Shown here one piece after another: positions 1 through 64,000 of a DNA stretch of 64,000 nucleotides. The stretch is from Actinophytocola xinjiangensis (GTDB taxonomy: Bacteria; Actinomycetota; Actinomycetes; Mycobacteriales; Pseudonocardiaceae), in contig NZ_MSIF01000025.1 of assembly GCF_001921215.1 (NCBI RefSeq), positions 62,001-126,000 on the forward strand, written 5' to 3'. The notes beneath the pieces are model-generated. The model was not told the origin of the DNA, did not search any database, and saw nothing but the letters and a program-made list of their open reading frames with translations. The translations under genes and the position numbers were made by a program. Numbering within the stretch: position 1 is the first letter of the stretch; the number at the start of each line of letters is the position of its first letter.

Positions 1-401
1 AGGAACGCCTGCACGGTGAGGAACGTGGCGGTCAGGTTGCCGTCGATGACCGCGTGCCAGTTCTCCTCGGTCACCTCCGCCAGCGCGCCCTGGCCCTGGT
101 CGAACCCGGCGAACGCGGCGAGCACGTCGACCTGGCCGAACTCGCGCTCGGCGGTCTCCCGCAGTTCCTCGACGGCCGACCGGTCGGTCACGTCGGCGAC
201 CGCGCCGGCCGCCGTCCCGCCGTCGGCCCGGATACCGTCCACAACGGACTGGATGGCGTCCTTGTCGCGCCCGGTCACCACGACGTTCATCCCGTTGGCG
301 GCGAAGGCCCGGCACACCTGGGCGCCGATCCCCCGGGAACCGCCGGTCACCACCGCCGTCCTACCCTCCAGATCCGGGTAGCGTGGCACATCGGAGGTCA
401 T
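1..401 (-). CDS. SDR-family oxidoreductase, C-terminus beyond window
   Basis: Short-chain dehydrogenase/reductase of FabG type, expected to use NAD(P)H to reduce a carbonyl or oxidise an alcohol. About 133 N-terminal residues are visible. The Rossmann motif TGGSRGIG is at residues 19-26 and the Asn of the catalytic tetrad lies in DGNLTATF. The usual NNAG motif is replaced by AFAGF. The Tyr-x3-Lys part of the site lies left of the window. The ATG at 401 has GGGAG just upstream and follows the GNAT gene stop by 16 bases, so it is the last visible gene of the leftward RCC1-methyltransferase-esterase-GNAT run. It could be a ketoreductase or tailoring reductase of the polyketide pathway (inference). 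Confidence 0.85.
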   Translation of the reverse strand, partial: MTSDVPRYPDLEGRTAVVTGGSRGIGAQVCRAFAANGMNVVVTGRDKDAIQSVVDGIRADGGTAAGAVADVTDRSAVEELRETAEREFGQVDVLAAFAGFDQGQGALAEVTEENWHAVIDGNLTATFLTVQAF

Positions 402-417
402 GTCGCTCCCTTCGGCG

Positions 418-1266
418 TCACTGGTAGATGTGCTCGACCACGTCGAGCAGCCGGCGGAAGCCGACCTTCTCCACGACGGCCTGCATCGACTGGTACTGCA
501 GGAAATGCGTACACACGCACGCGTCGGCGCCGGACTCCAGCGCCCGCGCGACGACCTCGCCGAGCACCAGCGTGGCGATCCCGCCGTCGCGGTGGTCGGG
601 GCTGACGAACACCCCCGATGGCCGCACCACGCCGTGCAGCGGCGGGTTCCAGCCCGCCGCGCCGGCCGGCGATCCGTCCGGCGCCTCCCACAGGATCAGC
701 CGCTCGTTGGCGATCTGCCCGCCGACCATGTGCTGGGTGCGGCGTTTGATCTCCTCGGGGGACAGGCCGCTGTCGCGCATGCCGGCGGTGAACCACTCGG
801 CGACGGTCTCCAGGTCGGCCTCGGTGGCCAGCCGGGGCCGGCCGGCCGGGTTCTCCGGGCGGGTCGTCGCCGTGCACTCCATGATCCACTGGGCGCGTTC
901 CTGGCGGACGGACTGCCCGGTCAGCTCGGTCCAGCGGGTGGTGAACGCGACCGCGGCGTCGGTCGGCCCGCTCACCCCCGGAACCGGTTCGCCCTCCTTG
1001 GACATGAACTCGGCCAGCGCGACCGCCGCCGCCGGGGGCATCGCCGAGATCGTCATCCGCATCGGCGAACGGAAATAGCCCGCGCCGACGACCGCGCCGT
1101 CGGAGTCGGTGACGGTGGTGAACACCGGGTCCCGGTCGCCGGGCGTGACCCCGTTGGGGTCCAGCCCGTGCACCAGCAGCACGTTGTTCTCCACCGGCGA
1201 GGCGCTCAGCCAGTCACCGGCCGAGGCGACGAACTCCGCCGGGTCCGGTGTGGACGTTACCTGCAT
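418..1266 (-). CDS. GNAT-family N-acetyltransferase
   Basis: A 282-residue protein whose C-terminal half looks like a GNAT fold: the acetyl-CoA-binding motif A is visible around residue 230 as VSPDHRDGGIATLVL, with a further strand near the end. The N-terminal half is a less conserved GNAT-like half, so this may be a tandem or pseudo-tandem enzyme. GNATs transfer acyl groups from acyl-CoA to amines; the substrate is unknown. ATG at 1266 has GGGAG upstream, 16 bases after the esterase-like gene. Its position between two tailoring-type genes suggests either a pathway role or self-protection (inference). Confidence 0.82.
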   Translation of the reverse strand: MQVTSTPDPAEFVASAGDWLSASPVENNVLLVHGLDPNGVTPGDRDPVFTTVTDSDGAVVGAGYFRSPMRMTISAMPPAAAVALAEFMSKEGEPVPGVSGPTDAAVAFTTRWTELTGQSVRQERAQWIMECTATTRPENPAGRPRLATEADLETVAEWFTAGMRDSGLSPEEIKRRTQHMVGGQIANERLILWEAPDGSPAGAAGWNPPLHGVVRPSGVFVSPDHRDGGIATLVLGEVVARALESGADACVCTHFLQYQSMQAVVEKVGFRRLLDVVEHIYQ

Positions 1267-1282
1267 CGAAGACTCCCGCTCG

Positions 1283-2566
1283 TCACTTGGCCTGCGTTGG
1301 GGTGAGTTCCTTCTCGTGCAGCAGCACGTCGTACCACTCGGCGAGCGAGCCGCCGGTCATCCAGTAGCCCTCCGCCGCCTGGTCGGGCGCGCAGATCGAG
1401 CCGATGATCCTGGCCTTGACCGGTGCGGCCAGCCACCGCTTCACGATCTCCGGCGGGTTGCGCCGCAGGTCGAGCAGGTAGCGCGGCGAGGCGTAGTTGT
1501 GGAAGTGCGACTCGACGAACCCGTCGGCCAGCGCCGGCGCGGCGATCGGCCGGCTGGCGAAGGGCGGCAGGCCCCACCCGGAGTTCACCGTGCCGGCGGT
1601 GAAGGTGATGCCGATGGAGAAGTACCGCTCGCCGAAGGCCTCCCGCAGGTGCCCGCCGGTCGGCCGGAACGTCAGCGTGCCGCGCGGCGGGACGTTGATC
1701 GTCAGCCCGTCGGAGCGCACGCTGTGCGCGCTGGTCGACAGGTAGGCGATCCGGTGGCCGGTGTACCGCTGCCACCACACGATGTTCTCGGCCATCTTCG
1801 CGTCGCGGTAGCCGTCGTCGGTTAGGTGGTGGGCGTAGTGCTCGTAGAACCCGACGATCTGCCTGGCCTGCTGGGCGATCCACTCCTGGGCCTTGGCGTC
1901 CGGCCCGGACAGCGAGGCCACCAGCGCCGCCGCGGCGCGGGCGTGCTCGACGTAGCGGTCCTTGTCGGTCACCTCGCCGATGAACCACCGCACGTGGTCG
2001 GGGCGCGTGGGCCGCAGCACGTCGAAGTGGGCGGCCAGCTCGGCCGACCGCTCGGGCGCCACGGCCGCCACGTGGTCGGCGACCTCGTCGTAGCTGGCCG
2101 GGCGGGTGTCGATCACGCCGACACCGACGAACCGCACCGGCTCGTCGTGGGTGGTGTTGTACTCGCGGATCCACGCCAGCAGGTCGCGGATCTCACCGAC
2201 CCGCCACGGCACGCCGGTACCCGCCACCAGGGCGTCCAGGTCGCCCTCACCGGTGAGCACGTACCGGTCGAGTTCGCGGGCGACGTCCCAGTCCTCCTCG
2301 GTGGCCACGGTGCGAAAGCCCAGCTGCTCCACCAGGACCCGGATGATCCGGTGCGCCTGGGTGAACTGCTCGTGCCCGCCGTAGGTGGACGGCCCGATAC
2401 CGACCACGTCCGCCGCGCCGACCATCGCGCCAAGCGGCTCGATGTCCCGAAGGGACTCTGTCGCGTCCGCTGTAGACAGTGGCAGGCCGTACTGCCTGAT
2501 CCACTCCGTGACCTCGGCCCGGACGGTGGCCTCGTCGGCCTCGGTCGGCTCGTTGTGCGCAGTCAC
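1283..2566 (-). CDS. Erythromycin esterase-like protein with altered active site
   Basis: A 427-residue member of the erythromycin esterase (EreA/EreB) superfamily, recognised by the order of conserved blocks: GPSTYGGHEQF (58-68), ATEEDW (88-93), MAENIVWW and the STSAH block (277-281). In active Ere enzymes the first block is GEATHG, carrying a Glu and the essential His, and the later block is HNAH. Here the Glu is Pro59, the His is Tyr62 and the first His of the later block is Thr278, while Glu91 and His281 remain. It is therefore unlikely to be a normal macrolide esterase. In this polyketide context it may have been recruited for another step (inference). GGAGAAGG lies before the ATG. Confidence 0.85.
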   Translation of the reverse strand: MTAHNEPTEADEATVRAEVTEWIRQYGLPLSTADATESLRDIEPLGAMVGAADVVGIGPSTYGGHEQFTQAHRIIRVLVEQLGFRTVATEEDWDVARELDRYVLTGEGDLDALVAGTGVPWRVGEIRDLLAWIREYNTTHDEPVRFVGVGVIDTRPASYDEVADHVAAVAPERSAELAAHFDVLRPTRPDHVRWFIGEVTDKDRYVEHARAAAALVASLSGPDAKAQEWIAQQARQIVGFYEHYAHHLTDDGYRDAKMAENIVWWQRYTGHRIAYLSTSAHSVRSDGLTINVPPRGTLTFRPTGGHLREAFGERYFSIGITFTAGTVNSGWGLPPFASRPIAAPALADGFVESHFHNYASPRYLLDLRRNPPEIVKRWLAAPVKARIIGSICAPDQAAEGYWMTGGSLAEWYDVLLHEKELTPTQAK

Positions 2567-2593
2567 GATCGTCCTTCTCCCTCACAGCCTGAC

Positions 2594-2624
2594 GGCACCG
2601 GCCACCACGTGAGTGGCCGGTGCC
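2594..2624 (-). terminator. Intercistronic hairpin (12-bp perfect stem)
   Basis: Arms 2594-2605 and 2613-2624 pair perfectly (GGCACCGGCCAC / GTGGCCGGTGCC) around a 7-base loop. The hairpin sits between the methyltransferase stop and the esterase-like start on the minus strand and has no U-tract. It may be a partial terminator or an mRNA-stability element separating RCC1-methyltransferase from the downstream genes. Confidence 0.55.
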
Positions 2625-2655
2625 AGGTTTCCTGCGGTCATGCCGGAACCGGGTC

Positions 2656-3681
2656 TCAGTCGACCGGAACGGCCTCGATGATCGAGAACGCGGTCTCCGT
2701 GGGGACCACCCTGGTGAGCTTGTAGCCCGCCTGCGCGAACACCTCGGCGTACTGCTCCTCGGTGCGCAGGAAGCCGGCCATCGTCACCAGCATCATGATG
2801 TCGAAGTACTTCACGAACCGGCCGATCCCCGGACGCAGCAACAGTTCCGCCGCCGCGATCTTGGCGTTCGGCGAGGCCGCCCGGCAGTTCTTCAGCACCG
2901 ACAGCAGCTTCTCGTCGTTCCACGAGTGGGTGATCTGCTTGCAGACGTAGAGGTCCACACCGGAGGGAACGGACTCGAAGAAGTCACCGGGGTGGAACTC
3001 CAGCCGGTTGCCCTCCACCAGCGGCGCCAGGTCGGGGCGGGCCTTGGCCTGCTCGATCACCGGCGGCAGGTCGGCCAGCACACCGCGCTTGACCGTCGGG
3101 TAGGCGCTGAGGATGTTCGCCAGGTAGGTCCCGGTGCCGCCGCCGAGGTCGGAGATCACGTCCGCCTCGCCGAACTCCGGGTAGCCGGCCACGATCGACG
3201 GGCCGAGCGTCTGGGAGAACTCGTTCATGGCCATGTTGAAGTCGCGGCCGGCGGTCGGGTTCTGTCCCATGTAGGCCCACAGCGTCATGCCGTAGGCCTC
3301 CTCGAAGGCGGCCTTGCCGGTCTTCACGCTGTGGCTGGTCTTGGCGTAGGACCGCCACAGCCACTCCGACGCGGCGAACTGCGACATGATGAACTGCGAG
3401 TTCGGCACACCCTTGCGCAGCAGCGTCGAGCGCGGCGTGTTGGCGAACACGCCGGGCTCGACCTCGTCGAAGATCCCGTCCTCGTTGAGGATCTGCAACG
3501 CGGACTGCAACGCGTGCTGGTGCGCGCCGGTCTTGTCGGCCAGCTCGGCGATGCCCAGCGGACCGTCGGCCAGCAGGTCGGCGACCCGCAGCTCGGCGGC
3601 GATGCCCAGGCACTGGCCGGAGGTGGGGAACATCAGGTCGAGCAGGGCGTGGACGTCCTCGATGGTCGGTTCGGTGCTCAT
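2656..3681 (-). CDS. SAM-dependent O-methyltransferase (acetylserotonin OMT-like)
   Basis: A 341-residue class I O-methyltransferase of the type found in aromatic polyketide pathways (PF00891). It has an N-terminal dimerisation/winged-helix domain (about 10-100), the SAM-binding motif DLGGGTG at 178-184 and a catalytic-base motif THSWNDE with His252. It should methylate a phenolic hydroxyl of the pathway product. An in-frame upstream extension exists, but the ATG at 3681 is preceded by GAGGAGCGAG and begins with the normal family N-terminus. It is 28 bases downstream of the RCC1 gene and is probably co-transcribed with it. Confidence 0.92.
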   Translation of the reverse strand: MSTEPTIEDVHALLDLMFPTSGQCLGIAAELRVADLLADGPLGIAELADKTGAHQHALQSALQILNEDGIFDEVEPGVFANTPRSTLLRKGVPNSQFIMSQFAASEWLWRSYAKTSHSVKTGKAAFEEAYGMTLWAYMGQNPTAGRDFNMAMNEFSQTLGPSIVAGYPEFGEADVISDLGGGTGTYLANILSAYPTVKRGVLADLPPVIEQAKARPDLAPLVEGNRLEFHPGDFFESVPSGVDLYVCKQITHSWNDEKLLSVLKNCRAASPNAKIAAAELLLRPGIGRFVKYFDIMMLVTMAGFLRTEEQYAEVFAQAGYKLTRVVPTETAFSIIEAVPVD

Positions 3682-3709
3682 GGCTGGTGTCTCGCTCCTC
3701 TGCTGGTTC

Positions 3710-4894
3710 TTACTGTCCACTGTGGAGTGCGATCGTGCTGCCACCGCCGGGAAGCTCACGGAAGCCGGGCACCTCACCGGAGCAGGTCACGTACGTGACC
3801 CCGGAGACGCCGGGGACCTGCGAGGGCGACGGCGACAGGCCGACCCCCTCGATGCCGAGCTCACCGAAGTTGTTGTTGCCCCAACCCCACAGCGAGCCGT
3901 CGGCGCGCACCGCGACGCTGTGCCCGTAGTCGCCGGGGTTGTCGTCGCCGCCACCGCCGGTCGCGGCGATCTGCACGACGTCGGTCAGGCCGGCGACCTC
4001 GACCGGCGTCGACCGCTCGACGGTCGAGCCGTCACCGCACTGGCCACGGTCGTTGATGCCACAGGCCCGCACCGTGCCGTCGTTCAACAGGATCAGCGTG
4101 TGGTGGTACGCCCCGGCGACCGCCTTGACGTCGGACACCAGCGCCTTCACCGGGGTGCGGTACTCGCGCTTGCGGTTGGCCGCCACACCGTCACCGAGCT
4201 GGCCACAGTCGTTGAGGCCCCAGGTGATCAGCGAACCGTCCTCCAGCACCACCAGGCTGTGGCCGCCGCCGGTGGCCACGAACGTGGCACCGGTGACGCC
4301 CTCCACGGGCTGGGGCAGCGCGCGGATCGGGTACTCCCGGCCGGCGTGCGCCTGCACCAGGGCACCGTCACGCTTGCCGGTCTGGTCACCGTCGGCCAGC
4401 TGGCCGCAGTCGTCGCGGCCCCACGCCCACACCGTGCCGTCGTCGAGCAGCGCCAGCGCGTGGCTGCCGCCGGACACCAGCTGCACGATGTTGTTCGGGG
4501 CCTCGATCTTCACCGGGACCGGGTGCACCCGCATGTTGTCCGGGCCGAGCATGCCGAAGAAGCCGGCGCCGCAACCCCAGACGGTGCCGTCCTCCAGCAG
4601 GAACAGGGTGTGCCCGCCGCCCGGCGCCACCGCCTTGATCCCCTCGAGTTTGACCCGTGTCGGTTTGGCCTGTTGATCGGTGGAGATGTCACCGATCTGG
4701 CCGAAGCCGTTGCGGCCCCAGCCGAAGGCCGAGCCGTCCTCCATGATCGCGATGACGTGCCCGCTGCCGGCCTCGATCGTGCGCACACCATCGAGGGACT
4801 TGACCTGCTGCGGCACGTGGGTCTGGTCGCCACTGCTTCCGTTGGCGAGTTGTCCATTGGTGTTGTCGCCCCATGCGCTGACGATCTGACTCAT
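3710..4894 (-). CDS. RCC1-repeat beta-propeller protein
   Basis: A 394-residue protein made almost entirely of RCC1 repeats, with recurrent W/G-x-G blocks such as AWGDNTNGQLANG, GWGRNGFGQIGD, AWGRDDCGQLADG, TWGLNDCGQLGDG and GWGNNNFGELG. The repeats should form one seven-bladed propeller. No signal peptide is visible, so it is probably cytoplasmic. Bacterial RCC1 proteins have no single function. Being first in a run with a methyltransferase and an esterase-like gene, and divergent from the P450, it is likely a scaffold or an unrecognised enzyme of this pathway (inference). ATG at 4894 has GAGAGGG upstream; a longer in-frame extension lacks such support. Confidence 0.88.
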   Translation of the reverse strand: MSQIVSAWGDNTNGQLANGSSGDQTHVPQQVKSLDGVRTIEAGSGHVIAIMEDGSAFGWGRNGFGQIGDISTDQQAKPTRVKLEGIKAVAPGGGHTLFLLEDGTVWGCGAGFFGMLGPDNMRVHPVPVKIEAPNNIVQLVSGGSHALALLDDGTVWAWGRDDCGQLADGDQTGKRDGALVQAHAGREYPIRALPQPVEGVTGATFVATGGGHSLVVLEDGSLITWGLNDCGQLGDGVAANRKREYRTPVKALVSDVKAVAGAYHHTLILLNDGTVRACGINDRGQCGDGSTVERSTPVEVAGLTDVVQIAATGGGGDDNPGDYGHSVAVRADGSLWGWGNNNFGELGIEGVGLSPSPSQVPGVSGVTYVTCSGEVPGFRELPGGGSTIALHSGQ

Positions 4895-5081
4895 GTCGTC
4901 CCTCTCGTTTCTGGGGATATCGGGGGGTCGGCGGCACGCCTCGATTTCTCTTCGATAGTGAGTGATCCGGACATAACGCGCCAGCAATCTCGAATGGTTC
5001 TTGAGCGCGCAGTCACAGGCGCGAGTCATGGTAAGGAGCAGGCAAATAGCTCGCGTAAGAAACAGAGCCAGAAGGGTTGCC

Positions 5082-6290
5082 ATGGCGCTGCCGTCCTCGT
5101 TGCCCGAGCTGCCACGCTCGCGCACGCATCCGTTCCACCCGCCGCCGGAGTACGACCAGCTGCGCAAGGAATCGCCGATCTCCCGGTTCGTCTGGCCCAA
5201 CGGCGTCGAGGGCTGGCTGGTCACCACCTACAGCGAGGTACGCACTCTGCTGGCCGACCCGAGGCTGTCGATCAACCGGTTCAACAGCCCGCCGCCGTCG
5301 CTCTCGGCGATCAAGGACCGCAAGCCGGAGGTCATGCTGCCCCGCTCGCTGGTGGCCATGGACCCGCCGGAGCACACGCCGTGGCGCCGGGCGATCGTCA
5401 AGGAGATGACGCCCCGCTGGGCGCGCTCGATGGAGCCCCGGATCGCCGAGATCACCCGCGAGTACCTCGACCGCGTCCGCGAGATCGGGCCGGGCGCCGA
5501 CCTGGTGGAGAACCTGGCGCTGCCGGTGCCCTCCCGGGTGATCTGCGAGGTGCTCGGCGTCCCCCAGGCCGACCAGGAGTTCTTCCAGGAACAGGCCGAG
5601 GTCCGCAGCCAGGTCGGCGCGCCGGCGGAGAAGATCAACGCCGCCACCAGGGCGCTCTACGAGTACCTCGGCCAGCTGGTCACCGACAAACGGAAATCGG
5701 CCAACACCTCCGACGTGCTCGGCCGCCTGGTGCACGCGCGGATCGCCGGCGAGCCGGCCCCGCACGACATCGTCGTCGGCCAGGCCATGCTGCTGCTCAT
5801 CGCCGGGCACGAGACCACCGCCAACATGATCGGCCTCGGCGTGGCGACCCTGATGGACAACCGCGAACTGATCGCCGACCTGGCCGACACCGCGAAGGGC
5901 ACCGCGCTGGTCGAGGAGATCCTGCGGATGCACGCCATCATCCAGTGGGGCATCGTGCGGCGGGCCACCGACGACATCGAGATCAACGGCATCCACATCG
6001 CCAAGGGCGAGTGGGTGGTGTGCTCGCTGGCCTCGGCCAACCGCGACGAGAGCCGCTACGGCTGCCCGCACGCCGTGGACACCGGCCAGGCCCAGTCGCC
6101 GCACGTGACCTTCGGCTACGGCGTGCACCAGTGCGCCGGGCAGAGCCTGGCCCGCACCGAGGTGCGGGTCGTGCTGCGGGAGCTGTTCGCCGCGTTCCCC
6201 GGGCTGCGCACCACGGTGGCGCCCGAGGAACTGCGCTACCGCTACGAGATGTGGGTGTACGGCCTGTATGAGTGCCCGGTGGTGTGGTGA
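5082..6290 (+). CDS. Cytochrome P450
   Basis: A soluble bacterial P450 of 402 residues that hydroxylates or otherwise oxidises a small molecule using electrons from a ferredoxin. Visible hallmarks are the I-helix AGHETT (241-246), the ExxR motif EILR (279-282) and the haem loop FGYGVHQCAG with ligand Cys351. The ATG at 5082 has GAAGGG 5 bases upstream. Earlier in-frame starts would add only a basic, poorly conserved leader. The ferredoxin gene starts two bases after the stop. The 187-base gap to the divergent RCC1 gene is relatively AT-rich and should hold both promoters. Confidence 0.95.
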   Translation: MALPSSLPELPRSRTHPFHPPPEYDQLRKESPISRFVWPNGVEGWLVTTYSEVRTLLADPRLSINRFNSPPPSLSAIKDRKPEVMLPRSLVAMDPPEHTPWRRAIVKEMTPRWARSMEPRIAEITREYLDRVREIGPGADLVENLALPVPSRVICEVLGVPQADQEFFQEQAEVRSQVGAPAEKINAATRALYEYLGQLVTDKRKSANTSDVLGRLVHARIAGEPAPHDIVVGQAMLLLIAGHETTANMIGLGVATLMDNRELIADLADTAKGTALVEEILRMHAIIQWGIVRRATDDIEINGIHIAKGEWVVCSLASANRDESRYGCPHAVDTGQAQSPHVTFGYGVHQCAGQSLARTEVRVVLRELFAAFPGLRTTVAPEELRYRYEMWVYGLYECPVVW

Positions 6291-6291
6291 C

Positions 6292-6489
6292 GTGCCGAAG
6301 GTGATCGTGGATCGCGACCGTTGCTGCGGCGCCGGCCTGTGCGCCCAGGCCCTGCCGCAGGTGTTCGACCAGGGCGAGGACGCCGTCGTCGTGCTGCTGG
6401 AGGAGAACCCACCGGCGGAGTTGGTCGCGCCGCTGGCGGACGTGGCGTTCGCCTGCCCCTCCGGCGCGATCCGGGTGGTCGAGCAGTAA
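6292..6489 (+). CDS. Ferredoxin for the adjacent P450
   Basis: A 65-residue small ferredoxin with the Cys pattern CCGAGLC near the N-terminus and CPSGAI near the C-terminus, as in the 3Fe-4S/4Fe-4S ferredoxins that serve actinomycete P450s. The GTG at 6292 begins one base after the P450 stop codon, so the pair is almost certainly translated from one mRNA and works together. No ferredoxin reductase is visible, so a housekeeping reductase probably completes the chain. Confidence 0.9.
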   Translation: MPKVIVDRDRCCGAGLCAQALPQVFDQGEDAVVVLLEENPPAELVAPLADVAFACPSGAIRVVEQ

Positions 6490-6502
6490 CGCGAACCGCC
6501 CG

Positions 6503-6546
6503 CCGACAGTGACCCGGCAGTGACCCGACAGTGATCCGACAGTGGG
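6503..6546 (+). repeat. 11-bp tandem repeat, four imperfect copies
   Basis: CCGACAGTGAC recurs four times with 1-2 changes each, directly between the ferredoxin stop and the terminator hairpin; the last copy forms part of the hairpin arm. No function is apparent. Confidence 0.6.
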
Positions 6547-6580
6547 CCCGGTGGCTGATCGCCACCGGGCCCCACTGTTG
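6537..6580. terminator. Bidirectional terminator hairpin
   Basis: ACAGTGGGCCCGGTGG pairs with CCACCGGGCCCCACTGT around a short loop, with a single bulged base. It lies between the convergent ferredoxin and DUF418 genes and can serve both. Confidence 0.75.
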
Positions 6581-6589
6581 TGCCGCTTC

Positions 6590-7810
6590 TCAGACGCCGG
6601 CCGGGACCTTCGGCTCGGCCTTGGAGTTCGACGACGCCGAACGCCCGTAGGTCAGCCGCCGGTAGACGATCTCGACCGGGCCGCGCACCCCACGCTTGGC
6701 CATCAGCGCCGACACGCACAGCGCGAAGATCCACACCAGGGCACCGACGCCCAGCGCACCCAGCTCCGACATCGTGTTGCCCAGGCCGATCAGGTACGGC
6801 GCGCCGAGCACCATCCAGCACAGCGACTGGAACAGGTAGCAGGACAGCGACCGCTGACCGGTGGCGACCAGGGCGTTGACCACCTTGTTGCGCCGGTCAC
6901 CGATCTTGGCGGCCAGCAGACCGAACAGCGCCGCGTAGGCGAAGCCGCCGAAGTAGCCGCCCATCTGGTTGATCCAGTACGTGCCGTTGTAGACGACCAT
7001 CGACTCGGTCATGATGTAGCCGCCGTTGATCAGCGCGTAGGGCAGGCCCAGGACGATCGTGATCAGGATGCCGTAGACCGCGACCTTGCGCAGGTAGGAG
7101 CGGTGCAGGTGCGGCTCGTCGAGCAGACGCTTGCGGGCGGCCCAGATACCGACCAGCACCGGGAACACCGCGCCGACGACCACGAGCGGGATCATCATCG
7201 GCCACTGGAAGCGGTAGAGCATGTCCGACAGCGGGGTGACCGTCTCCGGCTGGCTCAGGCTCTGGAACACCTGCGGGATACCGAAGGCGTAGACCAGGGT
7301 GCCGGCGGTCAGGAAGATCGAACCGGTGATCCACAGGCTGCGCGAGGTCCACCGCAGCGCGGCGAAGAAGATCAACGTGACCACGCCGTAGGCGGCCAGC
7401 AGGTCACCGAAGAACAGCAGCGCGGTGTGCAGCAGACCGATCACCAGCAGCCAGAACCCCCGGCGCTGGATCAGCCCCCGGAACTTGGGCCACTCGTAGC
7501 CGCGCTGGGAGTACCGCAGGTACATCTGGGACAGGCCGTAGCCGAACAGGAACGCGAACAGCGCCGCCCCCCGGCCGTCGAGCAGTACGGCGGCGGCGGC
7601 GTTGTAGAACGCGGAGATCGGATCGTCGTTGGAGTAGCCGCCGTCCGACCACGCCGCCCGCAGCACCGACGAGTGGCCAAGGGCGATGAGCAGCAGCATG
7701 AAGCCCCGGGCGAGGTCGGGGGCCAGCGAACGGGACTGGTGGGACGAGGGACCCGGCGGGGTGTCGCCGGCGGTGGTCGAGCCACGGGATAAGGGAGCAC
7801 TGTCAGACAT
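6590..7810 (-). CDS. DUF418-type integral membrane protein
   Basis: A 406-residue polytopic membrane protein with about ten hydrophobic segments. The N-terminal signature LARGFMLLLIALGH and a C-terminal block CYLFQSLCWMVL followed by RGPVEIVYRRLTYG are typical of the DUF418 family, whose role is not established (transport or acyl transfer at the membrane has been suggested). The start ATG at 7810 has AAGGCGG upstream; the longer upstream frame reads as non-coding Arg-rich sequence. It could export or protect against the polyketide, but nothing in the sequence proves it. Confidence 0.82.
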   Translation of the reverse strand: MSDSAPLSRGSTTAGDTPPGPSSHQSRSLAPDLARGFMLLLIALGHSSVLRAAWSDGGYSNDDPISAFYNAAAAVLLDGRGAALFAFLFGYGLSQMYLRYSQRGYEWPKFRGLIQRRGFWLLVIGLLHTALLFFGDLLAAYGVVTLIFFAALRWTSRSLWITGSIFLTAGTLVYAFGIPQVFQSLSQPETVTPLSDMLYRFQWPMMIPLVVVGAVFPVLVGIWAARKRLLDEPHLHRSYLRKVAVYGILITIVLGLPYALINGGYIMTESMVVYNGTYWINQMGGYFGGFAYAALFGLLAAKIGDRRNKVVNALVATGQRSLSCYLFQSLCWMVLGAPYLIGLGNTMSELGALGVGALVWIFALCVSALMAKRGVRGPVEIVYRRLTYGRSASSNSKAEPKVPAGV

Positions 7811-7980
7811 GGATGTCCGCCTTTTGGTCGGCCGGATGAATCCCCCGGGAGGGATGCACGTCCGGCCCAATAGACCGCGTGACACTCGACGCGAACGCAA
7901 CGTTCGCTCAAGAGCCGTTGCGGGCGTTCGCGTCCTGCCTGTAACCGGGTCAACGGCGCCCGCCGGCGATTGGTTCCCGC

Positions 7981-9174
7981 TCACGGACAGCGGGTCACCC
8001 CGGCCTCGCACAGCGCGGTGATCTCCGCGCCGGACAACCCCAGCTCGGCCAGCACCGCCGCCGAGTGCTCACCGAGCTCCGGCGGCGCCTGCGCCACCCG
8101 CGACGGCCTGCCGTCCACCCACACCGGCCCCCGGACCAGCGGCGTCGTGCCGCCGCCGGCCAGCGGGGCGTGCTGGACCAGACCCAGCGCCTCGACCTGC
8201 GGATCGGCGAACACCCGGTCCATCCGGTACACCGGGCCGGCCGGGATCCCCGCCGCCCGCAGCCGGGGCACCCACTCCGCGGCCGGGCGGGTGAGCAGCG
8301 CCTTCTCCAACGCCACCTGGAGCTGCGCGCGGTGGGTGACCCGCGCGGACGGGTCGGCGTACTCGGGCAGACCGGTCAGCTCCGGCACCTCCAGCTCGGC
8401 GCACAGCGCCAGCCACTGGGCGTGCGTGCCGGCGGCCAGGTTGATCGGATCGTCGGCGGTGGCGAACACGCCGTACGGGCTGATCACCGGATGGTCGTTG
8501 CCACTGGCCGCCGGCACCTCGCCGGCGGCCAGGTAACGCTGCGCCTGGAAACTGAGCACCGAGATCGCCGACTCCAGCAGCGAGGTCTGCACATGCCCGC
8601 CCCGCCCGCGGCGCTCCCGGCCGGCCAGCGCCGCGGCCACCGCGAACGCGGTCACGATCCCGGAGATGCTGTCCACCACCGGGACACCGACCCGCATCGG
8701 CGTGTGCTCACCGGCGCCGGTCACCGACATCAGCCCCGACATGCCCTGGGCGATCTGGTCCAGGCCAGGGGTGTCGCGCTCCGGCCCGGTCGGGCCGTAA
8801 CCGGAGACACTGGCGATCACCAGCCGAGGGTGGTCGACGGCCAGCCGGTCGGGGTCCAGGCCCAGTTTGGCCAGCGTGCCCGGCCGGAAGTTCTCGACCA
8901 GCACGTCACTGTCGCCGACCAGGCGACGCAGCACGGCCTGCCCGTCAGGGTGCCGCAGATCCAGCGCCAACGAGCGCTTGTTGCGGTTGATGGAGGCGAA
9001 GTACTGGCCCCGCCCGTCGACGAACGGGCCCCAGGCCCGGGCGTTGTCGCCCCGGGGGAGGGCCTCCACCTTGACGACGTCCGCACCCAGGTCGGCGAGC
9101 AGGGCGGTGGCGGTCGGGCCGGCCAGCACCCGGGTCAGGTCCGTGACTCGGATGCCTTCCAGGGGAAGGTTCAT
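7981..9174 (-). CDS. Class III CoA-transferase (CaiB/BaiF family)
   Basis: A 397-residue family III CoA-transferase that moves CoA between carboxylic acids. The N-terminal LEGIRVTDLTRVLAGP, the block RNKRSLALDL and the catalytic Asp168 in VPVVDSISG are all present, and the length is normal. It is divergent, across 220 bases, from a MatC-type dicarboxylate carrier. The natural reading is that an imported dicarboxylate, possibly malonate, is activated here to its CoA ester (inference). This would feed extender units to the polyketide synthase further right. Confidence 0.9.
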   Translation of the reverse strand: MNLPLEGIRVTDLTRVLAGPTATALLADLGADVVKVEALPRGDNARAWGPFVDGRGQYFASINRNKRSLALDLRHPDGQAVLRRLVGDSDVLVENFRPGTLAKLGLDPDRLAVDHPRLVIASVSGYGPTGPERDTPGLDQIAQGMSGLMSVTGAGEHTPMRVGVPVVDSISGIVTAFAVAAALAGRERRGRGGHVQTSLLESAISVLSFQAQRYLAAGEVPAASGNDHPVISPYGVFATADDPINLAAGTHAQWLALCAELEVPELTGLPEYADPSARVTHRAQLQVALEKALLTRPAAEWVPRLRAAGIPAGPVYRMDRVFADPQVEALGLVQHAPLAGGGTTPLVRGPVWVDGRPSRVAQAPPELGEHSAAVLAELGLSGAEITALCEAGVTRCP

Positions 9175-9394
9175 TCCCGAGAGTGCAGCAGACGGCTGTC
9201 GAGGGTCGGTCGAGGGTTTCGGGTTGGTCGGCGTCCCGCGCCGGCGCCGCCCGGCTGGCGTGTATCACGTTTCGTCCCGGCCTGGCCAGGGCTCAGGGGT
9301 GGGCTGAGCTGGGACTTCAGCGAGCCTCCAGCGGGCGTGGCCGGGGCGGGTCAACGCTGCCACGCAATCATCTCCCCTGGAGGGACGTGCGCCC

Positions 9395-10747
9395 ATGGCT
9401 GCCCAAATCACTGCGCTGCTGGTCCTCGCCCTGGCCTTCCTGATCGCGACCGTGCGGCCCGTCCATCTGGGCGCGTTGTCACTGGCCGCGGCGTTGGCCG
9501 TGGGCACCGGGCTCGCCGGCCTGGAGGTCAAGGACATCCTCGCCGGTTTTCCCGTCGACATCCTGTTGTTGCTGCTCGGGGTCACGCTGCTGTTCGGCAT
9601 CGCCAGGGCCAACGACACCCTGGACTGGGTCATCGACCGGTCGCTACGGCTGATCGGGAACCGTACGACGTTGGTGCCGTTGCTGTTCTTCGTGCTCTCG
9701 GCCGGGATCGCCAGCCTCGGTTCGCCGTTGGCGGCGATCGTGCTCATCCCGGTCTCGGTGTCCTTCGCCGGGCGCAACCGGCTCAGTCCGGTCGTGCTGG
9801 CGTTGGCGACCACCACCGGGGGGTCGGCCGGCGCGTTCGCCCCGACCAGCTTGTTCGGGCTGATCACGGCCGGCACCGCCGAGGGGAGCGGGATCGACTT
9901 CGACGGGTTGTTCCTGTTCGCCTCGGCGCTGGCGGTCAACCTGGTGCTGTTCGTCGCCTCGTGGATGCTGTTCGGGAAGTACCTGGTCAAGGACGCTCCC
10001 ACGGCGGACGAGAGCTCCTCCAGCGGGCCTTCGGCCGACGTTGAGCCGGATCCGTTACCGGGCTCGGGCGGCGGCGCCACGGCGACCGTCACCCGGGTGT
10101 CCGCACCGTCGGTCGCCGCTCCGGTCAAGCTGAACAGCTACCAGCTGGCCACGGTCGCGTCGCTGCTGCTGTTGGTCTGCTCGGTCATCGGGCTGGCGTT
10201 CTTCGGCGTCGACCTGCACGTCGGGGCGACCGCGCTGGGGCTGAGCGTGCTGCTGATGCTGGCCTTCACGAAGGAGACCTCCGAGGCCGTCAAACGGGTC
10301 GACTGGTCGACGATCCTGCTGGTCGGCGGCATCACGACCTACGTCGGCGTGCTGGACCACATGGGCGCGGTGAAGTCCGTCGCCGACCTGGGCACCAAGA
10401 TCTCCAGCCCGCTGCTGGCCGCGTTCGCGCTGTGCGTGTGCGGGGCGCTGATCTCGGCCGTCGGCTCGACCACCGCGCTGCTGGCGATCATCATCCCGCT
10501 GGCGTTGCCGCTGGTCGAGGCCGGTGGGGTGCCGGCGGTGGGGGTGATCTGCGCGCTGGCCCTGTCCTCGTCGCTGGTCGACATCAGCCCGCTGTCGACC
10601 GTCGGCGCCACAGCGGTCGGCGCCGTCGACGAGTCGATCCGCCCCCAGGTCCGGCGATTCCTGTTCCAGTGGGGTTTCTCGATGGTGATCATCGGCCCGG
10701 TCCTGCTGTGTGCTTTCCTGGTGCTGCCCGGCTATCTCGCCGGCTGA
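9395..10747 (+). CDS. Dicarboxylate carrier, MatC-like / SLC13-type permease
   Basis: A 450-residue permease with two hydrophobic halves of five to six membrane segments each, separated by a polar linker at about 200-250. The opening segments and the re-entrant GSPLAAIVLIPVSV and GSTTALLAIIIPLALP blocks resemble the MatC N-terminal domain and the SLC13/CitMHS fold, which take up malonate and other dicarboxylates. The ATG at 9395 follows CTGGAGGGACG. Its divergent neighbour is a CoA-transferase, consistent with uptake and activation of a dicarboxylic acid. Confidence 0.85.
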   Translation: MAAQITALLVLALAFLIATVRPVHLGALSLAAALAVGTGLAGLEVKDILAGFPVDILLLLLGVTLLFGIARANDTLDWVIDRSLRLIGNRTTLVPLLFFVLSAGIASLGSPLAAIVLIPVSVSFAGRNRLSPVVLALATTTGGSAGAFAPTSLFGLITAGTAEGSGIDFDGLFLFASALAVNLVLFVASWMLFGKYLVKDAPTADESSSSGPSADVEPDPLPGSGGGATATVTRVSAPSVAAPVKLNSYQLATVASLLLLVCSVIGLAFFGVDLHVGATALGLSVLLMLAFTKETSEAVKRVDWSTILLVGGITTYVGVLDHMGAVKSVADLGTKISSPLLAAFALCVCGALISAVGSTTALLAIIIPLALPLVEAGGVPAVGVICALALSSSLVDISPLSTVGATAVGAVDESIRPQVRRFLFQWGFSMVIIGPVLLCAFLVLPGYLAG

Positions 10748-10751
10748 GTTT

Positions 10752-10765
10752 CCCCGTTCACGGGG
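10752..10765 (+). terminator. Weak hairpin after the permease gene
   Basis: CCCCG-TTCA-CGGGG directly follows the permease stop. The stem is only five pairs with no U-tract, so termination is uncertain. Confidence 0.3.
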
Positions 10766-10846
10766 ACCATTTCCCGAATTCCTGGGACCACTCGGTACCT
10801 ACGCTGGGATCCGTTACCACAAAGGTACTGATTCCACGGAGGTCCT

Positions 10847-11308
10847 GTGAGATTCGGAAAAATGGTGGCGGCCCTGCTCGGGGCGGCCGGAATACTGGTG
10901 GCACCGGCGACCGTCGCCCAGGCGGCGCCGGTGTCGTCGTGTGCGCCGACCGATGAAGCCGCCTGGACGGGCAGCTTCGTCGGCCCGCACACCGACGAGC
11001 GCACCGGCACCGTGTCCGACCAGGAGATCCGGACGTTCCGGTCCACCGTCGACGGCATCTTCAGGGTCGGGTTCGACGGCGCCATGGGAAGCCCCGGCGG
11101 CTTCGCCTACGCGTGGGCCGACACCTCCACGGGCCTGCTGCGCCAACTCGAACCCGACCACCCGATCCTGGGCCTGGAGACCACCTCGGCGACCTGCGAC
11201 GCGGGCGGCGACGTCGTCAGCTTCGCCGGAACCTACTACCACTTCTACAACTGGGCTTCCTGCGCGTTCTGCGTGACCTGGGGAACCTTCGAGGTCACCC
11301 GGGTCTGA
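10847..11308 (+). CDS. Small secreted protein of unknown function
   Basis: A 153-residue protein with a clear Sec signal peptide (residues 1-26, cleavage likely after AQA). The mature part of about 127 residues is acidic, rich in Gly and aromatics, and has Cys residues in SSC, ATC and SCAFC that could form disulfides. The C-terminal region YHFYNWASCAFCVTWGTFEV looks like beta-strands. No family is recognised. The GTG start at 10847 is preceded by CACGGAGGT, a strong ribosome-binding site. It stands alone between the permease gene and a terminator. Confidence 0.8.
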   Translation: MRFGKMVAALLGAAGILVAPATVAQAAPVSSCAPTDEAAWTGSFVGPHTDERTGTVSDQEIRTFRSTVDGIFRVGFDGAMGSPGGFAYAWADTSTGLLRQLEPDHPILGLETTSATCDAGGDVVSFAGTYYHFYNWASCAFCVTWGTFEVTRV

Positions 11309-11318
11309 CAACGACACC

Positions 11319-11345
11319 GGCCCGGCGGCACAGTGCCGCCGGGCC
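11319..11345. terminator. Bidirectional terminator, 12-bp perfect stem
   Basis: GGCCCGGCGGCA and TGCCGCCGGGCC pair perfectly around CAG, between the convergent secreted-protein and PQQ-propeller genes. Confidence 0.8.
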
Positions 11346-11354
11346 GGGGCCGAC

Positions 11355-13007
11355 CTACTTCCTGTCCTTGAGACCGAAGGCGAGCATCACCACGCCCTTG
11401 TCGGTCGGGTAGAACGGGTAGTAGCCGGCCATCACGTACACCATGCCGTTCGCGATGACCGCGCCGCCGTTGCCGGACAGGGCACTGCCCCGGCCGGGGA
11501 CGCCGTTGACGCCCTGGAAGTCGCGGACCGCGTCGTAGGTGTAGAGGATCTCACCGGTCCTCGACGAGAAGACCCGGAACTTGCCGTCGCCGCTGCCCTC
11601 GTAGATCAGGCCCGGGGTGCCGCTGGGCGCCGGGGTGAAGATCGCCGTGCAGATGTCCGGGTGCGGGGCGGCGCCGCCGGTCTCGCAGCCGTCCGCGGGA
11701 TGCGGTGTCTGCCAGACGATCCTGCCGTTGGTGGCGTCCAACTTGAACAGTTTCGCCGGGTGGTCGTACCAGGTCGCCCCGTAGAGGTAGCGGCCGTCGA
11801 ACACGCTGCCCCACTGCACGCCGACGCCGCCGAGCGGGCCGGGCGCGACCTCGGTCTTCCACACGACGCGGCCGGAGCGGGCGTCGAAGGCGTAGAACAT
11901 GCCGTTCTTCTGCCCGATCGTGACCAGTGTCCGGCCCCGGACCTCGATGACGTTGGCCGACGCGCCGAAGTCGGCGTCCAGCGCGTAGGTGCCCTTGCCG
12001 GGGCAGTACTCGCCGGGATCGTCGTCCTCGCAGGCGGTGGTGTAGGTGTCGGGGAAGGTCATCCGGTTCTTCCAGCGGACCTTGCCGGTGTCCATGCTCA
12101 GCGCGATGACGCTGTTGATGTCACCTTCCATACCGGTGGTGTTCTGCCCGGTACCGACGAAGATCGTGCGGGTGCGCAGGTCGGCGACCGGGCTGGACCA
12201 GACGCTGCCGCCGGACGGGGCGAACTTCGTCGCGCCGCTGGGCCAGGTGCCGACCGGCTCGGCCGGGCGCAGGGTGTAGTAGTTCCAGATCACCTTGCCG
12301 GTGCGGGTGTCCAGCGCGAGGACCTGACCGCGGTGCTTGCAGCACGGGTAGTTCTGGTCGCGGACGTACCCTGCCTCCAAAGTGGACACCCCGACGAACA
12401 GCCGGTTCCCGACGACCAGCGGGGAGCTGGTCATCACCGAGTTCGGCTGGGTGCTGGCCCGGCTGATCCACGCGACCTCGCCGGTCTCGCGGTACAGCGC
12501 GAACACCCGCCCGGTCGAGTCCCCGAAGTAGACCTTGTTCCCGGCGACGGCCGCGCCGTCCCGGATCCCGTTGGGCGACCCGTCCGGCAACGGCCCGGTC
12601 ACGGCGGCCGCGTCGTAGCTCCAGCGGGTCTTGCCGCTGCGGGCGTCGAGCGCGACGAACTTCCCGTCCGGCCCGCCGACGTAGAGCACGCCGTCGGCCA
12701 CCGCCGGCTGACTACCGACCCGCGAGTACGGCACGTTGCCGAACGTGTAGGCCCATTTCAGTTCCAGCTGGTCGACGTTCCGCGGGGTGATCGTGCGCTC
12801 GTTGGCGTTGTAGCGCGTACCCGAGGTGTTGAGCGACCAGGTTGGCCAGTCCGATGAGCGCCCGTGGTGCTGGGAACCGGCGTCGCCGACCGCGGCCGTC
12901 GGCCCGGACGCGGCGGCGACCCCTAACGCGGCGAACGTGACAACGGAGAGCCCGGCGACGAACGCCCTGGCCCTTCGCCGTACGCTCCTGGGGCTGCGTA
13001 ACTGCAC
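11355..13007 (-). CDS. Secreted PQQ-dependent dehydrogenase-like beta-propeller
   Basis: A 550-residue exported protein with an N-terminal signal (RRRARAFVAGLSVVTFAALG) and successive PQQ/PVA-dehydrogenase propeller repeats such as GKFVALDARSGKTRWSY, GQVLALDTRTGKVIWNYY and GMFYAFDARSGRVVWKT. A vicinal Cys pair (CCKHRG) is present, as in PQQ alcohol dehydrogenases, and paired Cys occur in DGCETGG and DICTAIF. There is no haem CxxCH motif, so it resembles polyvinyl-alcohol dehydrogenase without a cytochrome domain. The GTG at 13007 has GGGAGG upstream and starts the signal peptide; the 148-codon in-frame extension covers the neighbouring methyltransferase gene and is rejected. Confidence 0.85.
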   Translation of the reverse strand: MQLRSPRSVRRRARAFVAGLSVVTFAALGVAAASGPTAAVGDAGSQHHGRSSDWPTWSLNTSGTRYNANERTITPRNVDQLELKWAYTFGNVPYSRVGSQPAVADGVLYVGGPDGKFVALDARSGKTRWSYDAAAVTGPLPDGSPNGIRDGAAVAGNKVYFGDSTGRVFALYRETGEVAWISRASTQPNSVMTSSPLVVGNRLFVGVSTLEAGYVRDQNYPCCKHRGQVLALDTRTGKVIWNYYTLRPAEPVGTWPSGATKFAPSGGSVWSSPVADLRTRTIFVGTGQNTTGMEGDINSVIALSMDTGKVRWKNRMTFPDTYTTACEDDDPGEYCPGKGTYALDADFGASANVIEVRGRTLVTIGQKNGMFYAFDARSGRVVWKTEVAPGPLGGVGVQWGSVFDGRYLYGATWYDHPAKLFKLDATNGRIVWQTPHPADGCETGGAAPHPDICTAIFTPAPSGTPGLIYEGSGDGKFRVFSSRTGEILYTYDAVRDFQGVNGVPGRGSALSGNGGAVIANGMVYVMAGYYPFYPTDKGVVMLAFGLKDRK

Positions 13008-13048
13008 GACACCTCCCGGTGTGAGTCCATAAAGGTCCAGAAAACGAT

Positions 13049-13078
13049 GATCCCCGTCCGGCACGCCGAACGGGGATC
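13049..13078 (-). terminator. Hairpin terminator, copy A of a repeated element
   Basis: GATCCCCGT and ACGGGGATC pair perfectly around a 12-base loop downstream of the methyltransferase gene. Its first 16 bases, GATCCCCGTCCGGCAC, recur exactly in inverted orientation in the hairpin at 19503-19535. Confidence 0.65.
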
Positions 13079-13125
13079 TCTCGACCACGCCAACTGGTTG
13101 CCTGTCAGCGTTCCTTGAGTGTCGA

Positions 13126-13875
13126 CTATGGACGTTCGAGGACCAGCAGCTCACTGGTCTCGTACCGCGGGCCCTCGTCGAGGGTCGGCAGCGCCGCCTC
13201 GATCCTGGCGAACCCGTCCGCGACGGCCTCGGCGTCGAGGTGCTCGAACACCGACACCGCCCGCAACCGCAGCCGCTCCAGGTCCTGGGCCAGGCTCGGC
13301 GACCGCAGCCAGGTGACCCGCTCCCGCCCGGCGACCGTCCAGCCGGCGCCGGTGAAGTCGGCCAGCACCTCGCCCTCGGTCCGGAACTGCGCCCGGTCGG
13401 CCGCCAGCCACGCCGGCACCACCCGCAACCACCACACGTCCGGCATGGCATCGGCCAGCTTCACCTGCACGAACAGTCGCCCACCCGGCCGCACCACCCG
13501 GTGCAGCTCCCGCGCCCCGGCCACCGGATCCGCGACGTGATGCCACACGGAGAACACCAGCGCCGCGTCCACGGCGGCGTCCGGCAACGGGATACTCTCC
13601 GCCGCCCCCGCCAGGTACTCGACCCCTTCCCGCACCGGCGCCTGCTCCCGCATCCGCGTCGACGGTTCGACCCCGTCCACGGGCCCGCCGAACGCCTCCG
13701 CCAACGCCGGCGTCAGTCGACCGGTTCCCGAGCCGAGGTCGAGCCAGCTCACCGGCCGCGCCGCCGGCAGGGACCGGGCGAAGGCCGCCGTCCAGGCGTC
13801 CAGCGCCTCGCCGGACATCCCGCGCCCGGCGGCGTAGACGGCGTGCAGTCGCGTGTCGTAGTCGATTTTCTCCAT
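13126..13875 (-). CDS. Class I SAM-dependent methyltransferase
   Basis: A 249-residue Methyltransf_11/25-type enzyme. SAM motif I is WLDLGSGTG, followed by an acidic GVEPS turn and the WHHVADPVAGARELHRVVRPGG region typical of small-molecule methyltransferases. The acceptor is unknown. The ATG at 13875 begins the family-like N-terminus MEKIDYDTRLHAVYAAGRG; the ribosome-binding site is weak. It is the last of a leftward run DHFR-like, PPOX-like, methyltransferase, with the LysR gene divergent at the head. Confidence 0.88.
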   Translation of the reverse strand: MEKIDYDTRLHAVYAAGRGMSGEALDAWTAAFARSLPAARPVSWLDLGSGTGRLTPALAEAFGGPVDGVEPSTRMREQAPVREGVEYLAGAAESIPLPDAAVDAALVFSVWHHVADPVAGARELHRVVRPGGRLFVQVKLADAMPDVWWLRVVPAWLAADRAQFRTEGEVLADFTGAGWTVAGRERVTWLRSPSLAQDLERLRLRAVSVFEHLDAEAVADGFARIEAALPTLDEGPRYETSELLVLERP

Positions 13876-13912
13876 GTCCGTGCACTTCAGCTCAACGGAC
13901 GTGAGCGGGGCG

Positions 13913-14380
13913 TCACGCCGGCGGTTCGACGACCAGCCGGGCGTCGGTGACGTTGTCGAACCGGGGGTCACCGCCCCGGACGAGGACGTGGTGGCGCGTG
14001 ACGATCGCCTGGTAGACCCACAGCGGTCCCGCCGGCCCGAGGTCCTCGGGTTCGAGCCGTCGGCCGGCCGGCAGGCGCGCGTCAAGGAGCCCGACGGCGG
14101 CCGGACGGTCGTGCTCGTCGACCAGACCGGCCCTCGCCTCCAGGTAGAGGGCCTCGGCCCCACCGACGGGTGCGTTGGTGTCGAAGATCGTGACCGACAC
14201 CGTCGGGCGGGCCGCGATGTTGCGGGAGTGCCGACTGTCCGGTGCGGACACCCAGACCACACGGTGGGTCCCGTCGGGGGCGTAGAACACCGGCGTGACC
14301 CACGGGTCGCCCGCCGGGCCGGCGGTGCCCAGGACGAGATAGCGGTGCTCGGCGAGCAGCCGGGGAACGGTGTCCCACAT
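13913..14380 (-). CDS. Pyridoxamine 5'-phosphate oxidase-family protein
   Basis: A 155-residue split-barrel flavin/F420-binding protein of the PPOX class. Characteristic parts are LVLGTAGPAGDPWVTPVFYA at the first strands and RHSRNIAARPTVSVTIFD at the phosphate-binding region. Such proteins usually reduce or oxidise small molecules with F420 or FMN; the substrate is unknown. Its ATG overlaps the stop of the DHFR-like gene (ATGA), so translation is coupled. Confidence 0.85.
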   Translation of the reverse strand: MWDTVPRLLAEHRYLVLGTAGPAGDPWVTPVFYAPDGTHRVVWVSAPDSRHSRNIAARPTVSVTIFDTNAPVGGAEALYLEARAGLVDEHDRPAAVGLLDARLPAGRRLEPEDLGPAGPLWVYQAIVTRHHVLVRGGDPRFDNVTDARLVVEPPA

Positions 14381-14937
14381 CAGACGGGCCGGTACCGCAC
14401 GTTGATCTCCGAGGTGGGGTCGACGTCGCCGGCCAGGTGCAGGCGGATCGGCGTGGCGCCCGGGTTGTCGTAGAGCCGGATGCCCTCGCCGAGCAGGACC
14501 GGGGCGATGTGCAGGTCGATCTCGTCGATCAGGCCCAGTGCGAGCAGTTGCCGCCCGACGGTCGGCGACAGCACCTCGAGGTTCTTGCCGCCGGCCGCCG
14601 CCAGTCCGATCCGCACCGCCTCGGCCGGGTCGCAGGTCAGGAAGGTGACGCCGTCGGCCGGGACGGCGTCCTCGGGGTGGTGGGTGAGCACGAAGATCGG
14701 CCCGTCCCAGCCGTCGCCGTACGGACGGTGACCGGCCGCGACGGCCAGGTCCCAGCCGTCGCGTCCACCCAGGACGGCCCCGGTGGTGGCGATGTACTCG
14801 TCGATCAGCCCGGGGCGGTTGGTGAGGCCGGCCAGCCAGTCCATCGAGTGGCCGGGCCCGGCGACGAACCCGTCCAGGGTCATCGAGAAGTGCCAGAGCA
14901 CCTTGCCGTCAGCGGTCTGCGGCTCGGGGTCGTGCAT
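14380..14937 (-). CDS. Dihydrofolate reductase-family / RibD C-terminal protein
   Basis: A 185-residue member of the RibD_C/DHFR-like family of NADPH-binding reductases. FSMTLDGFVAGPGHSMDWL at the N-terminus, TGAVLGGRDGW in the middle and IDLHIAPVLLGEGIRLYD near the C-terminus are the family blocks. These proteins are often drug- or xenobiotic-responsive reductases of unknown substrate, not true folate enzymes. It heads the three-gene run and faces the LysR regulator across 107 bases that contain a perfect palindrome. Confidence 0.87.
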   Translation of the reverse strand: MHDPEPQTADGKVLWHFSMTLDGFVAGPGHSMDWLAGLTNRPGLIDEYIATTGAVLGGRDGWDLAVAAGHRPYGDGWDGPIFVLTHHPEDAVPADGVTFLTCDPAEAVRIGLAAAGGKNLEVLSPTVGRQLLALGLIDEIDLHIAPVLLGEGIRLYDNPGATPIRLHLAGDVDPTSEINVRYRPV

Positions 14938-15019
14938 GCGTCGCCTCCTCTGTTCGCGTGTCGCGACCGATCCTCGTTCCGCGTGCCACGGCCATCAACG
15001 ACGAGATTCGGCATGATTG

Positions 15020-15034
15020 TTCAGCCATGCTGAA
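15020..15034. promoter_or_regulatory. Palindrome, candidate LysR operator
   Basis: TTCAGCCATGCTGAA is a perfect 15-base inverted repeat matching the T-N11-A LysR box. It lies 11 bases before the LysR start, between the two divergent units. Confidence 0.6.
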
Positions 15035-15044
15035 TAATGGGGGC

Positions 15045-15896
15045 ATGGAACGGCAGGAGATCGAGGTGTTCCTCACGCTGACCGAGGAACTGCACTTCGC
15101 CAGGACCGCCGAGCGCCTGCGGCTCGCGCCGGCCTCGATCAGTCAGACGATCAGGAAGCTGGAGCGCCGGTTCGGCGCGCCGCTGTTCGTCCGCACCACC
15201 AGACACGTGGCCCTGACCCCCCTCGGCCGCCAACTACGCGACGACCTCGGCCCCGCCTACGCCCAGGTCCAGGCCGCCATCGAACGCACCACCGCCACCG
15301 CCCGAGGCGACACCGGCGAACTGCGCCTGGGCTACATGTCCGCCGCCGTCGCACCCCGGCTGCTCGAACTGGTGTGCGTCCTGCGCACCCGGTCACCCGG
15401 CGTCGACGTCACCATCGCCGAAACCACCCTGGCCGACCTGTACGGCCCGCTGCGGCGCGGCGAGGTCGACCTGTCGGTCCTGCCACTGCCCGTCACCGAA
15501 CCCGACCTCACCGTCGGCCCGGTGCTCCTGTCGGAGGCCGCCCTGCTCGCGGTCGCCGCCGACCACCCCCTCGCCACCCACCCGGTGATCACCCCCGACG
15601 ACCTGACCGGCCAGACCTTCCTGTTCGCCCAGGGCCTCCCCGAGTACTGGATCGACCACCACCGACCAACCCCCGCCCCGATCGACCCGGTGCCCGGCTT
15701 CCAGGAGATGCTGGCCTACGCCGCCTCCGGCCACGGCGTCGCCATCGTCGGCGCCCAGGTCGAGGCGCTCTACCCCCGGCCGAACCTGGTCTGCGTCCCC
15801 GTCGCCGGCGACCCCACCTTCGACTACGCCCTGGTCTGGCGCACCGAGGACCTCAGCCCCCTGGCCGCCACCTTCCTCCGCCACATCGAGACGTGA
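15045..15896 (+). CDS. LysR-family transcriptional regulator
   Basis: A 283-residue LysR-type regulator. The N-terminal winged helix spans about residues 4-62 (FLTLTEELHFARTAERLRLA, then ISQTIRKLERRFGAPLF), followed by a periplasmic-binding-like effector domain from about 88. It presumably controls itself and the divergent reductase-methyltransferase genes. ATG at 15045 is chosen because it starts exactly at the HTH; a longer in-frame extension would read through the palindrome. The gene ends seven bases from the end of the convergent unknown operon. Confidence 0.93.
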   Translation: MERQEIEVFLTLTEELHFARTAERLRLAPASISQTIRKLERRFGAPLFVRTTRHVALTPLGRQLRDDLGPAYAQVQAAIERTTATARGDTGELRLGYMSAAVAPRLLELVCVLRTRSPGVDVTIAETTLADLYGPLRRGEVDLSVLPLPVTEPDLTVGPVLLSEAALLAVAADHPLATHPVITPDDLTGQTFLFAQGLPEYWIDHHRPTPAPIDPVPGFQEMLAYAASGHGVAIVGAQVEALYPRPNLVCVPVAGDPTFDYALVWRTEDLSPLAATFLRHIET

Positions 15897-15903
15897 CCCC
15901 GGA

Positions 15904-16116
15904 TCACGTCTCCCACTCCAGCTCGACCGGCGTGAGCCCCTGGTAACGCCGCACCGCGTCCTCGACGGACCGGTGGACGGTGACCGTGCTCCTGCCGTCC
16001 CCGTCACGGCGGAAGGTGACGACGTCGCGCCCGGACGCCAGCTCGATGTCCAGCCCGTAGGCAACGACCCGGTCGCGGTCCTCGGCGCTGACCAGGGCGA
16101 AAGGTATGGCGGTCAT
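15904..16116 (-). CDS. Small hypothetical protein (70 aa)
   Basis: A 70-residue protein with no recognised family. It alternates short beta-like segments (VVAYGLDIELASG, DVVTFRRDGDGRSTVTVH) and ends in a helix (SVEDAVRRYQGL). No signal peptide or membrane segment is present. Its ATG overlaps the stop of the upstream gene (ATGA), so it is the third gene of a tightly coupled leftward operon that starts at 16939 and faces an XRE regulator. Confidence 0.7.
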   Translation of the reverse strand: MTAIPFALVSAEDRDRVVAYGLDIELASGRDVVTFRRDGDGRSTVTVHRSVEDAVRRYQGLTPVELEWET

Positions 16117-16547
16117 GACAGTTCTCCAGGTTTCGTCTCGAAAGGCCAGTTGTTCGCGATCTCGTCACCGAGCCAGCGGTACAGAACGTCGTCGTCGATC
16201 TCGCCCGGTAACTCCAGATCGAGACAACAACCGGCCGGCACCGGCCCGGCCACCACCGCCACCGCGACACCGCCGTCCTCACCGAATCCGGTTGTCACAA
16301 TGTGAAACCCGTCGCCGGCCGGTCCGCGCCAGGCCCAGGTGTTTCCGCGAACCAACGTCCGTCGCCACTGGACGATCCCGGCGGCCAACACCGCGGGATC
16401 GGAATTCCGCAGCCGCACCAACGCCGACACCACCCCACCGGCATCAACCCCGATCCGCACCGACGACATCTCCACATCGACCGGGCACCGGACGAACAAC
16501 TCCCGAACCGCCGCCAACGGCCCCAGGAACCGCTGCGACCCGCTCAC
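16113..16547 (-). CDS. Hypothetical protein, second gene of XRE-divergent operon
   Basis: A 144-residue protein without recognised domains, probably cytoplasmic and mixed alpha/beta, with conserved-looking Trp-rich segments (VQWRRTLVRGNTWAWRGP) and an acidic C-terminal helix (DDDVLYRWLGDEIANNW). The GTG start at 16547 overlaps the preceding stop codon (GTGA) and has GGGAG upstream, which is why longer in-frame starts are rejected. It overlaps the 70-aa gene in the same way, so the three products are probably made in step and may act together. Confidence 0.68.
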   Translation of the reverse strand: MSGSQRFLGPLAAVRELFVRCPVDVEMSSVRIGVDAGGVVSALVRLRNSDPAVLAAGIVQWRRTLVRGNTWAWRGPAGDGFHIVTTGFGEDGGVAVAVVAGPVPAGCCLDLELPGEIDDDVLYRWLGDEIANNWPFETKPGELS

Positions 16548-16939
16548 CGGAAACACTCCCGCCGGCTCACCAGAACCGGAACCCGCGCACCGGAAACCCC
16601 TGTCCCAGCGGGCGCGTCCACCAACGGCGGCAACCACTCGTCGGGCGTGGGAAGCGTCAGCAGCGCCCGAAGAATCCACACCATGCTCACGTTCGCCGCA
16701 CCCGCGTTGCACCCGTACCACCAGTGCACCCGCCCCGGCGCGAACACATCCTCACCATCGCCGCCCGGCGTCCGATAGGCATGCGTCCCCCACTCGTCGG
16801 TGAGCACGACGACGTCCGAAACACCGCCCCACCGCAGGACCCCGGCCAACACCTCCGGCCCGTACCGATCCGGCCGGAACTGGTGCCACAGATACCCACG
16901 CCGCCCCGCCTCCGCGATGAGCGCGTCGAACTCGTTCAT
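16544..16939 (-). CDS. Hypothetical protein, first gene of XRE-divergent operon
   Basis: A 131-residue protein with distinctive blocks YLWHQFRPDRYGPEVLAGVL, VVVLTDEWGTHAYRTP and VHWWYGCNA, followed by WILRALLTLPTPDEWLPPL. I recall similar proteins beside XRE regulators in Pseudonocardiaceae, but no function is known to me. The ATG at 16939 lies 96 bases from the divergent XRE start, with the 19-base palindrome between them, so the XRE protein is the likely regulator. Confidence 0.72.
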   Translation of the reverse strand: MNEFDALIAEAGRRGYLWHQFRPDRYGPEVLAGVLRWGGVSDVVVLTDEWGTHAYRTPGGDGEDVFAPGRVHWWYGCNAGAANVSMVWILRALLTLPTPDEWLPPLVDAPAGTGVSGARVPVLVSRRECFR

Positions 16940-16999
16940 GAACGTCTCGCCTCCCCGCACGCTGTCGACAGGAACCGTAAGAGCGAGGTCGTCCGCCTT

Positions 17000-17018
17000 C
17001 CCCAACAATGTGTTGGGG
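17000..17018. promoter_or_regulatory. 19-bp perfect palindrome, candidate XRE operator
   Basis: CCCCAACAATGTGTTGGGG has 8-base arms and a 3-base centre. It sits between the divergent unknown operon and the XRE gene and ends four bases before the XRE gene's -10 box, so a bound dimer would block that promoter. Confidence 0.65.
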
Positions 17019-17022
17019 TGGT

Positions 17023-17028
17023 TACGCT
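17023..17028 (+). promoter_or_regulatory. -10 box of leaderless XRE gene
   Basis: TACGCT lies exactly seven bases before the GTG at 17036, so transcription would start at the start codon. No ribosome-binding site is present. Confidence 0.5.
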
Positions 17029-17035
17029 GGGATTT

Positions 17036-18274
17036 GTGAGGCTGAACGACGAAGCGACCGTCGGCGAACGGATCGCGTACCACCGCCGGCGTCGGGGGAT
17101 GACGCAGGAAGTGTTGTGTGGCCTGGTCGGGGGTCGCTCGACCGAGTGGTTGCGTCAGATCGAGAACGGCAAGCGCGAGGTGGACAGACTGTCCACCATC
17201 GTGGCTGTAGCCGAGGCGTTGCGGATCAGTCCGTCGGCGTTGTTGCCGGGGCCGTTCCGAACGCGTTCGACGCGCGCTGATTCGTTGGGGACCGCGCCGA
17301 ACTCGGTGCCGGAGATCGAGGCGGCGATGTTCCGGTACGACGGTGTCGCCGGGCTGGTCGGTGTCCCGGACCGGATATCGGTGTCGCCGGACGATCTTCG
17401 GCGGCGGACGGCGACGGCGTTCGTGTGCTCGCAGACCGAGCGGTGGTCGGAGATGGCGCCGCTCGTTCCCGACCTGATCGCCGACGCCTGGCACCTGGTG
17501 CGCGACGCGACCACCGACGAGCAACGCCGGGCGGCCCATGCGGCGCAGGCGCTGGTCTACCGGGTCACCTCCGGCATGCTCGACCGCCTCGGCGAGACCC
17601 ACCTGCCCTGGGTGGCCGCCGAACGTTCCATGCACGCGGCCGAGTTGTCCGGTGACCGGCTGCTGGTCGCCGGCGGGGCGTGGCGGATGGCGGTCGTCCT
17701 GCGGCACGCGGGGCGGCTGGTCGAGTCGACGGACGCGCCGGTCGCCGCCGCCGACGCGTTGCGGCCGCACCTCGACTCCCCGCAGGCCTACAGTGTGTAC
17801 GGCTCGCTGATGCTCAAGGGCGCCGTTGGCGCGGCGACGCTCGGTGACCACGCCAGCGCCCACGACTACCTGAACGAGGCATCCCGGGCGGCGACCGTCA
17901 CCGGCGACCGCAACGACCACTGGCTCGCCTTCGGCCCGACGAACGTCGCCATCCACCGCGTGTGGCTCTCCCTGGAACTCGGCGACCCCACCCGGGCCAC
18001 CGACCAGGCCACCTCGGTCCGCCACGACCGGCTACCGCCGGAACTGGCCGAACGCCGGGCCTCCCACCTGATCACCGTCGCCTGGGCCAACTACCTGCGC
18101 CGCCGGGACCGCGAGGCGGTCACCGTCCTGAGATCGGCCCGCTCCGCCGCCCCGGAACAGCTCATCTTCACCCGCCGGGTCCACGCGATGTTGCGCGGCA
18201 TCACCCGCCGCGCCCCCCGCTCCCTCCAATCCGACGTCCGCGACCTGACCGAGTTCGTCGGAATGCCCACCTGA
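17036..18274 (+). CDS. XRE-family regulator with TPR-like C-terminal region
   Basis: A 412-residue protein: an N-terminal Cro/CI helix-turn-helix (residues about 6-62; VGERIAYHRRRRGMTQEVL and STEWLRQIENGKREVD) followed by a long helical, TPR-like region rich in Ala. This layout is typical of actinomycete XRE regulators that sense a ligand or partner through the helical domain. The GTG start is chosen for the HTH position and the leaderless -10 box; a long in-frame upstream extension is non-coding. Thirteen bases after its stop lies a small gene for a protein with an internally duplicated motif. Confidence 0.9.
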   Translation: MRLNDEATVGERIAYHRRRRGMTQEVLCGLVGGRSTEWLRQIENGKREVDRLSTIVAVAEALRISPSALLPGPFRTRSTRADSLGTAPNSVPEIEAAMFRYDGVAGLVGVPDRISVSPDDLRRRTATAFVCSQTERWSEMAPLVPDLIADAWHLVRDATTDEQRRAAHAAQALVYRVTSGMLDRLGETHLPWVAAERSMHAAELSGDRLLVAGGAWRMAVVLRHAGRLVESTDAPVAAADALRPHLDSPQAYSVYGSLMLKGAVGAATLGDHASAHDYLNEASRAATVTGDRNDHWLAFGPTNVAIHRVWLSLELGDPTRATDQATSVRHDRLPPELAERRASHLITVAWANYLRRRDREAVTVLRSARSAAPEQLIFTRRVHAMLRGITRRAPRSLQSDVRDLTEFVGMPT

Positions 18275-18286
18275 CAAAGGAGAACA

Positions 18287-18646
18287 GTGCGGTCCGAACG
18301 AGGTCGAGTCTTCCGTGAAGCGTGGATCTCCGGCGTGCGCAAGCACTTTCCCGGTGAACCCAAGCCGGGTTACGTCGCCCCCTGGGACGAGACGCCCGAC
18401 TGGGAACGCGAGGCGGCGACGGCGGTCCACAACCAGGTGGCGGCCTTCGTCGCCGCGACCGGTGGGGCAACTGCGAAGCTGAGTCGCGAGCAGAAGGGGC
18501 GCTTCGTCGCGATCTGCTGGGTCGGGCAGATCCACAAGCACTTCGCCGACCCGAAACCCGGTTACGTCGCCGACTGGGCCGATCTGCCGGAATGGCAACG
18601 CGAAACCGACGCCGACATCTTCGAACACATCGAACAGGGTTTGTGA
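18287..18646 (+). CDS. Small protein with tandemly duplicated KHF-KPGYV-W motif
   Basis: A 119-residue protein consisting of two copies of one motif (residues about 6-51 and 71-116). Each copy has GR-x-F, then KHF, KPGYV, W, P-x-W and RE in the same order, joined by an Ala-rich linker. The second copy, ADWADLPEWQRETDADIFEHIE, resembles the C-terminal tail I recall from many actinobacterial hypothetical proteins. The function is unknown. GTG at 18287 is preceded by AAAGGAGA at ideal spacing. It is the downstream partner of the XRE regulator. Confidence 0.75.
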   Translation: MRSERGRVFREAWISGVRKHFPGEPKPGYVAPWDETPDWEREAATAVHNQVAAFVAATGGATAKLSREQKGRFVAICWVGQIHKHFADPKPGYVADWADLPEWQRETDADIFEHIEQGL

Positions 18647-18650
18647 ACGC

Positions 18651-18815
18651 GCGATCCGCGAACACCCCGGCTTCACCGCCGACGAGTTGGCGACGACGCT
18701 GCTTCGAGACACCACACGGCTACACCCTCATCGACAAGCACGACACCGGGGCGCGCGTGCGCGACCTGCTCACCCAGGCGCGGGTCGTCCGCGAACTCGT
18801 TGTCAAGCACCCAAG
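18651..18815 (+). pseudogene. Possible decayed coding fragment
   Basis: Two short protein-like stretches lie in different frames: AIREHPGFTADELATTLLRD from 18651 and YTLIDKHDTGARVRDLLTQA from about 18722. Neither has a start signal. The look is of a frameshifted remnant of a helical, DNA-binding-like protein, but no parent family is identified. Confidence 0.28.
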
Positions 18816-18834
18816 GCGGACGGGGGCCGGAGGC

Positions 18835-19332
18835 TCAGCCGGTGAGGATGAGGGGCGTGGAGCCGAAACGGTTCGCGAGGAGGTCGTCGAGCAGGTCAGG
18901 CAGTTCGGCGGACAGGAGCTTGTCCGTGCACTGCCGCAACGCGTCCGCCGGCCACCAGCGACGTTCGATCAGCCCGACCTTCTCGTTCTCGGTAGGCCTG
19001 AGCGCGACTTGCGGCGCGGTGCTGGGGGTGCGACCGAGGAACACGTGCTCGACGCGGTGGTGGTCGCGGCCCTGGTACCGGAAGCGGGATTCGCGCACCC
19101 ACAACTCCCGGCCCAGAGAGGGGAGCATGATCCCGGTCTCCTCGGCGACTTCGCGGCGGGCCGCGGCCTGGAGGTCCTCGCCGTCGTCCACGCCGCCGCC
19201 GGGCAGCTCCCACCAGTGGTGACCGGGGTCGGCGGGGTCGAGGGCGTGGATGAGCAGCACGCGGTCGTCGGGGTCCAGCAGCAGGACACGGGCGCCGATG
19301 CGGGGCGTAACGGTGCTGGTCGAGTCGGTCAT
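18835..19332 (-). CDS. Nudix hydrolase
   Basis: A 165-residue Nudix protein that hydrolyses a nucleoside diphosphate linked to another moiety. The Nudix box is complete: GGGVDDGEDLQAAARREVAEE followed by TGI, with the REVAEE metal-binding core. The N-terminal strand RIGARVLLLDPDDRVLLIHA is typical. The start ATG at 19332 has only a weak upstream site. It is probably housekeeping or sanitising and not part of the polyketide pathway; it follows the PKS operon terminator in the same direction. Confidence 0.92.
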   Translation of the reverse strand: MTDSTSTVTPRIGARVLLLDPDDRVLLIHALDPADPGHHWWELPGGGVDDGEDLQAAARREVAEETGIMLPSLGRELWVRESRFRYQGRDHHRVEHVFLGRTPSTAPQVALRPTENEKVGLIERRWWPADALRQCTDKLLSAELPDLLDDLLANRFGSTPLILTG

Positions 19333-19502
19333 CGGGCGGCTGGTCCTCGCGGTCTCGGCTGACGGGCGGGTGGTCCGGCAGCCGACCGCGAACCGGCCGG
19401 TGGTGGGTCAGAACAGGGTGGGCTCCGGCTCGGCAGGCGTGGCCGCCGCGACGGGGTCCGACGTTAGCAGCGTGCCGGTGGCGGTCAGCGCCAGCCGCGC
19501 GG

Positions 19503-19535
19503 CGATCCCCGCCCGGGTGTGCCGGACGGGGATCG
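19503..19535. terminator. Terminator of the PKS operon, copy B of repeated element
   Basis: CGATCCCCG and CGGGGATCG pair perfectly, with a further CCGG/CCGG pairing in the loop. It lies 11 bases past the stop of the DUF1772 gene, the last gene of the leftward PKS operon, and shares 16 identical bases (inverted) with the hairpin at 13049. Confidence 0.65.
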
Positions 19536-19545
19536 GCCCCAGGGC

Positions 19546-20013
19546 TCAGACGGTGAAGATGGCGGCGATGTAGCCGACCACCGCGATGATGGCGCCGTAG
19601 GTGCGGACCTGGTGGGCGATGTGCCAGATGTGCCGCTTCTTCGCCCACTGCTCGTCCTCGACGTTCTCGATGCTCCATTTCTCGATCTGGCGCCAGATGG
19701 GGCGGTTGACGCCTTCGGAGGCGAGGCCGACGATGAGCATGCCGACCGAGCCGATGATGAACAGGGCGGCCGAGCCGCCGGAGGTGGTGGCGAAGGCGGC
19801 GATGACGCCGACGCCGGCGGCGATGACGCCGTTCCACACGGCGATGGGGTGGAACACGTGCATGTCGATCCGTTGGCAGGTGCTGACGTACTGGCTGTAC
19901 GGCAGGCCGTTGAGCAGCGGCAGGATCGACAGTTTCATGATCCAGAGCGTGCCGAGCTGGATGCCGGACGCGGCCAGCACCCAGACGCTCATGATGGTGA
20001 GGGCGGTTGTCAT
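19546..20013 (-). CDS. DUF1772 membrane protein, anthrone oxygenase-like
   Basis: A 155-residue membrane protein with four hydrophobic segments (about 3-25, 57-76, 82-102, 134-153) and the block HPIAVWNGVIAAG. It fits the DUF1772 family, which includes the fungal HypC noranthrone oxidase. As the last gene of the PKS operon, 13 bases after the ABM monooxygenase, it probably helps oxidise an anthrone-like intermediate to a quinone (inference from family and position). The family assignment is by pattern and is moderately sure. Confidence 0.75.
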   Translation of the reverse strand: MTTALTIMSVWVLAASGIQLGTLWIMKLSILPLLNGLPYSQYVSTCQRIDMHVFHPIAVWNGVIAAGVGVIAAFATTSGGSAALFIIGSVGMLIVGLASEGVNRPIWRQIEKWSIENVEDEQWAKKRHIWHIAHQVRTYGAIIAVVGYIAAIFTV

Positions 20014-20026
20014 CTTCTCTCCCGGG

Positions 20027-20353
20027 TCAGCTGGCGCGGCGTAGAGCCTTGTTGGCCGTCTCTTCGCGGATCTCGAACTTGATCGACTTCGCCTCGGTCA
20101 TGCAGGCGCGCATCGGGCCGGCCAAGTCGCGGTGGCCGGGACTCCGCTCCCACTCCACGAAGTGCTCCAGGGATTCCCACTCGCTGGTGATCAGCCACTG
20201 CTCGGGGTCCGCCGGGGACTGGCAGACCTGGTCCAGCACGTGGCCGGGCACCCCGCCGGCGACCTGGTACCGGATCCGCTCGTAGGCCGCCAGGAAACGC
20301 TCCACGTTCTCCGCCGGCACGCGGACCAGGAACACGATCCGTGCCCTACTCAT
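20027..20353 (-). CDS. ABM-family (antibiotic biosynthesis) monooxygenase
   Basis: A 108-residue ferredoxin-like alpha-beta protein of the ABM family, which contains cofactor-free quinone-forming monooxygenases such as ActVA-ORF6 and TcmH. The visible blocks are ARIVFLVRVPAENVERFLAA, the SEWESLEHFVEWERSPGH region carrying the conserved Trp, and a C-terminal strand. Its ATG at 20353 overlaps the chain-length-factor stop (ATGA), so it is coupled to the PKS core. It most likely oxygenates the cyclised aromatic intermediate. Confidence 0.88.
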   Translation of the reverse strand: MSRARIVFLVRVPAENVERFLAAYERIRYQVAGGVPGHVLDQVCQSPADPEQWLITSEWESLEHFVEWERSPGHRDLAGPMRACMTEAKSIKFEIREETANKALRRAS

Positions 20354-21582
20354 GACGCCTCCTCGTACCGGCCCACCACGAGCGCGGTGTTGTATCCGTC
20401 GTAACCCCGTGCGTTCACCACCGCCAGCGACGTGCGTCGCGCGGTCGGCTCGGTCACGAAGTTCAGTTCGCAGCCGGGCGCGACCTCGGTCAGGCCGTGG
20501 GTGGCCGGCAGGACGTCGTAGCGCATCGCCTGCAACGCGGTCGCCACGTCCAGCGCCGCGCCGCCCTGGTAGAGGCGGCCCAGCTGGCCCTTCTGGGTGG
20601 TGACCGGCACCTGGTCGCCGAACACCTCGCGGATGGCGGCCGCCTCGACCCGGTCGCACTCCGGCACGCCGACGGCGTCCGGGAACACGACGTCCACATC
20701 GGACGCCGCGCGGTCGGCGCGTTCCAGGGCGACCCGCAGGGCGCGGGCCACCTGGGCCTGGTCACCGCCGTCGCCGGGGCGGGTGGCGCGGCCGTCGTGG
20801 GTGGCCGACCAGCCCAGCACCTCGCCGTAGATGTCGGCGCCGCGTTCGCGCGCGTGGTCGAGGTCCTCGACCAGCAGCACCGCCCCGCCCTCGCCGACGA
20901 CGTAGCCCGCCGCGCCGGGCGCGAAGGGCCGGTAGGCGGTCGCCGGGTCGGTGCCGGTCGACAGTCTCCTGGTCGACAGCTGGCAGGTCAGGGCGTAGGG
21001 CGACAGCGGGCCCTCGGTGCCGCCGGCCAGCACGACCTTCGTGCCGCGGCGGATCGTCCTGGCCGCCTGGGCGAAGCTGTCCAGGCCACCGGCGCTCTCC
21101 GCCACCAGCACGCTGCACTGGCCCTTGAGCTGGTGCAGGATCGAGATCTGGCCGACGCTCGCCGCGTAGAACCAGGCGATCGACTGGTACACGCTCACCG
21201 CGCCGTCCGGCTCCGACCACAGCGACTGCAGCTCGCCCTGACCGAACTCGTTGCCGCCCGAGGACGACGCCAGCGCGACGGCCGTCTCGTACGGGTCCAT
21301 CGTGGACAGGTCGACGGCCGAGTCGGACAGCGCCTCCTGGGCGGCGGCGAAACCGTGCCAGGTCCAGCGGTCGGTGGCGACCTTGAGCCGGGGGTTGACG
21401 AACTCGTCCGGGTCGAAGTCGGGGACCTCGCCGGCCAGTGTCACCGGGTAGCTCGACGGGTCGAACCGGGAGATCCGGCCCAGCCGCGACGCACCGTCCA
21501 TGATGGACTTCCAGTGCGCGTCGGCGCCGACACCCGACGGCGCGACGACCCCGAGGCCCGTGATCACCGCACGAGCTGTCAT
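20350..21582 (-). CDS. Type II PKS chain-length factor (KS-beta)
   Basis: A 410-residue KS-beta subunit that pairs with KS-alpha and sets chain length. The thiolase fold is evident (AVITGLGVVAPSGVG, RPFAPGAAGYVVGEGGAVLLVEDL), but the KS active-site Cys is absent. At its place the sequence is VAESAGGLDS, with Ser163. Most chain-length factors have Gln here (AEQAGG), so this variant is unusual. The KS catalytic histidines are also missing, as expected. The start overlaps the KS-alpha stop (ATGA), so an equimolar complex should be made. Confidence 0.95.
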   Translation of the reverse strand: MTARAVITGLGVVAPSGVGADAHWKSIMDGASRLGRISRFDPSSYPVTLAGEVPDFDPDEFVNPRLKVATDRWTWHGFAAAQEALSDSAVDLSTMDPYETAVALASSSGGNEFGQGELQSLWSEPDGAVSVYQSIAWFYAASVGQISILHQLKGQCSVLVAESAGGLDSFAQAARTIRRGTKVVLAGGTEGPLSPYALTCQLSTRRLSTGTDPATAYRPFAPGAAGYVVGEGGAVLLVEDLDHARERGADIYGEVLGWSATHDGRATRPGDGGDQAQVARALRVALERADRAASDVDVVFPDAVGVPECDRVEAAAIREVFGDQVPVTTQKGQLGRLYQGGAALDVATALQAMRYDVLPATHGLTEVAPGCELNFVTEPTARRTSLAVVNARGYDGYNTALVVGRYEEAS

Positions 21583-22973
21583 GACGCCTCCTTCAAGCGG
21601 CTGAACACCATCGCCGACTGGAACCCGCCGAACCCGCTGCCCACCGACAGCGCCACGTCGACCTTGTGCTCGCGGGCGGTGTTGGGCGTGTAGTCCAGGT
21701 CGCACTCCGGGTCGCGCTGCGCCCAGTTCGCGGTCGGCGCGACCGTGTTGCGGTCGATGGTCAGCGCGCACGCGGCCATCTCGATCGCGCCGATCGCGCC
21801 GAGCGAATGCCCGATCATCGACTTGATCGAGCTGACCGGTGTGCGGTACGCGTGGTCGCCGAGCGCCTTCTTGAACGCCGCCGTCTCGTGCCGGTCGTTC
21901 TGCTTGGTGCCCGAGCCGTGCGCGCAGATGTAGTCCACGTCGGTCGGGTTGGTGCGGCCCTGGTCGAGCGACACCCGGATCGCCTCGGCCATCTCCAGCC
22001 CGTCGGGGCGCAGCCCGGTCATGTGGAAACCGTTGGAGCGGCTGGCGTACCCGGTGACCTCGCAGTAGATCTTCGCGCCCCGGGCCAGGGCGTGGCCGAG
22101 CTCCTCCAGGATCAGCACCGCGCCGCCCTCACCCATGACGAAACCCTTGCGGGTGGCGTCGAACGGGCGGGAGGCGTGCTCGGGGTCGTCGTTCTCCGGC
22201 GTGGTGGCCTTGATCGCGTCGAACGAGGACACGGTGACCGGCGAGATCGGGCTGTCCGACGCGCCGGCGATGATCACGTCGGCCTCGCCGTCCTGCACCA
22301 GGTGCCAGGCGTAGCCGATGGCGTCGATGCCCGAGGTGCAGCCGGTGGACACGACCTGGGTCGGGCCGTGGGTGCCGTAGCGGTGCGCGATGTCGGCGGC
22401 CAGCGAGGAGGGCACCAGCGCCTGGTAGAGGAACGGGCCGGCGTAGGTGTGGTCGACCAGCCAGTCCCGGCCGGTGTTGGACACCGCGACGTACTCGTCC
22501 TCCAGCGCCATCGTGCCGCCGACGGCCGAGCCCATGACCACGCCGGTGTTGTCCAGCGTCTTCTCGTCCAGCTCCAGGCCGGAGTCGGCCAGCGCCTCAC
22601 CGGCGCAGGCGAGTCCGAACTGGACGTACCGGTCGGCCCGCCGGATCTCCTGGGCGCTCAGCCCGGCGGCCACCGGGTCGAAGTCGGCCTCGGCGGCCAC
22701 CCGCGACCGGAACTTGGTGGCGTCGAAGAAACTGATCTTCCTGGTGGCCGTCTTCCCGGCCGTCAGGGTCGACCAGAACCCCTCACGGGTCACGCCACCG
22801 GGGGCGACAACGCCGACCCCGGTGACCACGACCCGGCGGTGTTTGATGGTCGCTCCCGCGACTCCGCTCAGACGCCGCCTTCCCTCCTCACGTGCTCGGC
22901 GCTGGCGCGCCTGCGCGCGTTCGTCAGTCCAGGCGGCGTCCGCTCCGTCGCTCCCGCTCCGGTGTCCGCTCAT
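21579..22973 (-). CDS. Type II PKS ketosynthase alpha subunit
   Basis: A 464-residue KS-alpha that condenses malonyl units on the ACP. The catalytic triad is complete: Cys212 in VVSTGCTSGID, His352 in AHGSGTKQND and His389 in GHSLGAIG. The thiolase core begins at about residue 46 (RRVVVTGVGVVAPGG), so the protein carries a 44-residue Arg/Ala-rich N-terminal extension that most KS-alpha proteins lack. No better start exists downstream. The ATG overlaps the preceding cyclase stop (ATGA). The partner is the chain-length factor encoded next. Confidence 0.96.
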   Translation of the reverse strand: MSGHRSGSDGADAAWTDERAQARQRRAREEGRRRLSGVAGATIKHRRVVVTGVGVVAPGGVTREGFWSTLTAGKTATRKISFFDATKFRSRVAAEADFDPVAAGLSAQEIRRADRYVQFGLACAGEALADSGLELDEKTLDNTGVVMGSAVGGTMALEDEYVAVSNTGRDWLVDHTYAGPFLYQALVPSSLAADIAHRYGTHGPTQVVSTGCTSGIDAIGYAWHLVQDGEADVIIAGASDSPISPVTVSSFDAIKATTPENDDPEHASRPFDATRKGFVMGEGGAVLILEELGHALARGAKIYCEVTGYASRSNGFHMTGLRPDGLEMAEAIRVSLDQGRTNPTDVDYICAHGSGTKQNDRHETAAFKKALGDHAYRTPVSSIKSMIGHSLGAIGAIEMAACALTIDRNTVAPTANWAQRDPECDLDYTPNTAREHKVDVALSVGSGFGGFQSAMVFSRLKEAS

Positions 22974-23863
22974 GCCGCCTTCGTCTCCCTCTCCGCGAGG
23001 ATCCGCGCGGCGTACTCGGCGGCCTCCTCGCGGGTCTCGGTGTCCACGTGGCCCAGCTCCGGCCGGGGCGCGAGCGGACCGAGGTGGAACACCGCGAAGA
23101 CCTCGCCGCCGCCGACGTTGCGCAGGCGGTGGCGGGTGTCCTTGGGCACCAGGATCGCCGTGCCGGCCGGCACCGGGACGATCTCGCCGTCGATGTCGGC
23201 CTCCAGCTCACCGGAGATGCAGAAGACGAACTCCTCGCTGTACGGGTGGTAGTGCTCGGCGATCGCCTCGCCGGCCTTGAGGGTGGCGCCGCCCATGAAA
23301 CCCGAGGTCGAGCCGACCGTGCGCGGGGAGAGCAGCGTCTGGATCGTGCCGCCCCGCCGGTGGTCTTGCGGGCAGTCGTGGAGCGAGACCGTGCGCTGGG
23401 CGCTGGCCCGCCGCGAGTGGTACGCCTTCTCGATCTTGTCCTTGATGATCTGCAGCTGCACCTTGGAGTTCTTGTTGATGTTGTTGACCATCCACTCGTC
23501 GTCCACCGGCGCGGTGTCCTTCATGTGGAAGTCCTGCACCCAGCGCAGGACGATGCCGCCCTCGACCTCCTCGTAGAACCATTCGAGGATCATGAACTCG
23601 AACGGCCCGGTCTCGATGCGGTGCGACTTCGTGCGCTTCTCGTCGAGGAACTTCGTCCGCTCGCTGACCCAGCTCCACACCTGCCCGTTGTCGTCCGGGT
23701 GCATCGTGAGCCGGAAGGTGATCGTGTCGCCCTCCTGGCTCACCACCTCGGTCGCGGCGTACTCGGTGAACAGGTTGGGCCAGTTCGGCACGTCGTTGGT
23801 GATGTCCCAGACGAGCTGGAACGGCGCCTCGATGCGGATCTGGTTGTCGGTGTGCCCAGCCAT
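22970..23863 (-). CDS. Aromatase/cyclase (TcmN N-domain type) fused to cupin cyclase (TcmJ type)
   Basis: A 297-residue two-domain protein. Residues 1-150 are a SRPBCC polyketide aromatase/cyclase with the TcmN pocket residues at the same numbers: W28, Y35, W63, R69, R82 and W95. These enzymes fold the first rings of the poly-beta-ketone. Residues about 172-275 are a cupin with ligand pattern EHYHPYSEEF (H204, H206, E210) and H245, as in TcmJ/RemF/WhiE-ORFII proteins. The two are usually separate genes. GGGGAAGA precedes the ATG. It lies between ACP and KS-alpha. Confidence 0.93.
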   Translation of the reverse strand: MAGHTDNQIRIEAPFQLVWDITNDVPNWPNLFTEYAATEVVSQEGDTITFRLTMHPDDNGQVWSWVSERTKFLDEKRTKSHRIETGPFEFMILEWFYEEVEGGIVLRWVQDFHMKDTAPVDDEWMVNNINKNSKVQLQIIKDKIEKAYHSRRASAQRTVSLHDCPQDHRRGGTIQTLLSPRTVGSTSGFMGGATLKAGEAIAEHYHPYSEEFVFCISGELEADIDGEIVPVPAGTAILVPKDTRHRLRNVGGGEVFAVFHLGPLAPRPELGHVDTETREEAAEYAARILAERETKAA

Positions 23864-23878
23864 CTCGAATCTTCCCCT

Positions 23879-24124
23879 TTACGCTGCCTGCTCGTTGGCG
23901 TTGTTGATGAACTCGACGATCTCGCCGACGTTGAGGCTGCCGCTCTCGTCGGGGATCTCGACCCCGTACTGCTTGGTGATCACGATCTGGAGTTCCAGGA
24001 CGGCCAGGGAGTCCAGGCCGAGGTCCTCCAGCGAGTTCTCCGGCGTGTCGGCCAGCGTCCGGGGGGCCAGGCCGACCTTCTTCACCAGGATCGTCTCGAT
24101 GTCGTCGAACGACACGTTCGCCAT
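23879..24124 (-). CDS. Type II PKS acyl carrier protein
   Basis: An 81-residue acyl carrier protein carrying the growing chain on a phosphopantetheine arm attached to Ser39 in the motif LGLDSL (35-40). The acidic helix II and the length are normal. The ATG at 24124 has AAGGAG upstream at somewhat long spacing. It sits 13 bases after the TcmI-type cyclase stop and 15 bases before the cyclase-cupin start. No phosphopantetheinyl transferase is present in the window, so one must be encoded elsewhere. Confidence 0.96.
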   Translation of the reverse strand: MANVSFDDIETILVKKVGLAPRTLADTPENSLEDLGLDSLAVLELQIVITKQYGVEIPDESGSLNVGEIVEFINNANEQAA

Positions 24125-24137
24125 CGCGGTGGGCTCC

Positions 24138-24455
24138 TTATTTCTCGTAGGTGTAGAAGCAACGAGCCTGGGCATCCTTGGGCGAACGCCAGGTCGACAG
24201 GTACGGGGAGATGAACTCGCTGAGCTTCTCGGAGATCCCGACGAACTCCGGGTGTCCCTTGATGCGGTTGATCGTTTCCTGGCCGGGCTCGGCGGTCTCC
24301 AGCAGCTGGATGTAGACATCGCCGAGCGTCCACAGTGACCGGTGCTCGACGCCGGCGATCCCCGGCAGCTCCGTCGCGTCGGAGTCGGCCCAGATCTGCG
24401 CGACCTTGTCCTGCGAGTCGGGCATGATGCGAGCGACGATGAGTGATCGGTGCAT
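24138..24455 (-). CDS. TcmI-family polyketide cyclase
   Basis: A 105-residue single-domain cyclase of the TcmI family (PF04673), which closes a later ring of polyphenolic polyketides. It begins MHRSLIVARIMPDSQDKVAQ and ends with the family-typical RCFYTYEK. The ATG at 24455 is chosen because it begins at the conserved first strand, with GGAGAAT upstream; an in-frame extension of 23 codons lacks family similarity. It is the first gene of the leftward PKS operon, so its upstream region (24456-24600) must hold the operon promoter. Confidence 0.93.
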   Translation of the reverse strand: MHRSLIVARIMPDSQDKVAQIWADSDATELPGIAGVEHRSLWTLGDVYIQLLETAEPGQETINRIKGHPEFVGISEKLSEFISPYLSTWRSPKDAQARCFYTYEK

Positions 24456-24600
24456 GCCATTCTCCAACTTCGACAGCGCGGGCTTCTTATCGCAAGAATG
24501 CGTGTTCACCGGTCCCAGGGGCATGAGTCGACTGTCCCGGTGGGCTGGGCAGAAGGCCCGGTTCCACCATTTTTCGAGTGCCCGTCGACCGAAACGAACG

Positions 24601-24630
24601 ATGCCGGTCCGAACAATGTCGGACCGGCAT
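24601..24630. terminator. Terminator, 12-bp perfect stem
   Basis: ATGCCGGTCCGA and TCGGACCGGCAT pair perfectly around a 6-base loop. It lies 22 bases past the stop of the leftward MDR gene and should isolate it from the PKS operon promoter. Confidence 0.8.
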
Positions 24631-24652
24631 CAGGGAAATGTCAGCGAGGTGT

Positions 24653-25711
24653 TCAGCGGCAGTCCAGGACGAGCTTTCCGGTGATGCCGCGCTCGGCCCG
24701 GGCGAGCGCCTCTGGCGCCTGGGCCAGCGGCAGCGTGGAGATCTCCCGGGGGGCGATCTTGTCTGCGGCCAGCAGGTTCAGGACCTGCGCCAGGTCCTCG
24801 CGGTAGGCGTGCGGCTGCGACTTCTCCAGCGACCAGGCGTTGTAGAAGCCGGTGCGCCGGCCGTCCGGACGCAGCTTGGGCAGCACCAGCCCGCCGAGGA
24901 AACCGACCGCGCCGATCGCCATGTTGCGCCTGCCGTCACGCAGCACGTCGTTCTGGCCGTAGGCGACCAGCCGCCCGCCCCGGGCCAGCACGCTGTAGGA
25001 CCGCCAGAAGTGCGGCCCGCCGACCGCGTCGAACGCCGCGTCCACGGTGCCGTTGCGGTGGTAGGCGGTGGTGGCGTTGAGCTGGCTGCCCTCGTCGGCG
25101 GTGCCGCGCACGATGTTGGCGAAGTCCTCGTGGCGGTAGTCGATGGCGACCGCGCCGTGACGGCGCAGCAGCGGCAGGTTCGCCGCCGAGGCCGTGCCGA
25201 ACACCGTCACCCCGCCGATGTGCTCGGCGAGCTGCAGGAACGCCAGGCCGACGCCGCCGGACGCGCCGTGCACCAGGATCCGCTGCCCGGAGGTGACCTT
25301 CGCGACCCGGTGCAGCATCTGGTGGGCGATGAAGTAGTTGAGCGACACGGCGGCGACCCCGATCGGGTCGACGCCCTCGGGCACTGGCACGAGGCGCGCG
25401 GCCGGCAGGTTGATGGCGGTCGCGTAGCCGCCGGACACCACCAGCGCCGCCACCCGCTGGCCGACCTCCAGACCGGTCACGCCGGCGCCGAGCGACTCGA
25501 CGACGCCGACCAGGTCACAGCCGGGGGTGTAGGGCGCCTTGGGTCCGCCGGGGACAACGCCCCGCTGGAAGAGCACGTCCCCGTAGGAGACTCCGGCGGC
25601 CTCGACCCGCACCCGCGCGTGACCGGCGGGCGGTGCCTCCAGGTCCGTCTCCCGGACTTCGAGGCAGTCGGTCGGCTGCCGGTTGACGGCGAACACCTGG
25701 GTCGTATGCAT
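24653..25711 (-). CDS. MDR-family NAD(P)H:quinone oxidoreductase-like enzyme
   Basis: A 352-residue zinc-free medium-chain dehydrogenase/reductase. The GroES-like domain is seen in AGVSYGDVLFQRG and PYTPGCDLVGVVESLG, and the nucleotide-binding motif in VHGASGGVGLAFLQLAE. Such enzymes reduce quinones or enones with NADPH. Position next to the PKS operon suggests a tailoring reductase (inference). It is transcribed away from the SnoaL-like gene across 180 bases containing an AT-rich patch (about 25728-25760) unlike its surroundings, probably a shared regulatory region. Confidence 0.9.
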   Translation of the reverse strand: MHTTQVFAVNRQPTDCLEVRETDLEAPPAGHARVRVEAAGVSYGDVLFQRGVVPGGPKAPYTPGCDLVGVVESLGAGVTGLEVGQRVAALVVSGGYATAINLPAARLVPVPEGVDPIGVAAVSLNYFIAHQMLHRVAKVTSGQRILVHGASGGVGLAFLQLAEHIGGVTVFGTASAANLPLLRRHGAVAIDYRHEDFANIVRGTADEGSQLNATTAYHRNGTVDAAFDAVGGPHFWRSYSVLARGGRLVAYGQNDVLRDGRRNMAIGAVGFLGGLVLPKLRPDGRRTGFYNAWSLEKSQPHAYREDLAQVLNLLAADKIAPREISTLPLAQAPEALARAERGITGKLVLDCR

Positions 25712-25891
25712 CTTCGGCCTCCGTCAACGGAATACAGGTATGTCAACTGAACAATTTAATGGAGGTCGGCACCCGGTTGACCCGGGAACTTGTCACCGCG
25801 AAGTCGGGACCGCCGTCGGGTGGCGCCGGGAAAAGCGCGTGTGACGGTGGACTGGACTGTGTATTCGGCTGTTCATGCGCGGAGGTCGTAG

Positions 25892-26371
25892 ATGTCCGAA
25901 GAGAACATCGAACTGGTCCGGTTCGTGACCGAAGAAGGGCTCAACAAGGGGAACCTCGGATTCATCAACGACGTTTTCGCCGACGACTACGAGGTGCACA
26001 CCGCCGGCCTGCAACTGCCGAAGGGGCCGACGGCGTTCAAGATGGCCGTCGAGTTCTGGAAGCGGGCCTTCCCGGACTTCACCTGCGGCATCCAGGAGAT
26101 GTTCGCCGCCGGTGACCTGGTCGGCCTGCGTTTCCGCACCACCGGCACGCACACCGGGCCGCTGATGTGGATGCCGCCCACCCACGGCACGTTCGTCGTC
26201 GAGGGCGTCGACCTGCACCGGGTGCGCGACGGCAAGGTCACCGAGTCGTGGATCAGCGACGACTTCCCGAGGATCCTGTTCGAGCTGGGGATCGTCGAGG
26301 AGCCCAAGCCCCCGGTCGGCGCCGGCGGCCCGCCCCAGGGCGTGGCGATCCCGGAAGCGAAAGCAAGCTGA
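25892..26371 (+). CDS. SnoaL-like ester cyclase/polyketide cyclase family protein
   Basis: A 159-residue SnoaL-fold protein (cone-shaped alpha+beta barrel, related to NTF2). It begins NIELVRFVTEEGLNKGN and contains the block FPDFTCGIQEMFAAGDLV followed by DLHRVRDGKVTESWISDDF, both characteristic. In anthracycline pathways SnoaL closes the last ring by aldol condensation; related small proteins hydroxylate or isomerise. The ATG has GCGGAGG upstream. It is coupled (TGATG) to the dehydrogenase gene and forms a rightward side operon of the PKS region. Confidence 0.88.
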   Translation: MSEENIELVRFVTEEGLNKGNLGFINDVFADDYEVHTAGLQLPKGPTAFKMAVEFWKRAFPDFTCGIQEMFAAGDLVGLRFRTTGTHTGPLMWMPPTHGTFVVEGVDLHRVRDGKVTESWISDDFPRILFELGIVEEPKPPVGAGGPPQGVAIPEAKAS

Positions 26372-27282
26372 TGGCCGCCAAGATCGCGTTCGTCGGCCTC
26401 GGCGCGATGGGCGGGGGCATGGTCTCGCGCCTGCTCGCGTCCGGGGCGAACGTCACGGTCTACAACCGCACCCGCTCCCGGGGCGAGGCCCTGGCCGCCG
26501 AGGGCGCGGTCCTGGCGACGACCCCGGCGGCGGCCGCGCAGGGCGCCGACGTGGTGTTCCTGTCGCTGGCGACCAGCGAGGTCGTCGAGCGGCTGCTGTT
26601 CGGCGAGCACGGCGTGGTCGAGGGCCTGCCGGAGGGCGCGATCGTGGCGGACCTGTCGACCGTGGCGCCCGACTTCGCCGTCGGGTTGCAGAAGCGGCTG
26701 GCCGGCACCGGCCACCGGGCGCTGGACGCGTGCGTGCTCGGCAACGCCCAGCACGCCAAGGACGGCGAACTGCGGTTCATGATCGGCGGCGCGGCCGAGG
26801 ACGTCGCGGCCCTGCGGCCGGCGATCGAGCCGCTGGCCAAGGAGGTCGTGCATCTGGGCCGCGGCGGCATGGGCGCCACGGCCAAGCTGGCGTTGAACCT
26901 GCTGATGGGCGTCCAGATGCAGGCACTGGTCGAGGCGGTCGCGTTCGGCGAGCGGGCCGGCCTGGACCGGGGGACGCTGATCCGGCTGATCGCCGCCGGC
27001 GGGTACAGCAGCCCGATGATGAAGTTCAAGGCCGGGGTGATGGCCAGGCGCGCGTTCGAGAAGCCGGACTTCCGCCTGAAGCTGATGCGCAAGGACCTCG
27101 GCCTGGTCCTCGACGAGACCCAGCGCCTCGGCGTCCCCATGCCGACCACGGCCGCCAGCCACGACTGGCTCACCGCCGCGCAGAACCGCGGCCTCGGCGA
27201 ACACGACGTCGCGGCGCTGCTGGCGTACATGGAGACGGTGTCCGGTCTCGATGACTATCCGTGGCCGGGTGAGGCCGCGTAG
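26371..27282 (+). CDS. NAD(P)-dependent beta-hydroxyacid dehydrogenase-like protein
   Basis: A 303-residue member of the 3-hydroxyisobutyrate dehydrogenase/6-phosphogluconate dehydrogenase-like family. The N-terminal Rossmann motif is VGLGAMGGG (residues 8-16), followed by TVYNRTRSR. The second-domain block MGATAKLALNLLMG carries the expected catalytic Lys. The usual substrate motif DAPVSGG is altered to DACVLGN, so the substrate is probably not a standard hydroxyacid. It overlaps the SnoaL-like gene by one base, implying a common pathway role. Confidence 0.9.
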   Translation: MAAKIAFVGLGAMGGGMVSRLLASGANVTVYNRTRSRGEALAAEGAVLATTPAAAAQGADVVFLSLATSEVVERLLFGEHGVVEGLPEGAIVADLSTVAPDFAVGLQKRLAGTGHRALDACVLGNAQHAKDGELRFMIGGAAEDVAALRPAIEPLAKEVVHLGRGGMGATAKLALNLLMGVQMQALVEAVAFGERAGLDRGTLIRLIAAGGYSSPMMKFKAGVMARRAFEKPDFRLKLMRKDLGLVLDETQRLGVPMPTTAASHDWLTAAQNRGLGEHDVAALLAYMETVSGLDDYPWPGEAA

Positions 27283-27366
27283 TGCCCGCGGGGGCGTCGA
27301 GAAAAAAGTTTGGCCGGTCTCGTATCCAGCGGGGCCGGCCGCTCTCTTTACTCATGGGGGTTACGA

Positions 27367-27402
27367 AGACCGCGCCCGCTTTGGGGAGGGCGGGAGCGGT
27401 CT
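27367..27402 (+). terminator. First of two tandem hairpins
   Basis: AGACCGCGCCCGC pairs with GCGGGAGCGGTCT (one mismatch). It follows the dehydrogenase gene and precedes a stronger hairpin by 20 bases. Confidence 0.5.
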
Positions 27403-27422
27403 CCGGCCTGAGGGGGGAGAGG

Positions 27423-27456
27423 GGCCGTCTTCGTCGGGGGAGTGACGAAGACGGCC
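27423..27456 (+). terminator. Rho-independent-like terminator, 13-bp stem
   Basis: GGCCGTCTTCGTC and GACGAAGACGGCC pair perfectly around an 8-base loop, followed by TTTC. It ends the SnoaL-dehydrogenase transcript and lies just before the sigma-factor gene. Confidence 0.75.
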
Positions 27457-27522
27457 TTTCGTCCGTTCCCGGTGTCGAGTCGCCTGACAACCTTCTGGGG
27501 GGTCCAGAGGGTTGGGGTGGGC

Positions 27523-28041
27523 ATGAGTGTCGTGAACCCGGGGGACACGGTGCCCTCGGCGAAGGTGGTCGTGTCCGATCACGTCAGCTTCGAGCAGTTC
27601 GTGGTGTCCCGGTCGCGGGCGCTGCTGCGGACCGCGTACCTGCTCACCCAGGACCGTCACCTCGCCGAGGACCTGGTGCAGACGTCGCTGGCCAAGTGGT
27701 GGGCGGCCCGCCGTCGGGTGACCGGCGACCCGGAGCCGTACGTGCGCCGGATCATGGTGAACGAGTTCGCGTCGGGCTGGCGGCGTCGCTGGCGCGGAGA
27801 ACGTCCGACCGCCGAACCGCCGGACACCCACGGCCCGGCCATCGAACCGCACACCGACCTGTGGGCCGCGCTGGCCAACCTGCCGCGCCGGCAACGCGCG
27901 GTGATCGTGCTGCGGTTCTTCGACGACCTCACCGAGGCCGACACCGCGAAGACCCTCGGGGTGAGCGTCGGCACCGTCAAGAGCCAGACCGCCAGGGCAC
28001 TGGCCACACTCCGCATCGACCCCCTCCTGAAGGCGGACTGA
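27523..28041 (+). CDS. SigE-family ECF RNA polymerase sigma factor
   Basis: A 172-residue extracytoplasmic-function sigma factor of the actinobacterial SigE (SigE70) family. Region 2 is RTAYLLTQDRHLAEDLVQTS and region 4 is LPRRQRAVIVLRFFDDLTEA through VSVGTVKSQTARAL. The ATG at 27523 is preferred because an earlier in-frame start at 27442 would overlap the terminator hairpin. Upstream, CAACC at 27489 and the following GTCC may be an autoregulatory promoter (weak). The next gene begins one base after its stop and encodes a membrane-anchored partner. Confidence 0.9.
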   Translation: MSVVNPGDTVPSAKVVVSDHVSFEQFVVSRSRALLRTAYLLTQDRHLAEDLVQTSLAKWWAARRRVTGDPEPYVRRIMVNEFASGWRRRWRGERPTAEPPDTHGPAIEPHTDLWAALANLPRRQRAVIVLRFFDDLTEADTAKTLGVSVGTVKSQTARALATLRIDPLLKAD

Positions 28042-28042
28042 C

Positions 28043-29116
28043 ATGAACGTCACCGACCTGCGCACCTCGCTGCGCGACCGAGCCGACACCGTCACCGATC
28101 CCGACCCTGGGGCGCGGGCCACCCAGGTCCAGGCCAGGATCCGCGCCCTGCGCCGGCGCCGGGTCACCGGCGTCGCGGCGCTCACCGTCGGCACCCTGGC
28201 CGTGGTCGGCACCGCCGGGTTCCTGTCGGCCCGCGAACCGGACGGCGCCGAGATCGCCGGCCAGGACCCGGCCGCCACCACGATCACGCACGAGAACTTC
28301 GTGTCCCACAGCGGCGCCTACGACCTGATCGGCGCCACCATGGGCAAGCCGGGTGAGTCGACACTGGAGGTCACGATTCCGGCACCCAAGGGGAAGGTCC
28401 GGATCATGATGGTCTGTTACGGCGACCTGGAAGGCCCCGACCACTGGGTGTCCGGCTACACCGGTGACAGCCGCCCCGACCGCCCGGACAGCAACTGGTG
28501 CGGCGGTGAACCCACCACCCCGGTGGTGCCGGCGTTGACCGGCACGGCACCCGGGCCCTACTCCTACGACCCGGGCCTCACCGCCCAGCCAGAAGGCGAC
28601 CAGCTGACCGTGCACGTCGAGTTGACCCAGGAGGTCGACAAGAACGGCAACCCCATCGAGAACCCGGACGACACGGGCACCTACGTCCCCGTCAGCGACC
28701 CCAACGTGGTCCTGGGCGTCGGCATCTACTCGATCGCTCCCCCGGAGACGACGGTCGCCGGCGCCGAGATCCCGTCCCTGATCGGCCTGGACGGCGAGGA
28801 CTACGCCTACCGGGAACACCGCACGTCTCGGCTGGGGGAACGCGAGCTGACCTGGGAAATCCCGGCGTCGGACACGGTCCGCCACTACGACGTCGTCGCC
28901 AAGGACTCCCGGTCCCCCGGTGTGACGGGCGCCGGCGTGGAAGCGGTCCTCGACGGCACGTCGTGCCGGTTCAACTACGGATTGCCGACTTTCCGCGCCG
29001 GCGGCTGCCTGCTCGACCCCGGCGAACCGCACACGATCACCGTGACGATCCCCGAACAGCAGCCACCGGCCACCGCCGAACTCGGCATCGTCCTGTACGA
29101 GAAGGTCCGGCCGTGA
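28043..29116 (+). CDS. Membrane-anchored protein downstream of sigma factor (putative anti-sigma/partner)
   Basis: A 357-residue protein with a short basic cytoplasmic N-terminus (about 1-40, helical, RAQ/RRRR-rich), one membrane segment (about 41-62) and a large extracytoplasmic part rich in beta-strands. This layout matches the partners usually encoded after SigE-family sigma factors in actinomycetes. No zinc-binding anti-sigma motif (HxxxCxxC) is present, so anti-sigma activity is only inferred from position. The ATG at 28043 lies one base after the sigma-factor stop. Confidence 0.8.
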   Translation: MNVTDLRTSLRDRADTVTDPDPGARATQVQARIRALRRRRVTGVAALTVGTLAVVGTAGFLSAREPDGAEIAGQDPAATTITHENFVSHSGAYDLIGATMGKPGESTLEVTIPAPKGKVRIMMVCYGDLEGPDHWVSGYTGDSRPDRPDSNWCGGEPTTPVVPALTGTAPGPYSYDPGLTAQPEGDQLTVHVELTQEVDKNGNPIENPDDTGTYVPVSDPNVVLGVGIYSIAPPETTVAGAEIPSLIGLDGEDYAYREHRTSRLGERELTWEIPASDTVRHYDVVAKDSRSPGVTGAGVEAVLDGTSCRFNYGLPTFRAGGCLLDPGEPHTITVTIPEQQPPATAELGIVLYEKVRP

Positions 29117-29122
29117 GCGAGC

Positions 29123-29128
29123 TACTGT
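29123..29128 (+). promoter_or_regulatory. -10 box of leaderless gene at 29136
   Basis: TACTGT lies exactly seven bases before the GTG, with no ribosome-binding site, so the transcript probably starts at the start codon. Confidence 0.45.
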
Positions 29129-29135
29129 CGTAGGG

Positions 29136-29528
29136 GTGTTCGCGGAACTGCCTGTCCTGCATGTACCCCGGGTCCTCGCTGTGGTGCCCGAGCGGGTGTG
29201 GACCGACGCCGAGTGGGAGCGCATCAGCGCCGGTGTGCGGTCGACGATGATGGAGGAGCGGTGGAACCTCTACGCGGACGGTGACGTGGTCGTCCTGCAC
29301 CGCAGTTGGACCGGGTTCCGCATCTTCGAGTTGACGTTCTCGCCGGTGCCCGGCGGTGGGCGGAGGATCACCTCGGCGGTGGTCGAGGGTGACGGGGTGC
29401 ACTACCGGGCCCGCGGCGACGAGCACGAGCGGCTGATGGTCGAGATCGTCCTGGACAGTGTCGTGTTCGAGGTGCGTCGCCGGGACCTGTCGGCGGTCTA
29501 CGACGCGTTGCCGTTCGACTACTCGTAG
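29136..29528 (+). CDS. Hypothetical protein (130 aa)
   Basis: A 130-residue cytoplasmic protein of unknown function. The central block RWNLYADGDVVVLHRSWTGF followed by RIFELTF and later YRARGDEHERLMVEIVLDSVVF looks like a compact beta-sheet domain; I recall similar segments alone or attached to ADP-ribosylglycohydrolase-like proteins, but not firmly. It has its own likely leaderless promoter and ends by overlapping the convergent permease gene by ten bases. Confidence 0.72.
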   Translation: MFAELPVLHVPRVLAVVPERVWTDAEWERISAGVRSTMMEERWNLYADGDVVVLHRSWTGFRIFELTFSPVPGGGRRITSAVVEGDGVHYRARGDEHERLMVEIVLDSVVFEVRRRDLSAVYDALPFDYS

Positions 29529-32095
29529 GCGATGGCGGCCAGCACGTTGACCTTCGCCGCCCTGGTGGAGGGGGCGAGGGCGGCGATGAGGCCGGCGGCG
29601 ACGGCGAGGCCGAGGAACACGGCCAGCGACGTCCACGGGACGGCCAGTTCGGCCAGGCCCGCCACCGAGACGAACGCCGCTCCGGCGAGGCCGCCGAACG
29701 CCAGGCCGAGCAGGCCGCCGAACACCGACATCACCAGGGACTCGGCGACGACCATGTGCACCATGTGGGAGCGGCGCATGCCGATCGCGCGCAGCAGACC
29801 CAACTCCCTGGTTCGCTCCAAAATGGACAGTGCCATGGTGTTGATGATGCCCAGGATGCCGATCACCACCGACAGGCCCAGCAGCACGTAGAGCATGATC
29901 TCGGCGATGTCGAACCGGCTGGCCGAGTCGGTCGCCAGCTGGGTCTGGTCGGCGACCGTCACCTCCGGGTTGTCGGCCACCAGCTCGCTCACCGCCGCCT
30001 TCACCGTCGCCACGTCCGCGTCCGGCGCCAGCTCGACGTAGCCCAGCGCCGGCAGCGCCGAGACGAACCGCTCGGTCGCCGCCTCCGGCGTCAGCACCGG
30101 GCCGGTCAGCAGGAAGTTCGGCTCGTAGCTGCCGACGATCCGGTACTCCTGCCAGCCGCCGCGTTGGGTCGCCACGCGGGCGGTGTCGCCGACGGCCCAG
30201 CCCTGCGCGCCCAGCGTGTCGGTGTCGACGACGATCTCGTCGGGGCCCGACAGGCGCAAGGTGCCGTCGACGGTCTTCAGGCCCAGCACCGATTCCAGTG
30301 TGGACAGGTCACCGGCGTTGGCGGGGCTCTGGCCGCCGGGCAGCTCGACGGTGTCAACGTACTGGGCGGTCGCGCCCGCCACGCCCGGCAGACCGGCGGC
30401 CTCCTCGACCACCGACGCCTCGAACGTCGGCATGATCCGGCCGTCGGCGGCGGTCGGCGGACCGCCGGAGCCGCCGCCGGCCCGCGCGCTCACCCCGTCA
30501 CCGGAGATCACCAGGTCGGCGGCGAGGTCGGTGGACACCAGAGCGGACACGTCGCGGCGCAGCGACTCCGCCACCACCCCCACCCCGCCGACCAGACCGA
30601 GGGTGACCACCAGGGTGGCCACGGTGATCGCGGTGCGGCGCGGGTTGCGGGCGGCGTTGAGACGACCGAGCCGGCCGGGTGTCGACCAGCCAAGCAGCCG
30701 GCCGACCACCGGCAGCAGGACCTTGCTGGCCGCCGGGGTGAGCAGCGCCAGGCCGACCAGGCCCAGCACCACCCCACCGCCCAGCGCCGCCCAGCGCAGG
30801 TCGCCGACCACGTCGAGCACGGCGCCGAGGATGCCGGCGACACCGAGCACCGCCGGGACCGCGCCGGCCACGGTGATCCTGGTCAGCGAACGCTGCTCGG
30901 CGGCCGACGCGCGCATCGCCGCGACCGGCGGGACCCGCGACGCGCGCAGCGCCGGGACCAGCGCGGCGACCAGCGTCACCAGCACACCCACACCGAAGGC
31001 CGCCAGCAGGTCGGGCACCGGCACGATCAGCCCGACCGGCAGCTGCGCCCCGCTCTGCGCCTCCATCACCGCCTTCAGGCCGGTCGAGACCGCCACCCCC
31101 AGGCCGATCCCGACGGCCGAGGCGAGCACGCCGACCAGCGCCGCCTCCACCAGCACCGAGCCGACGATCTGCCGTCGCCGCGCACCCAGCGCGGCGACCA
31201 GCGCCAGCTCGCCGGTGCGCTGGGCGACCAGGATGGAGAACGTGTTGAGGATCAGGAAGATCCCGACCAGCAGCGACAGCCCGGAGAACGCCAGCAGCAC
31301 GATCCGCACGATGTCCAGGAACGCCCGCCCGTCGGCCGCGGTCTGCGCCGCCAACTCGTCGCCGGTGCGCACCTGGTAGCCATCGCCCAGCAGGGCGGCG
31401 ATCTCGTCGCGCAGCGTCTCGTTGGGCACGGTGTCCCTGGCGGTCAGCGTCAACGACGAGTACACGCCGGTCTCGCCGAGCATCAGCCGCTGGGCGACCG
31501 GCTCGGTGAACGCGACCTCGGTGCTGCCGCCCATGGTGCCCGTACCGTTGCTGTAGCCGTAGACGCCGACGACCCGGAACGTCGTCCTGGGCTCCAGGGT
31601 CAGCACGTCGATCGTGCCGCCGACCCGGTAGCCGCCCAGCTCGGCCAGCCCGGCGTTGATGGCGACCTCGTCGTCGGCGGTCGGGCCGCGGCCCTCGCGC
31701 AGTTCGACCAGGCCGGTCTCGCCCTGCCAGGCCACCCCCAGCCGGGGCGGGCCCTGCACGGAGATCACCTTGCCGTCGGCGCCGACCGGGCGGGCGCCGT
31801 CGGCCGACACCTCGCCGGTGATCGCGTCGATCCCGGCGACCCCGGCCAACTCCTCCACCACCGACGCCGGGACCGGCGGCGTGAACGTGGTCTCGCCGCC
31901 GACGTTGGGCGCCGAGGACACCGAGACGTCCACATCGGACGTCGTGGTCTCGAAGATCGAGTCGAAGCCGCTGCCGATGGTGGCGGTGGTGACCATCGCG
32001 GCGGACACCGCGGTCACCCCGAGCACCACCGCGAGCCCGGCGAGCATCAGCCGCAGCTTGCGGGCCAGCAGGCCCTTGAGGGTCGCCTTGAGCAT
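29519..32095 (-). CDS. ABC transporter permease, FtsX-like
   Basis: An 858-residue permease with two FtsX modules: an N-terminal membrane segment (about 15-37), a large extracytoplasmic domain, three membrane segments (about 255-400), a second such set, and a closing group near the C-terminus. This is the ten-segment architecture of actinomycete lipid/peptide or antibiotic-stress exporters. It works with the ATPase encoded just upstream, five bases away, and the pair is divergent from a two-component system that probably controls it. Confidence 0.93.
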   Translation of the reverse strand: MLKATLKGLLARKLRLMLAGLAVVLGVTAVSAAMVTTATIGSGFDSIFETTTSDVDVSVSSAPNVGGETTFTPPVPASVVEELAGVAGIDAITGEVSADGARPVGADGKVISVQGPPRLGVAWQGETGLVELREGRGPTADDEVAINAGLAELGGYRVGGTIDVLTLEPRTTFRVVGVYGYSNGTGTMGGSTEVAFTEPVAQRLMLGETGVYSSLTLTARDTVPNETLRDEIAALLGDGYQVRTGDELAAQTAADGRAFLDIVRIVLLAFSGLSLLVGIFLILNTFSILVAQRTGELALVAALGARRRQIVGSVLVEAALVGVLASAVGIGLGVAVSTGLKAVMEAQSGAQLPVGLIVPVPDLLAAFGVGVLVTLVAALVPALRASRVPPVAAMRASAAEQRSLTRITVAGAVPAVLGVAGILGAVLDVVGDLRWAALGGGVVLGLVGLALLTPAASKVLLPVVGRLLGWSTPGRLGRLNAARNPRRTAITVATLVVTLGLVGGVGVVAESLRRDVSALVSTDLAADLVISGDGVSARAGGGSGGPPTAADGRIMPTFEASVVEEAAGLPGVAGATAQYVDTVELPGGQSPANAGDLSTLESVLGLKTVDGTLRLSGPDEIVVDTDTLGAQGWAVGDTARVATQRGGWQEYRIVGSYEPNFLLTGPVLTPEAATERFVSALPALGYVELAPDADVATVKAAVSELVADNPEVTVADQTQLATDSASRFDIAEIMLYVLLGLSVVIGILGIINTMALSILERTRELGLLRAIGMRRSHMVHMVVAESLVMSVFGGLLGLAFGGLAGAAFVSVAGLAELAVPWTSLAVFLGLAVAAGLIAALAPSTRAAKVNVLAAIAYE

Positions 32096-32099
32096 GGTC

Positions 32100-32864
32100 C
32101 TACCTCGAATCGAACGTGTCGAGCGCCTTCATCGTGTCGAGCACGGCCTCGGCGTCCGGGTCGTGCAGCTCGTGCACCATCCGGCCGTCGAGCAGGAAGA
32201 TCACCCGGTCGGCGTACGCGGCGGCGTTGGCGTCGTGGGTGACCATCACGATCGTCTGGTGGAACTGTTCGACCGAGCGGCTCAGGAAGCCGAGGATCTC
32301 GTTGCCGGAACGGGAGTCCAGGTTGCCGGTCGGCTCGTCGGCGAAGATCACGTCCGGCTTGGGCAGCAGCGCCCGCGCGCACGCCACCCGCTGCTGCTGG
32401 CCGCCGGAGAGCTCGCTGGGCCGGTGGGTGAGCCGGTCGGACAGGCCCACCGCGTCGACGACCGTGTCGAACCACGCCGGGTCCGGCTTGCGGTTGGCGA
32501 TCGCCAGCGGCAGCGTGATGTTCTCCTCGGCGGTCAGCGTCGGCAGCAGGTTGAACTGCTGGAAGACGAACCCGACGCGGTTGCGCCGCAGGTCGGCCAG
32601 GCCCTTGTCGTTCAGGCCGGTCAACCGGGTCTCGCCGATCCACACCTCGCCGGAGTCCACTGTGTCCAGTCCGGCCAGGCAGTGCATCAGCGTCGACTTG
32701 CCGGAACCGGAGGGCCCCATGATCGCGGTGAACCGTCCACGTTGGACGTCGACGGACAGGTCGTCGAGCGCGGTCACCGCGGCGGCGCCGGCACCGTAGG
32801 CCTTGGTCACCCCGACCGCGCGGGCCGCGAGTCCGGTGATCGTCTCCTGGGTCACGGTGGTCAT
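32100..32864 (-). CDS. ABC transporter ATP-binding protein
   Basis: A 254-residue MacB/LolD-type ATPase. Walker A is GPSGSGKST, the signature is [15 protein letters not shown], and Walker B with the next residues is [14 protein letters not shown], followed by the H-loop VTHD. It energises the FtsX-like permease. The ATG at 32864 shares one base with the stop of the upstream membrane-protein gene (TGATG), which fixes the start; the longer in-frame extension runs through that gene. Confidence 0.95.
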   Translation of the reverse strand: MTTVTQETITGLAARAVGVTKAYGAGAAAVTALDDLSVDVQRGRFTAIMGPSGSGKSTLMHCLAGLDTVDSGEVWIGETRLTGLNDKGLADLRRNRVGFVFQQFNLLPTLTAEENITLPLAIANRKPDPAWFDTVVDAVGLSDRLTHRPSELSGGQQQRVACARALLPKPDVIFADEPTGNLDSRSGNEILGFLSRSVEQFHQTIVMVTHDANAAAYADRVIFLLDGRMVHELHDPDAEAVLDTMKALDTFDSR

Positions 32865-33388
32865 CACGACTCCTGGGTCACGGTGAGCGTGGACGGTTGG
32901 CGGGTGCGCCGGGAGATCCGGCCCCACGGCTTGGCGACCGACAGGATCGCCGCGAACAGCGTGATGCCGGCGATCACCGAGAGCATCCCGATCAGGCTGG
33001 CGCCCTCGCCGGCCGTCAACGCGTCCGCCTCGGCGAGGTCGGCGGTCTCCCGCATGGTGTTCTGCAGGGTGTAGGTGCCGGCGAGCAGCAGCGCGCACCC
33101 GATCGCCAGCTTCACCACCACCCAGTAGTACTTGAACAGGCCCCATTTGGTGCCCAGGCCGAGCACCAGGCCGCTGAGCAGCATCAGCACGGTCGCCGGC
33201 AGGAAGAACGTCTCCGCCAGCAGCACGGCGGCGCCGTGCGCGGTCCGCACGGTGGTGGCGTCCTCGGCGGCCAGGCCGATGGCCGTCAGCCCGAGCACGC
33301 ACACCTCGATGCCCAACCAGCCGACCGCGCTCACGATGTGCGTGATCTGCCAGACCTTGCGGGGAACGCCGTGCAGCGGCTTGACCAT
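32864..33388 (-). CDS. Four-segment membrane protein (DUF2269-like)
   Basis: A 174-residue integral membrane protein with four hydrophobic segments. The opening block WQITHIVSAVGWLGIEVCVLGL with a His in the first segment resembles the DUF2269/haem-copper-like small membrane proteins of unknown function. GGTAGG lies just before the ATG at 33388. It is in the same leftward operon as the ABC exporter (TGATG overlap) and may modulate it. Confidence 0.78.
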   Translation of the reverse strand: MVKPLHGVPRKVWQITHIVSAVGWLGIEVCVLGLTAIGLAAEDATTVRTAHGAAVLLAETFFLPATVLMLLSGLVLGLGTKWGLFKYYWVVVKLAIGCALLLAGTYTLQNTMRETADLAEADALTAGEGASLIGMLSVIAGITLFAAILSVAKPWGRISRRTRQPSTLTVTQES

Positions 33389-33411
33389 GGTCCTACCCGT
33401 CCCGTTCCGCG

Positions 33412-33867
33412 TCACCGTTGCACCCCCCAGGGTGGTGGCCCCCACTGACGAACCCCTCGACCCCCTCGGCGCAGCACGGCGGCGTGCACGAACACGCTGC
33501 CCCACAGCACCAGCATCGGCCCGGCCGGCCAGAAGAACGGCACGCCGGAGGCGACCCAGCGCACGACCAGCAGCACCGAGAGCACGGCGACGATCGTCGC
33601 GTGCACCCGCAGCCTCGTGGGGGCGCCGGCGAAACGCCGGGCTGGCGAGGGGTTCGGTGCCGGCTCGCCCGGCAGGTCGGCCACGAACCGGTCCAGCTCG
33701 TGGCGGTAGGTGGTGGCGTAGATCAGGTTCATGCGCTCGTCGGCCTCGGCGAGGGTCAGTCGGCCCTCGCCGGCGGCGTCGCTCACCATCTTGGTGACAC
33801 GCTCCCGCTCGGCGTCCGAGGCGCGGACGGGGTTGCCCGGCCGCTTCCGCTCGCTTGGCTCGTTCAT
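33412..33867 (-). CDS. DUF1707 (SHOCT-like) membrane protein
   Basis: A 151-residue protein with an N-terminal DUF1707 domain (VRASDAERERVTKMVSDAAG, then GRLTLAEADERMNLIYATTY) followed by a basic linker and two membrane segments (about 90-135). DUF1707 proteins are common actinomycete membrane-associated proteins of unknown role. The ATG at 33867 is chosen over a TTG seven codons earlier. It heads the leftward exporter operon and faces the histidine-kinase gene across 181 bases. Confidence 0.87.
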   Translation of the reverse strand: MNEPSERKRPGNPVRASDAERERVTKMVSDAAGEGRLTLAEADERMNLIYATTYRHELDRFVADLPGEPAPNPSPARRFAGAPTRLRVHATIVAVLSVLLVVRWVASGVPFFWPAGPMLVLWGSVFVHAAVLRRGGRGVRQWGPPPWGVQR

Positions 33868-34036
33868 GACTACCAATGTCCTCGCCAACAGCGGTTTCGT
33901 CGTCGCACACCGGACTGAACCCCGCCTACCCTGACCGGCGACGACCGGGCGCCCCGCCTGCTCCCGTGGGCGTACGTGTACCCGGTCAGGGTCGTGGACC
34001 GCTCAAGTCGGGAGGTCGGGGGCGGTCGCGCTGCTC

Positions 34037-34042
34037 TACCGT
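34037..34042 (+). promoter_or_regulatory. -10 box of histidine-kinase gene
   Basis: TACCGT lies six bases before the ATG at 34049 without a ribosome-binding site, suggesting a leaderless transcript. Confidence 0.4.
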
Positions 34043-34048
34043 CGTGAC

Positions 34049-35257
34049 ATGACCAGCGTGCGGCCCCAGCGCGGCGCCCGGGGCCTCGGGCCGTCCGGGC
34101 TGCCGCCGTTCGCCGTGGTCATCCTGGTGGCGTTCATCCAGTACGCCGGCTCGTTCCCGGCCGCCGCGGTGTGGGGCGAGGCGGACAAGCTCAACGCCGG
34201 CTCGGCCGTGCTGCTGGTGGCCGGCCCGCTGGTGCTGCTGGGCCGGCGCCGGTGGCCGCTGGTGACGCTGCTCGGCACGGCCCTGGTCACCGTGGTCTAC
34301 CTGCTGCTCGACTACCCGATCGGCCCGGTGTTCCTGTCCCCGCTGGTGGCCGCGTTCAACGTGGTCCTGCTCGGGCCCAAGTACGTCGGCTGGGCCGCCG
34401 CCGGCGGCACGTTCGCGGTGCTGATCGTCGTGGCCGACATCGGCAAGGGCGACGGGTACGACCCCGACCTGGGCGGGGTCGGCTTCGGGGTGGCGTGGAT
34501 GGCGCTGATCCTTGGCCTGGCCGAGATCCTCAAGGTGCGCCGCGACCGGGCGGCCCAGGCCGAGCTGACGATGGAGGAGCAGGCGTTGCGGCTGGCCAGC
34601 GAGGAACGGCTCAAGATCGCCCGCGAGGTGCACGACGTGCTGGCCCACCACGTGTCGCTGATCAACGTGCAGTCCGGGGTGGCGCTGCACCTGATCGACG
34701 AGCAGCCCGAGCAGGCCCGCCAGGCCCTCTCGGCGATCAAGCAGTCCAGCAAGGAGGTACTGGTCGAGCTGCGCACCATCCTCGGGGTGCTGCGCGACGT
34801 CGACGGGTCGGCGCCGCGCCAGCCGGTCGCCAGCCTCGACCAGCTCGACCGGCTGCTGGAGCGGATGCGGGAGGCCGGGCTGCCGGTGGCCCTGGAACGC
34901 ACCGGCACCACCAGGACCCTGCCGTCGGGGGTGGACGCGGCCGCGCTGCGGATCGTGCAGGAGTCGCTGACCAACACCTACCGCCACGCCGGCCCCACCC
35001 GGGCCACCGTGCGCCTGGGCTACCTGCCGGGCGAGCTGACCATCGAGGTCCTCGACCAGGGGCGGGGCGACGCGTCGGGGTTCGTCGAGGGCAGCGGCAG
35101 CGGGTTGACGGGGATGCGGCAACGGGCCGAGGCGCTGGGCGGCACACTGTCGGCCGGGCCCCTGCCCGGCGGGGGTTTCCGGGTCGCCGCGACCCTGCCG
35201 ACCGGGCCCGCCGACAGCGACACCGACAGCGACACCGACACCGAGGACGGTTCATGA
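34049..35257 (+). CDS. NarL-type sensor histidine kinase
   Basis: A 402-residue kinase with four to five membrane segments (about 20-160), a short coiled coil, a HisKA_3 dimerisation/phosphoacceptor helix with His195 in REVHDVLAHHVSLI, and a C-terminal HATPase (ESLTNTYRHAG, GSGLTGMRQRAEALGG). It ends in an acidic Asp/Thr repeat tail. It phosphorylates the response regulator encoded next (ATGA overlap). The short sensing part suggests it reads a membrane signal; its divergent neighbour is an FtsX-type exporter, a common regulator-exporter arrangement. Confidence 0.94.
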   Translation: MTSVRPQRGARGLGPSGLPPFAVVILVAFIQYAGSFPAAAVWGEADKLNAGSAVLLVAGPLVLLGRRRWPLVTLLGTALVTVVYLLLDYPIGPVFLSPLVAAFNVVLLGPKYVGWAAAGGTFAVLIVVADIGKGDGYDPDLGGVGFGVAWMALILGLAEILKVRRDRAAQAELTMEEQALRLASEERLKIAREVHDVLAHHVSLINVQSGVALHLIDEQPEQARQALSAIKQSSKEVLVELRTILGVLRDVDGSAPRQPVASLDQLDRLLERMREAGLPVALERTGTTRTLPSGVDAAALRIVQESLTNTYRHAGPTRATVRLGYLPGELTIEVLDQGRGDASGFVEGSGSGLTGMRQRAEALGGTLSAGPLPGGGFRVAATLPTGPADSDTDSDTDTEDGS

Positions 35258-35919
35258 TCCGAGTCGTACTGGCCGACGACCAGGCACTGGTCAGAGCGGG
35301 TTTCCGGGCGCTGCTCAACGCGCAGGCCGACGTCGAGGTGGTCGGCGAGGCCGCCGACGGCAACGAGGCGGTCGCCGCCGCCCGCGAGCACCACCCCGAC
35401 GTGATGCTGATGGACATCCGGATGCCCGGCCTGGACGGGTTGGAGGCCACCAGGACGATCTCCGGCGACCCGTCGCTGGCCGACGTGCACATTCTGATCC
35501 TCACGACGTTCGAGGAGGACGAGTACGTCTTCGAGGCGATCCGGGTCGGCGCCAGCGGGTTCCTGGTCAAGGACACCGAGCCGGTGGAGCTGGTGCGGGC
35601 GGTGCGGGTGGTGGCCGGCGGCGACGCGCTGCTCTCGCCGGGCGTGACCCGCCGGCTGATCGGCGAGTTCGCCACCCGGGCGAAGAAGGCGCCGGAGTCG
35701 ACCGCGCTGGACGTGCTGACCGAGCGGGAGCGGGAGGTCGTCGCGCTGGTCGGCGAGGGCCTGACCAACGACGAGATCGCGCGGCGGCTGGTGGTCAGCC
35801 CGGCGACGGCCAAGACCCACGTCAGCCGGGCGATGATCAAGCTGGCGGCGCGGGACCGGGCGCAGCTGGTGGTGCTGGCCTACGAGTCGGGGCTCGTCCG
35901 CCCGGGGTGGGCCGAGTAG
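35254..35919 (+). CDS. NarL/LuxR-family response regulator
   Basis: A 221-residue response regulator. The receiver domain (1-120) has phosphoacceptor Asp54 in VMLMDIRMPGLDG and the acidic pair D8-D9. The C-terminal LuxR helix-turn-helix is LTEREREVVALVGEGLTNDE through VSPATAKTHVSRAM. Its ATG overlaps the kinase stop. A likely target is the divergent ABC exporter operon (inference from position). Confidence 0.95.
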   Translation: MIRVVLADDQALVRAGFRALLNAQADVEVVGEAADGNEAVAAAREHHPDVMLMDIRMPGLDGLEATRTISGDPSLADVHILILTTFEEDEYVFEAIRVGASGFLVKDTEPVELVRAVRVVAGGDALLSPGVTRRLIGEFATRAKKAPESTALDVLTEREREVVALVGEGLTNDEIARRLVVSPATAKTHVSRAMIKLAARDRAQLVVLAYESGLVRPGWAE

Positions 35920-36039
35920 CCGCGAACCTACGCTCGGCGGAGTAGTCGCGAAGCCTCCCGTGGCCTGAGGCGTTTGTCAGCGGCCGGTGTCAGGCTGGGC
36001 CCGTCGCCCGTTTTGTCTGTCGCCGAGGGAAGGAATGCG

Positions 36040-36735
36040 ATGACCGCAACGCAGGAGACCGGTCGTCGGGACCTGGGGATTCTGACGGGGTCGTTGTTCG
36101 TCGTGCTGTGGATGGCCGGGTCGGTCGTGCAGGGCGCGTCCGGTGCCGGGTTCCCCAGACCGGACGACGACACGGCAACGGTCGCCGGCTACCTGCGCGA
36201 GGGCGCCTCGTCGATGGAGGCGAGCGCCGGCCTGCAGGTCCTCGCCGCGATGGCGCTGCTGTGGTTCGGCGCGGTCGTCGCCGGTGCGCTGCGCCGCTCC
36301 GGTCGCCCCGGCCCCGCCCCGGAACTGGCCTTCGCCGGTGCGATCACCGCCGCGGTGACGCTGATCGTGAGCGCCGCCGTGTCGATCGTCTACGCCAGCA
36401 CGGATCTGGTGGCCGACGACACCATGGCCCAGCTGTCCTACCAGCTGACGTTCTGGTTGGGTGGCCCGCTGCACGTCGCCGGTCTCGGCCTGCTGATCGT
36501 GGCCGCCGCCATGGGCCTTGGCCTGCCGAAGTGGCTCGGCATCGCCGGCCTGGTGATCGGCGCGCTCGGCCTGGTCGCCTCGCTGACGCCGCTGGTCTAC
36601 CAGTTGGTCGCCTTCACCCCGATCGGCCGCTTCGGCGGCTTCCTCTGGCTGGTCGTCGCGACGGTGACCCTGGCCCTGCGCAAGGGAAAGCCGGCTGAGG
36701 CGCCGGCACCCGCCGAGGAGTCGGCCCGCGTCTGA
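36040..36735 (+). CDS. Integral membrane protein of unknown function
   Basis: A 231-residue membrane protein with about six hydrophobic segments (roughly 13-32, 65-84, 96-116, 132-155, 160-180, 190-210). It resembles the many actinomycete membrane proteins placed downstream of signalling genes, without a named family I can support. The ATG at 36040 has GGGAAGG upstream. It stands alone between a two-component system and a strong terminator. Confidence 0.8.
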   Translation: MTATQETGRRDLGILTGSLFVVLWMAGSVVQGASGAGFPRPDDDTATVAGYLREGASSMEASAGLQVLAAMALLWFGAVVAGALRRSGRPGPAPELAFAGAITAAVTLIVSAAVSIVYASTDLVADDTMAQLSYQLTFWLGGPLHVAGLGLLIVAAAMGLGLPKWLGIAGLVIGALGLVASLTPLVYQLVAFTPIGRFGGFLWLVVATVTLALRKGKPAEAPAPAEESARV

Positions 36736-36749
36736 CCCACCCCCCGAAC

Positions 36750-36788
36750 GCCGACCGTGCGGTCGTCCCTACCGCACGGTCGGCTTTT
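36750..36788. terminator. Strong bidirectional terminator
   Basis: GCCGACCGTGCGGT and ACCGCACGGTCGGC form a perfect 14-pair stem around 7 bases, followed by TTTTCTCTT on the plus strand. It separates the convergent membrane-protein and response-regulator genes. Confidence 0.9.
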
Positions 36789-36805
36789 CTCTTGGTGGGG
36801 GAGGC

Positions 36806-37471
36806 TCAGTTGCCCAGACCCGCGCGGCGGGCCTGGACGGCGGCCTCGGTGCGGTCGGCGATCTGCAGCTTGGCGAAGATCCGCGACAGGTAGTTGCGCA
36901 CCGTCTTGATCGACAGGCCGAGGCGGCGGGCGATCGAGGCGTTGCCCAGCCCGTCGGCCACCAGCTCCAGCACCGCCAGCTCCCGGTCGGTCAGCTCGGG
37001 GAACGGCTTGGCCGACTCGCGGGGCTTGTTCAGGTGGTCCAGCGCCCAGTTCGCCACGGCCGCGCCGAACACCACCCCGCCGCGGCGCACGGTGCCGATG
37101 GCCTGCCCGATGTCCTCCGACGACGCGCCCTTCACCAGGTACCCGCGCGCGCCGGCGCGCATGGCGGCCAGGAACGTGTCCCGGTCCTCCAGCATCGACA
37201 GCATGATCACCGACGTCTCCGGGCAGCGGGTGGCGAGCGTCTTGGTCACCTCGATCCCGCTGGTGCCCGGCATGTTCACGTCCATCAGCACCAGGTGCGG
37301 GCGCAGCCGGTAGATCTCGGCCAGCGCCTCGGGCCCGGTGCGCGCCTCGCCGACGACCTCGACCACGCTGATCAGGTCCAGCAGCATCCGCAGCCCGGAC
37401 AGGTACACCGGGTGGTCGTCGGCGATCACCACGCGGATCGTGGCGGTGGTCTGCTCAGTCGGTGCTGTCAC
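36806..37471 (-). CDS. LuxR-family response regulator (second system)
   Basis: A 221-residue regulator with a receiver domain (Asp64 in LVLMDVNMPGTSG, acidic D18-D19) and a C-terminal LuxR HTH (LTDRELAVLELVADGLGNAS, then LSIKTVRNYLSRIF). The GTG start at 37471 lies inside the end of the kinase gene (17-base overlap), so the two are translationally linked. The HTH sequence differs clearly from the regulator at 35254, so it has its own targets. Confidence 0.93.
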   Translation of the reverse strand: MTAPTEQTTATIRVVIADDHPVYLSGLRMLLDLISVVEVVGEARTGPEALAEIYRLRPHLVLMDVNMPGTSGIEVTKTLATRCPETSVIMLSMLEDRDTFLAAMRAGARGYLVKGASSEDIGQAIGTVRRGGVVFGAAVANWALDHLNKPRESAKPFPELTDRELAVLELVADGLGNASIARRLGLSIKTVRNYLSRIFAKLQIADRTEAAVQARRAGLGN

Positions 37472-38198
37472 AGTAGGACTCCTCAGCTGGTGAGGGCGCC
37501 GGCAGGTGCGCGCTGACCGTGATGCCCGGACGACCGTGCCGGCCGTTCTCCGTCACGTCGCACCACCCGCCCAGCTCGGCGGCCCGGCTGCCCATCGACC
37601 GCAGGCCAACGCCCGGCCTGGACAGCCCCGCGCCGCCGACCCCGTCGTCGGTGATCTCCAGGCGCAGACCGTCCTCGACCCACACGCGGATCACGCAGGT
37701 GCCGGCCCTGGCGTGTTTGACGACGTTGGTCAGCGCCTCCTTGGCGATCCAGAACGCGGCCACCCGCGCCGCCCGGTCCACCTCGACGGCGTCCGGGTCG
37801 ACCTCGGCGGTGACCAGCAGCGTGTTGCCCGACGCGCGGCTCATCCGCGCGGCCAACGCGCGCAGCGCGTCGTCGAAGCGGTGCCCGTCGAGCTCGGCGG
37901 GGCTCTGGTCGGCGAGCATGCGACGGAACTCGGCCATGAACGAGGCGGCCTCGCGGCGCAGCTCGTGCAGCATCTGTTCGGCGGCGCCCTGGTTGGCGGT
38001 GAGCAGCTCGGTGAGGACGTCGGCGCGCATCATGATCCCGGCGAGCCCGGGGCCGAGGCCGTCGTGCAGGTTGCGCCGCAGCCGCACGATCTCCCGGTAG
38101 TGCTCGCAGTCACCGGTCCGGCATTCGGTCGGCAGTCCGGCCAGCGCCTTCCTGGCGTGGCGTTGTTTCCGGTTTTCCACGGTGAGTGCGCGGGGCAC
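37455..38198 (-). CDS. Soluble histidine kinase
   Basis: A 247-residue kinase without any membrane segment or recognisable sensor domain. The phosphoacceptor helix is REIVRLRRNLHDGLGPGLAG with His45, and the HATPase region has EALTNVVKHARA and GVGLRSMGSRAAELGG. Just before the helix is a short Cys pair, TECRTGDCEH (C26, C31), which could bind metal or respond to redox (inference). GGAGG precedes the GTG at 38198. Its partner is the overlapping response regulator. Confidence 0.88.
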   Translation of the reverse strand: MPRALTVENRKQRHARKALAGLPTECRTGDCEHYREIVRLRRNLHDGLGPGLAGIMMRADVLTELLTANQGAAEQMLHELRREAASFMAEFRRMLADQSPAELDGHRFDDALRALAARMSRASGNTLLVTAEVDPDAVEVDRAARVAAFWIAKEALTNVVKHARAGTCVIRVWVEDGLRLEITDDGVGGAGLSRPGVGLRSMGSRAAELGGWCDVTENGRHGRPGITVSAHLPAPSPAEESYCDSTD

Positions 38199-38269
38199 GA
38201 TGACCTCCGAGGACTTGGCTGACCCTTCGATGGTGTGCCGGGTGCCTGGAAGTCACCTCGAAACGAGAG

Positions 38270-38291
38270 CAGGGCGATTTCCAGCGCCCTG
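38270..38291 (-). terminator. Short hairpin after the 38306 gene
   Basis: CAGGGCG and CGCCCTG pair around 8 bases, just downstream of the leftward PPDK_N-like gene. There is no U-tract. Confidence 0.4.
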
Positions 38292-38305
38292 TCAGCTTCG
38301 TCCGG

Positions 38306-39172
38306 TCACCCCACCGCCGGCCGGCACCGCAGGACCACCGGCCCGGTCCTGGTCACGGCGATGTCCAGGGACAGCGGCCGGCCCGCGGTCAGCGCCGCGT
38401 CGCGGGACAGCCCGGCCAACTGCCGGACGGTGGCGCGGCCCAGCGAGTACCGGTAGCGCAGCCCGGCCGGCAGGTTCACGGTGTGCGTGCCGCCGTGCGC
38501 GACGACGTGCGCGGTCGGCTTCCAGGCGAGCCGTTCGCTGATCGCCCCGCCGTCGGGCGGCACCTCGAACACGTCCGAGGGCGAGGACGCCTCGGTCAGC
38601 CCCCACCGCCCGTCGACCCGCACCGGCCGGTCCCGCTCGGGCCGGGCGTGCACCACGGCGGAGGCCGAGGCCGGCACGAACCGTTGCAGCAGCAGGACAC
38701 AGTTGCCGCGCACGGTCGTCAGCCCGCAGCGCCGCCCGGCGGTCACCGCCTCGACCAGCGCCTCGGGCAGCGACTCGCGGTGCAGGTTGTACATCGCGAG
38801 CCCGCCGGCGGTGCCCGACCGGACGGCTTCGGGGCTGGTGATCCCCAACGTCAACGCGTCTGTTTCCGTGTCACTGCCCAGCATCCCGTAGGCGGCCGAC
38901 AGCAGCCGGTCGACCACGGCCGCCGCGTCGACCTCGGGGGCGACCACGATCACCGCGGCCGGCCGGACGGGCAGCTGGTCGAGCAGGCTCGCGGTGACCC
39001 CGATCTCGGCCCCGACCAGCGAGTGCCGCATGGACATCCAGCGGCGCAGCGGTAACACCCGCGCGCCGAGACGTAACGCCGCCCCGCCGCCGGCCAGCAC
39101 GGAGATGTTCGAGTCGTACTCGGGGACCTGACCGTAGGGCCGCTCGTCGGGGGCCCGAACCTCGGACTGCAC
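38306..39172 (-). CDS. PPDK_N/PEP-synthase ATP-grasp-like protein
   Basis: A 288-residue protein whose middle and end recall the N-terminal nucleotide-binding domain of pyruvate phosphate dikinase, PEP synthase and rifampin phosphotransferase: CVLLLQRFVPASASAVVHAR matches the usual LVQRMV-x-ASGV-x-FT block, and WGLTEASSPSDVFEV matches WGLGE-x-VTPD. The phosphohistidine and PEP-binding domains are absent. It might phosphorylate or bind a small molecule, or be a degenerate relative. GTG at 39172 follows GAAGGGG. It lies next to an ABC-F resistance-type gene; the family assignment is moderate. Confidence 0.6.
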   Translation of the reverse strand: MQSEVRAPDERPYGQVPEYDSNISVLAGGGAALRLGARVLPLRRWMSMRHSLVGAEIGVTASLLDQLPVRPAAVIVVAPEVDAAAVVDRLLSAAYGMLGSDTETDALTLGITSPEAVRSGTAGGLAMYNLHRESLPEALVEAVTAGRRCGLTTVRGNCVLLLQRFVPASASAVVHARPERDRPVRVDGRWGLTEASSPSDVFEVPPDGGAISERLAWKPTAHVVAHGGTHTVNLPAGLRYRYSLGRATVRQLAGLSRDAALTAGRPLSLDIAVTRTGPVVLRCRPAVG

Positions 39173-39268
39173 AGCCGTACCCCTTCATGCCAGCCGACCC
39201 ACAGTGGCCGCCGTGGCAACAAGTTAGGCAGCCATGGACGAGAGCCGCTCAACGACCGGTGGAAGGTC

Positions 39269-40864
39269 CTACCTGGTCTCGAGGCGCCCGTCGGCCAGGT
39301 GTAGCCAGCGCCGCACGCCCACGTCGGCCAGGAACCGTTCGTCGTGGCTGACCACCACGAACGCGCCCCGGTAGGCGCCCAACGCCGAGGTCAGCTGCTC
39401 GACGGAGGCCAGGTCCAGGTTGTTGGTCGGCTCGTCGAGCAGCAGCAGCCGGGGCGCCGGCTCGGCCATCAGCACACACAGCAGCGTGGCGCGCAGCCGT
39501 TCGCCGCCGGACAGGTCACCGACCGGGACCCGGGCCCGCTGCGCGTCGAGCAGGAAGCGGGCCAGCAGGTGCCGGGTCTCGGTGACCGGCAGCGACGGCG
39601 CGAACGCCGCCAGGTTGCTGGGCGTGTCCAGGTCGAGGTCGAGCAGGTCGAGCCGCTGGGACAGGTAGGCGACCCGCCCCCGGGGCGGGCTGACCCGCCC
39701 GCCGTCCGGCTCGGCCAGGCCAGCCATGACCCGCAGCAGCGTCGACTTCCCGGCGCCGTTGTCCCCGGTCAACGCGATCCGTTCGGGGCCACGGATGCTC
39801 AGGTCGATCCCGTCGCCGGCGAACAGGTCCCGGACCCGCACGTGCTCCCCGTCGAACACGGTCTGCCCCGCCGGCACCTCGGTGTCGGGCAGCGACAGCG
39901 AGATCGTGGCGTCGGTGCGCAACGCCCGGTCGGCCTCGTCGACCCGCGCCCGCGCCGACTCGACCCGCCGGGCGTGCACGTCCTGCGCCCGCCCGGCCGA
40001 CTCCTGGGCGCGGCGCGCCAACCCGCCCTTGACGATCCGGGGGATGTCGGTGTTGGTGCGCGCCCCGGTCCGCGCTCGTTTGGCGGCGCGTTCCCTGGCC
40101 TGCTGGAGTTCGCGCCGTTCCCGTTTGAGGTCCTGTTCGGCGTTGCGCAGGTTCTTCTCGGCGACGTCGCGTTCGGCGGCCCGCGCGGCCTGGTACTCGG
40201 TGAAGTTCCCGCCGAAGGTCCGCAGCCGGTCGGGTTCCAGCTCGGCGATCCGGTCCATCCGGTCGAGCAGGTCCCGGTCGTGGCTGACCAGCAGCAGGCA
40301 CCCCGACCAGTCGGCGAGCACGTCGGCGAGCCGCCGGCGGGCGGTCCGGTCGAGGTTGTTGGTCGGCTCGTCGAGCAGCAGCACGTCCGGCCGCCGCAGC
40401 AGCTGCGCGGCCAGGCCCAGCGAGACGACCTGCCCGCCGCTGAGCGTGCCCAGCGTCCGGTCCAGGGCGACCCCGCCCAGCCCGAGCCGGTCCAGCTCGA
40501 CCCGCGCCCGCTCCTCGACGTCCCAGTCGCTGCCGACGGTGGCGAAGTGCTCGTCGGACACGTCGCCGCCCTCGATCGCCGCGATGGCGGCCAGGACCTG
40601 GTCGACGCCCAGCACGTGCCCGACGGTCAGTTCCCCGCTCAACGGCAGGGTCTGGCGCAGATGGCCGAGGACACCCTCGACGACGACCGACCCGGCGCTG
40701 GGGGTGTGCTCGCCGGCGATCAGCCGCAGCAGGGTGCTCTTCCCGGCCCCGTTGGGCGCCACCAGGCCGGTGCGTCCGAGGCCGACGGTGAAGCTGAGCC
40801 CGGTGAGGACGGGGGTGTCGTCGGGCCAGGAGAAGGACAGGTCCGTGCAGGTGATCCTGGACAT
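39269..40864 (-). CDS. ABC-F family ATPase (ribosome-protection/translation factor type)
   Basis: A 531-residue protein with two ABC cassettes and no membrane segments. Walker A motifs are APNGAGKST and GDNGAGKST, signatures LSGGQVVSLGLA and LSGGERLRATLL, and both Walker B regions read LLLDEPTNNLD. The highly charged inter-domain linker (about 205-300) is the part that reaches the ribosome in antibiotic-resistance ABC-F proteins. It may confer self-resistance to a ribosome-targeting compound or tune translation. No esterase or export partner is adjacent. Confidence 0.93.
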   Translation of the reverse strand: MSRITCTDLSFSWPDDTPVLTGLSFTVGLGRTGLVAPNGAGKSTLLRLIAGEHTPSAGSVVVEGVLGHLRQTLPLSGELTVGHVLGVDQVLAAIAAIEGGDVSDEHFATVGSDWDVEERARVELDRLGLGGVALDRTLGTLSGGQVVSLGLAAQLLRRPDVLLLDEPTNNLDRTARRRLADVLADWSGCLLLVSHDRDLLDRMDRIAELEPDRLRTFGGNFTEYQAARAAERDVAEKNLRNAEQDLKRERRELQQARERAAKRARTGARTNTDIPRIVKGGLARRAQESAGRAQDVHARRVESARARVDEADRALRTDATISLSLPDTEVPAGQTVFDGEHVRVRDLFAGDGIDLSIRGPERIALTGDNGAGKSTLLRVMAGLAEPDGGRVSPPRGRVAYLSQRLDLLDLDLDTPSNLAAFAPSLPVTETRHLLARFLLDAQRARVPVGDLSGGERLRATLLCVLMAEPAPRLLLLDEPTNNLDLASVEQLTSALGAYRGAFVVVSHDERFLADVGVRRWLHLADGRLETR

Positions 40865-40991
40865 GGTGGAGCTTTCCGTGCGATGTGGACAGGCCGTGAA
40901 ATGGCTGTTCAGCGCATCGCCCGAAACTCCTCACCTCGACGAGACTCCTCACCGCGACCGTACACCGCCCCCCTCGCCGCGGCCACGTCAT

Positions 40992-42986
40992 TTACCCGGA
41001 GTCGCGCCCGGTGGTGCGGCGCCACCACGAGCTCCCCAGCATCCCCGACAGCCCCACCAACCGGACCAGCGCGGGAACCGAGTACCGGGGCTCCTCCCCG
41101 TCGCCCTCCTCGACCAGGTCGGCGTCGACCAGCTCGTCCAACACGCCGAGAACGGCCGGCCCGCCCAGGCTGGCGCGTTCGGCGAGTTCCCCGGCGGTCA
41201 GCCCGTCGGTCGAGGCCAACCGCCGAAAAACCCACCGCTGGCGCGCGGTCAGCGTCTGGTAGGCCTCGGCCAGCTGCCCGAAGACGTCGAAGCCGCCGTA
41301 GCTCAGCTCGTTCAACCGGTTCCGCTCGTCGGCCATCCGAACGACCATCCGCGACAGGTGCCAGCCGGGTCGTCCGGCCAGCTTTGCCCCCACCGCGCGC
41401 AACGCCAACGGCAGCCGGTCGGTCAGCTCGGCCAGGTTCTCGGCGGCGTCCAGCTCCCGGCTGACCCGCTGCTCACCGACGATGTTGGCCAGCAGCCGCA
41501 CCGACTCGGCGACCGTCAGCACCGGCAGCCGCAGCCGCAGCGCCCCGGCCAGCGCGTCCACCGGCACCCGGCTGAGCACGACCAGCGCGCACCCCGACCC
41601 GCTGGGCACCAGGTGGCGCAGCGAGTCGGCGGTGACCGCCTTGTCCAGTACGACCAGCAGCCGCCGGTCGGCGGTCCAGCTGCGGAACATCAACGCCGCC
41701 TCGGCGACGTTGTGCGGCACGTCCGCCTCGTCGGCCCCGATCGCCTTGAGCATCCCGACCAGCACCTGCCGCACGGGCATCGGCCGCCCGTCCCCGCCGG
41801 TGAGGTCGACGTGGAGCTGCCCGTCGGGGAACCGTTCCCGCACCGCGCGGCCGGCCCGCGCCACGAACGCGCTCTTGCCGATCCCCGGCCGGCCCACGAC
41901 GTTGACCACCCGCAGGCCCTGGATGTCCGGCCCGGTGAGGGCGTGGCTGAACGCGTCCAGCTCGGCCTGCCGCCCGACGAAGTCCACCACCTCGGCCGGC
42001 AGTTGCGCGGGGGCGGGCCGGCCAGGGCGCGCCGGCGAGATGACGACCCGGCCCTCGGTGACCGGCGCGGTCGGGTCGCCCGGCAGGTCCAGTTCGGGGT
42101 CGGCCTCCAGCATCAGCTGGTGGAGCCGGCGCAGCTCGGCGGCGGGGTCCAGGCCCAGTTCGTCGACCAGCGCGGCCCGGATGCGCTGGTAGACGCCCAG
42201 CGCGTCGGCGCGGCGGCCGCTGCGGTAGAGCGCGATCATGAGCTTGGCGGAGAAGTCCTCGCGGGTGGGTTCGGCGTTCACCAGGCTCGTCAGCTCGCCG
42301 ATGATCTCCTGGTGGCGCCCGAGTTGCAGGTCGGCCTCGATGCGCAGGGCGAGGACGGTGCGGCGCAGCTCCTCCAGGCGGGTGGAGTGCGAGTACAGCA
42401 GTGGGCCGGTCGCGACTCCCTCGAGGAACCCGCCGCGCCACAGCGCCAACGCGGTCCGGAACACCTCGGCGGCCGACTCGACGTGTGCGCCGAGCAGCTC
42501 CTGGCGGCCCCGCCGGGCGAGCTGCTCGAACTGGTTGGCGTCGATGGACTCCAGGTCGGGGAGCTGGAGGACGTAGCCGCCGGGGTGGCTGAGCAGGGCG
42601 GGGCTCGGCCCGCCGCTGCTGCGGTAGGCGGCTGGCTTGTCGTCGAGTTTCAGCAGCTTGCGCAGCTGGTAGATGTAGGTCTGGACGGTGGTCAGCGCGG
42701 ACTGCGGGGGGCTTTCCTCCCAGAGTTCCTCGACCAGCTGGTCGACCCTGGTCACCGAGTTCGCCTGGACGGCGAGCAGCGAGAGCACCTGCCGCAGCTT
42801 GGGGGCCGACGGGGTGACGACCCGTTCGCCGCGCATCAGTAACAGGGGGCCGAGGAGTCCGAGTGTGATCGAGTCGTACTCTCTGGTGGCCGGTTGGTTC
42901 GCTACGATGCGATTCGTCTCGCTCGCCGGTGTAGCGGTGAGCTGGAGTGCTGTTGCGGCCTCTGCTCCAGAATGACGATTCTGCAT
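40992..42986 (-). CDS. SARP/AfsR-type transcriptional regulator with NB-ARC domain
   Basis: A 664-residue regulator: winged-helix DNA-binding domain (about 45-135; LGLLGPLLLMRGERVV, QLVEELWEESPPQSALTTVQ), bacterial transcriptional activation domain (about 140-285; YQRIRAALVDELGLDPAAEL), NB-ARC ATPase with P-loop GRPGIGKSAF and a C-terminal helical part without a clear TPR array. SARPs are common pathway activators of type II PKS clusters and bind heptameric direct repeats. ATG at 42986 has GGGAG upstream and is preferred over an in-frame start 17 codons earlier. Whether it controls the PKS 18 kb away is untested. Confidence 0.93.
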   Translation of the reverse strand: MQNRHSGAEAATALQLTATPASETNRIVANQPATREYDSITLGLLGPLLLMRGERVVTPSAPKLRQVLSLLAVQANSVTRVDQLVEELWEESPPQSALTTVQTYIYQLRKLLKLDDKPAAYRSSGGPSPALLSHPGGYVLQLPDLESIDANQFEQLARRGRQELLGAHVESAAEVFRTALALWRGGFLEGVATGPLLYSHSTRLEELRRTVLALRIEADLQLGRHQEIIGELTSLVNAEPTREDFSAKLMIALYRSGRRADALGVYQRIRAALVDELGLDPAAELRRLHQLMLEADPELDLPGDPTAPVTEGRVVISPARPGRPAPAQLPAEVVDFVGRQAELDAFSHALTGPDIQGLRVVNVVGRPGIGKSAFVARAGRAVRERFPDGQLHVDLTGGDGRPMPVRQVLVGMLKAIGADEADVPHNVAEAALMFRSWTADRRLLVVLDKAVTADSLRHLVPSGSGCALVVLSRVPVDALAGALRLRLPVLTVAESVRLLANIVGEQRVSRELDAAENLAELTDRLPLALRAVGAKLAGRPGWHLSRMVVRMADERNRLNELSYGGFDVFGQLAEAYQTLTARQRWVFRRLASTDGLTAGELAERASLGGPAVLGVLDELVDADLVEEGDGEEPRYSVPALVRLVGLSGMLGSSWWRRTTGRDSG

Positions 42987-43238
42987 GGAAAACTCCCACA
43001 CTGCGCGGTTCCACCCGACGAGCCAGACTTGCGCCATGGTGACACCGACAGCACGGGGAATCGGTCGCTGTCAGCGATCTTCGACCCTCGCTCGACCCGC
43101 GCGCTACGTGTCCATCTGGGACGCCTGACCACTGTCTGTCCACTGTGGACTTGTCGCCAGCATGTCGGGCGTGAAATGTCCAGCTTCCTCGTGCGCCTTT
43201 TGAGTGGCTTTTGAGTTCCGTTTCGCATCATGAGGTGC

Positions 43239-43358
43239 ATGAACACACAGCCCCAGGTCGAACGCGAGGCTGCCACCACCGGGCCTCCGGCACGGGACAA
43301 CCAACAGACCACCCCCGAACGCACCGCCGACGACCACCTGATCCGCGGGTACAACTGA
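43239..43358 (+). CDS. Putative 39-aa peptide, first of two overlapping mini-genes
   Basis: A 39-residue, hydrophilic, Cys-free peptide running from MNTQPQVEREAATTGP to a tail TADDHLIRGYN. GAGGTG immediately precedes the ATG, closer than ideal. The stop shares a base with the next start (TGATG). The polar N-terminal part with a distinct C-terminal tail is reminiscent of a precursor peptide, but no modifying enzyme is adjacent. It may simply be a short untranslated frame. Confidence 0.4.
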   Translation: MNTQPQVEREAATTGPPARDNQQTTPERTADDHLIRGYN

Positions 43359-43507
43359 TGCCCCGACCCGCCAGGCGGAACCGGTTGTGCGCCAACTGCC
43401 TGCTCGCCACCCTGGCGGGCGTCGCCTGGCCCCTGTGGGGAAGCCGACCACAAGGCTGGCCACGCAAGACGACGTGCCAGCCCTGCGCCGCCCGGCGAAG
43501 CGCCTGA
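43358..43507 (+). CDS. Putative 49-aa basic Cys-pair peptide, second mini-gene
   Basis: A 49-residue very basic peptide with two CxxC-type pairs, CANC and CQPC, separated by a hydrophobic then Trp-rich stretch (LLATLAGVAWPLWG). The pattern could be a minimal zinc ribbon. It overlaps the previous mini-gene by one base, implying coupled translation if real. No homologue is recognised. Confidence 0.4.
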   Translation: MPRPARRNRLCANCLLATLAGVAWPLWGSRPQGWPRKTTCQPCAARRSA

Positions 43508-44012
43508 GCACCGCCCAGCCGAGCGGAACCCGGTGCGGTGCCACTCGATCAACGACGATCCCCGGCACCGCACCGGGTCACTTCGTTCCCCGCCGTGCGC
43601 CGGACGGTCGCGGGGCGACCGCACCCGGGTCGACTTCGTGGCCGCCTGTCGCCGTGCGGTTCCTGCTGGACGACGAGTATCAGGTCGCGGTCCTCAGGTC
43701 GGGCACCGAGGCGAGGTCAGCCCGCGGGGTCGCGATCTCCTCCCGCAACACCTCCACCAGCTTCCACCGCCCACCGCGGCCATCACCGCCGACCTGGTGG
43801 CTCGTCTCAGTGGGTTGACCCGGTAACCGATCTTGGCGGTGGTGGGTCAGGCTGTCTCCTGTCGATCAGATACGGGAGGTGCTTGTGGCTCGTCTGCCTG
43901 AGGTTCGTTCGGACACCGTCGATGGAGGAAGGCCGCAAACTTGAGCGGGTGACCAGGACCGCTGAACGGGGCCCGGTCCGCGCTCCCGGGCGAGCCGGAC
44001 CGGGCCCCGCCG
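43508..44012. other. 505-bp region without an intact gene
   Basis: Long open frames here read as Arg/Pro-rich shadow protein. The only recognisable content is the rearranged PadR fragment at 43659-43761; the rest shows no supported feature. Confidence 0.6.
43659..43761. pseudogene. Rearranged fragment of a PadR-family gene
   Basis: Bases 43659-43695 match 47743-47779 of the intact PadR gene at 36 of 37 positions (encoding FLLDDEYQVAVL). Directly abutting, 43696-43761 matches the reverse complement of about 47668-47733 at roughly nine positions in ten. The two pieces are neighbours in the intact gene but here one is inverted, so this is a scar of duplication plus inversion, not a gene. Confidence 0.8.
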
Positions 44013-45359
44013 CTACCGGCGCGACGTCGCCATGGCCGCGTTTCGTTCCGCGACGGCCAGGTCGACGAGGTGGCGGTGTCGGACGGCCGGTGGGCCGCCA
44101 CTGACGCCGGCCGCGCCGTCGTTGACGCAGCCCGGCACGTCCTCGAGGTAGTCGCAGTTGTCAGGAAGGTTGCCGCTCACCACGGCGCCGTCGGTCAGGG
44201 CGACCTGCGCGCTCAGGGTGTAGATGCCGCCACCGGAGCCGGGGTGTGGGTACATGCCCGCGCCCGGCGCGCCCGCCGCGTTGTCGACGATCGTCCCGCC
44301 GGAGACGGTGAGGATGTCGTACAACACGGCGATCCCGCCGCCTCCGCCGCCGCTGCCGGACCAGCCCGCGTACCCGTTGGGGCCGGCGGCACCGGCGTCG
44401 CCGCCGTTGCCCGCCTGGTTCCCGGAGATCGTGGTGGCGATGACGAACGGGTACAGCGGGGCGTCCTGGTCGGCGGACACGAACATGCCGGCGCCGACAC
44501 CGCCGCCTCCGCCGTCGCCACCGCCGCCGCCGTCGGGGCCGCCGGAACCGCCGGCGGCGCCGTTCCCGGTGACGTTCCCGGTGACGGTGCTGTTGGTGAT
44601 CCGCAGGGAGGCGCCGTCGGTGACGTCGATGCCGCCGCCGAAGCCGCCGGAACCGCCCGTGCCGCCCGGCCTGGTGCCCGTGCCGTCGCCGCCGACGCCG
44701 CCGGGACCGGTGGCGTTGCCGGTGATCAGGGTGTCGGTGATCGTCAGCTTCACCGTGCTGAGGCTGTAGGAGGCGATGCCGCCGCCGAAGCCGCCGCCCC
44801 CGCCTCGGCCGGCGCGCGTGGTGGCGGTGGCGTCGACGCCGGGGGCACCCGCGCCGGAGGTGTTGCCGGTGATCACGCTGTTGTTGATGGTCAGCGGGCC
44901 CCAGTTCTGGATGGCGCCGCCCGACTGGCCGCTCCGGCCGTCCCCGAAGGTGTCGGTGCCGACGCCGTCGGGGGCGTGGCCGCCGGTGAGGGTGACGTCG
45001 TTGAGGACCAGCTCACCCCAGTTGGCGATGAGCCGGAAACGGGGCGCGTCACCGGCCCGGCCGACAGTGGCGTCGTTGCCGTTGATGGTGAGCGTCCCGT
45101 CGATGCCCGGCAGACCGGAGTTGTTGGTTGCGTCGGCCCGCTCGGTGAGGGTGTAGACGCAGTTCGGTGACAGGGACAACGTGTCCGGCTCGGCGGAGGT
45201 GTTGGCCGAGGCGACGGCCTGGACCAGCGCGGCCGGATCGCAGGGGACGAGGGTGACGGCGTGCGCCGGTGGAGCGACCATGGTGAGCGCCGCCAGCGCG
45301 GTCACCGCCGTGGCGGCCGAGGTGACGGATCGTCTTCGGATGCTTGTGCGTCGCGGCAT
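44013..45359 (-). CDS. Secreted Gly-rich right-handed beta-helix protein
   Basis: A 448-residue exported protein. The signal peptide spans about 1-34 with cleavage after AHA. The body repeats short strand-turn units such as [32 protein letters not shown] and [16 protein letters not shown] with long Gly-rich loops, as in polymorphic-outer-membrane-protein-like and PE-PGRS-like proteins. It is probably a cell-surface or secreted beta-solenoid of unknown role. The last 35 residues (Arg-rich, after GCVNDGAAG) do not fit the solenoid and may result from a lost downstream stop. Confidence 0.82.
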
Positions 45360-46035
45360 CGAGGAACCTCTCCTGTCGGGGGATCAGATGCGATCGACAG
45401 TGTTCCAAGAGTCACGACAGCTTCAGGTGAAATGTTGGCGGGCAGGGACGATGCGTTGTCACTGGACGGGGTCCGCGACGTGGACGCGATCGCCGTCGAG
45501 TACGCGAACACGGTCGCCTCGTGGCTGCGCGAGAGCCCGCTCGATCGTGCGATGGTGACGGCCTTCAGCGGGTCGCGGACCTGGTCCAGTAGCTGGAAAG
45601 GTTTCTCGTCCATGCGCACCACGGGACGGGTGGGGTCGTACGGCCGGGCGTAGACGGAGAGGACATCTTCCATGCGCGCGGCGAACTCAGCGTTCGCCCG
45701 CGGCGGGATGTTCCAGCATTTCCTCAGCTGAGGACGCAGTTCCGTTTCCTCACAACCCGGCCAGTAGCGGAGTGGTCCAGGTTCGGGGTGTCCTCGGCCA
45801 GAGCCGATCTTGAAACAGTCCCCAACCGGCGCTGTCCGCTGCGGCTACCTCGGTCATCGCAGCTGGCGCCGGCCGCTGTAGCCGTTGGGGTTGGCGCACT
45901 GTCGCCGCCAGCCGCCGCCCCTTCCGCCATCGCCACCGTTGCCGCTCCCGCAGCCACCGTGGCCGCGTCGCGCCCTGTGGGGTGCGGAGGGTTCCGGCCG
46001 GACCGGACGGCCGACAGCGGTGAGGTGAGACGTGG
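45360..46035. other. 676-bp region without an intact gene
   Basis: It holds an IS630-type transposase remnant (45566-45732). Just before it is a short plus-strand stretch (about 45480-45560) reading [19 protein letters not shown] then [10 protein letters not shown], which looks like part of a helical protein but has no start. From 45840 to 46020 the sequence is Ala/Gly-coding in several frames with nothing supportable. Confidence 0.6.
45566..45732 (-). pseudogene. IS630-family transposase remnant
   Basis: About 55 codons on the minus strand read [20 protein letters not shown], then [13 protein letters not shown] and MDEKPFQLL, which is the central segment of IS630-type transposases around the first catalytic Asp (normally CMDEKP). 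Both ends are lost and there are no terminal repeats, so only a scar of an insertion sequence remains. Confidence 0.75.
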
Positions 46036-47229
46036 TCAGGGCTGGCTGGGGACGGGCTCGTCCCAGTCGATTCGGTGGTTGAAGATCCAGTTCTGGCCGC
46101 CGCCGGAGAACCTGGCGAGTAAGCGGAAGAACGTGGGGAGCAGGACGCGTCCGACGGGGCCAAGGGCCTTGCCGCTGCCATTGCGCTTTCCCCTGGCAAC
46201 CACGCGTTCCACCCGTTGGCGGCGCAGGCTCTCGTAGGCGCGGAACGCGGCCGGGACGTCCGGCAGGTCGCGCAGGCACTTGGCCAGGACCACGGCGTCC
46301 TCGATGGCCATCGACGCGCCCTGGCCGGCCGAGGGTGAGGTGGCGTGCGCGGCGTCGCCGATGATGATCAGGCGGTCGCGGTGCCAGGTGGGGACCGTGG
46401 GGAAGTCGTAGGTGTTCCAGCCGGTGAACAGTTCGTCGGTGGCGTCGATCAGGGCGCGGGCGGGGGCGGCGTCGGCGGCGAAGAGGTGGCGCAGGTGCTC
46501 GCGCCACTGGTCGGGTGAGATCGCGGCCAGCTCGGCGGGGGACAGTTCGCGTTCCTGGGGCGGGTTCGCGAACCACCAGACGGTGCCGTCCGGCGCGCGC
46601 AGGTAGCCGAGGAAGCAGCGGCGGCCGAAGACCATGTTGAACACGCCCGGTTCGACGTCGACGTCCAGGCCCGTGGCGTAGCCGCCGACGTTCATCAGCG
46701 GGACGTACCGGGGGGCCGGCGCCTGCGGGTCGATGATCCGGCGGGTGACCGACCGCAGACCGTCCGCGCCGATCAGCAGATCACCCTCGGCGGTGGACCC
46801 GTCGGCGAACCTTGCCCGGACGCCGTCGCCGGTCGACTCGGCGTCGACGAGGCGGCGGCCGTACTCGACGGTGATGCCGCGCCGCAGGGCCTCGTCGCGG
46901 AAGGCGCCGTAGAGGGCGGCGCGGGTGATGGTCTGGTTGCGGGTGCCGTCGGCCAGCGGATCGCCGAAGGAGAACTCGGTGATCCGCCGCCCATCGCCCA
47001 TCCACGCGACCATTGACGGGGTGTCGAATCCTGTGTCCCGCAGCAGGTCCGCGAGCCCGAGCGGACGCAGCGCGGCGAGCCCGTTGACCGCGAGGGTGAG
47101 GAAGGCGCCGACGCCGTCCGCTCCCCGGTCGTACGCCTCGTACACCGTCGCGTCGATCCCGACCTGTTCGAGCGCCATCGCCGTGGTCGGTCCCGCGATG
47201 CCACCGCCGATCACCAGTGCCTTGGTCAT
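46036..47229 (-). CDS. FAD-dependent aromatic monooxygenase
   Basis: A 397-residue class A flavoprotein monooxygenase. The FAD-binding GGGIAGP (residues 8-14), the DG motif in LLIGADGLRSVTR and GDAAHATSPSAGQGASMAIE are all present. Such enzymes hydroxylate phenols or inactivate tetracycline- and rifamycin-like drugs. The ATG at 47229 is chosen because a good promoter (TTGACC-16-TATAGT) places the transcript start there; an in-frame ATG five codons earlier lies inside the -10 box. It is divergent from, and probably repressed by, the PadR protein. Confidence 0.92.
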   Translation of the reverse strand: MTKALVIGGGIAGPTTAMALEQVGIDATVYEAYDRGADGVGAFLTLAVNGLAALRPLGLADLLRDTGFDTPSMVAWMGDGRRITEFSFGDPLADGTRNQTITRAALYGAFRDEALRRGITVEYGRRLVDAESTGDGVRARFADGSTAEGDLLIGADGLRSVTRRIIDPQAPAPRYVPLMNVGGYATGLDVDVEPGVFNMVFGRRCFLGYLRAPDGTVWWFANPPQERELSPAELAAISPDQWREHLRHLFAADAAPARALIDATDELFTGWNTYDFPTVPTWHRDRLIIIGDAAHATSPSAGQGASMAIEDAVVLAKCLRDLPDVPAAFRAYESLRRQRVERVVARGKRNGSGKALGPVGRVLLPTFFRLLARFSGGGQNWIFNHRIDWDEPVPSQP

Positions 47230-47240
47230 AGTATGACTAT
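47228..47240. promoter_or_regulatory. Candidate PadR operator
   Basis: ATAGTATGACTAT is a perfect 13-base palindrome covering the -10 box and start point of the monooxygenase gene. Confidence 0.6.
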
Positions 47241-47263
47241 ACATAGAATGACGCAGCGGTCAA
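47236..47263 (-). promoter_or_regulatory. Promoter of the FAD monooxygenase gene
   Basis: On the minus strand TTGACC (47263-47258), a 16-base spacer and TATAGT (47241-47236) lie six bases before the ATG, with no ribosome-binding site: a leaderless transcript. Confidence 0.65.
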
Positions 47264-47275
47264 GGCGACTAGGCT
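47248..47275 (+). promoter_or_regulatory. Promoter of the padR-type gene
   Basis: ATGACG (47248-47253), a 16-base spacer and TAGGCT (47270-47275) lie six bases before the GTG at 47282. It overlaps the divergent promoter, so the two compete. Confidence 0.5.
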
Positions 47276-47281
47276 GACCTG

Positions 47282-47887
47282 GTGCCGAGGAGTTCCGACC
47301 GACGTTCCCCGCTGGCGCTGGTACTGCTGGCGCTACTGGCGGAGGAACCGATGCACCCGTACCGGATGCAGCAGGTGATCAAGACGCGCGGCAAGGACCG
47401 GATCGCCAACGTCGCCCAACGCAACAGCGTCTACCAGACGATCGACCGCCTGCTGCGCACCGGCCTCATCACCGTCGACGACACCGAACGCGACGAACGC
47501 CGCCCCGAACGGACGATCTACTCCCTCACCGGCGACGGCGAGGCGGCGCTGCGCGAGTGGACACGGTCGATGCTGGCGGCCCCACGCCGGGAGTTTCCCG
47601 AGTTCCCGGCCGCGCTGGCCTCGGTGATGTTGCTGGATCCGGCCGACGCGCTGGTGCAACTGGAGGCGCGGATGGAGGTGCTGCGGGAGGAGATCGCGGC
47701 CCTGCGGGCCGATCTCGCCTCGGTGCCCGACCTGCCTCGACTGTTCCTGCTGGACGACGAGTACCAGGTCGCGGTCCTCGAAGCGGAACTCACCTGGCTC
47801 GGACCCGTGGTGGCCTCGCTGCGGGACGGCAGCCTCACCTGGTCCCTCGACTGGATCCGCGAGGTGGCCGAGTCCCTGGAGGGTTAG
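47282..47887 (+). CDS. PadR-family transcriptional regulator
   Basis: A 201-residue PadR repressor. The N-terminal winged helix is PLALVLLALLAEEPMHPYRM through NSVYQTIDRLLRTGLI, with a C-terminal coiled-coil dimerisation region (LEARMEVLREEIAALRADLA). PadR proteins respond to phenolic or drug ligands and release the adjacent gene, here the FAD monooxygenase. It overlaps the end of the convergent DUF5134 gene by four bases. Pieces of a near-identical PadR gene are found rearranged at 43659. Confidence 0.94.
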   Translation: MPRSSDRRSPLALVLLALLAEEPMHPYRMQQVIKTRGKDRIANVAQRNSVYQTIDRLLRTGLITVDDTERDERRPERTIYSLTGDGEAALREWTRSMLAAPRREFPEFPAALASVMLLDPADALVQLEARMEVLREEIAALRADLASVPDLPRLFLLDDEYQVAVLEAELTWLGPVVASLRDGSLTWSLDWIREVAESLEG

Positions 47888-48480
47888 CCGAGCATGACCA
47901 GCAGCAGATAGCCGTTCCCCAACGCCATCCACGCCTGGCAGGCCGCCGTCAGCCGTGGCGCCAGCAGAACCGACGCGCCGCCGGTCCGCCAGTCCGTGCG
48001 CGCCACCAGAACCCCGGCCACCACCACGAAATAGGCGACGAACGCCCACCCCACCACCGGCCACGCCAGTCCGGGGACGTGGCCGGGCATCCACGGCGCC
48101 GACAGGTGCTCCATCGAATGCGACCCGGCCGACAGCATGTACAGCATCGCCGCGCCCGCCGCCGCGTGGTGCAGTCCGCCGCCGTGCCAGCCGCCGGGAG
48201 GGGCGACCACTCCGCGTTCCAGCCACCACGAGCCGACGAACCAGCCCGTCATCAGCAGGAAGATCGCCTGCCAGCCGGCGACCGGCAGCGGCCCGCCCAC
48301 GGGTGAGGCCATCGCGGCCATGCCGACGGCCATCAGCACGTGGGCCGTGTCGACGGCCCGGTGGCAGCCGGGATACCGGGCGGGCACGGCGCGGTTCGCG
48401 GCCACCAGACGCACCACGCAGTACACGGCGACCCCCAGGAACGCGACGGTGACGGCCCAGCGCGGGGTCGCGTCGTTCAC
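47884..48480 (-). CDS. DUF5134-type membrane protein
   Basis: A 198-residue membrane protein with about six hydrophobic segments and several His residues near membrane ends (HRAVDTAHVLMAVGMAAM, GGGLHHAAAGAAMLYML, HSMEHL). The pattern fits the actinobacterial DUF5134 family, which is associated with copper or haem-related membrane proteins without proven function. The GTG at 48480 has AGGTGA upstream. Confidence 0.78.
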   Translation of the reverse strand: MNDATPRWAVTVAFLGVAVYCVVRLVAANRAVPARYPGCHRAVDTAHVLMAVGMAAMASPVGGPLPVAGWQAIFLLMTGWFVGSWWLERGVVAPPGGWHGGGLHHAAAGAAMLYMLSAGSHSMEHLSAPWMPGHVPGLAWPVVGWAFVAYFVVVAGVLVARTDWRTGGASVLLAPRLTAACQAWMALGNGYLLLVMLG

Positions 48481-48702
48481 GGGTCACCTCGGCGTGGGGG
48501 AGGGTGTCCTCGAAGGCTCGCATCCGGGGGCCGCGAACTCCATAGTGCAACCGAGCGACGGATCGTCACTGAAAGTAACCAAAATCGGCGTCATGGTGGC
48601 CGTTGGAGTGGTGCTGGACTAAGTTCGGATCACATCACAGGGGCGTAACTGCGAGGGGGAACCTCCCACTATGAGGGTGGCTGTCGTGTTGACTCTCCGG
48701 GC

Positions 48703-50088
48703 GTGGGCACTGCGTCCGAGGGCACTCCGTCGGGATCACAGATGGTGACTGCCTCGCCACCCGAACCGGGCACTCGAAAGGGTGTATGGGAGATCCCGGC
48801 TACTGCCGCGCGCCGGGTTCGCCGGTCCGCCGCGAGCACCCCCGGCCGGCTGTTCGTGATCGGGGTGGGGCTGGTCGTCCTGTCCTTGCTGACCGGGCTG
48901 GTCGGCGCGGTCGCCCTGCAGCAGAAACAGGCGACGATCGACAACCTGATCGAGCACCGGGAGCCGGTCGCGGCCGCCTCCCAGCAGATCTACCGCTCGC
49001 TGTCCGACGCCGACGCGACCGCCGCCAGCGCGTTCCTCGCCGGCGGCAACCCGCCGGAAGAGCTGCGCGAACGTTACGAACTGGACATCGCCCAGGCCGG
49101 GGCGAACCTGGCCAAGGCCGCCGCCGACGTCGCCGGGGTGCCGCAGGCCCAGGAACAGGTCGACCAGCTCTCCCAGCAACTGCCCGTCTACACGGGGCTG
49201 GTCGAGACCGCGCGGGCGTTCAACCGGCAGGGCTTCCCCGCCGGCGCCGCCTACCTGCGTGAGGCCTCCGGGCTGATGCGGGCCAAGCTGCTGCCCGCCG
49301 CCCAGGAGCTGTACTCGATCGACTTCCGGCGCCTGGCCGAGGAGCAGGCACAGGCCCGGTCCTTCCCGTGGATCACCACCGCGCTCGTGCTCGCCCTGCT
49401 CGCCGCCCTGGTCGCCACCCAGATGTACCTGGTCCGGCGCACCAACCGGCTGCTCAACGTCGGCCTGCTGGTCGCCTCGATCGCGGTGCTCGTCGGTCTC
49501 ATCTGGGGCACGGTGGCGTTGCTGATCGAGTCCAACAGCGTCGCCGACGGGCAGGAGTCGGGCACCCAGCAGGTCGAGCTGGCGGTCGAGGCGCGGATCG
49601 TCGCGCTGAAGATGCGCGCCAACGAGACCCTGACGCTGGTCGCCAGGGGCGACGGCGGCGACTACGAGAAGGAATGGCAGGCACTGGTCCCGGAGATGTC
49701 CGGCGACGGCGCGGACAACCTGCTGGCCCGTGCCCGTGAGCTCGCCGCCGACGACGAGACCCGCGAGGTGCTCGACCGCGCGCGGGCCAACGTCGCCGAC
49801 TGGGTCGAACTGCACAAACAGGTCCGTGAGCTCGACGACGGCGGCTCCTACGAGAAGGCCGTCGAACTGGCCATGGGCGACGGTGACGACGGTGTCGCGG
49901 CCCGCTTCGGGGAACTCGACGGCAACCTGCTGGCCGCGATCAACAGCGGCCGCGAGCAGTTCGTCGCCGAGACCGGGGCGGCCAGCAAGGCGCTGACCGG
50001 CCTGGTACCCGGCGCGGCGGTACTGGCCCTGCTGGCCGCGACCGGGGTGACAATGGGGATCAGGGAACGACTGCGGGAGTACCGGTGA
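48703..50088 (+). CDS. glnX: GlnX-like transmembrane protein of the pknG operon
   Basis: A 461-residue membrane protein with a cytoplasmic N-terminus, one membrane segment (about 48-72), an extracytoplasmic helical domain, a central pair of segments (about 225-275), a second helical domain and a C-terminal segment (about 430-450). It is the first gene of the conserved order glnX-glnH-pknG. In mycobacteria and corynebacteria it passes the amino-acid signal from GlnH to PknG. The GTG at 48703 is used; ATG at 48742 is also possible, and neither has a clear ribosome-binding site. Confidence 0.88.
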   Translation: MGTASEGTPSGSQMVTASPPEPGTRKGVWEIPATAARRVRRSAASTPGRLFVIGVGLVVLSLLTGLVGAVALQQKQATIDNLIEHREPVAAASQQIYRSLSDADATAASAFLAGGNPPEELRERYELDIAQAGANLAKAAADVAGVPQAQEQVDQLSQQLPVYTGLVETARAFNRQGFPAGAAYLREASGLMRAKLLPAAQELYSIDFRRLAEEQAQARSFPWITTALVLALLAALVATQMYLVRRTNRLLNVGLLVASIAVLVGLIWGTVALLIESNSVADGQESGTQQVELAVEARIVALKMRANETLTLVARGDGGDYEKEWQALVPEMSGDGADNLLARARELAADDETREVLDRARANVADWVELHKQVRELDDGGSYEKAVELAMGDGDDGVAARFGELDGNLLAAINSGREQFVAETGAASKALTGLVPGAAVLALLAATGVTMGIRERLREYR

Positions 50089-51080
50089 GGGTGACCCGAA
50101 CGCGCCGGGCGGCGATGCTGCTGGCGGTACTGATGTTTGCCGTGACCGCGTGCGCGGGAGCCGGGCGACCGGTCGACCTGGTCACCGTGAACTCCGTCGA
50201 GCGACCCAGACCCGTTGGCGCGGAAGAGAACCCGGCGCCGCCGTCGACGTCGGCCAGCAAGGCGCCGGACTGCGACGCGGAGGCCAGTTTCCGGCCACCG
50301 GACCCGATGCCCGCCCCCGGCCAGATGCCGGAGGGGTCGACCATGAAGGCGATCCAGGACGCCGGCATGCTGATCGCCGGCGTCGACCAGAACACGTTCC
50401 TGTTCGGCTTCCGGGACCCGACGACCAACGCGTTGGAGGGCTTCGACATCGACCGTGTGCGGGAGATCGCGAAGGCCATCTTCAACGACCCGAACAAGGT
50501 CCAGTTCAAGGTCGTGACCTCCGCCGGCCGGGTGGACGCGCTGAAGAACGGCGACGTGCACATCGTCGTGCGGACGTTCACCGCCACCTGCCAGCGCTGG
50601 CAGGAGATCAACTTCTCGGCGATCTACTACATGGCCGGCCAGCGCCTGCTGGTCGACCAGGCCTCCACGGTCACCACGCTCGACGAGCTCGGCGACCAGA
50701 AGGTGTGCGCCGCCAAGGGATCCACCTCGATCAAGACGATCGCCGACTACAAGTCCAAGCCGATCCCGGTCCAGGTCGACAACTGGACCGACTGTCTGAT
50801 CATGCTGCAACAGGGCCAGGTCGCGGCGATGTCGACCGACGACACGATCCTCGCCGGGATGGTCGCCCAGGACCCGAACGTCAAGATGGTCGGCGAGCGC
50901 TTCACCAAGGAACCGTACGGAATCGGGATCCCCAAGGAGAACGAGGACATGGTGCGGTTCGTCAACGGCGTCCTCGAACAGTCGGTCGCCGACGGCAGCT
51001 GGGCCGACAGCTACGACACCTGGTTGGGTGACACCGGCGGGTCACGCCCCGCGGCGCCGACCCCGAAGTACCGGAAATGA
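50085..51080 (+). CDS. glnH: GlnH-like amino-acid-binding lipoprotein
   Basis: A 331-residue periplasmic-binding-protein-like lipoprotein. The signal peptide ends in AVTAC, with Cys23 as the lipid anchor, then a Pro-rich linker and an SBP_bac_3 domain (GFDIDRVREIAKAIF, VVTSAGRVDALKNGDVHIVV, YGIGIPKENEDMV). In the pknG system GlnH binds aspartate or glutamate outside the membrane and signals through GlnX. It overlaps both neighbours by four bases (GTGA and ATGA), so the three proteins are made together. Confidence 0.93.
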   Translation: MRVTRTRRAAMLLAVLMFAVTACAGAGRPVDLVTVNSVERPRPVGAEENPAPPSTSASKAPDCDAEASFRPPDPMPAPGQMPEGSTMKAIQDAGMLIAGVDQNTFLFGFRDPTTNALEGFDIDRVREIAKAIFNDPNKVQFKVVTSAGRVDALKNGDVHIVVRTFTATCQRWQEINFSAIYYMAGQRLLVDQASTVTTLDELGDQKVCAAKGSTSIKTIADYKSKPIPVQVDNWTDCLIMLQQGQVAAMSTDDTILAGMVAQDPNVKMVGERFTKEPYGIGIPKENEDMVRFVNGVLEQSVADGSWADSYDTWLGDTGGSRPAAPTPKYRK

Positions 51081-54000
51081 TGGCGATGGTGAACTGCCCG
51101 AGGCCGGGATGCGCCGGTGACGTGGTGGACGGCAACTGCACCCTGTGCGGCGCGGCCGTCCCGGGTGACTCCGCCGAAGGGCGCTGGCAGGCCGAGGAAC
51201 AGGCCCAGCGCGCCGCCGGTGCGACGCCCGAGGAGAGCTGGTTCCGCGCCGACAGCGAACTGGCCACCGAGGATCCGGCGCCGAGCCCGGCCGCCGTGCC
51301 GGCCGAGCCCCGGCGCCCGTCGCCGGGCAGGGCGCGGCATTCCCTGCCGGACGGTCCCGACGGGGAGCTGCCGGGGCAGACGCGGTCGCCCCGGCCCGGA
51401 CCGGGTTTCACGTTGCCAGGCCCGGCCGAGCCCGCGGATTCGCGGCCGGACCAGGGTGGTTCGCGGTCGGGCCGGCCGGAGCCGGTGGCTGATCCGTCGG
51501 GGCAGGCGGGGCCCGGGGGCTCGCAGCCTGGGCAGTTCCGTGCCGGGCCGGGTGGTTCGGTGCCGGGACAGACGGGTTCGACTCCGGGAGCGGGTTTTCC
51601 CGCGCCGGGGCCGGCCGGGGGTTCGCGGCCGGGCTCGCCGCAGCCCGCGCCGGGAGGCTTCGGACAGCCCGGTGGTTCGGGGCCGTCGCGTTCGACGCCC
51701 GGGGCGGGGTTCCCGCAGCCGGGGCAGAGTGAGCCGACCGGGGCGCGGCCGGGGCAGCCCGGGCACGGGCAGCCGGGATATGGGCAGCCGGGTCAGTCGC
51801 AGCCGGGGGCATACCCGGGGCGGGGAACTCAGGGGCAGCCCTCCAGCCAGCGGCATGCCACGCAGTACGTCCCACCGCCGGGCACGGCCGCCGGCCCACA
51901 TCCGGGTGCGACCGGGCAGCGCCCCGGGACCGGGCCGGGAACCGGCGCCGGGCAACACCCCGCGAGACCACACCCGGGGGCTGGTGCCGGAACGGGGCCG
52001 GGCACGGCCGCTGGGCCGCATCCCGGGGCTGGGCCGGGAACCGCTGCGGGGGCGCATCCCGGGGCTGGGCCGGGAACGCACCCCGGCACGAGGCCGCACC
52101 CGGGAAACCCCGGGATGGCGTCGGGAACCGGGACCGGGCCGGGAACGGCCGGCGGGACGGGACCGGGGGCAGCATCGGGACCGCAGCAGGGGCCGTACTC
52201 GGCGAACGCGCCGGGGACCGCTGCCGGGATGCGGTGGAACCAGGGGGCGCCGATGCCGGGCGTCGCGCCCCGGCAGGCCGGAACTCGGCCGCCGGCGGCG
52301 TTGGGGGACAACGATCCGCAGCCGACGAGTGTGTTGGCCGAGGCGCCGGTCACCCTGAGTATCAATCCGCCGGCGGGGCCGCCGCCGGCCGCGCCAGCGC
52401 ACGACAGCCCGCATGACACCGGGTCGCAGTCGTCGCCGACCACCAGCGGGCGGCGGACCTCGTCGCGGACGATGGGGCGGGGGCGGTTGGGGGCCGGGCT
52501 GGTCGAGGTGCCGGTGGTGCCGGTGCGGGACCCGGCGTCGGCGGTGCTCACCGACCCGGCGGTCAGCGAGAACAAACGCTTCTGCAGCAACTGTTCGGCC
52601 GAGGTCGGGCGCGCGCGCGACGGTCGGCCCGCCGCCACCGAGGGCGAGTGCGAGGCCTGCGGGAACCCGTTCAACTTCCGGCCCCGGCTGTTCGCCGGGG
52701 ATCTGGTCGCGGGGCAGTACGAGGTGCTGGGCTGCCTGGCCTACGGCGGGCTCGGGTGGATCTACCTCGCCAAGGACCACAACGTCAGCGACCGGTGGGT
52801 CGTGCTCAAGGGCATGATCGACACCGGGGACGCCACCTCCATGGCCTCCGCCGTCGCCGAGCGGCGGTTCCTCGCCGAGGTCGAGCACCCGAACGTGGTG
52901 CGCATCTACAACTTCGTCGAGCACCCCGACCCCAAGACCGGCAACCAGGTCGGCTACATCGTCATGGAGTACGTCGGCGGGCAGTCGCTGCGGCAGCTGG
53001 CGCTCGAACACCACCGGGAGACCGGCCGCGCGCAACCGCTGCCGATCGGGCAGGTCATCGCCTACGGGCTGGAGATCCTGCCGGCCATCGGCTACCTGCA
53101 CAGCGTCAACATGCTCTACTGCGACCTCAAGCCCGACAACGTGATCCAGGCCGGCGAACAGCTCAAGCTCATCGACCTCGGCGCCGTGCGGCAGACCGAC
53201 GACTACGAGAGCCCGCTGTTCTTCACCCTCGGCTACTCCGCGCCCGAACTGGCCACCGAAGGCGCCTCGATCGCCTCCGACATCTACACCGTTGGCCGCA
53301 CGCTCGCCGTCCTGTCGATCGAGTTCTCCGGGTACACCACCCGGCACAAGTACACCCTGCCCGGACCCGAGGAGGAGCCGCTGTTCGCGCTCTTCGGCTC
53401 CTACCAACGGGTTCTGCGGCGGGCGACGCACGAGAACCCGGCGCTGCGGTTCACCTCCGCCGAGGAGATGGCCGACCAGCTGACCGGCGTGCTGCGCGAG
53501 GTCATGGCGCTGGGTACCGGACGTCCCCGGCCGGGTGTGTCGACCGTGTTCGCGCTGGAGACCAGGACGTTCGGGTCCGGCATGGTCGTCGGCGAGAGCG
53601 GATCGCTGCCCTCTCCCGACCCGATGCAGGTCGCGACGATCCTGCCGCTGCCGATGGTCGACACGCACGACCACGCGGCCAGCACGCTGGCCAGCATCAC
53701 CGCCGCCGAACCCGCCGAGCTGCTGGCGGCGCTGGCCTCGGCGCCGCAGGACTCCATCGAGGTGCGGCTGCGGATGGTGCGGGCCCGCCTGGAACTCGGC
53801 GACGTGCGGGGGTCGCAGCGGGAACTGGAGGCCGCGCGGCGGCTGGTGACCGACCCGGCCGACTGGCGGCCGGACTGGTACCAGGGCCTGATCCACCTCG
53901 CGATGCGCCAGCACAACGAGGCCGCGCAGGCCTTCGACCGGGTTTACGACGCGGTCCCCGGCGAGGTGTCGCCGAAGCTGGCGTTGGCGGTGAGCGCCGA

Positions 54001-54535
54001 GTACGCGGGGAACTACTTCGGGGCGGCGCGGTACTACGAGCTGGTGTGGCGCACCGACCGGCAGTGGGTGAGCGCGGCGTTCGGCCTGGCGCGGGTGTAC
54101 CTGGCGCAGGGGGCCAGGGCCAGTGCCATCGAGGTGCTGGAGGCCGTGCCGGACACGTCCAGCCAGTACGTCGCCGCCCAGGTGGCGGCCATCAAGATCA
54201 AGATTCGGCCGACGGAGACCGCCGGGGTGGCCGAGCACGACCTGCACGACGCCGGGCGACGGTTGGAACGGCTGTCGTTGGACGCCGAGCGGCGGGCGTC
54301 GTTGTCGGCCGAGGTGCTGGAGGCGGCCTACCAGTGGGTTCGGGCCGGGCGGCCGGGGGCGGCGCCGCCGGGGACGGCTGGGCGGGCGGTGTTGGGGGCC
54401 CAGTTGACCGAGCGGGAACTGCGGTTCGGGTTGGAGAGGTGTTATCGGGCGTTGGCCCGGCTGGCGGGGACCGTTGAGCAGCGGCACGTTCTCGTTGATC
54501 GGGCCAATGCCATCCGCCCCCGGACCCTGACCTGA
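51077..54535 (+). CDS. pknG: Serine/threonine protein kinase PknG
   Basis: An 1152-residue PknG, longer than the roughly 750 residues of the mycobacterial protein because of a Gly/Pro/Arg-rich disordered linker (about 80-440). In order: an N-terminal CPRPGC...CTLC zinc-ribbon-like start, the linker, a rubredoxin-like motif (C503, C506, C525, C528), the kinase domain (Gly-rich loop near 552, Lys578, YCDLKPDN with Asp683, DLG in place of DFG), and a TPR region. The lack of the HRD arginine is normal for PknG. It should phosphorylate a GarA/OdhI-type FHA protein to control 2-oxoglutarate use. Confidence 0.96.
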   Translation: MMAMVNCPRPGCAGDVVDGNCTLCGAAVPGDSAEGRWQAEEQAQRAAGATPEESWFRADSELATEDPAPSPAAVPAEPRRPSPGRARHSLPDGPDGELPGQTRSPRPGPGFTLPGPAEPADSRPDQGGSRSGRPEPVADPSGQAGPGGSQPGQFRAGPGGSVPGQTGSTPGAGFPAPGPAGGSRPGSPQPAPGGFGQPGGSGPSRSTPGAGFPQPGQSEPTGARPGQPGHGQPGYGQPGQSQPGAYPGRGTQGQPSSQRHATQYVPPPGTAAGPHPGATGQRPGTGPGTGAGQHPARPHPGAGAGTGPGTAAGPHPGAGPGTAAGAHPGAGPGTHPGTRPHPGNPGMASGTGTGPGTAGGTGPGAASGPQQGPYSANAPGTAAGMRWNQGAPMPGVAPRQAGTRPPAALGDNDPQPTSVLAEAPVTLSINPPAGPPPAAPAHDSPHDTGSQSSPTTSGRRTSSRTMGRGRLGAGLVEVPVVPVRDPASAVLTDPAVSENKRFCSNCSAEVGRARDGRPAATEGECEACGNPFNFRPRLFAGDLVAGQYEVLGCLAYGGLGWIYLAKDHNVSDRWVVLKGMIDTGDATSMASAVAERRFLAEVEHPNVVRIYNFVEHPDPKTGNQVGYIVMEYVGGQSLRQLALEHHRETGRAQPLPIGQVIAYGLEILPAIGYLHSVNMLYCDLKPDNVIQAGEQLKLIDLGAVRQTDDYESPLFFTLGYSAPELATEGASIASDIYTVGRTLAVLSIEFSGYTTRHKYTLPGPEEEPLFALFGSYQRVLRRATHENPALRFTSAEEMADQLTGVLREVMALGTGRPRPGVSTVFALETRTFGSGMVVGESGSLPSPDPMQVATILPLPMVDTHDHAASTLASITAAEPAELLAALASAPQDSIEVRLRMVRARLELGDVRGSQRELEAARRLVTDPADWRPDWYQGLIHLAMRQHNEAAQAFDRVYDAVPGEVSPKLALAVSAEYAGNYFGAARYYELVWRTDRQWVSAAFGLARVYLAQGARASAIEVLEAVPDTSSQYVAAQVAAIKIKIRPTETAGVAEHDLHDAGRRLERLSLDAERRASLSAEVLEAAYQWVRAGRPGAAPPGTAGRAVLGAQLTERELRFGLERCYRALARLAGTVEQRHVLVDRANAIRPRTLT

Positions 54536-54541
54536 GGTCGG

Positions 54542-55324
54542 TCACGCCGCTGTCGCGTCGGGCGCGAGGGCGGGACCGAGCAGGAGCCCGCCGTCCGCGA
54601 CGAACTCCGCGCCCGTGACGAACGAGGCGTCGGCCGAGGTGAGGTGGAGGACGAGCGCGGTGATGTCGGCCGGGGTGCCCAGCCGGGGGATGGCGTACGG
54701 CTCGGGCGAGTAGAACTCGGCGATGGGCGGCGCTGCGGCGATCGGTTCGGTGATCAACGGAGTGGAGATGACGCCGGGGTGGATGGCGTTGACCCGGATG
54801 CCGTCTCGACCCAGTTCCAGCGCGGCGGTCCTGGTGAGCCCGCGCAGCGCCCACTTGCTGGCGACGTACGGCGCGTAGAGCGCGGTGCCGCCGTGGGCCA
54901 TCGTGGAGGCGATGTTGACGATCACTCCGCCGCCGTTGCGGCGCAGTGACGGGGTCACGGTCTTGATGCCGAGAAACGTGCCGGTGAGGTTGACGTCGAG
55001 AACGCGGTCCCAGACCCTTCGCTCGACAGCCTCGATCGGCGCCGCGGGGTTCTGGACGCCGGCGTTGTTGACCAGCACCGCGATCGGACCGAACCGGCGT
55101 TCGGTCTCGGTGACCGCCGCCGCCCACCGGTCCTCGTCGGTGACGTCCAGGCGGACGAACAGTGCCCGCTCGCCGAGTTCGGTGGCGAACTCCTCGCCGG
55201 GCCCCGAGGAGGGCGCGGCGATGACAACGTTCGCCCCCTCCTGGTGGTAGGCCCGGACGTGGCTGGCGCCCTGCCCGCCGGTGCCACCGGTGACGAGAAC
55301 GGTCTGCTTGTCGAAGCGTCCCAT
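54542..55324 (-). CDS. SDR-family oxidoreductase (3-ketoacyl reductase-like)
   Basis: A 260-residue classical short-chain dehydrogenase. TGGTGGQG is the nucleotide motif, NNAG is present, and the catalytic Ser and Tyr-x3-Lys are in IVNIASTMAHGG and YAPYVASKWALRG. The start at 55324 has GGGAGG upstream and fits the fold; a longer in-frame start 15 codons earlier does not. It is divergent from a TetR regulator, with one operator copy just upstream of its start, so it is probably the regulated gene. The substrate is unknown. Confidence 0.94.
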   Translation of the reverse strand: MGRFDKQTVLVTGGTGGQGASHVRAYHQEGANVVIAAPSSGPGEEFATELGERALFVRLDVTDEDRWAAAVTETERRFGPIAVLVNNAGVQNPAAPIEAVERRVWDRVLDVNLTGTFLGIKTVTPSLRRNGGGVIVNIASTMAHGGTALYAPYVASKWALRGLTRTAALELGRDGIRVNAIHPGVISTPLITEPIAAAPPIAEFYSPEPYAIPRLGTPADITALVLHLTSADASFVTGAEFVADGGLLLGPALAPDATAA

Positions 55325-55351
55325 GACGTGGTCCTCCCTGCGGGAACAGTG

Positions 55352-55370
55352 GTGAGTCGAGTGGCTCACC
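55352..55370. promoter_or_regulatory. Candidate TetR operator 1
   Basis: GTGAGTCGAGTGGCTCACC is an imperfect palindrome 28 bases before the SDR start. It matches the second copy at 55398 at 16 of 19 positions, and both are followed by TCGC. Confidence 0.65.
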
Positions 55371-55397
55371 TCGCCAACGCTACGACGACGAGAGATG

Positions 55398-55416
55398 GTG
55401 AGTCAAGTGACTCGCC
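55398..55416. promoter_or_regulatory. Candidate TetR operator 2
   Basis: GTGAGTCAAGTGACTCGCC contains the perfect core GAGTCA-AG-TGACTC and overlaps the -35/spacer region of the TetR gene promoter. Confidence 0.65.
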
Positions 55417-55421
55417 TCGCG

Positions 55422-55427
55422 TAGGGT
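55422..55427 (+). promoter_or_regulatory. -10 box of leaderless TetR gene
   Basis: TAGGGT lies exactly seven bases before the ATG at 55435, so the transcript probably starts at the start codon. Confidence 0.5.
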
Positions 55428-55434
55428 GGGGCCC

Positions 55435-56070
55435 ATGACGACGGAGCCATCGCCCTACCACCGGCGCGTCGCCGAGCAGAAGCGGGCGGCCATCGTCGAG
55501 GCCGCCACCCGACTGTTCCTCGACGCCGGGTACGCCGGCACCTCGCTGGCCAGGGTCGCCGAGGCGGCCGGAGTGTCGAAGGCGACCCTGTTCAAGCAGT
55601 TCCCGACCAAGGCGGCGCTGTTCGACGCGATCGTGACGGAGTCCTGGACGGTCGAGGACGACAGCGACCTCCGCCCACCGCCGGGCGACCTGCGGGCGGG
55701 CCTGACGGCGATCGGCCGCCGGTACGTCACCCTCCTCACCCGGCCCGGCATGGCGGCCCTGTTCCGCATCGTCATCGCCGAACTGCCGCGCTTCCCCGAG
55801 TTGGGCGAGGCCCACTTCGCGCGCGGCAAGATGCCCTACTTCGAGTCGGTACGTCGCTACCTCGACACCGCGAACGCCCGGGGAACGGCCAGGCTGGACG
55901 ACACGGAACTGGCGGCGACCCAGTTCCTCGGGATGATCTCCAACTATGTCTTCTGGCCCCGGATGCTGCTCATGAACTGGTCCCCCGACGACGCGTCGAT
56001 GGCACACGTCGTGGACGAGGCCGTGCTGATGATGGACCGCAGATACGGCACGGCGACCACCGACGACTGA
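55435..56070 (+). CDS. TetR-family transcriptional regulator
   Basis: A 211-residue TetR repressor. The N-terminal HTH is AAIVEAATRLFLDAGYAGTS, then VAEAAGVSKATLFKQFPTKA; the C-terminal ligand/dimer domain is AefR-like (TetR_C). It most likely represses itself and the divergent SDR gene through the two 19-base operators between them. ATG at 55435 is chosen over a near-upstream GTG because the -10 box predicts a leaderless start there. Confidence 0.94.
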   Translation: MTTEPSPYHRRVAEQKRAAIVEAATRLFLDAGYAGTSLARVAEAAGVSKATLFKQFPTKAALFDAIVTESWTVEDDSDLRPPPGDLRAGLTAIGRRYVTLLTRPGMAALFRIVIAELPRFPELGEAHFARGKMPYFESVRRYLDTANARGTARLDDTELAATQFLGMISNYVFWPRMLLMNWSPDDASMAHVVDEAVLMMDRRYGTATTDD

Positions 56071-56087
56071 CGCCGCCCGCCGTGTCG

Positions 56088-57293
56088 CTACGGGCGGTCG
56101 CGGAGTTCCACCAGGGTGATGTCCGGTGGGGCGCCCACTCTCACCGGTGGGCCCCAGAAACCGGCGCCCCGGGTCACGTAGAGCCAGGTGTCGTCCACTT
56201 TGGACAGCCCGGCCAGTGCCGGTTGCTGGAGGCCGACGACGTACTGGAACGGGTAGATCTGGCCGCCGTGGGTGTGGCCGGAGAGTTGGAGGCCGACGCC
56301 ACGTTCGGCCGCTTCGGTCACCTGGACCGGTTGGTGTGCCATGAGCACGACCGGGGTCGACTCGTCGCGGCCGTCCAGGGCCTTGTCGAAGTCGGGCGCG
56401 TCGTTGGCGTTGCGGCCGCTGACGTCGGTGACGCCGGCGAGGTCGAACGACGCCTGCCCCCGGCGGATGGCGGTGTGTTCGTTGCGCAGGGTGTGGACGC
56501 CCAGACGATCCAGCTCCCGCACCCAGGCGTCGGCGTCGACGAAGTACTCGTGGTTGCCGGTGACGAAGAAGCTGCCTTCGCGGGGGGCCAGGTCCCTGAG
56601 GGGTTCGACCGCCGAGCGGAGGTCCTCGGGGGTGCCGTCGGCCAGGTCGCCGACGATGGCCACCAGATCCGGTTCCGACTCGTTGATCATGCGGGTGATG
56701 CGTTCGGTGTGGGACCTGCCCAGCAGGGCGCTGAGGTGGATGTCGCTCACGACCGCGATGCGGAAGCCGGCCAGGCTCGGGTCAAGGCCGTTGAGGGCGA
56801 CCGGGACGCGCAACAGGTCCGGGGGACCCAGGGCGTTCGACATTCCCGTCCCGACCAGCCCGGTGGTGGCCGCCCCCGCGATCACCGCCGTCCCGCGGGC
56901 GAGGAACAGGCGGCGGCTCTCGTTGACCGCCGGCCTGTCGGGGATCTCCGGCGGGACGTCGACCGTGGGGGTGGCGGCGGTCGCCTCCAGCGGGGTCCGG
57001 CGCTGCCAGCCGCGCAGGGCGAGCCTGGGGAGTTCCAGCAACACCGTGGTCAGGAACAGGTAGACGAGGACGGCGAACCAGATGTAGCCGGGCCAGCTGA
57101 ACCAGCGGGCGACCTCCGGGGGCACCGCCCGGCCCAGGATCAGGGTGGCGAACACCAACACCGCCAACACCACCTGGGCGACGGTCGCCACGCGGCGCGC
57201 CGTCCCGGGGGCGGTGACGTCCTTGACCAGGCGTTTCCACAGGTACCAGTTGAGCAGCGCGAACAGCGCGCTCACCACCACACCGAATCCCAC
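56088..57293 (-). CDS. Membrane-bound metallophosphoesterase
   Basis: A 401-residue protein with four N-terminal membrane segments (about 1-20, 36-54, 70-90, 135-153) and a C-terminal calcineurin-like phosphoesterase domain. All metal-ligand motifs are present: DIHLS, GDLADG, GNHEYF, a His in MAHQP, and SGHTHGGQ. It resembles YkoQ/YaeI-type membrane phosphoesterases that act on lipid or nucleotide phosphoesters. The GTG start is at 57293. It follows the hotdog thioesterase gene by 12 bases and is probably co-transcribed. Confidence 0.92.
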   Translation of the reverse strand: MGFGVVVSALFALLNWYLWKRLVKDVTAPGTARRVATVAQVVLAVLVFATLILGRAVPPEVARWFSWPGYIWFAVLVYLFLTTVLLELPRLALRGWQRRTPLEATAATPTVDVPPEIPDRPAVNESRRLFLARGTAVIAGAATTGLVGTGMSNALGPPDLLRVPVALNGLDPSLAGFRIAVVSDIHLSALLGRSHTERITRMINESEPDLVAIVGDLADGTPEDLRSAVEPLRDLAPREGSFFVTGNHEYFVDADAWVRELDRLGVHTLRNEHTAIRRGQASFDLAGVTDVSGRNANDAPDFDKALDGRDESTPVVLMAHQPVQVTEAAERGVGLQLSGHTHGGQIYPFQYVVGLQQPALAGLSKVDDTWLYVTRGAGFWGPPVRVGAPPDITLVELRDRP

Positions 57294-57305
57294 GGGCCCG
57301 GCCTC

Positions 57306-57890
57306 TCAGGGGTTGATGTTGAAGTGCTGACGGTTGCGCAGCAGGCTCGGGTCCTCGGCGATGGCGCGCAGGTCCTCGGCACGCCCGTGCTCCACGAAGT
57401 GCGCCAGGTCCACCGTCACGAACAGGGCTCGGGCGCGCAGCGCCACCGGACCGTCGGGGGCACCCAGGCGGCCTTCGGCGCTGGCGTAGACCTTCCGGCC
57501 GGCCACACCGTCGAGGTGGCCGACGATGTGCAGGGTCGAGCCGACCGGGACCGGGCGCAGAAAGTCCGTCTCCAGGCGGCCGGTGACCGCCGGCTGGCGC
57601 AGCTGCTCACCGACGGTCGCGCCGAGCGCCTCGTCGAACGCGCAGGCCAGCAGGCCGCCGTGGGCCAGGCCAGGGGCTCCCTGGTGCGCCTCGGTCACGG
57701 TGAACTTGGCGCGGATCGTCATGTCCTCGTCGGCGACCGTGTGCAGGTGCAGCCCGTGTTCCACCGCGTCGCCACAGCCGAAGCAGTGGGCGTAGTGCGG
57801 GCCGAGCTTGGTGCCCGGCTCGGGAGCGTCTGGGTGCCGTTGGGGCGGCTCGACCTCGACCGGAGGCCATACCGGGGGTACGCGACTCAC
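57306..57890 (-). CDS. PaaI-type hotdog thioesterase
   Basis: A 194-residue hotdog-fold acyl-CoA thioesterase-like protein. The PaaI hallmark GLAHGGLLACAFDEALGATV is present, followed by GRLETDFLRPVPVGSTLHIV. The N-terminal CFGCG may form a small metal-binding knuckle as in related proteins. The substrate is unknown. The GTG start lies at 57890, and it heads the leftward pair with the phosphoesterase. Confidence 0.88.
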   Translation of the reverse strand: MSRVPPVWPPVEVEPPQRHPDAPEPGTKLGPHYAHCFGCGDAVEHGLHLHTVADEDMTIRAKFTVTEAHQGAPGLAHGGLLACAFDEALGATVGEQLRQPAVTGRLETDFLRPVPVGSTLHIVGHLDGVAGRKVYASAEGRLGAPDGPVALRARALFVTVDLAHFVEHGRAEDLRAIAEDPSLLRNRQHFNINP

Positions 57891-58019
57891 CCCACGAGCC
57901 TAGCCACAACCGACACCGTGACCGGCCGTGCACGAAGCGTCCGAACCCGGCGCCTCACAGCCGATCCACAGCCGGCCCGCAGGCGCGGCACAGCCGAGCC
58001 CCCCAGGCTCAGGGACGTG

Positions 58020-59156
58020 ATGGGATCTCGCTTACCCCGTAAGGGAAAGTGGCTGGCCGTGGCGGTGGTCGTCGCCGCCGCGGGAGCCGGTGGGTGGCTG
58101 TGGCTGCGACCATCGGCCGCCGACCCGGCGGCCGACCCGGTGACCGCCACCGCCACCGTCGACACCCAGCGCGACACGGTCTCGGCCACCGGCACCGTGG
58201 CGCCCGCCCGGCGCGCGGATCTGCGCTTCGCGGTCGACGGGGAGGTCGCCGAGGTCCGGGTCGCCGAGGGCGACACGGTCACCGCCGGCCAGGTGCTGGC
58301 CACCGTCGACGACGAGCTGCTCGCCGCCGACGCCACGGCCGCCGCCGCCGAGCTCGACGCCGCCCGCGCCCAGCTCGACGACCAGACCGCCGCCGGCGCG
58401 TCCGACACCCAGCTCGCCGCCGCGCAGGCCGAGGTCGCCGCCGCCACCAGCAAGCGGGCCGCCGCCGAGAAAGCCCGTGACCAGGCCGAACTGACCGCCA
58501 CGATCGCCGGCACGGTCGTCGAGGTCGAGCTGGCCGTCGGCGACCAGACCGGCTCCGGTTCGACCGGCGAGGGAGAACAGACCGGGCAGACCGGACAGAC
58601 CGGCGGGTACATCACGGTCGTGGCGACCAACCGGTACCTGGTGGAGGCGCGGGTCGCCGGGGCCGACGTGGAACGGATCTCGGCGGGGATGACCGTCGAG
58701 GTCGCCACCACCGACCTCGACGAGCCGGCGCCGGGCACCGTCACCACCGTCGGGCTGGTCGCCGAGACCGACGAGGCCGGCACCGCCACCTTCCCGGTCA
58801 CCGTCGACGTCACCGGCGAGCGCGACGACCTCTACGCCGGCTCCACCGCCACCGTGACGATCGTCGTGGCCCAACGCGACGACGTCCTCACCGTGCCCAC
58901 CCAGGCGGTGCGCGAGGACGACGGGAACACCTACGTCGACAAGCTCGTCGACGGCGCCGCCGTGCGCACCGAGGTGACGCTCGGCGCGACCTACGGCCCG
59001 CGCACCGAGATCCGCACCGGCCTCGCCGAAGGCGACCAGGTCCAGCTGCCGGCGATGACCAGCGGGCCGGGCGGCGGGGGCGGCGGCCTGCCGCGGTTCC
59101 CCGGCGGGGCCGGGCCAGGCGGCGCGATCACCGAGTTCCAGGTCGGTGGCCGGTGA
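58020..59156 (+). CDS. HlyD/MacA-type efflux adaptor protein
   Basis: A 378-residue membrane-fusion/adaptor protein: one N-terminal membrane anchor (about 10-28), a lipoyl-like half ([20 protein letters not shown], then [20 protein letters not shown]), an Ala-rich coiled coil (100-150), the second lipoyl half, beta-barrel and membrane-proximal domains, and a Gly-rich tail. In actinomycetes such proteins assist MacB-like ABC exporters. AGGGA precedes the ATG at 58020. Its stop overlaps the ATPase start (GTGA). Confidence 0.92.
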
Positions 59157-59827
59157 CCGAACCGATCATCGAGCTGCGGGACGTGCGCAAGACCTACGCC
59201 ACCGGCGCGCTCACCGTCGAGGCGCTGCGCGGGGTGAGCGTCACCATCGGGCAGGGCGAGTTCGTGGCCGTCGCCGGACCGTCCGGGTCGGGCAAGTCGA
59301 CGCTGATGCACATCCTCGGCTGCCTGGACGTGCCCACCTCCGGCAGCTACCGGCTCGCCGGCGGCGACGTCGGCACCCTGCCCGAAAGCCACCTCGCCAC
59401 CATCCGCAACCGGCGGATCGGGTTCGTGTTCCAGCAGTTCAACCTGCTGCCCACCATGAGCGCCCAACGCAACGTCGAACTGCCGCTGGCCTACGCCGGG
59501 GTGGGGCGCGCGGCCCGCCGGGAACGCGCCGAGGCCGCCCTGGACCGCGTCGGCCTCGGCGACCGGCGCGGGCACCGGCCAGGAGAGCTGTCCGGCGGCC
59601 AGCAGCAGCGGGTCGCCGTGGCCCGCGCGCTGGTCACCGACCCGGCGCTGCTGCTGGCCGACGAACCGACCGGCAACCTCGACTCCGCGTCCTCGGCCGA
59701 CGTGCTCGGCCTGTTCACCGAACTGCACGCCGCCGGGCGCACGATCGTGCTGATCACCCACGAGCCCGAGGTGGCCGCGCTGGCGCAGCGGACCGTGTTC
59801 CTGCGTGACGGGGAGCTGGCGGCGTGA
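59153..59827 (+). CDS. ABC transporter ATP-binding protein (MacB-type)
   Basis: A 224-residue ATPase: Walker [10 protein letters not shown], signature [16 protein letters not shown], Walker [14 protein letters not shown] and H-loop ITHE. It powers the permease encoded next, with GTGA overlaps on both sides. It is clearly related to, but not the same as, the ATPase at 32100, so the window has two independent MacB/FtsX-type systems. Confidence 0.95.
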
Positions 59828-61032
59828 ACTGGTCGGACACCGTCGCCAGCGGCCTGGACGCCATCCGCGCGCACCGGCTGCGGTCCGTGCTGACCATGCT
59901 CGGGATCGTCATCGGCGTCTCGTCGGTGATCCTGACCGTGGGACTGGGCCTGGGCGCGCAGGACCGGGTGCGGGCCGAGATCGACGCGCTGGGCAGCAAC
60001 CTGCTGATCGTCTCGCCCGGCAGCGCCACCTCCGCCGGCGGCCTGCGCGGCGGGTTCGGCTCGGCGTCGACGCTGACCGTCGCCGACGCCGCCGCGCTCG
60101 CCGACCCGACCGTCGCCCCCGACGTCGCCGAGGTCGCGCCGGTGACCAGCGAGCCGCTGTCGCTGGTGGCCGGCACCCGGAACTGGACGGCGAGCGTGGT
60201 CGGCACGACCCCCGCGTGGTCCTCGGTGCGCGGCCGGACCCTCGCGGCCGGGCGGTTTCTCACCGAGGACGACCAGAACGTGGCGGTGCTCGGCCAGGAC
60301 ACCGTCGGCGAACTGTTCCCCGGCGGCAACCCGCTCGGTGAGACGGTCACCGTCGGCGGCACGCCGCTGACCGTCGTCGGCGTGCTCGAACCGACCGGCG
60401 CGAGCGGTGAGAGCGCCGGCGAGGACGACCTGGCGGTGGTGCCGCTGCGCACGGCCCAGCGGATCACCGGCTCGGCCGGCGCCTCGGTGTCCACGATCTA
60501 CGTGCGGGCGGCGTCGGCCGACGTGCTCAGCGCCGCGCACCAGGAGATCACCGCGTTGCTGACCGCGTTGCACGACGTCGAGGAGGCCGACTTCACCGTC
60601 GCCAGCCAGGAGTCGCTGCTGGAGACGGCCAACGCCACCAACCGCACGCTGACCGTGCTGCTCGGCGGGGTCGCGGCGATCTCGCTGCTGGTCGGCGGGA
60701 TCGGGGTCATGAACATCATGCTGGTCGCGGTGACCGAGCGGGTCCGCGAGATCGGTCTGCGCAAGGCGTTGGGCGCGACCGCGCGGGCGGTGCGCCGCCA
60801 GTTCCTGGTCGAGGCCGGGGTGCTCGGCGCGGCCGGCGGCCTGATCGGCGTCGGGGTCGGCGTCGGCGGCGCGCTGCTGCTGCCGGGGCTGATCGACCAG
60901 CCGGTGAGCGTCTCGCCGCTGGCGACCGTCGCGGCCATCGGGGTCGCGCTGGTGATCGGCATCGGTTTCGGTGTCTACCCGGCCGGCCGCGCGGCCCGGC
61001 TGACCCCCATCGACGCCCTGCGCGGCGAGTGA
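59824..61032 (+). CDS. ABC transporter permease (MacB/FtsX)
   Basis: A 402-residue permease with the classical MacB layout: one N-terminal membrane segment (about 22-45; [20 protein letters not shown]), a large extracytoplasmic domain, and three C-terminal segments (about 275-395) including [20 protein letters not shown], then GLRKALGA. It exports a substrate from the outer face of the membrane together with the two adaptors that flank the ATPase-permease pair. Confidence 0.95.
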
Positions 61033-62417
61033 AGGAGCACGTGGTGCGGTACGCGGTTGTCGCGGTGGCGGTGGTGCTGGGCGTCGTCGGCTACCTGGTG
61101 TTCCTCGACGGTGAGCCGGCCGGCCGGTACCGCCTGGCCGCCGCCGAGGTCGGTGACGTCGCGCGGACGGTGTCCACCAGCGGCACGGTCGACTTCGCGC
61201 AGCGCGCCGACGTGGCGTTCGCGGTGGCGGGGACGGTCGCGACGGTGACCGTCTCGCCCGGCGACCGGGTCACCGCCGGGCAGACCCTGGGCGGTGTCGA
61301 CGACGCCGAGCGGCGCGCGGCGGTCGAGTCCGCGACGGCGCGACTGGCCGCCGCGCAGGCCACCCTGGAGACCGACCAGCAGCGCCAGCGCGACGCCGCG
61401 ACCACCGACGACGCGGCGGACGACGCGGCGGACGACACGGCGGACGACACGGCGGACGACACAGCTCGGCACCAGGACGCCGTCCGCGCGGCCCAGTCGG
61501 CCGCCAGCGAGTCGCTGGCCGTCGCGAAGACCGCCCTGGACGCCCAGCAGGGCGCCTGCGCCGAGGCCGGCGAGGGCTGTGCGGCGGCGATCGCGGCGGC
61601 CACGGCCGCCCAGGAGAAGGTCGCCGCCGCGCAACAGACGCTCCAGGAGCGGATCGCCGACCTGGCCGCCGACCTCGCCGCCGACCTGGCCGACGCGCCG
61701 CCGGAGCCCCGGGAGCAGGAGGAACCGGCGCCGACCGCCGCGACCATCGCCGCCGACCAGGCCGCCGTCGACCGGGCGCGCGCGGAGCTGGTCGCCGCCC
61801 AGCGCGACCTCGACCAGACCACGCTCGTCGCGCCGCTGGCCGGCACGGTCGCCTCGGTCGCCGCCGAACCCGGGGCGCGGGTCGCCGCCGGGGACCCGGT
61901 GGTCGTGGTGATCGGCGCCGGTGCCGCGCTGGTCGAGGCGACCGTGCCGGTCGAGCGGATCGCCGACCTGGCGGTCGGGCAGCGGGCGACGGTCACACCG
62001 GTCGGATCGGCCACCGCCGTCGAGGGCACGGTCACCCGCGTCGGGGCGCTGGCCGTCGAGCAGAGCTACCCGGTGACGGTCACCGTCGAGCGGCCGCCGG
62101 CCAGCCTGCCGGCCGGCTCACCGGCCGGGGTCGACATCGTCGTCGGCACCGCCGAGGGGGTGCTGACCGTGCCGACCTCGGCGGTCACCGGCCGGACCGT
62201 CACCGTGCTGACCGGCCAGGAGGCCACCCCGCGGATCGTCGAGCTGGGGCTGGTCGGTGCCCGCCGCACGGAGATCCTCGACGGGCTGGCCGAGGGCGAC
62301 CAGGTGGTGCTCGCCGACCTGGACCGGCCGCTGCCCAGCTCCGACCAGCAGGAAGGCCCGCGTGGCGGCGGGCAGGGGCGGCTGCCGATGGTGGTCCGGG
62401 GGCCGGCGCCGCGCTAG
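61029..62417 (+). CDS. Second HlyD-type efflux adaptor protein
   Basis: A 462-residue adaptor with an N-terminal membrane anchor (RYAVVAVAVVLGVVGYLVFL), split lipoyl domain, long Ala-rich coiled coil interrupted by an acidic 12-bp-repeat-encoded segment (DDAADDAADDTADDTADDTA) and beta-barrel domains. It closes the four-gene exporter operon. The GTG at 61029 overlaps the permease stop (GTGA). GTG at 61044 is an alternative with AAGGAG six bases upstream and would remove five residues only. Confidence 0.9.
   Translation: MKEHVVRYAVVAVAVVLGVVGYLVFLDGEPAGRYRLAAAEVGDVARTVSTSGTVDFAQRADVAFAVAGTVATVTVSPGDRVTAGQTLGGVDDAERRAAVESATARLAAAQATLETDQQRQRDAATTDDAADDAADDTADDTADDTARHQDAVRAAQSAASESLAVAKTALDAQQGACAEAGEGCAAAIAAATAAQEKVAAAQQTLQERIADLAADLAADLADAPPEPREQEEPAPTAATIAADQAAVDRARAELVAAQRDLDQTTLVAPLAGTVASVAAEPGARVAAGDPVVVVIGAGAALVEATVPVERIADLAVGQRATVTPVGSATAVEGTVTRVGALAVEQSYPVTVTVERPPASLPAGSPAGVDIVVGTAEGVLTVPTSAVTGRTVTVLTGQEATPRIVELGLVGARRTEILDGLAEGDQVVLADLDRPLPSSDQQEGPRGGGQGRLPMVVRGPAPR
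61407..61466 (+). repeat. 12-bp in-frame tandem repeat, five copies
   Basis: GACGACGCGGCG and close variants recur five times inside the adaptor gene, encoding DDAA/DDTA units. Copy number could vary without a frameshift. Confidence 0.85.
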
Positions 62418-62422
62418 CGCCC

Positions 62423-62428
62423 TACACT
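62423..62428 (+). promoter_or_regulatory. -10 box of leaderless AraC-type gene
   Basis: TACACT lies exactly seven bases before the GTG at 62436, with no ribosome-binding site. Confidence 0.5.
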
Positions 62429-62435
62429 GCCGACC

Positions 62436-63182
62436 GTGGCCCGGGACGCCCGTGAACTGGCCGGCGCGTGGACGCGGTACCAGCGGCACGCCACCGCCGC
62501 CCCCGCGCCCGACCTGGCCCGCTGGGTCGAGAAGTACTGGATCGTGTCCTGGGACTACGCGCGGCCGTACCGGCAGAAGGTCGTCCCGTACCCGAACGTG
62601 CACCTGGTCTTCCGCGACGGCGGCGGCTACGTCCGAGGCGTCGGCACCGGTCACCGGATCGAGGTCCTCGACGGTGTGGGCGGGCTGTTCGGAGTCACGT
62701 TCCGCGTCGGCGCCGTGCGGGCCGTCCTCGACGGCCCGGTCAGCGACCTCACCGACCGGCTGGTCGACGCCGCCACGCTGTTCGGCCAGGACCCGCCCGC
62801 GCGGCCCGACGTCCCGACCGTCGAGAACTACCTGCGCCGGGGCCTGCCGGCGCGGACCGACCCGCGCGCGGAGCTGGCGGCGCTGGCCGTCGCCAGGATC
62901 GCCGCCGAACCCGGGATCACCCGGGTCGACGCGCTGGCCGACGTGGTGGGCACCAGCGTCCGGGCCCTGCAACGGTTGTTCGCCGAGTACGTCGGCGTCG
63001 GCCCCAAATGGGTGATCCGCCGCTACCGGCTGCACGAGGTGACCGAGCGCCTCGCGGCCGGCACCCCGATCGACTGGGCGGGCCTGGCCGCCGACCTCGG
63101 GTACACCGACCAGGCCCATCTCACCCACGACTTCACCGGCATCTTCGGCGAACCACCCACCTGGTACGCCCGCCGCTACTGA
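62436..63182 (+). CDS. AraC-family transcriptional regulator
   Basis: A 248-residue regulator with an N-terminal ligand-type domain common in actinomycetes (WVEKYWIVSWDYARPYRQKV, then PNVHLVF) and a C-terminal AraC double HTH (VGTSVRALQRLFAEYVGVGP, LAADLGYTDQAHLTHDF). It has its own likely leaderless promoter 18 bases after the exporter operon and may or may not regulate it. It ends immediately before the convergent L,D-transpeptidase gene, with no terminator between. Confidence 0.93.
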   Translation: MARDARELAGAWTRYQRHATAAPAPDLARWVEKYWIVSWDYARPYRQKVVPYPNVHLVFRDGGGYVRGVGTGHRIEVLDGVGGLFGVTFRVGAVRAVLDGPVSDLTDRLVDAATLFGQDPPARPDVPTVENYLRRGLPARTDPRAELAALAVARIAAEPGITRVDALADVVGTSVRALQRLFAEYVGVGPKWVIRRYRLHEVTERLAAGTPIDWAGLAADLGYTDQAHLTHDFTGIFGEPPTWYARRY

Positions 63183-64000
63183 CTACAGGGCCGACTTGGC
63201 CGTCCACTGGGGCCAGGTCAGCGCCCAGTCGTAGAAGTCGCCGTCGGTCGGGTCGAGCTGGTTGGTGCTGCCGGTGATCTCCACCGGGTCGCCGACCAGC
63301 GCGGAGTCGAAGTACTGCTTGGCCTTGTCGGGGGCCAGGTTCACGCAGCCGTGGGAGACGTTCTGCTTGCCCTGCGCCCAGATCGAGGGCGCGTACCCGT
63401 GGACGAACTCGCCGTTGTTGGAGATGCGCACCGCCCACGGCACCACGACGTCGCAGTAGTCGTACTTCTCGTTGCACATCGAGTAGCTCTCGTGCTTGGA
63501 CATCACGACGTGGGTGCCGCTGTTGGTGACCCGGCCGGGGTCGGAGTCCAGGCCGTAGCTCGCCGGGAGGTCGGCGGTCAGCTTGCCGTCGCGGAAGACC
63601 TGTAACCGGTGGGTCTTGGTGTTGCCGCGCACGACCTGGTTGCGGCCGATGCTGAACTTCGAGGTCAGGTCGTTCTGGCCGTAGACGCCGTTGCCGAAGG
63701 GCACGCCGTAGAGCCGCAGGTCCACGTCGACCGTGGTGCCCGCCGGCCAGTACGCCCGGGGGCGCCAGTGCGCGCGGGTGTCGTCCAGCCACGCCCACGT
63801 GCCCTCGACCGGCACCGACGTGGTGACGGTCATCGCGCGCTGCACGGCGGCCTTGTCGGCGACCGGCGAGTCGAAGGTGACCGCGATCGGCATGGCGACG
63901 CCGTAGGTGCGGCCGTCGCCGGTGTTGATCCGTGCGCCGGTGGTGCCGTTGGGGGTGACGGTGGTGAACGCGCCGGTGATCGGCTGGCGCTCGCCGTTGG
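63183..64000 (-). CDS. L,D-transpeptidase (YkuD), N-terminus beyond window
   Basis: The visible 272 residues comprise Ig-like domains (TTSVPVEGTWAWLDDTRAHW, PRAYWPAGTTVDVDL) and a C-terminal YkuD catalytic domain with the signature SHGCVNL carrying the active-site Cys and a preceding HGYAPSIW His. The enzyme makes 3-3 cross-links in peptidoglycan outside the membrane; in actinomycetes such proteins are lipoproteins or anchored proteins of about 400 residues. The start and signal lie right of the window; an internal ATG at 63893 is not the true start because coding continues upstream. Confidence 0.93.
   Translation of the reverse strand, partial: NGERQPITGAFTTVTPNGTTGARINTGDGRTYGVAMPIAVTFDSPVADKAAVQRAMTVTTSVPVEGTWAWLDDTRAHWRPRAYWPAGTTVDVDLRLYGVPFGNGVYGQNDLTSKFSIGRNQVVRGNTKTHRLQVFRDGKLTADLPASYGLDSDPGRVTNSGTHVVMSKHESYSMCNEKYDYCDVVVPWAVRISNNGEFVHGYAPSIWAQGKQNVSHGCVNLAPDKAKQYFDSALVGDPVEITGSTNQLDPTDGDFYDWALTWPQWTAKSAL

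Follow-up and report, generated by a model that had tools for sequence, protein, structure and literature searches.

The window analysed here is a 64,000 nt stretch of DNA from the soil actinomycete Actinophytocola xinjiangensis. Between positions 19546 and 24455 it carries seven genes, all on the minus strand (leftward), whose products are a TcmI-type cyclase, an acyl carrier protein (ACP), an aromatase-cupin fusion, a ketosynthase alpha (KS-alpha), a chain-length factor (CLF, or KS-beta), an ABM protein and a small membrane protein. Pfam searches of the core genes returned Cyclase_polyket, PP-binding, Polyketide_cyc2 together with Cupin_2 in one protein, ketoacyl-synt twice, and ABM. Families and strand thus agree with the original prediction of seven leftward type II polyketide synthase (PKS) genes. 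That prediction also had most of the genes overlapping by ATGA, which is incorrect since the overlap is found at three of the six junctions (fusion/KS, KS/CLF and CLF/ABM); at the remaining three, 13-15 nt separate the genes.

The TcmI-type cyclase (24138..24455, 105 aa, start MHRSL) matches PF04673 at E 5e-35 when the longer frame that opens at 24524 is used, and its solved relatives are 8is2 and TcmI, 1tuw. The ACP (23879..24124, PF00550) has 88-95% identity with its counterparts in the other three Actinophytocola clusters. KS-alpha (21579..22973; PF00109/PF02801; 1tqy_A at E 6e-164) has a start that overlaps the stop of the fusion gene and displays the motif TGCTSG, and the CLF lies at 20350..21582 (1tqy_B at E 4e-99). 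The components of a type II (aromatic) PKS are therefore present, i.e., a KS-alpha with active-site Cys, a KS-beta and an ACP.

The ABM-fold protein (20027..20353, PF03992) resembles the N-terminal part of a whiE-locus protein. Its nearest solved relatives are 9lmm (E 3.5e-26) and 9lmn (E 1.3e-22; "42.8 kDa protein in whiE locus"), and none of its 15 solved-structure matches (E up to 1) bears the name ActVA-Orf6. Thus the ABM family stands as first assigned, but the designation monooxygenase is doubtful. The last core gene (19546..20013) encodes a small helical, probably membrane protein (model pLDDT 82.7), weakly similar to DUF1772/anthrone oxygenases. PF08592 (DUF1772/Anthrone_oxy) does not match the window protein and matches one of seven orthologues, at E 6e-4, while FUN14 matches four of the seven equally weakly; the DUF1772 label given earlier is thus a weak one. 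Alignment to a protein annotated as DUF1772 in a type II cluster gives 30% over 119 columns. The search by fold added nothing to this: Foldseek found no PDB structure at the E 0.001 level, and a profile nothing better than E 0.31.

The locus extends beyond the seven core genes. Orthologues of a SnoaL-like protein, a quinone oxidoreductase, a PQQ-propeller protein and an O-methyltransferase are found in all four genomes of the genus that hold the fusion gene and in neither of the two that do not. The zinc-type quinone oxidoreductase (MDR; 24653..25711, minus strand, Pfam) has a 78-84% orthologue in the three other fusion-bearing genomes and only 40-44% paralogues in the two without the fusion. 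The SnoaL-like protein (25892..26371, plus strand, PF07366) has a 90-91% orthologue in the same three, whereas the two are without any match at E 1e-10. In A. gossypii these two genes and that of a 3-hydroxyisobutyrate-dehydrogenase-like NAD enzyme (26371..27282, plus strand, Pfam) have moved together, as one block in inverted orientation. The PQQ-type beta-propeller gene (11355..13007, minus strand) adjoins the DUF1772-like gene in three relatives, and the O-methyltransferase (2656..3681, minus strand, PF00891) is a possible tailoring enzyme. Another is a cytochrome P450 (5082..6290, plus strand, PF00067) that in L056 and L057 is next to the cluster and that adjoins a ferredoxin (6292..6489, plus strand, Fer4 models); the link of the P450 to the cluster is weak because one of the genomes that lack the fusion gene also has a 40% relative close to this border.

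The fusion protein (22970..23863, minus strand) is 297 aa in one open frame. It consists of an aromatase/cyclase domain of the WhiE-ORFVI/TcmN type (residues 1-150, 23414..23863; Foldseek and HMMER), a linker of about residues 151-168 (23360..23413) that is delimited by low pLDDT and linker comparison, and a TcmJ/WhiE-II-like cupin domain (23030..23359; PF07883 at E 5e-16, and alignments). The single chain that was predicted is confirmed, as the frame is uninterrupted in the window and in each of the three further Actinophytocola genomes with this gene, and the stop or frameshift between domains that would speak against it is found in none of them. In the structural model of the fusion (mean pLDDT 91.4, pTM 0.64), block 151-160 is the lowest, at pLDDT 67, and at this pTM the predicted arrangement of the two domains is not fixed.

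By Foldseek, the first match of the aromatase domain is 3tl1 (54% identity, TMt 0.92), and TcmN, 3tvq, has 47%. The HMMER alignment to 3tvq, read by eye, is free of gaps up to residue 150, and thus W28, Y35, W63, R69, R82 and W95 stand at their TcmN numbers. These six and the cupin residues H204, H206, E210 and H245 are the ten named in advance, and all are present. The fusion alignment A3, which covers 29 of the 31 fused rows, shows no variation at nine of these positions, R69 included (29/29), and almost none at E210 (Q in L070). The predicted helix-grip fold with R69, as in the TcmN and WhiE types, would suit a C9-C14 aromatase/cyclase; the available part of PMC12664062 reports that R69A in TcmN abolishes C9-C14 closure. 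The TcmJ type of the cupin is assigned from the Cupin_2 match and by aligning it to the cupins encoded in other type II clusters. Among solved structures, its profile finds two YxaG sequences, one quercetinase variant and SLL1358 at E 1e-6, and the single sequence reaches 2gu9 and 3h50, whose entries carry the name tetracenomycin polyketide synthesis protein, at no better than E 0.006; RemF is absent from the matches of both searches.

A search for the same fusion in other type II clusters, as had been suggested, was successful. Of the 80 best named loci, in a ranking that favours fusions, 28 encode aromatase and cupin in a single ORF. Thus the fusion recurs in many genera and many other actinobacteria, and it is neither unique to nor a mark of the present cluster. 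L154, for which a meaningless negative gap was computed, is not counted as fused. The trees omit L135, L136, L137 and L139, which are copies of L056, L057, L055 and L067, and the domain tree also omits L150; the 49-row tree is a selected part of 95 rows.

The fused state requires three changes on the KS/CLF tree and three on the domains' own tree, and a single fused clade is rejected by both (AU p 3e-44 and 0.006, respectively). With the starred branches of the domain tree alone, only two changes are forced, and L087, a long branch, meets the window's group. The distance between two fixed positions is 32 residues in all four Actinophytocola proteins and 33 in that of A. taiwanensis; in the third fused group it is 25 in every row aligned (24 of its 26 rows). 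The linkers contain remnants that resemble the cupin's own leader. With linkers of three types, repeated joining of adjacent genes is the favoured reading, and the present fusion probably derives from two such genes in one of at least three events in the family.

Such a fusion could fix the cyclase stoichiometry and channel the chain. It is also conceivable, though rather unlikely, that the fusion is functionally neutral, with two independent domains on a string; the weakly modelled linker, the uncertain domain orientation and the persistence of the split form among close kin are consistent with this. At least three origins, if the fusions are independent, argue against it, as does a clade fused in 26/26 rows, in which split members may be hidden because its rows were chosen by likeness to the fused query. 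A single ancient fusion, followed by fission in the Lentzea/Actinokineospora and Micromonospora-type clusters, is unlikely. One fusion and two fissions also make three changes, but the outgroup rows lack the fusion, the linkers are of three distinct kinds, and the genes of the split relatives L142, L147 and L159 overlap by 4 nt, as would be expected before fusion.

The kin clusters of Lentzea nigeriaca, Amycolatopsis taiwanensis and Actinokineospora enzanensis share the order ACP-aromatase-cupin-KS-CLF-ABM-DUF1772-like and carry, in addition, acetyl-CoA carboxylase genes (by Pfam in Actinokineospora, by eye in the others); the fusion is found only in A. taiwanensis.

In the KS/CLF tree the window pair falls in one supported 40-row clade with Frankia clusters of frankiamicin-type core order, rows identified by gene order and not by reference sequences. 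The branching that relates the window group to the frankiamicin-type rows and to the large fused clade is poorly supported (63/28). The window pair lies outside a 34-row whiE-like clade, which holds the second type II cluster of the genome (C12) and is named by gene order, the S. coelicolor KS/CLF not being among the rows placed. CLF positions 109, 112 and 116 (act numbers), which we take to be a chain-length gate in a qualitative sense, are N/G/L in the window, which is close to N/G/I in 2/4 frankiamicin-type rows and to G/G/L in 31/34 whiE-like rows, against F/T/F in act. Since small residues occupy these positions in all the groups compared but act, and the comparison is without a C20 reference, the gate does not separate C20 from C24. 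The CLF also has S where act has Q.

TcmN-, TcmJ- and TcmI-type cyclases are all present, a trio that, in the available part of PMC4383371, marks the pentangular/tetracenomycin group. The frankiamicin (fkm) cluster of Frankia sp. EAN1pec described there has, like the window, the core order TcmI-ACP-TcmN-TcmJ-KS-CLF. It differs in its separate aromatase and cupin genes, in a ketoreductase and two ABM genes after the CLF, and in its Table 2, which is without a DUF1772-like gene. Section 15 of the same source reports a ketoreductase and an ABM pair in all its pentangular clusters. No SDR of the FkmD ketoreductase type is found by Pfam among the ten genes of 19546-27282, the other window genes having been family-scanned in part, and the single ABM gene has no adjacent partner of the PdmH/PdmI type. 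The lack of a ketoreductase is in line with the non-reduced type first proposed. The proposal "tetracenomycin-like or pentangular" finds support in part: clade and core order agree on the frankiamicin side, but the ketoreductase and ABM pair are missing. An SDR-like gene, seen by eye, lies at 54542-55324, distant from the core.

A C20 pathway of the tetracenomycin type would account for the three cyclases and the missing ketoreductase, and PMC4383371, as far as available, reports the ABM pair with ketoreductase as a pentangular mark and the pair as absent from the tetracenomycin class. However it appears quite improbable, for the gene order and the KS/CLF clade (in a tree without TCM KS/CLF) are frankiamicin-type, and the aromatase has its better score with WhiE, TcmN coming lower. 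The whiE spore-pigment cluster has, like the window, a cupin and a TcmI-type cyclase, but is unfused. That the locus is another spore-pigment system would explain the WhiE ORFVI-like aromatase and an ABM protein nearest 9lmm and 9lmn, but is very unlikely, since the genes do not have the cupin-KS-CLF-ACP-aromatase order, no SchA/CurD domain is found among the ten genes scanned, and KS/CLF lies apart from the clade of the genome's own whiE-like cluster; identity drawn from aromatase similarity alone was set aside after that tree.

The locus is fairly probably a type II PKS operon for an aromatic polyketide that is unreduced and probably of long chain, perhaps C24, and this judgement includes the mechanism and the origin of the fusion. 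KS-alpha/CLF and ACP would assemble a poly-beta-ketone. The aromatase domain would fold it C9-C14 and aromatise the first rings, the cupin, held by the short linker, may close the next ring, and TcmI the last, with the whiE-like ABM protein possibly guiding or oxidising.

At stake is how type II cyclases operate, as separate free enzymes or within a complex that surrounds the growing chain, and such complexes are discussed in the available parts of PMC4383371 (section 15) and PMC6689052. A fusion common to many actinobacteria is a useful hint from nature that its two enzymes act next to each other, rather than a one-off oddity, and repeated covalent joining of the same pair, if true, would be evolutionary evidence for their contact. 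It may be speculated, with considerable doubt, that aromatase and cupin are one catalytic unit branch-wide, the first-ring product passing directly to the cupin and the contact covalently fixed at least three times, and that the Actinophytocola unit, with its reduced set (no ketoreductase; whiE-like ABM, SnoaL-like and PQQ-propeller partners), makes a scaffold unlike frankiamicin, tetracenomycin or spore pigment. Natural fusions are ready constructs for testing the contact, with split homologues as controls, and the cluster is a small cloning target.

Aromatase/cyclase domains are also joined to other domains in TcmN, BenH and the didomain aromatases StfQ and BexL, but there the partner is an O-methyltransferase (TcmN, by PDB molecule name), an ABM domain (BenH, in the available part of PMC6689052) or a second aromatase (StfQ, BexL), and not a cupin. 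No account of an aromatase-cupin fusion occurs in the available parts of PMC4383371, PMC6689052 and PMC12664062, the main text of the last lacking the word "cupin", and five terms including cupin and fusion are absent from PMC3462128; the literature search lay largely outside subscription papers. Plasmid records contain two annotated clusters, neither with a named product. In Nonomuraea gerenzanensis, outside all counts, a single tblastn piece spans residues 1-275, and this protein may also be fused.

The locus is a compact unreduced type II operon with a cyclase fusion that is real, intact, conserved and recurrent. In a genome of 9.5 Mb, its seven genes lie on the reverse strand from 24455 to 19546 and encode a TcmI-type cyclase, an ACP, a 297-residue aromatase/cyclase-cupin protein (22970..23863), KS-alpha, CLF, an ABM-fold protein and a small membrane protein. 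This content, as originally predicted, is borne out by the gene calls and Pfam families. ATGA overlaps had been claimed for most junctions; they are present at three of the six, but the other three have gaps of 13-15 nt.

WhiE ORFVI (3tl1, E 5e-58) is a closer match to the fusion protein than is TcmN (3tvq, E 4e-46), and a Foldseek search with the fusion model ranked WhiE ORFVI first and TcmN second. The alignment with TcmN is gap-free through residue 150, and thus W28, Y35, W63, R69, R82 and W95 do carry the TcmN numbers assigned to them. Taken together with the cupin residues H204, H206, E210 and H245, nine of the ten are invariant among 29 aligned fusions and E210 is almost invariant. The model has a mean pLDDT of 91.4, with the linker as the weakest block; its pTM of 0.64 suggests that the arrangement of the two domains is not fixed by the model.

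Genome contigs were searched in a single profile scan with an alignment of seven fusions as the query, and the best 80 of 326 relatives were kept. The original prediction had proposed a search for the same cyclase-cupin fusion in other clusters, and both domains share a single stop-free frame in 28 of these 80, a count that is no frequency estimate because the ranking prefers full-length matches to the fused query. A fusion unique to this cluster is thus rejected. Among the best 80, the closest named relatives at the locus are Actinophytocola xanthii (91% identity to the window's fusion protein), A. gossypii (87%) and an Actinophytocola MAG (86%). The fused form is also found in, among others, Amycolatopsis, Nonomuraea, Microbispora, Planomonospora, Actinoplanes, Plantactinospora, Actinomadura, Spongiactinospora, Actinacidiphila and Streptomyces. 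Aromatase and cupin are adjacent yet separate in four of the 80 loci (Lentzea, Actinokineospora, Frankia and Protofrankia), and 48 have no such pair on the same strand within 1500 nt. In genomes drawn evenly from the larger groups, mostly with six candidates scored per genome, the fused form is rare: the order yields near-full-length matches in 3 of 397 genomes and the class in 3 of 394, and each count includes the window genome itself.

A KS/CLF tree, also proposed originally, was built from 95 rows and has two relevant parts. A 34-row clade, with whiE gene order in most rows, includes the second type II cluster of the same genome. The window pair falls in a 40-row clade, within a subclade of 9 rows; the remainder are 26 all-fused rows with, beside these, an unfused MAG row on a long branch (L087), and four rows of, or close to, the frankiamicin type. 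Within the 9-row clade the genes are fused in Actinophytocola and Amycolatopsis taiwanensis and unfused in Lentzea, Actinokineospora and two Micromonospora-type rows, the latter genus being a guess from the genome group. Locus L066 has the gene order published for frankiamicin (PMC4383371) over the span that runs from the histidine kinase gene to those for the ketoreductase and ABM; most of this was judged by eye, but Pfam verified that the ketoreductase is an SDR.

In a careful tree for which 49 of the 95 rows were chosen, the fused label changes three times (bootstrap 5-95% range 3-3). The domains' own tree (91 rows; AU p 0.006) also needs three changes, two of them forced by starred branches, with the tool's caveat that the window group and the long L087 row meet there. 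Repeated fusion of aromatase and cupin is therefore likely but not proven, since one fusion followed by two fissions takes the same number of steps. A single fused clade appears in 0% of 200 bootstrap trees of the 49 rows and is rejected by the AU test on the KS/CLF tree (p 3e-44).

The stretch between two fixed columns of the alignment measures 32 residues in the four Actinophytocola and 33 in A. taiwanensis, and in the large fused clade every one of the 24 aligned rows (of 26) has 25; the three linker lengths point in the same direction as the trees. In split relatives an aromatase tail and a cupin leader are both discernible, and part of the A. taiwanensis linker closely copies the cupin leader present in its Lentzea and Actinokineospora neighbours. 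Split pairs overlap by 4 nt in loci L142, L147 and L159. The last is on the Pseudonocardia alni plasmid pPaSha1, typed as mobilizable, where insertion sequences surround a type II PKS whose aromatase and cupin genes are adjacent and overlap.

Positions 109/112/116 of the actinorhodin CLF, which we take to be a chain-length gate, are F/T/F in actinorhodin. They are N/G/L in all four Actinophytocola rows and all five nearest kin, N/G/I in 24 of 26 rows of the large fused clade, G/G/L in 31 of 34 whiE-like rows and T/G/M in 14 of 14 rows of another clade; the four frankiamicin-type rows have N/G/I (two), V/G/I and N/S/I. The residues of the window CLF (20350-21582) argue against an actinorhodin-like C16 chain, but do not separate C20 from C24 because the comparison included no C20 reference. 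The same CLF has Ser in place of the actinorhodin Gln (VAEQAG), a site with Ser, Gly, Ala or Asp in the main groups of the 40-row clade and Glu/Gln in 54 of 56 other rows.

The ABM protein has 9lmm and 9lmn, the "42.8 kDa protein in whiE locus", among its matches; of the 15 at E up to 1, none is named ActVA-Orf6. Following PMC6689052, proteins of this kind may guard fidelity, with oxidation not required. The same paper describes fusions too, namely BenH, in which an aromatase is joined to ABM, and those of SchA/CurD, and suggests that fusion follows functional dependence, an idea that the aromatase-cupin fusion fits.

Genes for a quinone oxidoreductase, a SnoaL-like protein and a 3-hydroxyisobutyrate-dehydrogenase-like protein adjoin the core in all four Actinophytocola clusters, the block being inverted in A. 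gossypii. A search with the fusion protein gave a match in four of six Actinophytocola genomes and none at E 1e-10 in the other two. Orthologues of at least 62% for the oxidoreductase, SnoaL-like, PQQ propeller and O-methyltransferase genes are present in 4/4 genomes with the fusion and 0/2 without, the latter having relatives of only 38-50% for some of them. The ABC permease next to the cluster is found in 6/6; the right border is placed before the ABC block because this is conserved even without the cluster. Kin clusters bear acetyl-CoA carboxylase genes (by Pfam in the Actinokineospora cluster, elsewhere by eye), but none were seen by eye in the window gene list. About 6 kb separating the PKS core from the PQQ gene (13126-19332) are missing at that place in three relatives.

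The second type II PKS of this genome (contig C12, ~180-184 kb) is unfused and whiE-like in gene order, with a PQQ propeller paralogue ~13 kb away. A WhiE/TcmN-type aromatase shares one ORF with a domain that by eye is SDR ketoreductase-like at L120:7382-8566 (394 aa) and L131:10001-11197 (398 aa), and on two Streptomyces plasmids (H50, H51) an annotated SDR protein lies beneath the aromatase match. On a Streptomyces plasmid an annotated DUF1772 gene (L160:8474-8932, PF08592 above cut-off) directly follows the aromatase gene; the type II cluster to which both belong has sugar genes as well, along with a ketoreductase gene and two for ABM proteins.
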